Shown piece by piece: positions 1 to 64,000 of a stretch of DNA of 64,000 bases. Origin of the DNA: Bryum argenteum (taxonomy: Eukaryota; Streptophyta; Bryopsida; Bryales; Bryaceae); contig CM073322.1 in NCBI GenBank assembly GCA_037043015.1, positions 30,809,864 through 30,873,863 on the forward strand, given 5' to 3'. Made by a program: the position numbers and the translations under genes. How positions within the stretch are numbered: position 1 is the stretch's first letter; each line of letters begins with the position of its first letter. The notes under the pieces were generated by a model that was given only the letters and a program-made list of their open reading frames with translations, made no database searches and was not told the origin of the DNA.

Positions 1-861
1 CGTTCCCCCGCTGCAGGCTTTGCAGGGTCGGAAAGATCGAGTCAGCTTTTGGGAGAAACCGTTGGCGTGACAGATAAGCTCTCGTGAGAATCATTATTAG
101 TCGCAGCAGATGGGCATCATCAGGATTCCTGAGCTGATGAGCTAGTTTTTATGTAGAGTAGTCAGCTAGGGTAGATAGATAGATAGATAGACTGACTGAC
201 TTCGGATATCTGAAGATAATCCTCGATCGACATTGAACCGATGAACTTCGATCCGAGCGTTTAGCAATGGCCTGCCTTGTGCAGCACTACCGACGACAGA
301 CCTAGATGATTCTCTGACGACTTCTAATCGGCTGGCGATCGATGGGCAGGACTAGCGACCTTAGATTACAGTTTAAACATTGACAATGCAAGCTAACAAG
401 CGATTGAGTTCCCATCATCCTCATCGCTTAAGGTCCATAAGAACACAACCACTGATCTCTCTCATAACATATTATCTATTTATTGCATACATGGATTACA
501 GCCACACATGAGCGAAATATTCAAGAGATCACAAACACTAAACTCAACGTGTAACACATGAGACTCTGATCAAGGATTACCTATTGATCTTCTACATGTT
601 GTACAAGCACAGAGGTGCAAGATTATCACAATGGAGAGGCAAGAGGTCATGATGATGATGGTGTTGAGAATGTCACTCAATTCTCTATTCACAAATTTTC
701 GTCAGGTAGGAACATTTAGAGCTGAGGCCACTAGAAAACCCTATTGGAAGTAAGGAGGTTTGCTGTACATGGAAGGAGAAGAGGAAGGGGGAGTGAATAT
801 ACTACAAAGCTAAGCTCTCTAGGTAGAGGAAAGAATTAAGGAGTCCATCTGAACGGGAACC
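1..861. other. 3' flank of the Dof gene, no further gene seen
   Basis: This stretch lies downstream of the minus-strand Dof gene and probably includes its 3' UTR. No open frame with a recognisable product was found on either strand. A short (GATA)n microsatellite sits near 173-192, followed by GACT repeats. Composition is mixed, with several GATC-rich patches. Confidence 0.5.
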
Positions 862-1851
862 TCACCATTTCACCGAAAGATGCAAGTTATCCATGTCGTG
901 CAGATTGTGCCACATGGAAGAAACAGCGTCGCCTTCCTCGTAGCCACTCTTGGAATAGCCGTTGCTGGGGATGCTGCCTTCCTCCTCGATGCTGGAGTCG
1001 TGGAGCGGCGATGATCCGTTCCTCATCGTAGTCGGCTTCATCTCGGTCTGATCCCACTGAGGCACTAGTCGATCAGGATGACTGAGCCCCAAGTTGGGCA
1101 CCAGGGGTGACGGCGACGATTCGAATCTGTTGGCTTGGTAATTACCAGCACCGACCGGCCAGAACTCAGGCTTCACGGTCTGGTGCTCCGGCTGGAACGA
1201 AGGGTAGTATCCACCCGGATGGATCGACGAGGGTCCGGGAGCAGCAGCCTGATTTCCAAACATTGCATGCAAGTTGGCATCGGCGTCGTGCTGAGGAGGG
1301 GGCTTGTTGAGGATGGAGGCGTACACACCAGAACTGAGTTGGCTAAGCTGGTCCAGACCGTAAGGCTGGTGCGCGACGTACTGGTGGCCGTGCTGCACGG
1401 CAAATCCAGGCAGAAGCATCTCGTGCTGTTGCTGCTGGAACCCAAGCGGGCCGGAGAAAGGACCAGAGGATGACGAGCCACCACCACCACCCGCACCGGG
1501 CGAGCGCTGCTGCAAGTAAGGCTCCCCAGGGCGCTGCGCGTGGTGAGGCCGATTCTTTTTCCTGGAGCCTCCTCCCACGGGGACGTTGCGGAGCGTCCCC
1601 CCTGCAGTCCAGTAGCGCTGACATTGCCTGCAGAAGTGGCGCGGCTGCGTGACGCTGTAATTGTTGTAGTAGCAGAACTTGGTGTTCATGGACTCGCACC
1701 GAGGGCACGGCAGCACCTGCACAGGCTTCTCCCTCGGCGTTGTCGCCCTGGAACCACCACCACCACCTCCAGGATCCGACCCCGGCGACGAGGGGCTCCC
1801 AGGCACCTCCGCACCTCCTTCGTGCATCTCCAACGCCGGCAATTGCATCAT
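862..1851 (-). CDS. Dof-type zinc-finger transcription factor, single coding exon, 329 aa
   Basis: Dof proteins are plant-specific nuclear transcription factors that bind AAAG cores. The frame carries a complete Dof finger about 45-50 residues from the start: CPRC, then [34 protein letters not shown] and a basic RKKNR tail, giving the CX2C-X21-CX2C zinc ligands. Upstream is a Gly/Ser/Pro-rich leader. Downstream is a long Gln-, His- and Ser-rich region ending in a Trp-containing tail (SSMWHNL...SVKW), typical of Dof activation regions. The open frame reaches 1869, but that codon is GTG. The first ATG is at 1851 (MMQLPAL), so I start there. The next ATG follows immediately. No intron is needed. 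Which Dof subgroup it belongs to cannot be decided by eye. Confidence 0.93.
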
Positions 1852-4224
1852 ACTCTCTCTCTCACTCACAATTCCACGAGCTCTCTCGATCTCGATCTCT
1901 CGCTAGAAATCCTAAATATCGATCGATCTCTTTAATTGCTGTTCCCTATCTGGCTGCACACACAAAGTCACAAACAAGCAGACAGAAGAGACAAGCAGCC
2001 CCGCCCCGCCCAGACGGAGTACAGTATGGCAAAAGCCTGGCCTGCCTCCAACAACAGGAAAGGAGGTAAATTCCCTGCCTGCTCCAAGAAACTCTGAACT
2101 GGAGGGGACCGCGGAGCCTGAGCATAAAAATAAAAATAAAAGTCAAACTGGCTATTTATTGCTTGTGACTAGAGGGTGGGGTCACAGCGGGTGTGTGAAA
2201 GAGGAGGCCAGGTATCTAGATTGAAGGAATGATGCTGCGATTGCGGCCATTCATTGGAGCATAACTCTTATCGCAAACCCCGGTGAGATTACGGCAAAGC
2301 CGCTCCCATAACCCCTCCTCTCCCCTGCCTATTAATACCCCTCCTTGTCGTTTGCTCCCCAACAATGAAACTTATACTCATGATAAGACGGTCGTCACTG
2401 AAAGCAAAGTGAAGGTGCCTGAGTGTCTATGAATGGAACATTTGGGTCCCCATTCTCCGGGATTGTGCGGAGGAATTGAGACACGTTGCTTCTTGAGTAC
2501 TTGGTCTTGTGCCATGACTCTTGCTCTCTCTCTCCGGGTGCACGAGGTTGGGAGCAAAGTTCCCTTACTCCTCTTTGTTTTCAATTCTCATGGTTCACTC
2601 AAAATGGTGCAATGTGAATGGAAATGGTCTAGTGTGAATGCAAAGAGTCCGACATGGATTAAAATTCTCTAAATGTAAATATAAATGTAAATGGTTCTTT
2701 GTTAATGTATATGGTTTATTGTGAATGGTCCACATGAATGTCCATCTAGTCTTATGGATAAATAAGGTGATACTAATAAAGTTGTGATAACTGAAGGGAT
2801 AATGTGAAACCAAAATGTGATTCGACAAAAGATGGATAAATCACTTGAGAGGTTTATTAATAGTAAATTGATTGGACGAGAGACGTCAAATTGGGTTATA
2901 ATTAGGTATACTTGAAAGTATTCGTTAGATTTGATTGGGAAAATAGAAAGTGGAAAGGTTTTTAGTTTAACTTGGGTTCTCTACTATAGAAATTATGGAC
3001 CCCCCATTAGACCCTTAGGAAGTGGTCTAGGGGGCATTCATGTTGAATGACGTTGAGTGACTATCAATTCCTCATATGTGCGAAGAGGCATATTGGCTTC
3101 ATTTTACACCTCTAAATTTTATCGGCTCTAAATGAACTACTTTACATAGGATTCATAAACACCTCATAAGCTATCACTCTTGTATTCCACAGAAGATAAG
3201 GAGATCTTTGTGGGCACCACAATATGTGTTGGTTCTATTCTAAGCAAGTGGAAAGAAAAAAAGAAAAAATTTAAAAATTTAAAAATTCTAGAGACCCCAT
3301 GAAGGGTGTATAATCTTTTGTTATTCATATAAATTCCCCTTCACAACAATCTGACACAAAAACTTAAAATTAATTTGCATGTTGTAAATAAATGATAAAG
3401 GTTGATGTAGGATATATATATTGAATTTTTCTTCCCCATATGTTAAATGTATCTCTTCCATTAATACTGAATTCACAAACCTAGAGTGTGTGGAAGCTAT
3501 AATTTATGGTTGATATTGAGCAAGCAAAATCTAATTTAATAATTACTCAGAATCATCAAATTATGACTTAATAGTGAAAATCACATCAATTTCTAAAAAC
3601 ATTTGAGGGAAGTGCTCATTGACAACGGTACCTACCCTTTTAGAATTGATAAAGTTTTAGCTTCTAACAAGCCAACTTGCAAATAGCAATTCAATATTTA
3701 CATTACTTGTAATTGGAACTTAACTCCTAATAAAAGCTTAGTAGAGGGGGTCTTACAAGCCTCAATTTTCTTCAAAAATGAACAAGGCAATGTATAATTT
3801 AAATTTTTTTACTTTTTGATGATTTTGCAAGATGTTCTTGATAATTATAATGATGGGATCTTGTAGAGTTTTGGTGTGAGGAGATTTTATAGAGGATTCA
3901 AAATAATTATGATTGCATCGAAAAACTCACTTGACTAGATAAGGACTTGACTAAGGTTAAAACTACCATGGCTTTTGGGCCTCACTTGAGTTTAAGCATT
4001 TTTTTGACATCCAACTTATTAAACCTTAACCCCTAAAGTCAACCGAGGAGAGATTCTATTTGGCTTTGGTCAACCTAACATTTTCTAAATTTAACTTGCA
4101 TGAATCTGAAACCTTTGCTTGTTGTAGATTTTTTCTTTATCTTTCCAAAAATTCTTTCAAAAATGCTCATGCTTTAAGAGATATTTAGGGTCAAAATTTG
4201 CTCATGCTTTCAAAGATATCTAGG
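1852..4224. other. Upstream region of the Dof gene and AT-rich intergenic DNA
   Basis: The first ~100 bp upstream of the Dof start are GA-rich on the coding strand, as in many plant 5' leaders. 1.95-2.35 kb is less AT-rich and probably holds the promoter, but no site can be assigned firmly. From 2.4 kb the DNA is AT-rich and shows no gene. Near 2610-2730 are imperfect repeats built on TGTGAATGG and AAATGTAAATG. Confidence 0.4.
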
Positions 4225-5275
4225 GTCAATTTGTATGAGTGATTTTGTGCTTTGAAAGGATTGTGGTAGGTAGGTTAAGATTGTACCAATGGTTGGGGAA
4301 ATCGACGGCTAGTTCAATATTAGCCGTTGAATTTTGCCTCATGGCCGGTCGAATGCCAATCCGATGAATTATGGATTCGTCGAAAATCAGCCGATATAAG
4401 AAAAAAAGCACCGGATATATGGCCTGTAAAATTGAAAAGATGTCGGATCTTGGCGAGTCTAGGGTTTACATGTCTCGCTTATACTCAGGACATGCATTAG
4501 ATACCCTTCGATTCTCAGAGGTTTTCAACTAGGGTATTGAACTAGGGTATCGTCATGACTTATGAGGTCGCAGAAGCAAATGCAATGAAGCCCTAATCGA
4601 TAGTTACGGCATCAATTGTAGTGAAGCCCTAAACGACAGTTAGAGCACTGTGCACTAGACAAGCCTCTTCCGTGCTTCGCTTGCTACTTTTGATACTGCC
4701 GCTTGCTACTCCTGCTCTCCATTACCGCACATTGCCACCTATACCTAATCGATGTTTTTTTATTCTTTTCGTACCTTTAACTTTGACTTGCTCATCTCGC
4801 CTTTGAAGGTGGTGAAGGGCTTTGCTAGGTTCAATTCTTGCCAAAGACGTTAACTCTTTAATTTTAAAGTTTTGAGCAAGCATTTCTTTTCTCCTAATTC
4901 AAGATTTTGTACTTAGAAACGAACACTAATAACTTTACATATTTCTTCTAGATAACTAGGTCCCGTTGGAATTCCATTTACTCGGATATTAAGCAATGAA
5001 AATTTAAAAGTACACGCAATTGGCCTATTGATTTTACGAAACATCGGCTCTTGCCAATGCAAATTGGAAAAATTCAGAACCTTCGTATCAACCACCGGCA
5101 ATTAGCTAGTAAGGCTTCAAAAACTTCCCGAACACTGGATTGTACATAACCTTGTAGGAGGTTGCAAGCTCATCAATCATTGGTTCATTCATGATGCCCA
5201 AGTCTAAAAGATGCTTTGATCCAATTTTGGGCTCCCCGTTTCAAACCCCATGGACATAAGAGTTAAACCTTTTCA
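4225..5275 (-). repeat. Dispersed repeat, interrupted by a hAT-like element
   Basis: Bases 4225-4286 plus 5138-5275 read, on the minus strand, as one continuous copy of the repeat seen uninterrupted on the plus strand at about 12797-13015. Shared landmarks are the run TTGGGGT/CTGAAACGGG, then CCCAAAATTGGATCA, CTTGGGCATCATGAAT, GATGAGCTTG and CACAAAATCACTCA. The two copies are therefore inverted relative to each other about 8 kb apart. The family begins with a TTAACCC-TAAA box that recurs many times in this window. No coding capacity was seen in it. Confidence 0.75.
4287..5137. mobile_element. hAT-like non-autonomous DNA transposon, 851 bp, TSD GATTGTAC
   Basis: The ends are inverted repeats: left CAATGGTTGGGGAAATC, right (reverse complement) CAGTGTTCGGGAAGTTT. 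It is flanked on both sides by the same 8 bp, GATTGTAC (4279-4286 and 5138-5145). An 8-bp duplication and a CAGTG-type terminus are hallmarks of the hAT superfamily. The related repeat at 12.8-13.0 kb has the corresponding site (GGTTGTAC) without an insertion and so serves as an empty site. The interior has no intact transposase frame; a 62-codon frame inside is not recognisable. Confidence 0.88.
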
Positions 5276-6344
5276 TAAAACTATAGTATGTCCCTAAACT
5301 CAAAACTAAATGTCTTATGACTCTCGAGTTGGGCCTCGGGTTTCCTCATAAGGAAGGGTAGAGTATTTAATTGTTGAATATCCGGATTATGGAACCAAAG
5401 GATGGGTATTAGGTACGCGGCTGACCTTTTCGCCTGATGATGAGGGCCCAATTGCAGGCCCGCTCCTTGGGACTTGGGCCTTGGTGCCCCACTGCATCAT
5501 TGTCCTGTCCCACATACCCTGTTGGTACCCTGTGTCGCCACCAGGGTCTTGACCCACTGTACTACACTTTCCAATGACATTCTACCCTATCCATACGCAA
5601 ATCTCACTTGTAGAAAAGGGCAGCTTTTATTTTCTTGAGGGTAACACCAAACCACACCAATTAGATTCACTCTAATATCCCTTTAGTTTTGAACTTAATC
5701 CTCCAAAACCCACATTTCTACCATCTTGTCCAATCTAAGGTATGGATCAAATTTTTTACAATTTTTGAGCATTTCCAACCATAGACTATTGGACTTAATT
5801 ATTAGTACACTTTGTTTTATTTGTGAGATCAATATTGTCTATAGTTGATGTAAGAGATTTTCGAGCCTTAAAAGATATAGTTTACAATGTGCATAGGGAG
5901 ACTTTGTGATTGTTGTTTAAATTATTATTTTTATTTAATCCAAGAAGTATATTTAGGTGATTATGCCCATGCAAAATTATAAAGGATCCCATGTTTTTTT
6001 TTTTTTATCTTCATCCAAGAAAGTATTCTGGCAACCAAGGTAGTGTGCTCAAAATGTGAACATCATCACAAAACCATTCACTAGCTCCATCCAAGCAGAG
6101 GATACGGGACATTCTAACTTCCACCTTCACTTTTTGATGTACTTGTGGTCTAAATTTTAGACTAATTTTTTTCTAGAACTACCATGAGTTCCACTTACAA
6201 TATTATAGATAAATGCAAATTTTTTTTTGTTTCCAATGGGTCCAATTTTTAAAAAATATTTTACACATATTCCGAAATCGATTTCTTTCACCACCCCAAT
6301 GAGCTTGCCGATGAGCAGTTATTGAGCAAACTACCTTAAGTCCC
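5276..6344. other. Intergenic DNA, no feature recognised
   Basis: AT-rich DNA with a more GC-rich patch at 5400-5580. No frame above about 60 codons and no paired repeat ends were found. Confidence 0.4.
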
Positions 6345-6347
6345 TAA

Positions 6348-6709
6348 GAGCATGCTCAGCCCGCACCGTGGGCACGAGGGTGGAGCCTTGTTTGGAGTGT
6401 AAGGAACTCCAGCCCACGCACTATCCCTCTTACCCGGTCAAGAGGGTTGGGGTTTCCTAAATTCTAGGACACCATAACTCCAAGTTATCCCCTGCTTTCA
6501 TTCACATTTCAGCGTCCCCATTAATCAGTAGAAGAATCACTTCAGTGGCAGAAAATAATTTCTATTATAATCGGCTTGTCAACAAATGTGATTGGTAAGT
6601 GGCCTTTTCCTCTGTCTTGGGGTGGGGCTGCGACGCCCGGCTAAGCGACTTCTCCAAGCTTTTCATGCAACCGAGTGACCCGGCCAGAAGCACAGGGTTG
6701 GGCATGCTC
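6348..6709. mobile_element. Tourist-like (PIF/Harbinger) MITE, 362 bp, TSD TAA
   Basis: Terminal inverted repeats are GAGCATGCTCAGCCC at the left and, reverse-complemented, GAGCATGCCCAACCC at the right (13 of 15 match). TAA flanks both ends (6345-6347 and 6710-6712). A 3-bp TWA-type duplication with short TIRs and no coding frame fits the PIF/Harbinger MITE class. The element is more GC-rich than its surroundings. Confidence 0.82.
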
Positions 6710-6904
6710 TAAGTGCGAAGCGTGTAATCACAAACTGAGTGAGATTGAATCGCGTATACTGCGAGTGAGCATACTTAGCCCTCAACAAAAAATTAAAAAA
6801 TTAAAAAAAATTAAAAAAAAATGAACATGACCACATAGGTTGATGTAGACGAACATATGAGATGGCCATACAGAGGCAATGTTGTATGCAAGGAAATGTT
6901 ATAA

Positions 6905-7173
6905 ACTGACCTCACCACCATAGTCCACCCAACTATGGTGGGGGGTCCTTGGACCTTGTTGTATGGGTACCTCAAAGCCCTTCGGGGGATACTATGTCAA
7001 GTATTTTCAAAGCACCAGTAACTAGTTAGATACTAGCGTAGTTATAGACTCCACCTTCGAGAGGGGGAAGTAGTATTGCTCCAATTACCCCTTGTCCGGT
7101 GGGCATCGGGTTATTAGCATTACGAACGAACACTTCATTCACGCCGACCCCTTAGAATGGGACCGGAGTTTCT
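6905..7173 (+). mobile_element. 5'-truncated SINE copy (family shared with 22.9 and 63.2 kb)
   Basis: From CACCACCATAGTCCACCC to a GTTTCTATCTAG tail this matches the SINE at 22868-23186 through landmark runs such as CCTTGTTGTATGGGTACCTC, GGGGGAAGTAGTATTG, CCTTGTCCGGTG and ATTAGCATTACGAACG. The tRNA-like head with A and B boxes is missing. An imperfect direct repeat (GGCAATGTTGTAT context, 6861-6888 and 7181-7208, about 25 of 27 matching) flanks the copy and may be its target-site duplication. Confidence 0.75.
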
Positions 7174-7869
7174 ATCTAGAAATGGCCCTACGGAGGCAAT
7201 GTTGTATAGTATGGTACACATGCCCCATAACTTGAAGCTAGTAGAATTGACAAAGGCGGGGGGCCCTGGAGGTCAGTGATGCATGACAAAGGGATAGTAT
7301 TCACGGGACAGGTATTGCTCAGCTTGACACTGAAGGAAACAAGCAAGCAGCCATACATCATTGCTATGCTATAGGCAGGCCACCAAACTTCCAATGAGTA
7401 TGCCTGGCCTGTAATTTTCCAAACTTCTAGTCAAACAATCCAACCTACTGATACTGAAAGCACAACCAACATCATCATTCAACCATGCCTTCCTTCATTT
7501 TTAAATTTTTTTTTTATTTTTACAAGTGTATGTTGCTAAGGCTCACCACAAACATGCTCCATAAGTAGCGGAATGTGTGGGCTCTAAGAGCCGGTCTATC
7601 GGTCGGTCCAGAATTTCATTTTCAACCAATTTAACCCTTAAACGTCATATGCTGTCCTGATACCACACCCAAAATCTCTTTTAAAACTCCACTTTTAGCA
7701 TTATTCTATTTTTAATTTGCGTGAGCTCTATTCTAAGAAAGTATAGATCTCTTTAAGGTGCTCAGTTTGGAATTTTAAAAATTCCATTTGGTATAATGGA
7801 GTGTAAGTTATGAGCAAGATTCTCTCAAAAAAAAACCCAACCCCTCGGGCTGGGTCTGACGTTTAAGGG
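7174..7869. other. Intergenic DNA, no gene recognised
   Basis: The stretch after the SINE holds a 68-codon minus-strand frame at 7188-7394 that resembles nothing I know and overlaps the SINE's flanking repeat. Near 7635 and 7855 there are copies of the TTAACCC-TAAA box discussed in the findings. Confidence 0.35.
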
Positions 7870-8138
7870 TTAACCCCTAACTCTCCTTACAGCTCGAAAC
7901 AGGTTTTGGAGGTTCCCGCAGGAGAAAGACTCAGCCAATTTTGACCATTGTAATCTCACAAATGAGAAAGAATGAACGGTTCAAATTTGGTATGTGAGAA
8001 GAATGTCAAGTGAACTATGAGATCTTACGGTTGAATCTCTTAAATAATGCTTAGATTGAGATTTTTTGAGCTTAATCTAAAGGGAAGGTCAAATTTTGTG
8101 TCTTAGACCGTTTTGCAACAAGGAGATTTAGGGGTTAA
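7870..8138. repeat. Putative short inverted-repeat element with TTAACCCCTAA ends
   Basis: TTAACCCCTAA at 7870-7880 is matched by its exact reverse complement TTAGGGGTTAA at 8128-8138. The interior (AATGAACGGTTCAAATTTG, GATCTTACGGTTGAATCTC, AATGCTTAGATTGAG) has relatives near 26640-26700 and 61660-61760. It has no coding capacity. It is either a MITE-like unit or part of a larger repeat that uses this box at both ends. No clear TSD was found. Confidence 0.45.
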
Positions 8139-10552
8139 GAGTCTTCATTCATTTCCAACCAATTACATGGAAGACTTTCTCCTTAGTTTCTTGACCGGTG
8201 GAGTTTTACACCATAGTGTAAATCAGCCCTAGGTGTTCCACATTTAAAGGATTATAGAAAAACTATTTGTTTGAATTTGGAGTTACCGAGTTTCCTTGTG
8301 GAGTGGCAAAGTGAAAGACTTTAGATAAATGCGCAAAGCTCGTGATAGATTGGTCCAATTATATGGTGATTTTTTAGATTGTTTTTAACTTGCACTTGTG
8401 ATAAACAAGCTTCCGATGAACTAAAAGCTTCCTCAATGATTTGAAGACACTTTTTACTTATTGTCATTATGAAATTTTTTTTCTACTCGTGTTGTTTGTG
8501 ACTTTTGAAAATGGGAGTTGGAGGGGTGTGCTTAACTTGTCACCTTAACCCCTAAAGCTACAAAGCCCAATTGGGTCAAAATTGCATTTTTTGGATGCAA
8601 GGTGGAGATTTTCATGTTTTTTTGTAAGGTAAAAATGTAACCAAGAAGCTAGCACTTTACTTGTAAGTGTACATGCTCATCAAGTCTTAATTCAAAAGGC
8701 ATCACCATTTGTGAGATAAAACTTTCGAACTAAAAAGATTTTTTATTTTTTTTTATTTTTTTTATTTTTTATTTTTTATTTGTTTTTGTAAAAGGAAAAG
8801 CAATGTTTTGGGGGCCAAAGAAACCTTAATTAGAAGTAAATTTGACTTTGCACCTTTCAAATTCTTGTTCCTAGGCCACTTAGCTACATCCTTGCATAAT
8901 TATTCTTCTCATTGGACATAAAAATGTAGAGAAAAGCTTGATTTTCCACACAAGGATATTCTAAAACTCATCTACATGGGCTTTTTCTTATGGTAAAATA
9001 GCTACGAAGAAATTTATCTATTAGAGTATTCAAAGGGTGGAAATGTGCTCTGGTACTTTCTTTACACAAATGAAATAAAAATTTGAGAAAAAATGAAGTC
9101 TTAGTTTTTGGTGAATTTCTGAAATTATTGCAAATTAATATTTTTCCTAGGCAGAAGTCAATATTTCTAATAGATTTTACAAACTTTGAGGATGAATAAC
9201 TCTTAAAATATAAGGTTCAAAGCTTCAATGGTCTTATTGAAAAGATCTCAAACTTCTAATAAACCACTTGACATAACTTTGACCCTACTGAAATTTCAAT
9301 TCCATTATTCGAATAACTTTTCCCTCTAATATATACCTTCATAGATCTACTTTATTCATGAGATTAATGGGTTATCCATTGAAGAGTCATTTTTGTAACC
9401 TTGTTTATCACAAGTCATGACTTGAACAATCATAAACTAATCAAAAACAGTGGTTACAAGCGTTTGAGTCATTGTGGGCAAGTCATCAAAATAGATTTTT
9501 TACTAAAGAATGCATGTTGATGCTTGAAGTGGGATTCACACAACAACTGGAGAAGGTTATTCACTTCATATTGATAAAGTGGTTGTGGCTCAAAGTCCCA
9601 AGCTTGCATGCATGTGTGCCTACTACCATAATCCATCTAAACATAATAGAGTCTACGAATCATTATATAAACACAATAAAAAATTACATCAATATCCATT
9701 TATTAAAAGTCAATAAGAAAAGGCCTACTTTCCACTCTCCAACAAGAATGAAGTAATCCTTGCATGGTATGAGTAGTCAAAGTGAACAAAACCAAAGACA
9801 AGATTGCACACTTTAGTATATGCTAGCCTAGGCGGGTCTTCATTCTTCTTTTCTTTCTGCAAATCGGCAATTGGTACAGGAGGCCTCACGGTAGCTTTCT
9901 AATCCTTTGTTTAACCTGTTTGCTCAAAAGTAATGGGAGATACTTTCTAACTTTCAAAAGGTTTGGATTACCGAGTCCATGTCGGTGCTCGGAATGTGAG
10001 ATTCATACAGAGGTGGTGACCGGCCAAGTCCATGTCGGTGCTGAAAGTGCGAATTGGACAGTGGCTTGCATCAACACGTACTCGCGCCAAACAGGATTTT
10101 TGTTGTTGAAGCTCCCGGCCGCATGCATGAAAAGAGTGGAATTCGGCAAACGAAGCATTTCAAGAAAAAGCCTGGAGCCCAGGTTCTACTGATTTTCTGA
10201 ACGGGCTCGACTCTCGATGCAAGCAATACCAGCATTGTGGGATCCAGGCAGCCGGGAATATGTGGAGACGAGTGCCGAAATAGAGGGGAGCAATACGGTA
10301 GGAATCCGGAAGGCAGGGAGGGAGGGAGGGAGCTATACATAGCTGCTCACTAGATTCATTCATTCCGGGTTGGAAAAGGCCCAAACTTTTTGATTTTTCA
10401 TTTGGGGAACTCTAAGTCGTTTCAGAGAATTGGAATTAAAATAATAAATTGTAGAGGTCTCTCCAAAACTTTAGGACCATGTACATTTCAAGACCAAAGT
10501 AAAGGGCTTCTAGATTTGGGGCTTTGAAGCCCCGACCAAGGAAGTTGGATAT
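8139..10552. other. Intergenic AT-rich DNA; small unplaced GC-richer patch at 9.85-10.35 kb
   Basis: Most of the stretch is AT-rich with poly-T/TTTTA runs at 8730-8790. At 9.92-10.35 kb the DNA is more GC-rich and contains the direct repeat AAGTCCATGTCGGTGCT (near 9975 and 10026) and a GGGA microsatellite at about 10313-10331. Open frames there (up to 90 codons) do not resemble known proteins. Confidence 0.35.
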
Positions 10553-10640
10553 GAGTATAATTGTTACTATACTAACAAGTACACCTTGAGTATAATTGTT
10601 AATATACTAACGAGTACACCTTGAGTATAATTGTAAGTAT
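10553..10640 (+). repeat. 35-bp tandem repeat, about 2.5 copies
   Basis: The unit starts GAGTATAATTGTTA and recurs at 10553, 10588 and 10623, giving a 35-bp period. The third copy is cut short by the adjacent TA-flanked MITE, which suggests that the MITE inserted into or beside the array. Confidence 0.8.
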
Positions 10641-10641
10641 A

Positions 10642-10808
10642 GGGCATGGTTGTCACATTGGACAGTTTACTATTCATTACATTGGATCAAATGTTTGGAT
10701 GACTTTATATCTGGGCCTTGTGATCATGTCAATTTAAGGGTGATAAATGGAACTTGACCAATGTGTTCAATATGATGAATTGTGACATTTCTAATGTGAC
10801 AACCATGC
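10642..10808. mobile_element. TA-flanked MITE, 167 bp (Stowaway/mariner-like)
   Basis: Terminal inverted repeats are GGGCATGGTTGTCACATT at the left and GCATGGTTGTCACATT (reverse complement of the right end), about 16-17 bp with a 1-bp length difference. TA flanks both ends (10640-10641 and 10809-10810). The small size, lack of a frame and TA duplication fit the mariner-type MITE class. The TIR itself is not the canonical CTCCCTCCGTCC Stowaway end. Confidence 0.65.
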
Positions 10809-12796
10809 TATAGGTGTACTTGAGTGACTTATTCAGACCACTCTATTACTAGTGATTGAATGTAGCGAGCAACCTAGGAGTTTTGGTTTCGGGGTTACAA
10901 GTTTCACATTTTTTTTAATCAAAAGTCAATCTATTAGTGATTGAGATTGTTCCAATTTTTTAAGGTCAGATAATTTAGGGTCTAGGGACCATTTTTACAG
11001 TTCATATAATTTCACTCTCACAAAGAAACACTCAAAGGTTTTCATTTTTTATTCCTGGATGCGATGAGACCCTGGCCGGGCAGGAAGTGGGGGGGGTGGG
11101 GCAGCGGAGAGCACCAGTACAGTACATGGAGGCGCTATACATAGGCATAGAGGCGGGGGCCCAGAATAGGGCGCGTTCGAGAGCGCTCCAATCAGGGCAA
11201 CCAGTTTGTTTCCGCATGGTGAACAGTGGCAGGGGGCGCAGCAGTGCGGAAAGAGAGTCAGAAAGTGCAAGGAAACGCTTTGCCTGCTCGCACACTGCGC
11301 ATGGACAACCCGAGGCCACTCTTGGTACGTGGCCAAGCTTTCTGCCTGCTACTCCCCGCTCTCCCTCCATCATGGCCAGCCCCCGCATCTCCCTCCCTAG
11401 ATTCCCTGCCTCTGCAACTTCTCCCTCAATCCCTCCCCACTGTCCCTGAGTGACTATGAGCTATGTAGACCGCCCCTCAGTCTCACTGTCTTGTACCACG
11501 CACTAGCTACTGTAGCAGGCTCCTACCTATCTATCTCTCTGTTGCTTGCATGCTCTGAATCTCTTCTCCGATCAAAGGCCTGCTCCCACTTCTGCAGGTG
11601 CTGGTCCACCTTGATAACTGATCCTCACAGAATGATGCTGAGTGATCGATCAGGATAAAGTGCGCATCCCAAGAATCGCAGTAATTAACTGACCGGTACA
11701 TTAGATATCTGAAATGATGTCATCAGTCACCTCGATCAACTTAGCACTGGGGTTGAACGGAATACGCACCTGTCACTGACTTCGAGCTCAGGGTCTGATC
11801 AATCGATCGAAGCCGATCGGGGAATGTATAGACTGAGTACGCGCTACGGCAGGGTAACAAGTACATGTACATCATTGATCGCCCGGCCGGAAAGGGCTTT
11901 TACCTCTAAATCGTCGATCGTGCGGCGAGTACAGCTTGCCAGGCTCCCAGGATCTAGTGAGGATCGCTAGATTATTACAAGGGTTGTGTTACTACGGAAG
12001 GGACATATAACACATGATCATTACTCACACTCACTGATCAGCGGTTCGATGGAGTACAACAGTTGTACGACGTACTGATGGAGGAAAACATGGGAAAGAC
12101 GTGATTCGTTTGCGCCATTAAGTATCTTTGTAGCTACTACTGACATGCAGCGGTTTCTAAGTTATCACACAATCTGCTAGCTAGCTCGCCAGTACTCGAT
12201 CGATTGATCGGTTGGCTTGTGGCCGGCCTACACCACGTCCTAGCACGAGCACACAGTCCAGCGATCGAATCCAGCGTGTAAAATTCTCTGCGAACTCAAT
12301 CGGGGAAAAAGGGTGATATATCTTTCTTGGGCGATCCAACCGCATCGCTCCAAATGGAGTGATCAGGGGTACATGGTAGTGAATTCGCTGGAGTACCCGG
12401 GGATGGGCTTTAGGTGGCTGGGATTCTGTCGTGACCTGTGTGGCAGATTGTTCAAGTCCGTTGGGCGAAGGAAGTATCGTGGAAAAGGGTGCACAGTGAC
12501 ATGATGGAGGAGGAGTAGTAGTAGTACGACGACGTCAGTGCATCTGATGGAGAGCTGGCCAGGGCTGGCCAGCGGCAGGGCAAGGCAGGTAGGTAGGCAG
12601 GCGATGGGGGGTTGGTCGGCGGGGAGGCTCGCATGCAGTGACGTCTAAAGCTGCAACACATACGTGCCCCTGCCTTTTCATCATCGATCTCTGCTGACGT
12701 TTCTGTGCTTCAGTCTGCTACCCTGACTGTCGATGCTCTTTCGTATGGCTCCTTTTTGCGCTTTTCGATGATATTTCATCTCTCATCTAGCTCTAC
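10809..12796. other. GC-rich, low-repeat island without recognised gene (11.03-12.76 kb)
   Basis: After 200 bp of AT-rich DNA, 11.03-12.76 kb switches to a composition like the Dof flank, with CpG- and GATC-rich, unique-looking sequence. Open frames reach 118-120 codons, but they overlap in many frames, as expected of GC-rich non-coding DNA, and none has a recognisable domain. I found no tRNA and no microRNA hairpin of a conserved family. It may be a distal regulatory region, a non-coding transcript or a lineage-specific gene. Confidence 0.35.
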
Positions 12797-13015
12797 AACT
12801 TAGCCCTTAACCCTTAAATGTCCTTGGGGTCTGAAACGGGCAGCCCAAAATTGGATCACAGCATCTTTTGGACTTGGGCATCATGAATAGTGCACTTTTA
12901 AAACTTGGGCATCATGAATGGACCAATCAATGATGAGCTTGTAACCTTCTACAAGTTTATGTACAACCCAACCTACCTACCACATTCCTTTCAAAGCACA
13001 AAATCACTCACACAA
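12797..13015 (+). repeat. Dispersed repeat, uninterrupted copy (empty site for the hAT-like element)
   Basis: This copy starts at a TTAACCCTTAAATGTCC box and matches, inverted, the two halves at 5138-5275 and 4225-4286. At the position of the 851-bp hAT-like insertion it reads straight through (GTACAACCCAACCTACC). An extra CTTGGGCATCATGAAT repeat (two copies, 12875-12920) is specific to this copy. Confidence 0.75.
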
Positions 13016-13439
13016 ATTGTGATTTGAATTGTAAAATTTCACTTTTTGGATGCATCACAAGAAGGTGACCAGTTTGACATCAAAATATAAGTGAAAATTT
13101 GAGTACAATGAGAGCTACAAGGCATACCATTTGTGAGATCTTAACGTGCAAAGCTGATGGCATTGTTTGGACATGTACTCTACTTTGTGTAGAGAGGGAC
13201 TTAATGATTGTTACCCCAAACGTTTAGCGCATGATTTTATCCATGTACATTACTAAGTTGAGTATGCCAAACTTTAGAGACTCTATGCTCTTTGAACCTT
13301 CATTAAATTTTTTTTTTGAGAAAGTATGATAAGAGCGATACTAATAAAATGTATCACTATTTTATATTTGATTTTAGGGTTCTAGGCAAGAGCTTTCTTG
13401 AAAATTCCTAAGACTTAAATTTCATAAAATCTTGAAAGA

Positions 13440-14260
13440 AATATAGAAAGTGCATGGAATCACAAGACATTTGTTGTAACATGTGCAGTAAGTCTTACTC
13501 TCTTGCAAGTGCAACTGTCTTTTCTAAAGATGGGTAGTGGTTAGTACTCTCAAGGGATGTAATAGTTGAGGCCGACAATTAGTCACTGACAAGGTTGTTT
13601 GAGATGCAAGTTTTTTCATATGTGTCTATTAAATACTTGAGCACTAATCCACACATTGGATCAAAGGACATTTTTTGAAACATGTAGAGTAACTCTTACT
13701 CTCTTACAAGTGCAAGTCTCTTTCCTAGGTAAGTACTGAGCAAAGATGTAATAGTTGCGGCCCACAGTCTGAAGATATTCTTCGAGATTCAAGTTTTTTC
13801 TAAACGTCCATTGAGTACTTGAGCATTGATGCACGGCTAGAATCAAAAGACATTTGTTGTAACATGTTTAGTAAGTTATACTTTCTTGCAAGTTCAAGTG
13901 TCTTTTCTAAATATGGGTATTGGTGAGTACTCTTCAGGATGTAATAGTTGAGGCCCACCATGATGAGGTTGTTTGAGATTGAAGTTTTTTCATATGTCTC
14001 TATTAAGTACTTGGGCACATCTGCATGAATGGAATCAAAATGAAAAGAGTTCGATGTAACATGTGGAGTATCTCTTACTCTCTTGCTAGAGCTGGTGTCT
14101 TCTTTAATTATGAGTACTCGTAAGTACTGAGCAGAGACATAAAAGGTCAGCTGCAAAGTGCATGAGGTTGTTTGAGATTCAAGTTTTTTTATATGTGTCT
14201 ACTCAAAACTTAAGCACTCATGCACGCATGGAATCACATGACATTTTTTGGAACATGTAG
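13440..14260 (+). repeat. ~195-bp tandem repeat array, left part (about four units)
   Basis: Units recur at about 13466, 13668, 13849, 14041 and 14236 with spacing of 180-200 bp. Each contains GACATTTGTTGTAACATGT, then AGTAACTCTTACTCTCTTG, TACTGAGCA, GATGTAATAGTTGAGGCCC, GAGGTTGTTTGAGATTCAAG and TACTTGAGCACTGATGCA. The units are diverged, so this is an old array. It stops at 14260 in mid-unit and resumes in phase at 38137. The intervening 23.9 kb is an insertion. Confidence 0.9.
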
Positions 14261-14997
14261 AAACACGCAATTAAGCAATTATGCACTTTGCCAAGTGCAC
14301 TCAATGGCATGTCAAAACAACAACATTTTCCTCCAAAATGAAAAAAAACAACAAAAATTCCACACAAAAAAAAAAATTTAAATGTGGAGGCACTAAACTT
14401 AAACTAATGAGAAATAGTATTTTTTTAATAACAAATTTGTTGCTAAATCATGTTTTATTGCTTTGTAAATACTACCAAATTATTATATTCAAATATTGCC
14501 AACATCTATTTTATTATTTTGTGTACCATATAATTTTTTGGAATACAAATCCCAATGGATCAATATGAAGGACAACATCACGTCTTGGAGTGCAAAAATT
14601 GAAATTTAAAGAATTTCAAAGATTCAATTTTGTCCTTGAACTTCCTATAGTGTTTCTTTTTAGATTCAATGCAATTTTGATTACAAACTTCTACGTTGTA
14701 CATTGCTATATGACATTTATATACTATTTTTGGCATTTATACAACAAACATACTTTATAAGAGATAAAAGGCCAACATGTGCTATTCAACGAGAAAATAT
14801 GTAGCATCTCGCTCTATATTATATGAAAATCCATACATAAAATTCATAAACGTACTTTAGAAACTGATAGTAAATACTTTAATATAACATGCATAATACT
14901 ATAACCAAACATCTCATACTTTACTCAAACATATCAATCAAACCTAACATGCCACCTAAACATCATATTGACTTGCTACTTATAAATCTCTGATGCT

Positions 14998-17900
14998 CTA
15001 ATCATCCTCGTCCATTGTCCTACCAGACGCTTCATAGGCCTCATGTACCATACGATCCATCACCGCTTGGCCGACACACTGGGGATCAATAGAATCTTGA
15101 AAGACCGATGGACGCAGACTCTCGTGACGCGTGAATCGCCCGCCACCGCGGCGAGTGTGTCACTTATGCCATCGGTGTTATAGTAGAAGCCGTCTCTAAA
15201 TGTCATCATTGGTGCGAAGGCCTCGTTGAAAGCTATGGTGTCCGCCGATTCTCAGAGATTGTGGAATGGATGGCACCATTGGTCTCGCTTGAATTGGAGT
15301 ATCTAGAACCACCTCCCAGTATCTCCGATCCTTCCTCAAAGCCATTAGGTTCCACAGACGAATGAAGTCCGTCGTCATATGAGTTATGATCGGCGAGGTA
15401 CATCGTATCTAAATACTTCACGCGGTACTGTCGTGACATTTGCCAATGTGTATGGTCTTTGGAATAGAAGTATCCGCTTCATCTCCAAGCTCGTCCTCGT
15501 CACTACCGCCTTCCTCTCAACCTATGTTCATCGGATCTTCGCCCTCGAAATGCCAACGCTAGTCTTTCCTTGTTGCACTGTCATCTCGGGGATCTGAAAT
15601 TGTCCTTGGAAGTTGACAAACAACTTTGTATACAAGAAGTTTAGCCTTTCTAGGCTATCGTCAATGACAATGATCTCCGATCCACGGAAACCTCCATGAA
15701 GGATTGTCGGAATGGCCGTTGTAATGTTATACGCAACAAACCCCAACCAATTGGCAAATACGCATCCACCAATCTAGAGAGAGCTCGGATGGCGATCGCC
15801 GAGTCTATCACCCTCCGACGGTTGATGTGTCTCACCCATCGACGCGTGAAATACAAGTGGTAGTGGACGGTCCCTTAAACATAATTCTCGGTTGGGAAGT
15901 ATCAACGGGTGTTGCATATAAACAACAACACCTCCAAATGGTTCCACCACTTCTTCAGAATCGACCACCATGCGTAAAAGTTGAGCAAGATACGATCAAC
16001 CGAGTTTGCGCCAAATGCCCAACATCCATGTCGTTGAGTGCCACCGGGAAGTTTGAGCTTCAACAACAACTCGGCATTAAGAACACGGCCGCGGTAATAA
16101 AGAGAATCTCGTTCCATCGTTCAACGCCCGTCATCCACGCCGACAATTGCGCAATAACTTTGGCGAATCGCTTCTTCTTCCTGGGCGACCGTCTCCACGC
16201 TTTCCCCACCACGCCGACAATCAACAACCCATAAGATGATTGTGTCAATCACGGACATCGTGATGAAATAATCCTTCCTTCCAAACGAACCATAAGATGA
16301 TCCGGTGTCGGTCTTGAGCGAGTTGGCCTTCGAACTCAGAATACCCACTTCCACGCGACGGTAGTCGCACCACCTCATCTCGACGATCTTTCCACTTCTC
16401 CACGTGTTTGTTGCAGAATGTCCCGATAGTGAACTCACGGAGGTGGGAATAAGTTCACTTATATGTCCGCCAACTTGCACCTTCTCGTGTAGGTTTAGCC
16501 CATGCGGCTTTTTGTGTCTTTGGCCAAGTCGCTTGCCAAATGCATCAATTCTTTCCTTGCCTTTAAAATACTTCCCGACAGATATGTGGAAGAACTCTTC
16601 CATGGAATTGGGTGGCGACTTTGTTGGACACCATTAACCAACGAAATGATATTAGCGACCGCTTCTTCTCTCGTGATCCGGTCAATCGCACTCGCAATAG
16701 TACGGGTATCCCTGACGCATCCTCGATGGCGTGAAAGTAATATGATTGTCGGCGTCATCACGTCGCCCCCCCCACCTGGCTTAGCCGCACAAGACTTGAC
16801 TAGCCGTAGATAAGCGATCGGGAACCACATTCAGCCGCCTCAACCAATGCATGGTCATTCGCTCACGCTCCCGTACATCCACAAGAGAGGATTCTAGGTT
16901 GTTCTTGTCTCGCAAACGCCTTCCACTTCTTCTCCTCTTCCTCGCTATAAAAGAGATGGCCATCTTCGTAGTCCTTGCACACTGAAGGATAGCTTCAGAA
17001 CACTCGCGCCGGCGATTCCACGCATGAATAACGGGTCAAGTCACGATCCGCTTTCCAACCTCTTGATTGTTATACCTTTGTTGCCCTCAACAAGGTTCTT
17101 CGCACCGCATTAGCCGCACACACTAGAGCTTTAGCCCTGCGTTCATCGTCCCGCACGAACCAAGCTATCGGCTTCCCATAACTCCCAAATCTCGCGTAGC
17201 TTTCTCAAGTCCTCATCCACGGTGGAATATTTTGTCCTATTCCATTCCTTCTTTGTTGACTCGCGGACTTCATTAGGTAAATGCAGATCATCGTATACGA
17301 CAAATGTTGCCTCCCGCATTTCAAAGATGTTAATAAACTCAAAGATGCGAGAGTTTGTGTTGGGCAACCTCTTCCTTCGCAAAATTGCAGCGCCGCAACA
17401 ATGTGTTGTTCATCCACCTGCTCCCAAACGATCCTCTCTCAAGCCAACACAATCGGTAATGTGTTGTACCGTGAATAGACGCTAATCCGTGTGATCAAAT
17501 ATGCGTTGGAACTCTCGTTGAGCTCTTTTCGGGGGAATGCCACCTCTTCTTGCCGAACCACACCATCGCAAGCGTGACATCCACAATGTCTTGACGGACG
17601 AAGAACCAACTTGCTTCACACAAGTCTTGTTCTCCTGGATGTCTCATAAAGTCATAAACCTCTCTAACTCTCTTGCGCAGAGAAGCATCGATGGTTTGTC
17701 AAAGGACTCTCCACTTGGATAATCTTGTCGATCTTCACCTCGAATACAATGTCCCCCATAGCGATCCTTTCGCGATTTCGCTTCAAGAGGTATCGGTGCT
17801 AGGAACTTACTTGACGTTGAGGCCTCCAACGCCATCCTCGGTTCCGACTCAATCCTCTTCGTTCGTCCCGATATTTCGAAACTCGTCCTCCACCGCCGAT

Positions 17901-18806
17901 ACATTCAAATAAGAACTCGGTACATATGTTGATGCTCCATGTTGAGTGGAAACCCTCATGGTTGTAGACCCACTACCCCTACCACGCGCCGATCCTCGTC
18001 CCGATTGACCTCGCACCACTTGTAGCCACATTCGACGATCGTCCACCCGAACCGGACGCTTATGTCGCTCTCTCTCACGTCGCCGCTTTGAGGACGTCCT
18101 CTTCCGGATATAGATGAACACTTCCTACAAAGGCGGCTCAAGAGTCGCGAGACGCTTGACGGACACAGATTGTGCAATCTGCTTGAAGTGGTGTAGTAAT
18201 CCAACTCACCTCCGATAACATAACTACGATGAATTGGATCCGCTCTCTTCCTGCTTCAAACAGTGGACCTTGTGATGTTGCATGTGTTGGATCCGCCTCT
18301 AGTAATGCTTCAGTCTTAATATGGGCATCCATAAGAACCATTGCTCGTGCATCCTCATCCTCCCGTGATAACCCTAGACAATGTGACATATCGCTCTCGC
18401 CTCACGTACGCGTCTGCAGAGCGATATTCAGCCAAAATTTCAGCAAGGTATTGAGAAATTTCACGGACCCAGAACTTGCAAGCAAGGATTCTGGAATGGA
18501 TGCAAGAAGAAGCTGTCTCGACAGAGAAGTCTTCTGCATTGCTTCATCAAAGATCTCCACACACATCACATATATCATGTCAGACGATGGGCGGGTTGTA
18601 ATTGCTTGAATCTCGCCAAAACGCTTGCCTAACGCTGACGTACGGTCCCTTATTTTAAAAGGTTGGTGCGTCATCCACAAATAAGGCTTTGAGGGGTCCT
18701 CTTCTACAATCCACCATCCGTGCTTCTCCCATGTCTTGTCGATTTTGCAGTTGGTTCCGACGTTGCGAGGCATGGCAACCTGATCATCATTGGAACACAA
18801 TATCAT
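14998..18806 (-). pseudogene. Decayed protein-coding block of the giant element, product not recognised
   Basis: This block is markedly more GC-rich and frame-dense than its surroundings, and minus-strand frames replace each other at short intervals, as in a gene broken by many indels or with small introns. A possible start is MPRNVGTNCKIDKTWEKHG near 18771. A readable C-terminus has DSIDPQCVGQAV followed by MVHEAYEASGRTMDEDD and stops at 14998-15000. Other plausible stretches are KDYEDGHLFYSEEEKKWKAF (about 16.95 kb) and AFNEAFAPMMTFRDGFYYN (about 15.2 kb). I found no reverse transcriptase, integrase, PIF or hAT signature. Its position, opposite the DUF7869-type gene and facing outward, suggests a second element-encoded protein. 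Exact exons cannot be drawn by eye. Confidence 0.45.
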
Positions 18807-19912
18807 AATGGTTAATATGGTGTAATTTAGAGTCTATTTGACAATTGTTTTGATTTCTATTCAATAAAATATTGATAACTTATACCAAAATTCACCATCC
18901 GACCACATGGTTCATGTGAATATAGACTAACATAGGCCATTTTGTTTGTTTTGATTCTAATATGACTTCATGTGGAAGATGTTTTATGGTTGACGACTCT
19001 TTAGCCCCGAAAAGCCTAGGCCATTATTCTTCAAGAAACACTTCAAATTTGTCACTATCAAAAAGTGGCTTTAAAATCTAGTTTTAGAGTGAAATTTAAG
19101 ACTTCTAATCCTAGAATCTTAAAATAAACATTGATATAAAGCCACCAAATTTTTTAGGCTACTATGCATCGGAAGGATTAAAATATTATAGCATTTGAAA
19201 TCATAAGAATAATTCATTTGCTTAATTGTATTGAGTGGTCTAGCACACTTTAATTTCACTTGGCTTAAAAAAAATCACTATACAAGGTCTAACTTTTTAA
19301 AATCATGATTGGCATGATCATGCTTGGTTACCTTAAAACCAATTTCTAGACATGGAAAAGGTGTGTAGCATATTCAAAACAAATATGCAAAGGATCGAGA
19401 TTGAAATTATTTGACAAACTTTTATGCCACATTTTATTCTTTTGTGAACTCAACATGCTTTAGAATGAAAATCCAAAATGATTGATAAGAATTTATTTAT
19501 CACATAAATTTTTCGCTAGAAAAAAAAAAAAAAATAAAATGAAGATCTATAGGTTTTATGTAGGAAATAGTGTTTTTTTCTCTCCCTTGACCAAAATGTG
19601 CGAACATGTTTGATCAAGGTTAAATGCTCTTTTTACGGTGAAGACAATTTTAGAAATTTGGAATCGTAAAAGAAGGTAATATTCTTTAGTCTCAAACGAT
19701 CAGTATGTGAAAGATGTTAGTTACGCAATATCTACATTAATATTTTTACTATCATGTGTTGCTAAATGTTTTCATTTTTCTTGTTCTTAAGCAAGTAATT
19801 ATAATGTATGACGGGTATCAATATGGGCGGGTATCCCTCATGGGCGGGTATCAGACGTTTGAAATGGCTTTAATATAGTAAATGGGATGTTTATTGGAGT
19901 TCACTTGGTTGA
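18807..19912. other. AT-rich interior of the giant element, no gene
   Basis: Very AT-rich DNA without frames above about 50 codons. At 19810-19850 the phrase GGGCGGGTATC occurs twice. Confidence 0.4.
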
Positions 19913-20718
19913 TTGTTTCAAGGGTGTGCTTGCGCGCACACCCCTTGCAATCTCTCATAATTTTTTTATTATTTCTATTTTTTAATGATTCTTAAATTTT
20001 TTTAGGGTTTAAGGTTTTAAGATTAGGATTTTGGTGGCTTTGGTGGCGGCTGCATGGCTGCAACAAAGACCACAAAGAGGATGAAGGGAGGAAGACGAAG
20101 ATTTTAACATATCGAGTACAAAGTGGGCCAACTTGAATAGTAGCGTCTGCATAAGAGCGAACAAGAACCCAAAATGCACGCCGCAACAATAGAGCAACAA
20201 TACCAAATGATAGCAATGAGGAATAGCAACAAGATCGCAAGTAGCAAGCATCGATTCGATAGCAACAAAGAAGCGGCGATCTGGTACAATAGCAAAGCGA
20301 TGATTCGGTACTAGAGCAAGGCGGCGATTCTGATGCAAAGAGAGAGTGCGATAAGGAGAATCGGCAAAAAGATTTTTGGTTGCAACAAGTCACGAAACTC
20401 TCCTAGTGCTCTACAGATCGTCCTAGCAGCGTTCTTGAGAAACACGAGCAAGAGCGGAGGAGGAAGAAAAGGCAATAGCAACCTGCAGAAACACGAGCAA
20501 GAGCGGAGGAGGAAGAAACGGCAACAAAGACCTTCAAAAACACGAGCAAGAGCGGAGGAGGAAGAAACGGCAACAACGACCTTCAAAAACACGAGCAAGA
20601 GCGGAGGAGGAAGAAACGGCAAGTGTGCCAGAAGATCAGAAGCGGGGAGGTCAGATGAAAATCAAAAGAGGAGGTGGTAGAGGTGTTCGCCCGGACACCT
20701 CTACCACCTCCTCTTTTG
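19913..20718 (+). repeat. Repeat module bounded by GC-rich palindromes; 48-bp tandem repeats and a perfect 24-bp hairpin
   Basis: The module opens with a GTGTGCTTGCGCGCACAC palindrome (about 19924-19941). It contains about four ~48-bp tandem units (AACACGAGCAAGAGCGGAGG..., about 20438-20625) and closes with a perfect inverted repeat, CAAAAGAGGAGGTGGTAGAG.. at 20663-20686 paired with 20695-20718 around an 8-nt loop. A similar palindrome-flanked organisation recurs inside the nested element at 34.6-36.4 kb. The 115-codon frame through the tandem units is repeat-driven, not a gene. Confidence 0.75.
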
Positions 20719-22119
20719 TTATATTTTTTTTTTAAAAAAATAAAATAAAAAATTATGTCATTTTTAGTTGATGGATGTCTAATCGAAGGTATTTTTATTG
20801 TTGTATTATAGCAATTTTGTTGTATGTTAAGTTTTTTAAAAAACTTTCTATAATTATGAAAACAATTGAATGATTTTAGTAGAAGGCTAATGTAATCTAC
20901 AAGTTATTGTTTCACTAAATTCTTGAAATTTTGTTGTGTGTTGAGAATCATTTTTTTAATTCTTAAAATTCACTGAAAATGAAATTTATTTATTTATTTA
21001 TTCTTTCAAATTCCAAGATGACTCAAAATGTAAGTTACTAGTTGAATAATCTCTAACGCACGAGTGTTTGCATTGCTAAATTCCGGTTTATTTGTTGTAT
21101 GTTTCCAGGTCTATATATTTTACATCTATTGAAGAGCATGTCTAAGAATGGACATGTGGTGTGAACACCACTTGGTTCTAAGCCCTATAAAGCTAACTCA
21201 TTGAGGTGGGAATAATTTAGTTACAATTTGATTTAATATTTTTGTTCTTCTATAAAACTTTGTTCCTACTTGAGTGCAATTGAATCATTGGTTGCAAGTT
21301 TTATTCAACTTTCATTTTTATAATGTAGTAGAAGTTAAAGTTAAAGTTTAAAATTACCATATTTTCCAAACAATAATATATTGCATTCATACAAGAACAC
21401 ATGATAATTCTATCCATCGCTATGAAAATAGATCATACAATGAATATTGCAAATATTATTTTTTCTTGCAAATTTAATTGAACCTATAAGTAACTAAGTA
21501 AGTTGTAACTTTCTATAATCATTGTCATTGCAATAATTATTCCTTTATCCTAAACAATACCACCATCTTTGTGATTTTATGCACGCTCAAAGCATGATGT
21601 AGGATTTATAATGGAAATTGCCATAGGTACAAAGTAATTTGACGCCATTTCATGTTGTCATTGTCTATTTTTATTTCAATCAACGATTTTTAGCAATGTA
21701 TTATGAAACAAAACAATCCAATTCCTAAGGTGTAACATAGTCTTGGACAAGGTATCAAACATGATTATTGTTATTTCCACGTAATCAAAACTTAGCATCG
21801 TATTATTTTATCCAACACATGTCTGTAGAGGTAGATAAACCGTTAATTTATATATAAATAAAGTACACAAGATAATCCTAAGTAATTTAACAACTTTAAA
21901 CAATCTTAACAATTATATATAATATCATTACGAACTTAGTAACCAACATTAACAATCATGTTTGGAAGCAAAAATTTATGTCCTTGAACATATGTTCGTT
22001 TGAATGAATGATATTTTCTATTGCTTACACACATATTTTCACATGTTTGCAATGTATAGGTTCCTATTAGTTCAACAACGACAATGGACAGCTCCAATTT
22101 CCAAATCCCTTTAGTACAT
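20719..22119. other. AT-rich interior of the giant element, no gene
   Basis: No frame, paired end or tandem structure of note in about 1.4 kb of AT-rich DNA. Confidence 0.4.
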
Positions 22120-22638
22120 CAAAACCACGGTTGTCAAATCGGTCGACATTCGGGGTAAACCTAGTCCGCGGACGTAGTCCGGACTCTGTCGACCGGGACC
22201 ATAGTCCGGACCATGGTCCGGGGGGGTAAATGGGAGTTACCCCGGTCCCTGGTAACTTCTGGGGCCGTTGGATCATCCACCTGGTCACATCTCAGCCGTC
22301 AAAATTTGATCCCGGCCAGGCGACCGGCTCCGGCCGCTCCGTCGGATCGGACGGCGGCGACGACCGCAATAGATCATGGCCGTCGGATCAATTCCAGCGC
22401 TATGGGCCGTTGGATCGGGCCGCCGTCCCGCATGCCCGACGGCCGGACGATCGGGGTCGGGTCGGTCGCCATGGCGGCGGTCGGGTCGGTCGGTGGCCGT
22501 CGCCATGGCGGTCGGGTCGGGTGGCCGTCGCCATGGCGGTCCAGAGTCGGGTCTGGCCGTCGCCATGGCGGTCCGGGGGTCGGACCGGCGATCGGCAAAG
22601 GCCGTCGGATCGGTCGGTGGTCGATCGGATACTGCAGT
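22120..22638 (+). repeat. GC-rich terminal repeat (left) of the fold-back stack, with GCCATGGCGG tandem units
   Basis: The sequence becomes extremely GC-rich and repeats GTGGCCGTCGCCATGGCGG-like units at about 33-40 bp spacing (22440-22580). Its inner 150 bp match the reverse complement of 32053-32205 (shared: CGGTCCGGGG, GTCGGACCGGCG, GGCCGTCGGATCGGTCGG), so the two are diverged inverted partners about 9.5 kb apart. The overlapping 120-210-codon frames here are by-products of the repeat. Confidence 0.7.
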
Positions 22639-23570
22639 GGCTCTTGAAACTTCAAATGCCCATAACTTCGTCAAAAATTATCCGAATTGCTTATTTAAGA
22701 TGCTTTTTGACATCTGCAAAACATGTAGATGCCAAAAAACATCTTAAACGCACAATTTGGATTAGTTTTGACAAAGTTATAGGCCTTCAAAGGCCGTCAA
22801 ACCTTCAAAGGTCTATAACTTCGTCAAAACGTATCCAAATTGGACGTTTAAGATGTTTTTTGGCATGAGGAGGTCGTGGGTTCCATTCCCCATGCCGGCG
22901 AGGTGCTCACCACTATAGTCCACCCAACTATTGTGGGGGGTCCTTAGACCTTGTTGTATGGGTACCTCAAAGTCCTTTGGGAGGATACTATGTCAAGTAT
23001 CCTCAAGGCACTAGTAACTAGGCTAGAAACTAGCGTAGTTATAGTGTCCACCCTCGAGAGGGGGAAGTAGTATTGTTCCAATTTCCCCTTGTCCGGTGGC
23101 CATCGGGATATTAGCATTACGAACGGACACTTCATTCACGCCGGCCCCTTAGAAAGGGATCGGAGTTTCTATCTATCTATCTATCTGTTTTTTGGCATGT
23201 ACATGTTCTGTAGATGTCAAAAAACATCTTAAATGTTCGATTCGGATAAGTTTTGACTAGGTTAGGGGCATTTCAAGTTTCTGCAGGCAGTCACATCGGC
23301 CGCCGACCGATTTGCCGACCGATCCAACGACCGCCGACCGATCCAACGACCGCCGACCGATCCTACGGCCCACACCCGGTCGGCCTCTAGCACTCCCCTC
23401 TCTCCCTCTCCTCTCTCTCACTCACGAGCCCTTCCTCTCCTCTTCTTCCTCTCCTTCAACGCATTTATGAACTTTCTATTTTGGGGATCAGACATTAAAT
23501 TCTTTGCCTAATTCAAGGCATGGACCCACGTGCCATATTCTTTGAGGAATGTTAAGAAGATTTCATTGTA
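22639..23570 (+). repeat. Fold-back module A (carries a SINE insertion)
   Basis: The module consists of a quasi-palindromic core (starts CTTCAAATGCCCATAACTTC, ends GGGGCATTTCAAG), then GCCGACCGAT-type repeats and a CT-rich stretch (CTCCCTCTCCTCTCTC). The whole matches the reverse complement of module B (28470-29060) up to TTTCATTGTA. The A/B pair therefore forms inverted repeats of roughly 600 bp, not counting the SINE, around a ~4.9-kb interior that holds the trihelix gene. Confidence 0.85.
22868..23186 (+). mobile_element. tRNA-derived SINE, 319 bp, 13-bp TSD GTTTTTTGGCATG
   Basis: The insert is flanked by a perfect 13-bp duplication, GTTTTTTGGCATG (22855-22867 and 23187-23199). Module C (31952-31985) has the same site with one copy and no insert. 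A polymerase III B-box-like sequence, GGTTCCATTCC, lies at 22879-22889. The A box is lost, so the copy is 5'-truncated. The 3' tail is a (TCTA)n run. Related copies are at 6905-7173 and 63201-63553. There is no coding capacity. Confidence 0.92.
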
Positions 23571-24245
23571 AGGGCGCACTCACATGTGAGACCCGACCCC
23601 ATAATTTCACTGTAGCCACCCATAATTTTTGAAGGGTCACTTTTCAGGGTGAACATTACGGGTCACTTCCATGTTCATTCATGATGTTATAAATTAGTGT
23701 GTTCTTTTGTGGCTTATTCCCTGACAATGTAAAGTTAGCATGGGCCCATTCACTACTTCCCATGTTCCCATAGCCCCAAAATACATTTCTTTCGTCTTCT
23801 TCTTTCTAGATCTAGATTCAACTTTTTTCTTTCCCTACAACCTCTCCACTCAATAAATGAGTATGGACGAGTGACATTAACTCCTTTTTGGAGCTTTGTT
23901 GGAGCCAATATTGTTGGAGCATTATTTGTTGGAGCATTATTTAGCCTTGCTTGGAAGATTAACCAAGTGTAAGTATTTGATCTCAGATCTTGCCTTCTTA
24001 TCTTTTGCTTGGGATCAAGCTTGTCTGGAAGATTATTCAAGCATGAGTAGATTGTTAATTTTCTCATGACACTTTTGCTGAGGGAGTACACAAATCATTC
24101 CCATTTCATTATATATAAGGAGGTGTCCTGCCGAGTAGCTTCAAAAATGGCATTTAGGAACCAAACTTGTGGTAGTAGTCCTCACAGACATGGCCGGCTC
24201 TCATCAACTTGGCCGACACAGGACATGGCCGGCTTCATGCATTCA

Positions 24246-24780
24246 ACCAATGCTAATGGATTTCTAATCTTTAATGATTGTCAATTGGTTTTTTATTTCA
24301 ACTTGCATGGTAATGGCACTCGGTTTGAGTATTGAAAATTTACAGTGAACTTAAAGTTTGGTAGTATGCAAAGGCAAAGTAAATAAAAGTCTATTATGCA
24401 GTGGAGTTAATGATTGGTAAGATGTGTGCATGGGCAAAGTAAATAAAAGTCAAGAACTATGATTTATTTGGTTAACCCCTATGTGAGGATTACATTGTGA
24501 TATTTTTCAATTAGATCATCAGTTATGCCTCAAATTTGAATGCTTCATTATTTTATCCAATGCTAATGGATTCCTAATCTTTCATGATTCTCAATTGGAT
24601 TTTGATTTCATTTTGCATGGTAATGGCAATTCGTTTAAAAATAAGAAATTTGTAGTGAAGTTAATGATTGGTAAGATGTGTGCATGGGCAAAGTAAATAA
24701 AAGTCAAGAACTATGATTTATTTGGTTAACCCCTATGTGAGGATTAGATTGTGATATTTTTCAATTAGATTCATTTGTGT
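24246..24780 (+). repeat. Direct duplication of ~250-310 bp upstream of the trihelix gene
   Basis: The block CCAATGCTAATGGATT..., TTGCATGGTAATGGCA, GTTAATGATTGGTAAGATG, GGGCAAAGTAAATAAAAGTC, GGTTAACCCCTATGTGAGG occurs twice: first about 24246-24530 (with a small internal duplication) and again about 24558-24775. It lies in the presumed promoter or 5' leader of the downstream gene. The second copies are nearly identical in the last 120 bp, which points to a recent event. Confidence 0.85.
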
Positions 24781-24905
24781 AATTGTATTATAGAAGGTGA
24801 TCTAATTGTATTATAGAAGGTGAGATCACTAAAGTTTGTTATAATTGATGTGCACCATCTAATTAGTCAATTTGTTTCTTGAAGTAGATCACAATTTATT
24901 TCACC

Positions 24906-26102
24906 ATGTCTTCTTTCAATCCAAGGTGGCTCAATAACCTCACCAATTCCGGAAGCTCCGACCTTCCATCTTCTTCATCTCAACCAGCTTTTGATTTAAA
25001 TATGGATTCTCAAATGGACGATGAAGCAGAAATTTATGGTAGCAATGAGGTGGGAGAAACACAAGTTGCATATGAAATTTGTCATATGATGGAGCAAACA
25101 CGGGTATATAAGAAGAGCATGTGGAGCTTGTCGGAGGTTTTGATACTACTCGATGCAAGAAAACATGATTGGCTCAAATTTGGTCCCGGGTTTGTAGGCT
25201 CCAAAGCACTTCATATGCCCCATCATCAACGTTGGGTTGCAATTGCGGATAAATTGTGGGCACAAGGGGTTGAACGGTCTCCTCAACAATGCAATGATAA
25301 GTGGGAGGGAATACGGTCCGATTGGCAGAAAATATGGGACTATGAGAAAAACATTCCAAGTGGAAGGAAAAGTTTTTGGGAGATGGATTCTGGCGAAAAA
25401 AAAGCTTTGAGGGTTAAGACAAATATGCAAAGGGAGGTTTTTGACAACGTCGCATCTTGGTTGCCTTCATCATCGCGTTCCACTGAACCAGTGGAGATTA
25501 TAGATACCTCAAACCATGGTATGCAATATATAATGTTTTTTTTTTTTATAACAAGTTTTAAGTTAATAAGATTCAGTAAACTTATATAGAAGCTATAAAG
25601 GTTTTAGAATTTTTGAAGCTTAACTTCTTATATTGTATTTGAATTAAGTTGGGATTCAGTATTTATCTTGTTAAAGGCCTAAAAAGTGATGTGTTTTTGT
25701 TTGGAATGTCTATAAGATGATCACTTGGAAGACCAAGCCGGCGATGGTGCCACTAGGACATCTAATCCTTCAAGTACTGGTAAGCGCCGTCGATCCTTGC
25801 CAAACAGTGACTCATTGGCCGTAGCTATGGAAACAAGTAGAAAGCGAACTATTCAAGCCATGGCGGATGGGGAAGAAAGGGCAGATAAGCGCCATAAGGA
25901 AGTTTTGGCATTTGAGGTTAAAAAACATGAAGACAATATGATTTTACATCGTGAGGCATTGGATATGCAAATCAAATCTCACGAGAAAATGCATGAGATT
26001 GAAAAGGAAAAAATGGCGGCCACCAAAGAAGCGAATGAGGGTTTTATCCATGCTTTACTATCTATTAGTAAAGCAATGGCGGGGATCCGCGAGAACCTAT
26101 AG
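24906..26102 (+). CDS. Trihelix (Myb/SANT-like) DNA-binding protein, two exons, 332 aa
   Basis: Exon 1 is 24906-25518 and exon 2 is 25717-26102, joined by a GT-AG intron (CCATG|GTATGC ... ATAAG|ATGATC) that keeps frame across a split Asp codon. Residues ~60-165 carry a trihelix-type domain with spaced Trp residues (KKSMWSLSEV, RWVAIADKLW, QQCNDKWEGI, WQKIWDYEK) and the extension FWEMDSGEKK...REVFDNVASWLP, as in ASR3-like trihelix factors. The C-terminal 90 residues are Lys/Glu/His-rich and helical, probably a coiled coil (HEKMHEIEKEKMAATKE). No stop or frameshift interrupts it, unlike the other coding DNA in the giant element. It could be a captured host gene or an element-encoded DNA-binding partner of a transposase. 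Confidence 0.82.
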
Positions 26103-28469
26103 AATGTTCATCATTACATTTATATATGTTATAGTAGTTTTCTTAGTTGGTATAATAATAAGCTAGGATGCTTATGTTTTGCGGTTAAGCATTTTGCTCG
26201 TTACTACCAGGGTTTCTAGTTTACAATGTTCTTTTTTAAAATATGGAACTTGACTAATTGTTATGTCATTATTCCTGATATTGTTAAGTTTGAGATTACT
26301 CAATACAATCGTTACGAAATATTTTGGTACAGTTTTTTCATAGAAAATGGAACTCATTATTTTTTTAACACTGATTTGGGTTTTGTTGCAATTTGTTCTA
26401 TCTATCACGCAAAATTCTAGACATTTGTATTGATCTTGTCATCATCACTTTAACCATCACATAAAAATATCTAGCATACATTGATAAACTTTGAATTACT
26501 TCAAAGTGTAAGAAGTTCCATGTAAGTTGCATTCAACCATAGTATATAGAGAAATGATTAAGAAAGTTTATATTTTATAAATTAATGAGAATGCTTTATT
26601 TGAATAATCATATGGCCTTGGAGATATATGAAAGGTTGAAATTTGACATGTGACCTTAAGATCCTACGGTTGAGTCTTCTATATAATGCTTGAATTGAGG
26701 CTTTTTAGGCCTCAAGTAGAAGAATATTATTGTGGAGAATATAGGCAATTTTGCATCAAGGATCTTTAGGAATTAAAGTCTCTCTATTTGAACTAAGACA
26801 TAAACTAGACTCAAGCCACTTTTGCTAATTTCTCAATAATTCACATACTCTAATAATGAAGATCAATAAGATGTTACTTACTATTTAACGCATATTATAG
26901 TTTTACAAGTGTAAAAAGAAAATATAAAGATCTTTACATTTTGTGTATTTAAAATTACCTTTTCTTTCCTTTTGTCCAAAGAAGGAATTTTAGGAACATG
27001 CCTCATATTCAAATTCAACCGGGGGGGCATTTAGTATTTGAGTGTAAGTTTTTAAAGTCCTTTGACAAAAATGCTTAATATTATAGGGGTCAAACAAGAT
27101 GAATAGAAAGTATCTAATTGAGGCTAAGAAGAGGCTTCTACAAAGAATATTCTTATTCAATACAAATTTGATCGCCATATCAATCAATTGAAGTTAATAT
27201 TATCCAATTGCGTATTAAAATAACATATGAGTCTACAACTATAGGAACAAGTATACTAATATTCCAATGCTATATATTATAAAACTAGTAGTTTTTTGAA
27301 ATTTTATTTGGCTTCGGTTAAAAAAATTATTATTTTATTATCATGGAATAATAGAAAATAGAAAAAATTCTTATTTGCTTTGTATAAGTCATTTAAAAAG
27401 TATTCTAATTATAATGTGAAGAGAAATCATACTAGAGAAGATAAAAAATTATTATGTACGCAATATAAATAGAAAACCTTACACTTAGATAAAACTCAAG
27501 TTTAATCATAATCCAAGAATGCTAACAAAAATATATTATAAAAAAATTATAGGGTACATGATGTCTGTTAATAAAGTAATGTAGGATTAGAATTTTATAT
27601 GAAAGAATATTACAAGGTGCAATATATTGAACGTTTAAAATATAATCCGTACGTTGTACTGTCAAATATTTCCAATATACATGTAAATTATGTCAAAATG
27701 GAGTTTCTTGTAATAACAAGAATTGATAAAATAAAAACTCAAAAATAGATCATTTTATACATAAACAAAAAATAACATAGGCCATAAATGTGGAAAAGAA
27801 TCATTCTTGTGTGGAACTTATGAACATTGACCAAAAACGATAAATGCATAGTCTAAGTTTACACATTGCCACTATGTAACTTGTTATATATATAGGAAAG
27901 TCTTATAGAAATGTAATCTTTGAATCCTATTAGGCACTCGAAAAACAAATATTAGCATATACTAGTTTATACACATGTCTATTGAATTTGGGTTATACGA
28001 ATTTACATTGGAAGTTTTATTTTATATATCTATTTATTTCACACAATTGTATGAATGCTATTAGCCTTCCAATTTAGTGCATGCTTAAATTTATTCCATA
28101 CGTTTCATAGAATTTACTTCAAGTTGCTACTGAAAGGTGAAGTAACATAATTTTGGAATACTACAATTTTTCTTCACCAATACATGTTCACTCCAACCCT
28201 TAAAAAAAGAATGGCCCATTACGAGGCAGACAAAAGATGGTTAAATTTGTTAAAAAATAAAGACCACATTCTTTTTCATTATCATATGTCAATATGAAGA
28301 AATTGCAAATTCTATGAAAACATGTGGAAATTTTACTCGTTGAGCATGTCGAATGGTTCATGAATAGTGAAAACTAAAATTCATATGAACAAAGTGGACC
28401 TATACATAAAAAGTTCTATTTTTCATATCCAAGCCCATAAGATTATTCAAATAAAACATTCTCATAGAT
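26103..28469. other. AT-rich interior between modules A and B, no gene
   Basis: Very AT-rich, with frames of at most about 80 codons and none recognisable. At 26640-26720 there is a copy of the dispersed GATCCTACGGTTGA-type repeat. Confidence 0.4.
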
Positions 28470-29501
28470 TACAATGAAATCTTCTTGACATTCCCCAAAG
28501 AATATGGCACGTGGGTCCATGCCTTGAATTAGGCTGAGAATATGATGTCAGGTCCTCGAAATAGAAAGTTCTTAAATACATTGAAGAGGAGGAATACATT
28601 GAAGAAGAGGAGAGGAAGGGCTCGTGAGTGAGAGAGGGGAGAGGGAGAGAGGGGAGTGCTAGAGGCCGACCGGGTGTGGGCCTTAGGATCGGTCGGCGGT
28701 CGTTGGATCGGTCTGCAAATCGGTCGGCGGCCGATGTGACTGCCTGCAGAAACTTGAAATGCCCCTAACTTAGTCAAAACTTATCCGAATCGAACATTTA
28801 AGATGTTTTCTGACATCTACAGAACATGTACATGCCAAAAAACATCTTAAACGTCCAATTTGGATACGTTTTGACGAAGTTATAGACCTTTGAAGGTTTG
28901 ACGGCCTTTGAAGGCCTATAACTTTGTCAAAACTAATCCAAATTGTGCATTTAAGATGTTTTTTGGCATCTACATGTTTTGCAGATGTCAAAAAGCATCT
29001 TAAATAAGCAATTCGGATAATTTTTGACGAAGTTATGGGCATTTGAAGTTTGAAGAGCCAATGCATGCAATCAGATCGGCCTCCGACCGATGTGCCGACC
29101 GATGTGCCGACCGATTCAACGGCCGGCGACCGATTCGACGGCCACACCCGGTCGGCCCACCCAACCTTCTTCTTTCAATACCCCTTCTCTTCCTAACTTC
29201 CCTTCCTCCCTCCCCCTCCCAAATGCTTGACTTTCGTGACAAATGAAAGGATCGTTGAGACTTACTGTTTTAGGACGTACAATCTAACATATATAGGCCT
29301 AATTGGGAAATTTCTGATACTTGTATTAATAGTCAAAAGAATGTCCGAAAGATTCTCTTGCAAGAAGGACCATATCCCTAAAGGAGAAGCTCTAGAGTGA
29401 CCTCCAAGACGGCCATATCTCAAATCCGCAAACAATTTTTTTTTTGAATTTGATTTTGGGAACTCCAACCGTAGGATCTTGTTCATAACGGTTGAATTAG
29501 T
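28470..29501 (-). repeat. Fold-back module B (inverted to A; right part inverted to C)
   Basis: Bases 28470-29060 are the reverse complement of module A. Bases 28750-29501 are the nearly identical reverse complement of 31303-32052 (module C). Over 125 codons of the shared segment the two translations are identical, and over another 69 they differ at one residue, so the B/C pair is much younger than A/B. The module has CG-rich CGACCGAT repeats on both sides of the quasi-palindromic core. Confidence 0.9.
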
Positions 29502-31302
29502 CTACCCATCAATTTTTATTAGATTTCACTGTATGGATCTTGAGATATATTGAGTCAAAGTTTCAGTTTTTGTAAAAAACATCATATCTTTTTCAAGCAA
29601 ATCGACCCGATTCGGGTCAAACTCTCTTTTAGGGGTTAAGGGGTATACTTATGGGTATACATATAAACTATTGAACTTAATAGTTTCATTTTTGAGTTTT
29701 TAATTTTAGTTTTTGGAGAGTGGTGCGAAATTAAGTTGTTAGAGTGAAACAAAGGAATGAAATTTGGGGGAAGGGGGCGGTAGATGTAAATTACAAAGGA
29801 AAGAAAAAACATTAATATTTAATAGGAAGATACTTGCAAATTCAAAAAATTAAATAAATTGGGAATTTAAGAAGATAATTAAGGCAAGAAGACAAACTTT
29901 TGAAATTAAAGTTTTAAGTAAAATAGCATACAAATTTACATTATATAGGAGGGTTACATGTTAAATAAAATTGAAAGGCAATAAATCAAAATTAGAAGTT
30001 GAGGTTGCCGGACAAGATTTAAAATACTAGCGTTGGTAAATAGAAAGTAAAACACAAGGTAGGGATAGAGTAGGAATTAAACAAATCTAATTTGCTATCT
30101 TGGCTGGATTTTCTCCTCTTCTTCCTCATCTATGTCAAGAAGGACCTGACACAATTCTATTTAATTTTTTGTAGGTTGTGACTAATGTGACTAATGCCCT
30201 TTTGTACCTTATTCACACAAGTCGTAATTACTAAATCACCTCCATCTCTCATACGTAGACCACATAGTATTTTGGGTTTTTTATAGATTATAGACTACGT
30301 AAACCACGTTCCACTAAATGTTTGTGCCTATTGGACAATTTGACAATTTATTACAATTATTAGATTGCATTAACTTCCAACTTTCTCAAAAGTAAAATAG
30401 AATGTATATTATCCACCTATGTATGTTAAAGTATCCATTTAGTACAAGATCTTGTTATTATTCACGGTTTAAATTAAGATTTTAAATGCTTCCATTTAAT
30501 TATTGAATTTTTTTACTTTAAGTTGATATGTGAAATTTAGTTATCAATCAAGCTTTAGAAATATCAATTTAAATAAAATAAGACCAAGATTAAGAAATCT
30601 TGGGGGGTGATATGTTCATTAAAATTGAAAAATAATAAATTAAAATTGAGAGTAAGAGATTGTGAACAAGATTTAAAATACGAGGGATAGTAGATAGATA
30701 TTTGAATATACAAGTTGGTGGTATCGTAGGATTCATATAATACTAATTTTCTATCCATTTAGTACCATTTAAAGCTTATTAATGCTTTTGATAATGTTTT
30801 CAGTTAACATATGAGAGTTGGGAGCATTTAACCCCTAAAAGCCCGAGGGGTTTGGATAAAAACTTAGATGTGTTATGAAATGTGAGTTCCCTAACCCTTA
30901 TGAAGTTTTTCTCTAAGAACAATATGAAGACTTTAATGTTTAAATTAGATCGATACGGTTGAATTTCTTAAAATAGTAAATATTCATTTTGTAATGAATT
31001 AAAAAGGTAAAACTTTAAAAATCAATAGAAATGACACTTTCTATTATTAGTACTTGAAATTTGATATGATTGGCTAATATTATATGTTATATGATAAAAT
31101 AGAAAAAGGCTACTAATAACTCAAGAAGAATACTAATAGTTTCCCCTAATAGTAAGTTTTCTAACACTAAGAAAACTTTGCCACGTTTGTGTTTGAAGGC
31201 TTGGTGTGAACAATCTATGATTCCAAATGAGGTTACTCAAATTGGATGTGGTTCCTAACTCACCAAAATTCTAGAAAGTAAAAATTCAACCGTTGGACAT
31301 AA
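29502..31302. other. 1.8-kb spacer between inverted arms B and C
   Basis: AT-rich DNA with no frame above 64 codons. It includes an AGGGGTTAAGG box at about 29630 and a TTTAACCCCTAAAAGCCC box at about 30827. In an inverted-repeat transcript this segment would form the loop. Confidence 0.5.
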
Positions 31303-32052
31303 ACTAATTCAACCGTTATGAACAAGATCCTACGGTTGGATTTCCCAAAATCAAATTCAAAAAAATTTGTTCGCAGATTTGAGATATGGCCGTCTTGGAG
31401 GTCACTCTAGAGCTTCTCCTTTAGGGATATGATCCTTCTTGCAAGAGAATCTTTCGGACATTCTTTTGACTATTAATACAAGTATCAGAAATTTCCCAAT
31501 TAGGCCTATATATGTTAGATTGTACGTCCTAAAACAGTAAGTCTCAACGATCCTTTCATTTGTCACGAAAGTCAAGCATTTGGGAGGGGGAGGGAGGAAG
31601 GGAAGTTAGGAAGAGAAGGGGTGTTGAAAGAAGAAGGTTGGGTGGGCCGACCGGGTGTGGCCGTCGAATCGGTCGCCGGCCGTTGAATCGGTCGGCACAT
31701 CGGTCGGCACATCGGTCGGAGGCCGATCTGATTGCATGCATTGGCTCTTCAAACTTCAAATGCCCATAACTTCGTCAAAAATTATCCGAATTGCTTATTT
31801 AAGATGCTTTTTGACATCTGCAAAACATGTAGATGCCAAAAAACATCTTAAATGCACAATTTGGATTAGTTTTGACAAAGTTATAGGCCTTCAAAGGCCG
31901 TCAAACCTTCAAAGGTCTATAACTTCGTCAAAACGTATCCAAATTGGACGTTTAAGATGTTTTTTGGCATGTACATGTTCTGTAGATGTCAGAAAACATC
32001 TTAAATGTTCGATTCGGATAAGTTTTGACTAAGTTAGGGGCATTTCAAGTTT
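31303..32052 (+). repeat. Fold-back module C (right arm of the B/C hairpin)
   Basis: Reverse-complement partner of 28750-29501, starting ACTAATTCAACCGTTATG and ending GGCATTTCAAGTTT. It contains the quasi-palindromic core in the same orientation as module A and without the SINE, so it gives the empty site for that insertion. Beyond 32052 the partner relation changes from B to the GC-rich left terminal repeat at 22.1-22.6 kb. Confidence 0.9.
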
Positions 32053-32580
32053 AAAGAGCCTCAGCGGCGATCGACCGACCGACCGATCCGACGGCCTTGC
32101 CGACCGCCGGTCCGACCCCGACAACCACGGCGACCGCCAGGCCCGACCCCGGACCGCCACGGCGACGGCCACCGATCCCCGGACCGCCACAGCGACGGGC
32201 GGCCGACCTCGCCCGATCGCCAAAAGCGGTCGGCGGCCGACCTCGACGGTCGTCACCCCGTCGGCCGGGCGGCCGACCTCGCCCTGTCCGCACACCGGTC
32301 GGCCTAGGGAACGCCGGTCCCGCCACCGGTCGGCCGGTCCAAGCGTCGGACGGGGTGCGGTCGGCGAACAGGAAACGGTCGGACGGGTGCGGTCGGTAGT
32401 CAAAGGATCGGACGAAGTGCGGTCGGCACCGGCCGGACCGTAATTTACCCTAAGTAAATTATAAAAACCCGTTATGTCACCGACAGTCCTAGGGGCCGAG
32501 GACGACGGACCATGGTCGACCGGCCGCCTCTGTCCGGCCGTCTCCGACAACCCCGATCAAAACACCCAATCTGAAGCGAT
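32053..32580 (-). repeat. GC-rich terminal repeat (right) of the fold-back stack
   Basis: An extremely GC-rich block of GGTCGG/GCCGACC units. Its inner ~150 bp are the inverted counterpart of 22490-22638. GC-richness drops abruptly after CAATCTGAAGCGATG at about 32580, where the decayed transposase-like coding DNA begins. Long overlapping frames here (up to 173 codons) reflect composition, not a gene. Confidence 0.7.
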
Positions 32581-34613
32581 GTCATTAATCCGAACGGTTC
32601 AATGGGAGCGCGATTAATACGAGCGACTCGTCTGGCGGACCGGAGATGGTATTACTCGCGCATTTCATCTCAATTGGAAAGGACATTTGAATTGTTATCG
32701 AGAAAGAAGAGAAGTTGTCGGCAGAACTAGGAGTATACATTTGAAATCGGCGCGCAATCGCATGGATCGAAGTTATTCCCGTCCGAGGTGGCGACGCATC
32801 ACTTGGGTAGACGATGCATTGCATTGACCGGAGAGATTGTGGGAGAACGTCTTGGAATGTGTGTTGGATTGATCATCCGTTGGCACAAGTCTTATCTACG
32901 TCACGATAGCCGTGGAACCCACCATTCAAAATGGCGAGGACGTATTGAATGGGTCTCAAACACCACCTGCATTTTAGAGGTTGACACAAGAATTTGATTT
33001 CCATGACAACTTCAACACACCCTGGATCCACCGATAGGTCTCGGCGCAGATAGTATAGCTTCAAACCCCGTAGATGAAACTCTCCATTTTCTCAAAGTCT
33101 CTTTTCCAACATCCGAGATTTGCCCCATGTAGATGGGCTTATTCAATGTCGAGCGGCCCGACGTCCATATTCTATGCAAAAATAGAAGAAGCGAGAGATT
33201 CCGGGAGACATCTTCTAGAGAAGGTATATCTCTGAAGGTATCTCTTCCAAGCGTGCAAAGGGCAATAGGGCGAGGAGGATGCAAACAAAATTGTTTGAGA
33301 GACATTCAAGAACGGTATCTATTGGACATGCGTTATAATGCGTGGGCTTCTACTTATGCAATTCAAGTCTTGGATGAGACAAATCTTTCTTTCTTTTTAT
33401 ACACGGACGGAACGTTTCCAACGAGATAAATTTGTCACAAAGTTAGATGGCAAACAAGTTTGTAATGCTTGTTATGCTCTCGGCATTGGATATTCACAAA
33501 GACGGTTTAAACAATCAAGAAGGAGTGTTTAATATATGGAAGAGTGGCGGCGATTCACGTGTAATGACCTTTCAAACCCGCTCGGAGAGCACTAGAATGT
33601 CGGCGCGGAGGCCTCATTTAAATCATTTGTGGGCGGAAGGCTGGTTGTCCTCAACCTCATCGTTCAATTCTTCGTAAGGATGATGACGAAGTGGTGCCTC
33701 TTATTCTCCCGCCCACGAATACTCGGAAGTCCGATATATTCAATTACGTGAACGAGGAGGTGAAGAGAGTTTGTAACGGAGAAACCATTTCAATTAGCTC
33801 GTTCCGGGAGGATGTGGCGCATCGGTATCCTCATGTCCGTGTACCTCCATTCTCGAGGTTTTCAAAGTGTTATCACTCTTTGGGAATATAAATGTGCCAT
33901 GGAGGAACTACGAATGCGATCTTCGGATCAAAATAAAAGAGTTGTTTATGATGCATCGCGTATTCGGATGGAGGAACGGAGAGATTATTGGATATTTAAG
34001 AGGTCGTCTATATCACCGGTTTGTTACATGTGCATCATTGTTGATGGCGTGGATCAAAACACTACCATGGTACCGAGAATCGTCAAACCGTGAAGAACAT
34101 CGAGTATCGGTTTGTGAAAGACCCATTTGTGTGGAGTCCTCGTGCGTGGGATTGGTTTATCTTTGCGATGTGTGGTTCGGCGCACCACAAAAAATGATAG
34201 CAACCAGGTGGTGAAAGACATTGTTGCGCGTGATAGGAGATGTGAAGAGGAGAAAACGCTTTTTGCCTCCAACATTACGTATCCAAGCGTATAACTGCAC
34301 ACGAGAGAATAAAAACATTTACATGTTTGCTCTATGTGTTTCATTGGTGGGATTGGGTTTTTTTCAAGAGGTGGAGCTCTCTTTCCTTATAGTGGGCCAT
34401 ACACACGAAGATATTGACCAACGCTTTAGTTGTATATCTAATGTGTTGAAGAGGTCGGACATCGACTCATTGAAGGAAATGCTTAGTCTAATAGAACAAG
34501 GTACATCCATAACAGAGGCGTTTGTTAGCGCCAGACTCTTAGAAAATGTGTGGGACTGGAAGTCCTTCATAACCCCTCACTTACTGACGGGTGGGGACTC
34601 TTTGGTTGGCATA

Positions 34614-36451
<1,838 letters not shown>

Positions 36452-38136
36452 ATAACCTTTCCGCACCACATGCGATTCTATATGGACAATCGAGAGGGGG
36501 TCGGTAAGGTTCGAGTACAACACAAACATTATAGCAAGGATAAATGGGAACCTGAGTCAGGGACAAAGACGTTGCAATCGCTACCAAATAAAGAAGAACG
36601 ACCATCGTTTGCAAAGGTGTTTGCAGCTGATGAAAGGGAGTTGAAGGCATTGGATGACTTTATTGCATACAAAGAAAGGTGCATTCAAAGATTCCAACAT
36701 CCGGAAAAAAATGGTGAAGCTAAAAGAGAGGCAGAACATTTGAAACTATACCTAGCCGAATTCCCAAGCAAAGATCATAGCAACGAGCATAGTTCTTCAC
36801 AGCTTTGGCCTTCAGAGGTATTAGAGACATCACCTATTGTAGATGCATCAATAGATGTTATTGACGATCGAAATGAATCAAACCACGAGATTACTATTGT
36901 GGACCAAATAGTGGCGATGCTTCCAAATTCTGAGGTTAGAGGATACTTTGGTCATCGAAGAGAGAGGCCACCTAACCAAGCAGTGCATAGGGCACAAAGA
37001 ACGGCTCGCAGTCACATCTTTGATGGAACCGAAGAAAGAGCGGTATCAGAAGGTACTGACGATCCTTTTCCCCAATTTGATCCTCAATCCGATATCCGTT
37101 CGACAATTTGTAGCCCTCGGTGTTGATCGTGCGAGAAATACACGGGGTGTTCCATTTTATTTAGGGAAGGTGATTGAAGACGGAAAAGGCGAGAATAAAA
37201 TCAAGATGAAAGTTTGTTGGTATTGGCCAATCATTCGAGGGGAGTTGGTGACGGACCGAGTTCCTCTTTACAACGGTATGCAAACTGTTTGGATTCATTG
37301 TGGGAGCCATCCGGGAGAATCACGATTGGATAGAGAAAGAGGCATGTATTTTTTTCATGGGCGGACGAACCGAAAGAATCATGTCCGGTCATAGTCGGGG
37401 AGAAACCGCAATGTCTTTGGAGTCACGGGTTCCAAGCAACATTTGCATTATCCAATCTGCGAAGGCCCACATATTAGAATATATCGCAATGCAAACCCAA
37501 GCTATCGACGATGACCGCTTGCAAGCCGCATTAGATATTAGTATGTAGTCCATGTGTTTTGTGTACACATGGTGTTTCTAAGTGTATATACGTACTAGAT
37601 AGTACAAGATCGCAAGGATTATTTTCGGGACGTGTTGTTGCGATGAACATATGGGTTGAATTTAGTTGTATTATCGATTATATACATAACTTGGTATACA
37701 TTTAGAATCATGTATTTAAATACTTTTCTAACACATATATACAAAGTACAATATGAAGTATATTTTTATTAAATGTCCATTGGAACAATTTGGTGCCTAC
37801 TTTTATTAACAGTTTGGTGCTCGCGTCATTTTGCTCACCAAAAATATATTAACTATAATCTACACAATTTGTAGCATATACTAAGCATTTCAAATATCCC
37901 TGGACAAAAATATTTGTATTATTCACATGGATTTATACCAAAAATATGTTCACAATGCCATTAGAAGTATTTTTATATTACCACTTCTGACAATACGCAA
38001 CATTCTTTGCAAAACACCTTTTTTTCCAGAAAAAATCAAGTTTAAAAATTAAAATTTCCATTTTTGCAAGAATGGCCATCGTAGTACCCAAGTGCACTTT
38101 TAAATAGCCGGGTGCATAATTGCTTAATTGCGCGTT

Positions 38137-39190
38137 TAGAGTAACTCTTACTCTCTTGCAAGTACATGTCTCTTTTCTACATATGAGTACATGTAAATAC
38201 TGAGCAGGTATCTAATAGTTCAAGCCTACAATGACTCACTAATAAATGAGGTTTGAGATTCAAGCTTTTTTATATGTGTCTAGTGAGTATTTGAGCACTG
38301 ATGCAGGCATGGAGTTAAAGGACATTTGATGTAATATGTAGAGTAACTCTCACGCTCTTGCAAGTGCAAGTCTCTTTTCTAAATATAAGTACTGGTAAGT
38401 AGTGAGCAAGGATGTAATAGTTCAAGCCCACGGTCACTCACTAATGAGGTTGTTTGAAATTTAAGTTTTCTAGTATGTATCTGTCGAGTACTTGAGTACT
38501 GATCCACGCATGGAATCAAAGGACATTTGTTGTAACATGTGGAATAACTCTTACTCTCTTGCTAGTGCAGGTCTCTTTTTTACATATGAGGACATAAAAC
38601 TACAACAGGGATGTATTAGTTCAAGCCCACAGTCACTCACTAATGAGGTTGTTTGAGATTCAAGTTTTTTTTACATGTCTCTATTGAGTACTTGAGCACT
38701 ATCCACGCACAGAATGAAAGGACATTTGTTGTAACATGTGGAAGAACTCATACTCTCTTGGAAGTGCAGGTCTCTTTTCTACATATGACGTCATGTAAGT
38801 ACTGAGCACGGATGTAATAGTTGAAGCCCACGGTCACTCACTAACAAGGTTGTTTGTGATTTTAGTTTTTTATACGTTTCTAGTAAGTATTTGAGCACTG
38901 ATGCACGTATGGATTCAAAGGACATTTGTTGTAACTCTTACGCTCTTGCAATTGCTAGTCTCCTTTCTAAATATGAGTACTGATAAGTACTGCGCAAGGA
39001 TGTAAGAGTTGAGGCCCACGGTCACTCAGTGATTAGGTTGTTTGAGATTGAAGTTTTCTTGAATGTGTCTATTGAGTACTTAAGCATTGATGCACACATA
39101 GAATCAAAGAATGTTTGTTGTATTGGTAAGTATATGAGTATTGGTAAGTATTGAGGAGGGATGTAATAGTTGAAGCATGAATCTTGAGGA
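38137..39190 (+). repeat. ~195-bp tandem repeat array, right part (about five units)
   Basis: Continuation of the 13.44-14.26 kb array: GACATTTGTTGTAACATGT landmarks fall at about 38317, 38518, 38717, 38917 and 39107. The first unit begins in mid-unit directly after the giant element, in the phase needed to complete the last unit before it. The array fades out by about 39190. Confidence 0.9.
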
Positions 39191-40077
39191 AAACAATCAA
39201 ATTTTAGGAATCAAACTTTTAATTACATTATTTTATTTTCCTTTTACTATAATGCTTTGCTAATAGGACCAAGCTTTTGTATAGAAAATTACTTTTGTGG
39301 TATAGCCAGTTTTTAAATTAAAATATAGTACTATTTGAGCACAAGGTTCTTACATGAGAGCAAATGGATATGAAAAGATACCTTGAAGTATCTTAACACA
39401 ACAAGGAGGCCAACCTCTAAAAGGCACATCATGGAGACACTACTTGGAGGAGGAATCCGCTATGAGTTCTTCCATGGTTTTGATTAATTTCTAAAAGGCA
39501 CTTTCCATAAATGACAACATCTTTTAGCCATCTACTAATTGGTGTTGATTTTATAGAGTATTCAAGTATTGCTTTTGATGCCTCAAAGTCATTAAATTTT
39601 CTTTATATGTTCACAAACTTGAGAAACTTGCAGAATACATGTACTTTTTGAGATTTGATATATCTCTATATATAAAAGAACACGATCTTTCTATTTGTCC
39701 TTGGCGATGCATGGTCATGATCATTATCATTTGATCATGTATACATGGTATGAAGAGTTCTGAAGATTTTGAAGAGTTTCCATAAGTGGTATTTGAATGG
39801 GAAACAATACAACAGGAAACAGAGGACATGCTACAAATCTTAAGAAACATGGAGAACCAAAACACGGGAACGACATGCTATAAATCTTAAACAACATGGA
39901 GAACTAAGAAGCAGGGAACTTGCATACTGATTGCATATCCCATAATTTCAACATCCCCAAAAACCTCCAACTTCGTTTTTTCTATACCTAGGTCTCGATT
40001 TTTTATACTTTTTGTAAATTTCAATATGACCTTTTTGATGTCCATGTCCAAAGGACACGGGTAATGACTTGTATGTA
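39191..40077. other. Intergenic DNA, no gene recognised
   Basis: AT-rich. At 39826-39905 a phrase built on ATGCTACAAATCTTAAGAAAC, CATGGAGAACCAA is repeated twice. No frame above 84 codons. Confidence 0.4.
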
Positions 40078-41017
40078 CAGTGGGGTACAGTTTGCTTACG
40101 AATTCCTCCCCAGTGGGAGTATTTGTAAATAGTTTGACAGTTCATTGTGAGCTCAAAAAAGATTGGAATTGAAATCCGTAAAGTGGGTTGAAATCACATC
40201 AGAGTGTACTAAAATATTATGATAAAATATCAATTTGTCCTTGTAATGTCATTTACCATATTACAATTACTTCATACATCATCTACCATAGACTACTCCT
40301 ACTTTTTGTTTTATTAAAATATACAATTTAATTGCAAGTTTGAAATTAGCTTCAGAAGTTGTTCTTGAGGTACTTAGGCACATATTTGTGGTATCATTGA
40401 TATACCTCTTATTTGATATTCACTTCGAGAAATTTCTTAGTAAGTCCTACTAACCAGTAAACTTTACCCAAAACATGTGAAAGCCTTTTACACAGTTACA
40501 TATGTTTTTGAAAGACCAACAAATATCCTTGGAGGATGGTTAGAGGCTATTAGAGTAATAACTCTCATGCCTAGCTTACATTCTTATATTACTCTTGCAA
40601 AGTTCAAAGGAAGATTCAAATTCCATATTGAGTTTCTATTAGAGACTCATAAGAAACCACTTCATCACCAAAAAAAGTCAAGAGAGGATATTCTTTTTAA
40701 TATTTAAGTGTGTGCCTAAGTACCTTAAGAAAAACTTCCAAAGCTAATTTCAAAACTTGCAATTGGAATGTATATCAAACAAAAAACAAAAATTAGAAGC
40801 AGTCAATGGTGGATGGTGTATAAAGTAACCGTAATATGATAAATTGCATTACAAAGAAGAATTGATATTTTATCATAGTATTGTAGTACACTCTAATGTG
40901 ATTCCAACCCACTTTACGAATTTCAATTCTGATCATTTTTGAGCTCACAATCAATTTTCAAACTTTTCACAAATACTCCCACTCAGGAGGAATTCGTAAG
41001 CAAAGTGTATCCCACTG
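40078..41017. mobile_element. Fold-back transposon or large MITE with ~310-bp inverted arms
   Basis: The left arm 40078-40390 is the inverted, diverged copy of 40706-41017: CAGTGGGGTACAGTTTGC at the left against CAGTGGGATACACTTTGC (reverse complement of the right end), followed by TTACGAATTCCTCC, GTGGGAGTATTTGT and so on to GTACTTAGGCAC. The loop is about 315 bp. The CAGTG terminus suggests hAT, but I could not read a convincing 8-bp duplication, and similarity may extend a few bases outward. No transposase frame was seen. Confidence 0.75.
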
Positions 41018-42044
41018 CACATAAATAAGCATTGTTGAGAACTTGGTAGTTTTAAATCACTACTCTTCTTAAGAAGAACACAACCACTTACAATTATGCA
41101 TATGCAAGTATTTAAAACCATACACACAATTCTAGAGTCCTTGAAGAATTCTAGTAAAATAAGAATAGAAAAAAAAAAAAAATAGAAGGATAAAATATAT
41201 TACAAAGCTAAAGCCCACTCAAATATTTGAAGTAACACATGCACACATACACGTACACCACAATAATTCCAAGATGCGAAAACTAACGGAGTTTGCTTTC
41301 CAGACATGTCCAAAATGAAACTTGTCATTAAAGTCAAGCCTTACGTAGGTTTAAGATAATTCAAAAGAACAAATGATAGAGTTGAACCATCAAAAGTAAC
41401 CTTGAGACCTATCCTTACAAGTGTGGATCGCTTAAAATGAGCAATTCCCCAATGAAATGAACAACTTGGAGGAGAATAAATAACAAAAATGCTATCTTTT
41501 ATAACAAACAAGACTCCTTGAATGATTCACCAAAAAGCAGAAAAGACTACTAGGAGCAAGTTCAAAGTTTCTGCTATCAATTATCAATTAAATACTTGCA
41601 TTAACCCCTAAACGTCCCATGGGGATAGTAGATACGAATCCGTACAAGTGGCATTTGCTACCAACAAGAAGCTTGAAGTTGGAATTTCAATAGCTCACTA
41701 GGACTGCGCAAATTTTCTACTCCAACTTCTCTATTGAGATCGAACCCAATAATAAAGGTGTGAATCCATTTCAAATACAAGAAATATACATTGTAATCTA
41801 CCAAATAATGTACAGCATTAACCAACAAAGGAATTAAATTACAGGTGTAAGCCTCATATTGATGTCTCTGGGTGTGAAGAACTGACGGAAGACTCATCCT
41901 CAGAATAAAGAATTGATAAAGTTTAATAATGATGTAACACTAGGGTAGACAGACATTACATAAGAAGAGCCAAAACCGCCACCATCTCTATAGTACCAGA
42001 ACTGAAGTCAAGTCAAGGGTGTGGAAGATTGACTGCTTTTCAGA
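41018..42044. other. Intergenic DNA and 3' flank of the kinase gene
   Basis: AT-rich. A CATTAACCCCTAAACGTCCC box lies at about 41599-41618. The last ~150 bp before 42045 probably contain the 3' UTR of the minus-strand kinase gene. Confidence 0.4.
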
Positions 42045-45000
42045 TCAGGCAGGTCGTGACCAACAAGATGCATGCGTCGTCCTCCTCTTGGAGTGGACTC
42101 CCCTCGATGGCATTGGAATTACCATATTCTCTAGAATGCTTAGCACCTGCACAAGTATGATATACTCTTGCCATGAGTACAAACATGCAATCAGTATCCA
42201 AAAAGGAGGAATCGAAAGCAAGGAAGCAAACGTGCGCAAGTACAGAATGAAGGGATTCAGTACCTCACTAAACTCCGGTCTTTCTGCCGGGTCTTTGTGC
42301 CAGCATCTTTGCATTAAGGCTAACAAAGCCTCAGGTACATATAGTGGAGTGTCGGGACGTACTCCCCTGGAAGCCACCATAAAGCAAACATATGAGACTC
42401 CTATCCATCTGTATCGAGCATCCGTACCGACACCAAGATAATACTCGTACAGTTTGGAAAAGCTTAGACGGTTTAGGCTCTCCAGATCCACGAGTTCAAC
42501 AAATTTTTATACATCGAAGTGTGAAATCTGCTATCAAGTGAAGTTATTGATGCGCACCGTTGAACAACACTAATTGCAGCTTGCAAAGGTGTTAGGCCAG
42601 CGTACGGTATGCCACCAGTCAACACTTCCCTGTTCACACAAACCCATTTAGATACATATCTCAGTCAAGTATCTTAGATTATCACAACATATAGTAATGG
42701 TGGTAATATCTGAAGTACTATATCTGAAGTACTATATCCAAAGATAAGACGTACCACATTGTGATCGCGAAGGAGTAAACATCTGCTTTATGGTCGTAAG
42801 ACTTATGTTCCAATATCTGTAATCCAACAACAGCAAAAGTTATACTTTACCCCGGCTATCGGCTACCTTTCAGGTAGCATTTTAAATTATGATCTGCTTC
42901 GAAGGTTGGCAGGAAGTCGAGTACCTCAGGGCACATCCACCGGTATGTTCCCGTCTCCGCTGTCATCTCAGCGTTTTGACAAAACAATTTATCCATGCAA
43001 GAAGCAATGCTTGAGGTAGGCTTAAGGCGGGCAACACCAAAGTCACAAACTTTGACAACCTGGAGGAGGAACAGAGCTCTGGCTTCAATCAGAAACTCGT
43101 CCCCGGTATTTTTTCACGAGCAGGAAATGTCTTCGCAAACTAGAGCAGCATGGGGGGAAATAATCACTTACGTCATGTTCATCAATCAGTAAATTTGCAG
43201 CTTTCATATCCCTGTGCACGATCCCTCTCCTATTCCATTCCAGCGAGTAATTACGTTAAAAAGGCAGCCAACTGATGATAATACTTGCCAAATAAACTCA
43301 CATTCGAGAGATAAGTATGCTGGATTGAGCATGACAGACTTCTCTTGAAATCGCTAACGATTGACAAATGGGGCACATTCATAGTCGAATCTATGAAGAT
43401 ATATAGAAGCTTCCCGATATCAACGGCACATCGTTTCACTAGATAAGTACAACAGATAGAGTTCGAGAAAGTGAAGACTGCCTTACTTGTGTAGAAAGTC
43501 CATCCCTCTTGCTGAATCACGGAATACCTTAATTGCTGATGCAATGTCTAGGCCACCCATTCGACGATCAAGAAGGTCTCGGACACTATACCCCCAACAT
43601 TAAACACAAATGAGTCAACCGATTCAAGCGCCGTGGCATATTATGTAACTAAAACCGCCTGATAAATGATAGGCACAAACACAAATTTCTAGCCACTGAG
43701 TATCATCAAATGGATATAGATAAGGACTGGTAAGGTGCAAAGTTGCTCACCTGCCACCAGCCATTAGTTCAGTAACAATGCAGAGCTTCGGCCAATTTGA
43801 ACAAGCACCAATAAACTGCACTACGTTCTTGTGTCTCACTAATCTGCGTCCGACCGAACATTTCCGATTCAGGTTAGACAGCAATACGAAATATGAATGG
43901 CTTGCAGCGAATCTATAAAAGGGCAATGTATCGCAAATATATGTATGAAAAGAGATCAAAACCTAAATCGTGGTTTTCAGCATGTAGGAACTGACCTCAT
44001 GATGGAAACCTCTTGTTTGAAAACCTGCAGCCGCCCAGACGCAGGAGCACATACGTGGGTATCCGAATCTAACTCGCTATTGTGGTATTCATCTATCTCA
44101 ATTATCTTGATTGCGACGTCTTGAGACAAATATTTTCCCTTGTATAATCCCCCAGAAGATCCTTTTCCCAGCTTTTCGCCAATCTCGAGCTGCACAATAA
44201 AAATGATAATTAAGTCCTCGATCGTCACAGAAGCATTCAACTTAGAAGCTGCCTTGTTCATCACTTCAGTAGATTATTGTCTTCTGTCCTCGGCAGTCTG
44301 CAAAGAGCCATGAATATACCAAGTTGAAGTCCACAGCCCAGTCTTCGTATTGAATGGCTTCGGCGGCAGCTTGCAACTTAGAATCACCTTTGAAACTTCG
44401 ATTTCCTCTTACATCCGACTTCTCCTCCAAAGCCTCTAAAACAGCACACCTAAGATCTTCCTACAAGCCCACACAAATTCGATAGCTTAGGGACTCCACA
44501 ATATGCATAGACTACACCATCGAATGCAAGACGCACTAATTATTTTCGTAACAAAACTGATTGTAATAAGCTCATGAAAAGGTTGATATAAACGGTGAAG
44601 CACTGCAACATAGCTTGCATATGTAACAAGATATAAGGAGAAAGCTACCTCGTCTCTTGGCCAACCTTCCACCACAAAAACCTCCAACGCCATTCCATCT
44701 GTTAGGCTGAACACGTGAGCTTCCTGTTCACAGGCAGTAGTCAAGATGTCAAGAGCCTCAACTACAAAGAAAAGAAGTTCGGAGCGGGAAGCATCGAAGA
44801 AAGACAAACACTTGTAATAAAAACCAGAGAGCTCTTCAACATGAAAAAATAGTGAATATGCATGGCAAGAATAAAGTAACATACCTTGATATTTAATTGC
44901 AGATTTGAATCACTGAGAGCTGATGTGAAATATTTCAGGAGACCTTGTCTGTCGGTAGTCGCAAAAGTCACTTCGTATCCAAGAGGTAAAGAAGCAGTGT

Positions 45001-46614
45001 CTTGTTCGCTGCTATATCCATTTCCATCATCCTCATTACGCAAGCCGTTCAAATAGGTTCCAAATGCAGGACGAGGAATGGACTGCGGTGAAGCTTCTTC
45101 CAGGAGAGAGATTCCTCGAAGTGAAGATGAAAAGGACCTGCAAATTACAGCCTCAGGGCTGCCACAAGGCCCCACCCCTACCAGATCTGATCCCATTCCG
45201 AAGGCAGGCTTCGGAATCTGCCTTGGCGAAGCTAGTTCTCTGATCTGTCTGGGCGAAGGTAGTTCTTTGCTCTGCCTTGACGAAGGTAGTGGGCAATCTG
45301 TTGTTGCATCTTCAGGAGGTGCTCCGATCCCAGCCAGCAGCACTTTCCTTACATGAACTGCTGGAGTTGGGACGGCCGAATCACCATAACTACTACAACT
45401 CATGACATAGTCTGCCTCTCGAGCCTCGTGTAGTAACTCCATGTGAAGGAGCACGTCCTCGTGACTACGAGGATCTATATTCAAAGTGTACCTGCAAAAA
45501 TTCCACTTGAACTGTGAGCAATTACAGGCTCAGGCGAACCCTAATATTCCACCACACTTAAGCCGATTAAGGATTACTCGATTCGATTTGTGTAATCTTC
45601 TTCGTTACTCAAATTAGGCTAAGTTGCAGCAGTTCAGCTCAGTTCCATTCTCCTGCAATCTCTTGAGCATTCTGACCAATGAAGAATTTTCTTTTCTGCT
45701 GAGAACGCTTACCTATGATACAAGGCAAATTAATGCATACTCCTTTCTACAGATTTTTGATCTGAAGCTCATCAGAAACTAAAATCTACTAAATCACTGC
45801 TGCTGCGGCATATCAGTTCAAATGACAGTTGCTTCGATCTGAATTACTAAGAACGCTTACTTATGATACAAAAAATTCAGATTCTCTGCTCATCGATTAC
45901 TAGCAGCTAACGACTGCTGTGCAGAATTTCACACACAAATGATTTTCAGGGATCAGAATTGCAAGCGCAGATTGCCTTCACACAAGAAATTCTGCGAGGC
46001 TCCAAATTATAAGAGATTAGTGCATACTCCTTTCTTGATCCGAAGCTCATCATAAGCTAAAACCTACTGAATCAGTGCGGCTGCGACATATTGAATTGCT
46101 TAAAACTGTGTTGTCGGGCGGGGAAACGGGCTAAGAGGCAGTTGTCAAGTGAGCAATAAGGCAGGTGCAAAACTGATGGCTGATTCAGAATTAGGTTGTG
46201 CACGAGCGTGGAAGTCCAACATGGGATAAGTGAGACGCAAGACGATAAAGAAAGAGCCAATAGGTAGGTACGAGAGGAGAGGGTAGTCTACCGAGACGGC
46301 AGACGAGCAAAGTGCTCACGAAACTCGATGCAAACTTCCTCGCCATATCCAGCAGCGCGGACACTCTCCAACACTTGCTTCACCACGCTATCCAGGGCCT
46401 TCAAAGACGACGCAGATAAACCTCGCTTCTTCCATCCACAATCGCTGCACCGATCGTGGTGGTGGGATCCTTCCGAGGAGGTGGTGGTGCTGTTTTCGGC
46501 CTCCGAACTAGCTGCCTTACTACAACTACTACTGGCTTGCAGTACCTCGCCATAATCAGCGACACCATTGCTCTCCCTGTCTAGCGATCCAACGCCATTT
46601 CCGAAGCAGTGCAT
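42045..46614 (-). CDS. ACT-domain Raf-like Ser/Thr/Tyr kinase (STY8/STY17/STY46 group), 13 exons, 687 aa
   Basis: Exons, in order: 46292-46614, 44885-45491, 44649-44723, 44320-44460, 43996-44189, 43751-43843, 43487-43585, 43172-43229, 42925-43059, 42755-42816, 42558-42629, 42264-42366, 42045-42146. All have GT-AG borders and keep frame. The N-terminal [18 protein letters not shown] is typical of this plant group, whose members phosphorylate chloroplast transit peptides. The ACT domain is at ~277-335. The kinase domain has the Gly loop GKGSSG (390-395), the VAIK lysine (410), [10 protein letters not shown] (516-525), DFG (536-538), [13 protein letters not shown] and [14 protein letters not shown]. 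The open frame extends to 46662, but that codon is GTG behind a stop; the first ATG is 46614. Oddities: a longer activation segment and CPE in place of APE. Intron 1 is ~800 bp, the largest in the gene. Confidence 0.93.
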
Positions 46615-46662
46615 CCTACCATTTCCTGCCGCAAGCCCCAGCGCAACTAGGGCACCCCGCAC

Positions 46663-48574
46663 TTAAACCACCGTGAGGTTCCACTTCTCGTACAAACCCT
46701 TCATCTGATCATTCGACTCTTGTCACGCCATAGCAGAAGCAAAAACAGACGGATTGCAAGTCTGTCAAGCTTTTCTGATTGTTGATGAAAATCCAGGGAT
46801 AGGGGGGGGGTGTGGAAAGAGAGTATGGCACTGGCAAGGGAATTTACGAAGTGGGTGCCACGAGAAGCGCCATGGATTGTCCAGAAAGCGTGATCAAAAG
46901 TTGTTTCGGAAGGAGTACGCTAGCGGGTGGGATGTTCCCTGATGGGGAATGAGAGCAGTGAATGGAGAAGGTGGTGAGAATGGGTCGAAAGACAGTTGTG
47001 GCGGTGAGGATGCCGTCGCGAGCGAGAAACGGAGGGTTCAAGAGGGAGAAGCAGCCGGCCATGAGAAAGAAACAACATGGGAAAAAGGAATGGACGAAGA
47101 AAGAAACATCATGGGGGAAAAGGGATGGACGAAGAAAGAGAGTGGAAGAAAGAAAAAGCAAAACGCCAGTGATTCTTTATTTGGCTGTATCTTTGGCTCT
47201 ATTAAAGGAGAGTGCTCAAAAATGGCTAGATTTCCCAATCTGTAATGAATATAATATTGGAAGTACTTTTCATGCATGGGGAAAGTAAGTGGAATAACAG
47301 TCATAGTGGATTCATGATTTTTGAACTCTTTTACAATTTGCTATGAATTTTTGAAGGCCGTCCCATAGGTGTTTCTGAAATGGTGCCCCTAGTTTTGCAC
47401 CCTAAAATGTCTGCCTTGAGTACACACTACTATTGAGTGAAGCAGCTATTATGTACCTCTGGGTCAAGATGCCTAATGCTTCATTATTGATTTCGCTATG
47501 GTTTTGAGCACTCTCCCTTCGACCATGCGCTCTCTTGAAGCATGGTCACACATTTTGGGAGTGCTAGTGTTAGAATTAAGTTGTTATGGGTACTCTTTCT
47601 CAATGTTCCATGGAAATATTTTAGGGTTCTAAACATGTATATCACAAGCAAAAAACTAAGAAATTAATAAAAATGAAGCTTGATTTTGTGTGCGGTAGGT
47701 TTGCGGGAGAGAGCAACTTTTGGGCATGGGAGAGAGCAAGTATTGGGCATGGGAAGAGCAAGTTTTGGGCATGTAACAAGGTAAAATCTTGTTGCGGAGG
47801 CAATCTGAATGGCTTTATTTAGAAACGAGTTCTTCAAAAAAGTTGTGTTCTCTAGGCTTTTTCAAGAGTTAGTGGCAAAACCATTACATTCTAGATGTGA
47901 CACAAAAGGTAGGAGGTAGCAAGCTTGGTTTGGAATTCTTACCCCATGACTATTGAAATACCCACTAATGATTGTCAAACAAGTTTCCTAGTAAGGGTTT
48001 AGGTGATAGAAATGGTGCCTACTGAGTAATGTTCTTGTAGTAGAAGCATGATAAACACACTCAATTAGAGATGGTGAAGTGCACTCTTTTACGGTTTAAA
48101 CCTTTCATGATGATCATAAATTTGATATTTTCCGTTCCCACAAGCCAACACCCATCCGGCCTCTCCATCAACATGAGAAAGATCTATGAACCACAGTATC
48201 GTACTTGCCATGAGCATGATAAAGATTCATGAGATTTCTTGTCATCAAATGTTGACTTTTTTAGTGATGCAATTCATTGGGCATAAAAGAATGGATGAAG
48301 AAAGAGAGTAAAAGGAAAAAAAGAAGTAAAATGCCCTTTTTGCAGTTGAAAACTAAAATTTCTAAATAAAGATTATGAAATTGGAATTTGAGTCAGAAAA
48401 ATTTACCACATAAACCTTGGAGTAGAAAATCATAGGCAATAATATTACTATAAATCCTTTTATCAAGGCTGCCCAAAATAGCAAAACGCCATTTTGGCAT
48501 TTAAGGATCATTGGGGTTAAATAACATTGCGCAAGCAAGTAAATAAATATGAAGAAATCCTTGCATAACACATA
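46663..48574. other. Upstream region of the kinase gene; short tandem repeats
   Basis: 46.67-47.25 kb is purine-rich on the plus strand and includes the repeated phrase GGATGGACGAAGAAAGA (about 47088 and 47123). This is probably the promoter and leader of the kinase gene. At 47708-47772 there are three ~27-bp units GAGAGCAACTTTTGGGCATG. No other gene was recognised. Confidence 0.45.
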
Positions 48575-48676
48575 CTCCCTTTGTCCCATTGTAATTGTAT
48601 CGGAGGTTCTCTCAAATCTATCTCTCAAGGTAAATTTGAGAGAACCTACTAGACAGTGATAATGGGACGGAGGGAG
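48575..48676. mobile_element. Stowaway MITE, 102 bp, TSD TA
   Basis: The ends are CTCCCTTTGTCCCATT and, reverse-complemented, CTCCCTCCGTCCCATT, which is the canonical plant Stowaway (Tc1/mariner) terminus. TA flanks both sides (48573-48574 and 48677-48678). The inverted match continues inside (GGTTCTCTCAAAT / ATTTGAGAGAACC), so the element can fold into one long hairpin. Confidence 0.95.
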
Positions 48677-50104
48677 TAAAAGTAAGCAAAAATTGACACT
48701 CTCTTTTACCCTTATATCATTTTCTTTCCTTTTCTTTCACAAAGCAAGCAAGTGATACAGTGGTCGTAGGAACACAAGGAATGTCATGGGAATGATATGA
48801 TTGCAAAGGACTCATTAGAAAACACATTCCTCGTCAATAAGATATAAAACACATTCCTTCCTTTTTCACCAGCTGATCGGCTCTCTTGTAAAGGGGACGC
48901 ATTGACCCAAGAGTCCCGGACTAAGAGCCGCCAACCGCCTAATCGGCGTGTCCAGCTACTCGAAGAGTGGCAGCAGGGAGGCCAGGAGCATCGGAAGGCC
49001 AAGATGCGACCACGACCAGAAATGGGGAGCTAAAGGGTCTTCTCTTAGATTCTCAGAATGCTATGAATAGAAAGCTGGGCAGCAGACAGTGCAGGAGCGA
49101 AATGGAGTGGTCAGACAAGTTGTCTGCATTTCGCAAGAGTTGTCTTTCACATTCCTCGCCTTTGTTCTGGCTGTTGTGTTCTTTTGCCCCTCCTCAAAAG
49201 TCCAGTCCTCCCTGCTCAATTTCTGTCGGAGCAACAAAGTGTCTGTGCCTCACCATTTCCACGAAGCCCACTTGCAAGACCGGTACTGCAAGTCGTCCGA
49301 TTCCGAGTTTGCAGGCGTTGCCACGTGCTCTTCTCCTTATCCACCATCGAACTGATTCTATGTATGTCCGAAAACCTAATAAGATTCAAGCATTGTGCAT
49401 ATCGCATATCTACATTGACTCAGACTCATAAGAATCGCGTATATGGAGATAGAGCTTCCTGTTAACCTAATTTCAAAATGATTGATACGATTGCTTTCAA
49501 CTGGTTATATTCTCGGAACACCTAGCCCTGGTACAGTATCCGATGAGGGTCTGTAACTTACTCTGCATATGCGTCAAATGAAATAAGAAATGGTTGGATC
49601 GATTCAGCTAATCGAACGTCTGCATGGACCTTGTGCGTTACCTTTCATTTGCGTCAAGAAAACAAATTCAAAGATTGTGCCATCAGTATTTTAAGTGTTG
49701 ACCAAGGAGTGGAAACTGGGCTGGAGGGGCGGCAAGAAACGTACCAGTTTTGTGACATGTGGAGAGCATGGAAGCAGGTATGCATCGAAAATCACCGAGA
49801 ATGAGGACGATTCGAAGTTGGTGGACTTACAAGTGTGTGCTATGCAGTTGACATGTATTACCTGGGGCATGGGACATGTACTAAAAAGCGTCGCTTTTTT
49901 CCCATGAATGCTTCGGTCATCCTGACATGAGGGGCGCCTGCCGGCCACCTCGTGCCCACAGGATCTTTGACCTGATTCAAATTTTAATCCTGTAGTCTGT
50001 TATGTTCTTACAGCATTTGGCTACTGTTCTAGTGAATCCAAAGCCAAAATGAGCAGCCAAAGGATAAGAATGGAGAGCGAAGCAAAAATTCCGATTCCAA
50101 TTCA
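48677..50104. other. Intergenic DNA between kinase promoter and VPS51 3' end
   Basis: 48.85-49.45 kb is more GC-rich and has overlapping frames of up to 154 codons on the plus strand and 72 on the minus. None has an ATG-started, recognisable product. One frame (49089-49355) has a signal-peptide-like stretch but starts at GTG. The 3' UTR of the VPS51 gene probably lies in the last 200 bp. Confidence 0.35.
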
Positions 50105-53100
50105 TCAAGATGTGTTTGTTTTAACAGAGTCCATTTTGATCTGCACAAGTTTATTTAGAGTCGTTGTCTCGAGAGGCACTGGGTCCTGGCACCGCTCCGA
50201 TGCTGCTGAGCACACCTGCAATATTCACAATACAGTCAGGTCGTCACCTCAAAGAAGAAAATTTCGAGAAATTCAACTAGACTTCATGTTAAACCAAATG
50301 TTCCCATGGAGCCTTTTTGCAGTGTAAATTGAAGCCTTGGTCTAAATTAGCTTGCCTATACAAATTAGGATACCTTGCCTCTACAGATGATCAGGTGCTC
50401 GTCAGGTCACTTACTTCGTTCAACATGATTTCAACTTCTGCCCCATCCACTGCAGCTACATCTTGTAGCATCTCTTCAAGATACTGACAATCTAGTTGTA
50501 TCTGTTGGTAACCGCCCCGACTAAAAGTCTGAAGTTGTACATAGTCCAGAAAGTTTTTCAGCGTCACTTTCAGCACTGTTGTTATCACCCACAACTGCAT
50601 GTAAACAGCAAAAGGTCATTTTCCGAATTAAGTCTAAAAAACCACGAGTAACTTATTGACACTTGCCTCAGCATCCACCTTCCGAAGTGATAAATAAGGT
50701 CGCAATGCAATTACAGAGGATTGTAATCTGGAGTCTCTCTGTTACTAGGAAGTGATAGGAGATCTAAGAGGTGACTGGAAGAAAGTTGTTAGCAGTTCCC
50801 TGAAAATCAAACTGGTCGACTGACCTGGTTGTATTCAAGTTTGGTGAAGATCTCAACGTTTTTTACAAACAGCCTCGCCACATCCCGCGTCAGAATTTGG
50901 CTTCGTGTGCGAGAACGATTGAAGGAAGTGCCGTGACCATCTGCTGATCGAGAGCCAGGTCTGCCTGGAGCAAGTACTTGTTGTACCTCTGCCTGGATCC
51001 TTTCCACCTACAACCAACTTACTTATAACTCTTTAAGTCCGTCCCTCAACTCTTAGTGCTCTCCGATTCCAAGTCAGTGGTTGCAAGAAAATTAGTATGT
51101 GCATATCAATGAACTACTGTACTTTCATCAGATGTGGAATATATTAATACTGTTACACGATTGATTTGATCTAACTATGGTGCCCGCTCGTTTATGCCAT
51201 CTGTGTGGGGGCTTCTTTCGAGTATCAACAATCTCTTCATGAAGTGGATCACATAGTTAAGTCAGGTTTTACTTGCTAAAAAGAAAGCGACAACTTGTGT
51301 TACACAAGTTGTTCGTGATGTCTCCTAATTAAGAGTATCCTTGCATACATGATATCCAGCTTTAGTACTCAAATCTCTGTCTACAGTCCTGAGCGAAAGA
51401 GACTCAAATTTCCCAACTGTGGTATGAGTATCTTGTACCTCTTGCAAGAGCAGGTCCGTGAAGATACGAACGTCTTGTGGCTCCTTGGACTGCCAGCTCC
51501 ACAACATGTTGCATTATCCTCTTACAAAGTTACAACTTACATTACTTGTAAAACTACCAACTATTCACAAACTAAAGTATCATAAAGAAGCATAAGGGAT
51601 CTGCAAATTTCGGTAATAGAAACAAACAATGAAGAGGTAAAAACCAAGCAGCAAGGAAGGGTTTGCGTGATATTCAAATTGCGTACCATCAACTCGTCGG
51701 GTGAATCAACAGCCTTTCGCACTATAATAGACAATGAGCGAGCTTGTAGATCAACATACTGCCGCCAATACGAACGAAACTCAGTGGGCAATAAGATTAA
51801 CAAAACAGATCTAAAATTCTGTTATTACAAATTACAATTGAATCCTAAGGTCAAATAAGTGTGGAATGTGTCCACATAGAGAAGAAGACCTGTTTAAGAA
51901 GCCTTTCTCCTGTGGTAGCAAAGAACCGACATATCTCAGAAGGAACGAAAGCTGGACGTCCCTCAGCTCCCATTGCACCACCACCAGGAAACCAAGTTCC
52001 CAACAACTGTAACGGGTATTCGCACATCGATTATTTCGTTTATAGTCCAGCCAAAGAGGAAAAATAAAAGTCTACCGAACCATCAAATTCAGACGCATAA
52101 AGTATGCTAAAAAGAGAAATATGGGTGATATTGCAGAAACTTGTGCTCACCTCAGTGATTTGAGGAACAGCAGTTTTATATAAGTATACTGACAGAACCG
52201 ACAGCAAGAGGATCAAGCTTGGAGGCACCGTCTCTGCAGATTGAGCCTTGAGTGATGGTGACGGAGTTTCAGCAGATCGGACACAGAGAACATGGAAACG
52301 ATCAATAACTTTGGTGAAGAGCTCTTGGAAACCTCCTTGAACTAGGTCTGTGTATGCATCTGCCCAAGATTGTACAGATACCTGCAGGTCCTTCAGGTCC
52401 TGGAAAGGTGCAATTCTTACATTGTTAAATAATAATCAGACCTCCCCAAAACTGGCTGCTAGAATGACGAGCGATTAATGAAGGAAATTGGATTTCGAAC
52501 TTTCAAATTTTCAAAATTTCAACACGCGCTAAGGTAAAGAGCTGCAGACCTGTAGGACCTCGAGGCTGCCATCTATAACTGTTTTTTGTGCAATCTCCAA
52601 GAAGGATTTTAGAGTCCTTGGAAGCTGTTTAGAATCTGATTTTCTTGAGGAGTCCACGACGGTCAGTGTAGCTACGATCACAACAAAAATGCACTGATTC
52701 ATCAGTAATATGAGAGTAACTTTCGGAATCTTGAGCACCCAGCTATACTAGATGGTCTCGATAATTCAAGTAGCTTCAAAGGCTACATATGATGCCAATA
52801 TGCAATTAGCTCTTGACCAAATCCAGTAACAAATGACATCTACTCATTGTTACATGCACGAGGCAATACATACCTCAACTTGTGAAGGCAAGAAACAGCA
52901 TTGCATCTAATACAATCGCATAAAAACGTACAGAAGATAGACATACCATTAATGCGATCGAAGAGATACCGAAACTGTCTTGCCACATGTATTCTCACGG
53001 CATTTTCCACGGCCTAATAGTTGGAAAAGCCGAAGTTATACAACATATTCAAGCAAAGGCAGGAAATTATTGCCTAGAAGTACAGTGGCCCTATCCGTCC

Positions 53101-55686
53101 ATTGAGCGTATCGTCAGTTGCAATGTACAAACATCGTACTGTTTGGACAAATATCAGCATAATCTTGCAAGTAGCTGGAAGGTACCTTAGACGCGCGTGC
53201 TGGAAGAGTTGATTCCGAATCCAATTCATCCATCCTTAATACATCCATTGATAGTTGCCCTAAATGCACATGGATTGTTTAGTACCATTGTGAAATTCAG
53301 CAAGTATCAATTGCACACGATACTTTTAGCATAGCCCAAAAAGAGGTTTAAATTCGAACTATTTTGCAGCAGATTCGGTGTAGAGAATGCGGAATCATCC
53401 CAAGGATAACTCAAGGTAAGAAAGATAGATGCGAACTCACGGAAACAAGAGTTGAGCTGTGCTGCAGAGATGTTCCCATTGTCCACTCCCAGTGAACGAT
53501 GGACAATCTCGAAATACCTACAAGAGCCCGATCGACCAACACAAAACTATCAGGACATCACTGGCGCAAGGGCATTGATGATAAAAATATAATTCTAGAA
53601 GAGAATGGGATGACATTAATATATGGTGAATCATTCAAAATTAACATCTGCTTGGACAGTTAGGGATTTAAATGCCTTACTCGTCGATGAATATCTTGGA
53701 AGCCTGCAGGCGACGCTCATCGCCATCCTTGAATGTTGCTGCTTTGTCTACAAATTCCTGAATAAAGTCCTGATACAGATAGAGGACGTACATGTAAAGC
53801 AAGAAGGTATGACACGTCGCAGGAAGATTCAAAAAAGCAAGAGACCTATATCTCGATACCTTTTCAGGTTCCGCATGCAAATCTGGTCGTGAAGCTGAAG
53901 TCTCCAGTGCCTTAAGAACCAAGCCGTTTGGTTAGAACCACCTTCGGTTCCACTCCGTCCTCCCCATGATATGACAGAATTGTGTCCATCATCACCCTGA
54001 TTGACGACTTGTAGATGTGAGCAGGTTGCCTTGCCTTAGATGCACTCTGAGCCCTGTCCATGATTGAGCATGCATCCGTTTGGACGACCGAGGAAGAGCA
54101 ATTGGACAACCAATGAACTAAGAAGACGAAAACCAGCAACTGAATCAAGAATGCACTCATAATGAGAGGGAACATTGAGCTCAGACCAGATGGTTAAGTT
54201 GCTTCAGAAGTGAAACTGCTTGCGCCCGAGCTGGAAGCAGAACCTTACGATCCATCACCTGAGCCTGACAGCTCAAGTCATCACTCAAGTTAGTTCAACG
54301 AGGTTCAAGAAACTCATTGATGGCTTAGGGGTGACAAAAGAGCGTAATTTTAATAGTGCAAGAATTTGAGGACAGTAGGGTTATATGTACCTGTAGGCGT
54401 TTGATGAGGGTGCTCATAAATGCATCCGATTCATCTTTGCATTTTCGAAAAGATGTCTGAGCGTATGCCTGCTCTTAACGTAATTTACATAACCGCGTCA
54501 ATAGAAGTCTGTACCGACGGTCTAAACCGACAGCATCAGAATTATCATGGTACTTAAGAAGGATAAGAATCACCTTGAGGATAGGGAAGGCACCTTCATA
54601 ATGTTTCACTGCTTTAACATAATCCTCAGCGCTTATGCATTTACGAAGGCGCTGTGGAAGGTCGAAAACGAACTGCACATGTGCCGTGCAAGATTGTTAA
54701 CAGAAATTCTACTAAAAATCTTGGTTCGATCTTCTAAGTCCCTCAAAGTGAAAGAGGTCATTCCAGCTCAAGAAATTCTTCCACCACATTACAAGGCCTT
54801 GTGTCAGAACAATCTTACTTGAGAAAGCAAGCTTTGAAGAGTCCAAGACGACGATAAATTCTTTACAAGAATGAATTACTCTCTCAGATTGAGATCCATT
54901 AACATCAACAATAAACTGTTAATACCTCTGCCTAAACAGTGGTTGTTATTCCCGCGTTTAAAAACTCTTGTGTGCATGTCCTGATCTTCAATGCGTGAAA
55001 AGAGACTTACTTGAATTTTTCGAATAAAACCTCGCGTGTTGTTGAGATCCTCAATCTGTTCACGACGTGCACTCAAGGAAGCATTGATGCCATCACTTTT
55101 CTCTCTTACAGCAGTGACCTGCTCAGCCAGAAGATGCACCTTTCAAGATCAAGAAAGACTATGTCCTTCGCAGAAACAGATATCATTCTTGCAATACGCA
55201 ACTCAGAGCTATGAAGCTACATGCAATATAACCTAATTCCCTCAAATCATGCCTTGAGCCAATCCTTCAGGTTATCAGTCATGTAAGCATCTGAACTGGC
55301 TAAATCCATTGCAGAAATAGGTGTCAGGTTACCTTGTTGAGAAGTTGATCCATACTACTCTCCATGCCAGATACGTTGTCCTTCAGGCTGCAGTAGGAGA
55401 CGAGCACTTTGTTAACACCACGAACCGATGCTTCTGTTACTCTTCGAAGAATGAAAGTATCAAACATTTACCGTCGAATAGTATCCGTCGAGCTTATGAA
55501 TTTGGTGTAGTTTTCGTACACTATTTGCGCATCACGTTCTACATCACGTGCCATTGCAGAACACTTCTTTGTAGCGATATATAAGAACCAATTCTGGCCG
55601 AACCTTTCTTTGAAAAAAAATTAAAAACCTTATCTCCCTGATTAACTGCAAAGTGCTAAGAAGCTCCTCGAATCCAGATACCTCAC
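50105..55686 (-). CDS. VPS51: VPS51 homologue, GARP/EARP tethering complex subunit (5' end unresolved)
   Basis: VPS51 helps tether endosome-derived vesicles at the trans-Golgi. Exons read with GT-AG borders and continuous frame: 55472-55566, 55333-55387, 55011-55139, 54574-54672, 54391-54468, 54187-54258, 53860-53910, 53681-53769, 53441-53517, 53186-53259, 52947-53013, 52550-52671, 52151-52399, 51890-52006, 51687-51758, 51439-51489, 50825-51007, 50415-50594, 50105-50215 (~656 aa). Family landmarks are IVYENYTKFISSTDTIRR, NVSGMESSMDQLL, DLPQRLRKCISAEDY, PAFVPSEICRFFATTGERLL, KLEYNQ, VQLQTFSRGGYQQIQLDCQY and CSAASERCQDPVPLE. An upstream piece at about 55629-55686 (SGFEELLSTLQLIREIR) looks like the preceding helix but does not join in phase. 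The region between exons 54187 and 53910 may also hide a small exon. The N-terminal ~100 residues are therefore not assigned. Confidence 0.88.
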
Positions 55687-56486
55687 TGACTCTTCACATA
55701 CTCGGTGGGAACATGCTGTGGAACCCTAAGCGATACAAGATTGAGAACCTACCAGGTTTGCGCAGAAACTTAGATATCGAAATCGGAGCCGTATACCACT
55801 TCAAACCGTAGTGATCATTCTCATGATTTTCAATGTAATGCAATTTTCTTCGCATCCTGAAATGCTCTAAAGGCTCACAGAAGATGGAAACATTCACCAG
55901 TAGAACAGGCGGCATGATCAGCTGATCATCGTGCATTGCCACCTCTTTGTTTCAATTGCGGGAGAATTTGAATACGCAAATCAGCATGGTTCCCGCTCAG
56001 CCTTGAGAAAGGGCATTTGGTTAGCAAAATTCGTATACAATTACGAAGAAAGTTTTGTACGTAGGAGAGATTTTTCTTTGATTTGTGAAATAAGCTATGT
56101 TTTGTTGGTTGATGTGTACACGGGTAGCGAAGTGGAGGCTCTCGAGATGGTGGAAGATACACAAAATGCAGTTCATGTATAAAAGTACAAATAAACAACA
56201 ATCGTGCCAAATTGTTTCAAGTGGGCTCCTCACTCTCTATAGAGATTGCTCCGTACTCTGAGAGATGGGAAGAAATCGATCAATGACGAATGTTTTGTTT
56301 GTATTTTTTTCTTACAAGGGACAAGGCAAGTAAACAGTAGGCTTCAGAGTCTTGCCGAGAAATTTCAAAATCAAAAGATAAATGAACTCTGTCCAAAAAC
56401 TGGAGCAGCCTACCAGAAAATTGTACAGGTCCCCAAAAGCGCTTTGAGCTCTGGCAATGCAAGAAACTTGGAGAGATTATTGTGCA
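55687..56486. other. Probable 5' part and promoter of VPS51; 3' flank of the S-acyltransferase gene
   Basis: Both neighbours are on the minus strand, so this ~0.8 kb must hold the acyltransferase 3' UTR and the missing first exon or exons and promoter of VPS51. Candidate ATGs at about 55938 and 55917 open frames (MHDDQLIMPPVL...) without VPS51 similarity, so I do not assign them. Confidence 0.4.
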
Positions 56487-59400
56487 TCACCGCATGTCTG
56501 AGCCAAAGGTGGGTGATTCGGACCTCGGAGTGAAAGAGCGAGGATAGAAAGCAGGGACTCGGGGCTGCAAGTGCACAGGCTTGGATGATGGAGCAGGAGC
56601 AGGAGCAGGCGGAGGAGGAGGATCTGTTCGTTTTCCAGCTCCCACAGGAACAATCGGGGGTCCGAAGAAGATGGAAAAGCTTTCTGGCTTTTCGGTGCTG
56701 GGCTGCTCCTGGCTTGTAGGAGCAGGAGGAGGAGTAGGAGGAGCTGGAGTTCCCGACTCCTCCGATACCTCCTCTGCTGCAAGCGGGTTCTTTGGCCATG
56801 TGCGCACCACTTGTGATGGAAACGTGGAGGTGCTAATCCCACTGCCTCCGAACAGAATGCGGCTTTGAGCTCTCACGTTGCTGGAGTCACCTCCAAACTT
56901 GCCCAGCCCTGGCCGGTTCCAGAACACCGCACTCCTCCTGTGATCCCTCAGAAAAACATTCCTCTCTCTCGCCGGCTCCTGCTGCACCGTATCATGAACT
57001 CCCCAACGCATCCTCGGAATCGTCGTCGAGGTCGAAGGAAGGATAGTATGAGGAGGCTCAGAGGGGCCGTATCGAACCTCGGCTGGAAGGGGGCTCAGAG
57101 ACTCCGAGATTGTGGAAGTGATGCTGTGACTGCTGATACTGCTTCGAAGATCCGAGTCCGTGTACCCTACAGCTCGCGTGCGCAGAAGCTCGGGATTCAA
57201 CGAAGGAACTCCGCGAGGGGACGACATCTTCTGCGGAGCTCGTTTCGCCAGTGACCTCTGCAATGCGTACTCCACGCTCACAGCACTTCGGCTGCTGCTT
57301 GAACTGTAGTGACTCTCACCCGGGGCATTGTTGCTATTGTTGTTGTTGCTCCCTGGATCGTGACCACCACCGAGCTTCTGCAGTACAGAGGATTTGTCAC
57401 GAGCTTTTTCTGCCGCTCGTGACGCTTCTTGAGCGTTCAGCTTGGCTAGTCGCCATGCGCTTATCCTCACATTCCCAGGCGCTTTCTTCTTCGGCCGGGC
57501 GCCTCCTTCTGGATCCAGCACTGTTGACACCCTACCTGGTGGCCCTAAGTCCATATCCTCATCCTGCCAAGCCAAATCCACACCGTCTCAGAATCTACTC
57601 CCACGAGTACAGAATTTATATGCTTCGTTGAGAAATTCAGAAAGTTCTCGTTACCGTAGCAACTAGTGGATGTTCGTTTTTAGGTTCATCAGTGCTCTGC
57701 TCCTCTTTCACTATCTTAGAACTATCACATTCTTTATTAGGAGCTTCAGGTGCTGTTTCCTCTTCAATGATGGTACCCATCTTGCGTCTTCTTCCAGCTT
57801 TGCAAGGACTCAAATCACGAAGTTCCTGATGAACATATTCCAGAGTATGTTCAAAAGCTATTGTGTTTACTGCTGTGTTACAACACAGGCGCGGGTTTTA
57901 TGGTGATAACTATCAATGCCGACGTTCTGTGATACCTGGTGCTCGATGAAGATTCGAGGTGGCGTGCACCAGCTGCCGCCACTACCACGCATCTGAATCC
58001 CGAACGAGCTGCCTCCACTAATACCCGTTGCGGTGGAAGCACCAGGGGAAGATAGCTCACTCTCCTCTTCAGCAAGAGCCGGTGACTCCACCTGAGCCTC
58101 CGCCTGGGCTCGCATAGCTACCACGTACTCATACGTCGAGATCCCCTGCAAAAACCAAAAACCTTCAGAAAGCTCGATACGGAAGACTCGAAAACGGCGA
58201 CGACGAGTCGGCAACGTACCTTTCTCATAAGAATCAGGTGGAAAAAGAATAGCTCTCCCAGAGGAACTGAGGCCAGGAACGCCACCAACGTGCACGCCAA
58301 CTGCAGAATCCAACCGAACGCTGTCTTAAGAACCATCTCTCTGTTGACATGATCTACATCACCTGCATAACAAAACCACTTACCACTATAGAGGCGAAAG
58401 GCACCATGGAGAATCCATTGCCAAGCTTGCTGTAGATCTGGTCCAGCGTTCCTCGTCTGTCAACAAAGCAACGTATGAACACAGCTGCTCCTATTCCCCA
58501 CTCCACCACAAGCTGCATAGGCAACACAATACTTTAGTAACAATGTGCTTAGATCAATCATAACTAGCATCTTTCATAGAAGAGTCGACTCACCAAGATG
58601 AGACTTGCGGCCATCAGAGCAATAAACGTTGAATAGTTCTTCCTCCCTACACAATTGTTTAACCACTGCAAGTAAACTCCACAAACGAACATCACATTAG
58701 CATCCATTGCCACGCCCCAAAAGTGCAGCAATTTATCACAAAAAAGGAGCGAAGAGCGGTACCCGACAGTGGTGATCAAAACCATCGACACATTTGTCAC
58801 AGCTCCTGCAATGCTTGCTGAACTTGCGAACCTGGAGAGGAGATTCAAATGCAAGCATTAAAACTAGTGCACCGATGAAACATGAAACCGCATTGTGAGT
58901 ACGAGGACTGCTGGCAAGTACCTCGGCATTGCAGAGTGTGCAGAAAAGAATGTCTTCTTCAGGGACAGGCTGCTCATACTTGGCCTCATTGTAACAGACG
59001 TCATCGGTGACAAGCCAACCGCAGAATACCATACAAAGTCCCGAGAACGAACAAAGACCAGGAGTGGCGTTCCATCCCTCTCGAACCTGTGTAGACTTCC
59101 GGTCCAAGTCTGGGTCGGACTGGAGAGCAGACAAGGGACTGGACGTGACGGGCGTCATGTCGCCCGAGATCTGTGAGAAGGAGCTGTTCTCATCATGCTT
59201 GGATAAGGGCCGGTTTTTCAGCACTCCAGGATCGGCCGGGTTGATCGCCGAACAGCGCATGTATAGCAGCAAGACCGTAATGAACTGCAGCATCACAATG
59301 CATAATCAGAACCCTAAAATGTTCACTCAAAATTAACAGAGGAAGGAAGACGATGCTCTTACCAAGGGGGAATAGAGTGCAAAGGCTGCGGATTCCAATC

Positions 59401-59628
59401 CGCCGATCCACAAGAAGGGGGCCAAGAAAACATAGAAGGCGGTTGCCAGCAAAAAGTAGACTGTGATCGCCACCACCTGGGAACAAAAATCCCAACAAAC
59501 AACCAAAAAAGCTTAAAACATGAGAGAAAGCTCCCATTGATGGACAATGTTGCAATTTTTCACGAGAAAAAAATTGCAGGTACCTGGAACGTGTGCGCTG
59601 GAAGCTGCCAGCCATGACGACGCACCAT
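56487..59628 (-). CDS. DHHC protein S-acyltransferase (plant PAT19-22-like), 10 exons, 776 aa
   Basis: Transfers palmitate to cysteines of membrane-associated proteins. Exons: 59584-59628, 59363-59476, 58922-59284, 58763-58831, 58594-58665, 58384-58512, 58220-58300, 57936-58145, 57655-57825, 56487-57563, all with GT-AG borders and in frame. The start MVRRHGWQLPAHTFQ is typical of this plant subgroup. Predicted membrane segments are at ~16-37, ~54-62, ~207-229 and ~265-289. The Cys-rich domain reads FCTLCNAE, HCRSCDKCVDGFDHHCR and WLNNCVGRKNY, with the catalytic DHHC at 193-196. A TTxE-type motif appears as STYEY (exon 8). The C-terminal ~480 residues are polar, with Pro-rich and Asn/Ser-rich stretches, as expected of a cytosolic tail. 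It is longer than the core family and presumably regulatory. Confidence 0.94.
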
Positions 59629-62600
59629 TAGTACTCGGCCGCATGCAGTATGCTCGACAAAGAGACGAAGCCTGCATAACTAGGATGGTCTTCACTCCCC
59701 ACAATTCACGCCGCAAACCTCAAACCTGATTCTCACATTTCTCTATTCCACTGCTTCTCCTCCGCATTCGTCCCCTGATTGTCACCATTGTCGGTGATAT
59801 CCCACTCTACAATTCCCTGATCGGTACGAGATACGGACGATTACGACGCCCTTGCAACCGTCAGAAACAAACTCCCCGGTTCCATCTCAGTACACAACAA
59901 TGTCGACATTCCCCGAAACGAATTTGACCCAACAAACCCTGAAGCCTTCCAATCTGCGCACATTGTCGATCCATTCCGAGCTACTGCCACCGAATTCAAA
60001 ACGGGTGCATCATCATGGCACGGCATTTAATGAAGGAACAACCACGAATAAATGGGTGTGGGCGATCTCATAATCGCTGAAAAAAACTGACAGCGCCGGA
60101 AACTGCTACTGCCTGGCATTGTGGGGAGGGGTTGAATGCGCTTGCAAGCTATCGATGGGTCACATTGCAAGCCATCAAAAACGGGGGAGGGCCAGCATAG
60201 CGCTCCAAGGGCAAGGACAGCCTGCAACGACACACACAGGTTCCAGGAAAGGGTGGCTGGCAGCGGCGGAAACGGCGGAAGTGGCCAGCCAATTCGTCCG
60301 AAGTGGCGAAAGAATGTTGTTGGAGTGAGTGTCAATTTTTCCTTTCAGTTTTGTGTGTTTGTGGACTGTTCTCGTCTGTTTCGGTGGTGGCCTCCGCCAT
60401 CCCTGCCCAGGCCTTTACTTATTGGTTTATTGTACTGGACGAGCGGCTACTGTTACTGTTACTGTGGCTGTATTGAGCGTACATGGATCGTGTGAGTGAG
60501 TGTCGATGAAATGGTAATGAATGCCCTGCCGCCATCTTTCCGTTCTACTGTGGCCGCGTATCATTCACATTCCTTCAATCCTCTTGGGCTTTGTGCCCGG
60601 CGGCACCGCAGTCAGAACTGGATTGCAGTAACCTCCAGTGACGGGATAATACAAAAAATCTTGCACTTTACTAGATTTTACACATCCGTAGATTGTCCCA
60701 AATCCAGTATGTTATCTAATCATTCACAGTATTCTTGCGCTTGTAATCATCTCTGCGGATTAGGGTAAAGAATACTGTACTTTCTAACTCCTGAAGTCAA
60801 AATGAGTTTTAACCCTACAGATATGTTGTTTTTGCAAAAGCTGAAAATTTGACTCCATCTGTACGGTGACATTTGATAAAAATTGATGGGTAGACTAATT
60901 AGACAGTTAGAAATAAGATCCTACGGTTGAATTTTTTCAATCACAGGTTTAGATGTGGCAGTCTGGAGGTGCACTGTAAGGTTAATTTAGATTGTTTTGG
61001 CTGTTGTTTCTACAGAGAATGGAATTTTGACTGCCTAGATCCATGGCAAGGAATCTTAGGGAAAAGCTTGGAGGAGCAGAAAACAGCGTTCCAGTGTGAG
61101 TACAAGGGGCTCGATGAGTGGTGCTCAGTGTCACCTACCAAAGTGTCACCACACATGCCACTGTTGTGCTGTTGGCCATTTTCCATGGGAATGCGTGCAT
61201 CTTCCTTTACTTGGGGTTCACCCCAGAACAACCACTTTTGGCTGATTTTTGGCAATGCTTTGAAATGGTCAACAAACGGATTAGGAAAATTAGGGAGGGA
61301 AGAATCACTGTCCACCAGGTTCCAGGTCATTGTGCACTAAATCATGGGCGGATATTTGGCTCTCATTTAATATTGTTGACCGACTCTCTTGGACAATATC
61401 ATACTGTATGTGAAAACATCTCTCAAGACTCAATAAAGATAATATTTTCTGTAGTAAGTGTTGCTACATTATTATGGATTTGCATTTGTTTTAGCTTTTC
61501 ATTTGGTCTTGAATCTTATTTTTACTGGAAAGCTCATGGTGCCCTTGATAAATCTTGCTAAAAGAACCATAACCCCTAAAATGCCAAAAAAACCCACTAT
61601 GGGTTTTGAGGGTTTCCACCTGTATAAATTTCAGCCAACTTTGACTGTTACAATCCCATCAAATGGAAAAGAATCCACGGTTCAAATTTGACATTCGAGT
61701 AGACATCACAAGTCAACTCTAAGATCGTACAATTTGGATCTATTTAAAATTGCTTAAATTGAACTTTTTTGAATATGAAGTAGGAGAAGATCATTTTGCC
61801 ATAATTTAGGCAATTCCGCACCAAAGATCTAAACTTCTCAATATTCCTTACGAATTACCCAATCTACCCTATTTACAATCTTCCAAAAATTTTATGAGCA
61901 ATCACTATTTTAGATAAGAAATCAGAATCAAAATCAGATGAGACACCATCATAAACTACAAAAACTCAAGAGCCAACTCATTGACTAAAAATATAGCCAA
62001 ACAATGGAATTGTTGATTGAGACACTTTGTTTTTTTGTCCCAAACATGCATTACTAACAAAACAAAATTGATTGCTAGATGTTAATAAGATTTCATATCA
62101 ATCTATGTCAATTGAAAGTCATGGTGAACAGTTTGGCATTGAAGTGAGCACAATCTTTAAATTCCAGAGTACATGCACATAATATTTTCAGTACAATAGT
62201 GGGTGTGGGGTTAGAATGAAATTGAATTCCTCTTGTAATGAATGGATGTATGTATATGAATACATGTGTCTTTTCTGGTGGGTGTAACTTTCTTGTCCTT
62301 GAAAGTAATATGATAGCCTTTGTGGACATGTGACATGTTACATGCTTTCACCATGAAATAAGTGATATTGACCCTTGTGTTACTTTTTTCCCTTGGCATG
62401 GTTCAAATTAATATTTGTGTACCTTGTTCTCTAGTTATGGCCAAAGGAGATTGATAAAATGTATGACACTTCGTGTTTTTTGTGGATGATCAAAATAATG
62501 AAAAGAGGAAAAGTGATATGTGCGACGATAATAGCAATCATCTCTCATGTCGATGAAATTGCTCGACATGTGTTACTCTTACTTGATGTAACTTGATGTG

Positions 62601-62641
62601 GATGAATTTTGTGGAAGGAGAATCAGAAACATGTCATGTTC
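59629..62641. other. Upstream region of the S-acyltransferase gene and intergenic DNA
   Basis: 59.63-60.5 kb is gene-like in composition and probably contains the promoter and leader. Frames here (up to 119 codons) overlap and lack recognisable domains. 60.83-61.0 kb and 61.57-61.82 kb hold copies of the dispersed repeat with AAGATCCTACGGTTGAAT and CATAACCCCTAAAATGCC. A 137-147-codon frame pair at 60927-61561 resembles nothing known and is not ATG-led in its longest form. The rest is AT-rich. Confidence 0.4.
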
Positions 62642-62644
62642 TTA

Positions 62645-63165
62645 GGGCCGCTTTACACGAGGGGCCAAGTAATTGATGGGGCCAAGTAATTGATGGGGCC
62701 AATTCATGATCAAATCCTCTCTTATGATCGGTCCAATTTTTGAAATTGGCCCGAAGGACTTTACATGGGGAGTCAAGGCCAATTTTCTCAAATTATATTA
62801 TAATGGGTGGGGGACAAGTTATGACACGGCCTGCGCTCCAAAAGTTGGGAGATACAAGAATGGAAGGCCAATTCATGGCCTAAAGGCCTTGTCTTCCAAT
62901 CAAAAAAAAAAAAAAGTTCTCACTAAAATACTTTAACATAAACAAATTGAAAGCATGGAATGTAGGTTATAATACGAATTGGCCCCATGGCCTTGTTTTT
63001 CCTTCTAGAAATCTGCCCCAAGGGTTTTACACATGGGAAAATTGGCCCCCACTTTATTAATTGTTTAATGTGTTCTCCAAGTGGCCCATAGAGCCAATCG
63101 GGCTCAAAATGTGAGTGAATTGGCTTGGAGATTAGTTGGCCTTGACTCCCCATGTAAAGCGTCCC
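62645..63165. mobile_element. Tourist-like (PIF/Harbinger) MITE, 521 bp, TSD TTA
   Basis: The ends are GGGCCGCTTTACACG and, reverse-complemented, GGGACGCTTTACATG. TTA flanks both sides (62642-62644 and 63166-63168). The interior repeats GGGGCCAAGTAATTGAT twice and holds many TTGGCC words. It has no coding frame. The TIR differs from that of the element at 6348-6709, so the two belong to different MITE families. Confidence 0.85.
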
Positions 63166-63200
63166 TTAGTCAGCTAAAAACAAGGTTAATCTATCAAAAG

Positions 63201-63553
63201 GTACCACAAGTTTTGGCTTGATGGTTAGGGCTCGTGGCCTCCAATGACGAGGTTTTGGGTAAGCTATTTCTCATGTTGGTGTGGTGCTCACCACTGTAGT
63301 CAACTCAATTATGATGTGGAGGGGGGGTCTTGGACCTTGTTGTATGGGTACCTCAAAGTTTTGTGGGGGATACAACGTTGGGTACTTCTAAGGCACCTAG
63401 TGGCTAGGTAGGAACTAGCATAGTGTTCACTTCGAGAGGAGGTAGTAGTCCGTTCGTTGGTGTTATTACCTTCGAGCATGCATACGAGAAGAGGTCGAAT
63501 GAACACTCTATTGACGCCCCTCTAAAATAGGAGTTCTTTTTCTTCTTCAACCT
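63201..63553 (+). mobile_element. tRNA-derived SINE, near full length
   Basis: The head GTTTTGGCTTGATGGTTAG (63210-63228) fits a polymerase III A box. The expected B-box region around 63252-63270 is degenerate here (GGTTTTGGGTAAGC), while the copy at 22.87 kb keeps GGTTCCATTCC. The body follows the other two copies (GGTGCTCACCACT, CTTGTTGTATGGGTACCTC, GAACACTCTATTGACGCC). CTATCAAAA (about 63191) and CTATCAGAA (about 63552) may be the target-site duplication with one mismatch. Confidence 0.75.
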
Positions 63554-64000
63554 ATCAGAATCTTATGTGAAAATTGAAGTTTGGACACTAAATTGCTAGA
63601 TACTAACCACAAGATAGGATAGGTAATTGGAGACTACCATGGCCATATTTATGCATTTTAACCCCTAAACGCCCGAGCCTATTTTTAGCAAAAAAGCACA
63701 TTTCCATAGAAATTGTCATAGATGAAAATCAAGAGAAGCTATTAAGATCTCAACCATACAAACTTGTAATAGACTTATTGAAGATCATGTGGACCAAAAT
63801 TTGAGTCATGAGGCCTTATAGATCGGGAGATCATAACATATTAATATCAAAAACAAACTGCAAAATTTCATCATTTTCACTTTGAGGTGGAAATGCTACC
63901 AATATACCTATTGCAATGAAAAAGTCACCAACTAGAAAGATGTTCACCTTCATCTTAATAAGTCCCTTACCCAACAAAAATTCATCAAAAAAATTTCTTG
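63554..64000. other. Intergenic DNA with a TTAACCCCTAAACGCCC box
   Basis: The box at about 63658-63676 starts a copy of a dispersed repeat (GATCTCAACCATACAAAC, GAAGATCATGTGGACC) that runs off the window. No gene seen. Confidence 0.4.

Follow-up and report, generated by a model that had tools for sequence, protein, structure and literature searches.

A tandem array in the genome of Bryum argenteum (assembly GCA_037043015.1, contig CM073322.1) is interrupted at positions 14262-38136 of the window, by which we mean the whole 64,000-nucleotide stretch that was analysed (30,809,864 to 30,873,863 of the contig). The interruption is an element of 23,875 bp with inverted ends, and the locus raises the question of what kind of DNA entered the array and which protein moved it. 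We conclude, with a probability of roughly 0.8, that the element is an inactivated large terminal-inverted-repeat DNA transposon of the cut-and-paste type that carries two outward-directed genes, one of which contains the domain of unknown function DUF7869 and likely encodes the transposase. The ends, the target duplications, the repetition within the genome, the gene plan and the low dN/dS ratios on which this reading draws are direct observations.

Structure of the inserted element

Both the inverted ends and the tandem array are present where the original prediction had placed them (Table 1). The terminal inverted repeats of the window copy extend for 25 bp with one mismatch. When the flanks are joined and one TAGA is kept, the result, ACATGTAGAGTAACTC, is an array unit, and the joined flanks (604 bp) match the neighbouring array at 77% across the junction over 607 aligned columns, gaps included. 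Joining the flanks thus restores the array, which bears out the proposal that a DNA transposon sits in this array and that its empty site can be read. The ends are indeed flanked by a duplication, and this duplication is the 4-bp TAGA in place of the proposed 3-bp TAG, because the first A of AAACACG had been counted to the tip.

Table 1. Features of the element and of the array that received it, in window coordinates
Feature	Position	Strand	Details
Left target site duplication TAGA	14258..14261	.	matches 38137-38140
Left terminal inverted repeat AACACGCAATTAAGCAATTATGCAC	14262..14286	+	13-mer core has 168+171 genome matches
Transposon, left part	14262..22125	+	91% to L021/L022 positions 1-7805 (blastn)
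Decayed partner gene, broken frames	15199..18833	-	homologue, compared by eye, of the 1,411-aa open frame in relative L059/L060; limits approximate, from frames of at least 70 aa
Later insertion, 10,430 bp	22126..32555	.	tips CACGGTTGTC / CGGGGTTGTC; 8-bp duplication ATCAAAAC
Transposon resumed, most of decayed DUF7869 gene	32556..34614	+	93% to L021/L022 positions 7798-9875
DUF7869 domain fragment (PF25273)	34218..34586	+	171-aa frame 34215-34730, E 4.2e-38
Nested relative, 1,837 bp	34615..36451	+	tips AACACACAATTAAGC / AACACGCAATTAAGC; duplication ATAA
Transposon right end, C-terminal part of decayed DUF7869 gene	36452..38136	+	95% to L021/L022 positions 9872-11560
Right terminal inverted repeat AACGCGCAATTAAGCAATTATGCAC (sequence of the - strand)	38112..38136	-	one mismatch vs left
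Right target site duplication TAGA	38137..38140	.	matches 14258-14261
Tandem array, ~200-bp unit, receiving element	38142..39122	.	related units left of 14258

Comparison by blastn of the window with an 11,560-bp relative (L021/L022) returned three long matching blocks. Because a 10.43-kb insertion and a 1.84-kb nested relative lie between these blocks, the native element measures approximately 11.6 kb, and the earlier description of a transposon of 23.9 kb does not hold, as the remainder consists of later insertions. Two such insertions are demonstrated by target duplications, ATCAAAAC at 22118-22125 and 32556-32563 for the first and ATAA at 34611-34614 and 36452-36455 for the nested relative; the count of at least five further insertions was not reproduced. 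The first insert (22126-32555) contains several internal inverted repeats, some of them long (e.g., 28750-29443 against 31359-32052, 99%), as well as a Myb/SANT-like frame at 24888-25589, and its left 19-mer has a single occurrence in the genome.

Neither the window copy nor the 11.5-kb copies examined have intact reading frames, and the DUF7869 gene of the window copy features a tyrosine in place of the second invariant aspartate (RIQAYNC). The broken frames and the tyrosine suggest that the window copy is very probably inactive. Within the flanks of the window, a Dof zinc-finger frame and a DHHC-type frame, both resembling plant genes, were recognised by eye.

Copies across the genome

The search for other copies with the same termini, which the original prediction had proposed, was positive and revealed many copies in the genome. 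Within its 259 Mb, the 13-mer core CAATTAAGCAATT has 168 forward and 171 reverse matches (reversed control, 2 and 0), and the 27-mer tip AACACNCAATTAAGCAATTNTGCACTT gave 66+76 matches versus 0+0 for the reversed pattern. Among 100 places listed, 34 neighbouring tip pairs face inward at most 30 kb apart and 3 adjacent pairs within that distance are oriented otherwise. Among the matches listed, the inward pairs span 3.4-23.9 kb, the upper limit being set by the window copy, and 11 of the 34 fall at 11.3-11.9 kb. Full-size members measure approximately 10.7-17.5 kb and start with AACAC or a one-base variant and end with the complement.

Target duplications were evaluated for 35 end pairs, which comprise the window copy, 14 pairs with internal sequence and 20 pairs defined by their ends only. 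An exact 4-bp duplication flanks 30 of the 35, as compared with a mean of 0.36 matches per 35 when right flanks were reassigned at random; of the others, four show one mismatch, including a pair whose ends are 48.6 kb apart, and in L028 a tip is degraded. The duplications are AT-rich, the flanks differ between copies, and TTAA is found in 0 of the 30 exact cases. By raw counts over both strands, the 30 sites favour CAC-WWWW-GTG, with C, A and C in the three outer positions 29, 34 and 33 times out of 60.

These results bear directly on whether transposition occurred, in place of which a chance inverted repeat, an assembly artefact or a segmental duplication could be invoked. The paired ends carry individual 4-bp duplications in differing flanks, the reversed 27-mer gave 0 control matches, and the nested copy carries a 4-bp duplication of its own. 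The duplications of the 35 pairs and the 27-mer control refute such explanations, in favour of which nothing was found and which we regard as having next to no chance of being correct.

Two divergent genes between the ends

Full-size elements contain two genes on opposite strands that diverge outward from the middle. The right-hand gene corresponds to Pfam DUF7869 (PF25273), and the other encodes a large partner protein. Such a plan is seen in the element C2:13784863-13799725 (14,863 bp, duplication TAAT), where a 1,411-aa frame lies opposite in strand to a 974-aa DUF7869 frame, and in C5:21304871-21317821 (12.95 kb), where the matched parts of both genes are free of stops.

To quantify the association, 65 partner matches were reduced to 34 loci by removing fragments of the same locus and were compared with 98 of the 151 DUF7869 rows. 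Among the matches listed, DUF7869 lies within 30 kb at 18 of the 34 partner loci and is not listed within that distance at the other 16; chance would yield approximately 0.02 per partner locus. The arrangement is opposite-strand and divergent at all 18. We also compared 28 chosen end pairs longer than 8 kb with rows selected for their position, 16 of DUF7869 and 6 of the partner; the tie between gene and ends therefore covers only part of the DUF7869 copies. Among the matches listed, a gene lies inside 14 of the 28 and none inside the remaining 14. Twelve DUF7869 matches are located 1.5-1.85 kb from one end and directed outward, and a partner match is present in four pairs, two of which have both genes.

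The DUF7869 gene

Across the genome, 151 DUF7869 matches were scored from 1,806 first-look candidates, with stop-free frames of up to 1,125 aa. An alignment of proteins from 15 of 30 fetched loci revealed four aspartates that are invariant across all 15 (D420, D502, D542 and D544), with invariant aspartates in IIVDGMDQNTT, RIQADNC.RENKN and VGHTHEDIDQ, and members that extend far enough toward the N-terminus feature cysteine pairs (CxxxCL, CNACY and variants). A Pfam scan detected DUF7869 in 15/15 proteins; the sole other match was DUF2199 in one of them (E 0.0091), and no known transposase model was returned at E up to 0.01. A search of PDB sequences yielded no match, pattern searches of viral and prokaryotic collections yielded 12 and 18 matches with none confirmed as relatives, and DUF7869 was found in 0 of 14 control genomes. 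The dN/dS ratio is 0.18-0.30 in four of seven pairs, the other three being saturated. Other DUF7869 matches form a second group, which aligns only to approximately positions 54-192 of the profile, has open frames of up to 1,017 aa and includes many members on C1.

The partner gene

For the partner, 65 matches were scored genome-wide from 613 first-look candidates. Two stop-free frames, of 1,402 and 1,405 aa, are 76% and 89% identical, respectively, whereas those of 1,341-1,428 aa contain 1-3 stops within the match and show 32-49% identity. The motifs WEPVDGQH and DCRRG are invariant, with conservation down to 32% identity. The dN/dS ratio is 0.26-0.38 in three of four pairs and saturated in one, values that are rough because dS in the three pairs is 1.5-3.3.

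Profile and sequence searches returned no credible relative of this protein in Pfam (best E 0.6, and 0.15 for one piece), no match in NCBIfam (three pieces) and, in PDB sequences, one match at E 1.6 and four at E 1.3-2.5, none of them credible. When 50,697 phage records were searched in translation with the partner protein, one irrelevant match (E 5) was returned. We also considered a methylase or ParB reading, which had been suggested by eye from WEPVDGQH, DCRRG and a later motif, and found no profile support for it: hhalign probabilities were below 1% for both ParB and beta-class methylases, with one-template E values of 0.08-0.64 against small references (seven methylases and one ParB).

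Proposed mechanism and assignment

In our model, the DUF7869 protein would act as the transposase by way of an RNase H-like core, with three aspartates located in IIVDGMDQ, RIQADNC and HTHEDIDQ; the core and the catalytic role are both predicted from the conserved aspartates. The transposase would cut at the AACAC ends and insert through a 4-bp staggered cut, and the partner protein may bind the ends, the transposase or the target, like accessory proteins of other plant transposons. The window copy would have inserted into the array, after which it degenerated and was interrupted by the two later insertions, in either order. The roles of the two proteins could also be exchanged, such that the partner is the transposase and DUF7869 an accessory or passenger. 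Such an exchange would accord with the deep conservation of the partner, including its invariant motifs, and with its lack of a credible match to a known family. However, the three-aspartate pattern sits in DUF7869, which also has more first-look candidates (1,806 versus 613, numbers that are not strictly comparable because the queries were a profile for DUF7869 and a single protein for the partner), and no partner was seen among frames of at least 150 aa in the short span of 4.6 kb read upstream at loci L061/L062. We consider the exchange of roles unlikely and favour DUF7869 as the putative transposase.

Target duplications measure 3 bp in CACTA (En/Spm) and PIF/Harbinger elements, 9 bp in MULE and MuDR elements, 8 bp in hAT and 4 bp in Ginger, and CACTA elements end in CACTA. 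The AACAC ends, the 4-bp duplication and the lack of a CACTA model in 15 proteins (E up to 0.01) rule out CACTA, and the 4-bp duplication together with the lack of a transposase model in the same 15 proteins rules out MULE, hAT, PIF/Harbinger and Tc1/mariner, the last of which duplicates TA (PMC10741241). Kolobok and piggyBac likewise feature 4-bp duplications and are specific for TTAA (PMC9587614), which rules them out given 0/30 here. Ginger, named for a Gypsy-integrase-related protein (PMC10741241), resembles the present elements in inverted ends and a 4-bp duplication and is ruled out by the lack of an integrase model in three DUF7869 proteins at E up to 1 or in 15 at E up to 0.01. In plan, the elements resemble En/Spm-CACTA, MuDR and PIF/Harbinger, which are described as carrying additional coding sequences (PMC9033089), in that a putative transposase is combined with further coding sequence, deletion derivatives and inverted ends.

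Membership of the Sola superfamily, with DUF7869 as a Sola-type DDD transposase, has in our estimation a little under an even chance of being correct. Sola elements range over moss, ferns, animals and protists and are seldom reported in flowering plants. Two reviews put the number of inverted-repeat superfamilies in plants at only six or seven (PMC9033089, PMC10741241); one lists Sola for Physcomitrella and Capsicum (PMC9033089), and the other describes it as DDD-type, with 4-bp duplications and lengths of 2 to over 15 kb, and as not common in flowering plants (PMC10741241). Further sources report AT-rich 4-bp duplications for Sola2 (PMC3627910) and Sola in ferns (PMC6786969). By these descriptions, the likeness extends to AT-rich 4-bp duplications (exact in 30/35 pairs here), terminal inverted repeats and size, and the three invariant aspartates, predicted as catalytic in DUF7869, would correspond to a DDD-type transposase. 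The present family, which has many copies, differs in its two large opposite-strand genes and AACAC/GTGTT termini, and the descriptions consulted mention no partner gene of such size. A text search of a limited set of papers found no mention of DUF7869, so that nothing there links it to Sola, and searches for Sola or other superfamily elements returned no matching element. Likewise, four tip strings retrieved no related element, with one string occurring in an unrelated context.

We put forward only tentatively the further possibility of an undescribed plant superfamily, defined by a DUF7869 transposase, an orphan partner of approximately 1,400 residues, AACAC ends and 4-bp duplications at CAC-WWWW-GTG, that is abundant here with some long open frames. 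If true, such a superfamily would give DUF7869 a function, and our model offers a testable one for this domain. An abundant lineage with long open genes outside the usual superfamilies may also mean that annotation misfiles or misses many repeats. The partner protein, which has no recognised relative and is conserved down to 32% identity, raises a second question.

Related families and derivatives

A distant family is represented by C1:21117185-21128262, which has a partner that is 32% identical, the equal gene plan and the duplication TATA. Its ends, AACACCGAATTCGTTAATTTTGCAC and AACACAGAATTAGGAATTTTTGCAC, are similar to the tips of the window's family and were located from a list of AACAC-like motifs whose flanks were compared by eye, which is weaker than the 35-pair statistics. 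A third DUF7869 family (L061/L062) has one 1,099-aa frame in each copy and is 94.6% identical over 3.7 kb, and the common sequence stops at ...CAATAYTGTGTT, with no left end found.

In copies L024 and L027, internal deletions share their breakpoints (1434/4898 and 6849/10351 in coordinates of the relative); L011/L012 has both deletions too and reaches 11.5 kb only through other internal sequence. These common breakpoints suggest that deletion derivatives multiplied, as would be expected of a transposase acting in trans.

Several further arrangements were observed. At two places, a copy of the window's family has another DUF7869 gene 6-7 kb away (C3:4152501-4163996 with C3:4170051, and C3:1469681-1481345 with C3:1488607), possibly in shared landing regions; the first (L030) is just 41% identical to L051, and the second is L031. 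Facing ends at C3:5095931 and C3:5144528, which are 48.6 kb apart with a one-mismatch duplication (GTTT/GTTA), may belong to a single element enlarged by insertions or be paired by chance. Finally, L023, L026 and L028 form a separate 3.4-3.8-kb set whose ends are similar (AACATG and variants) and which has only short pieces in common with the 11.5-kb family.
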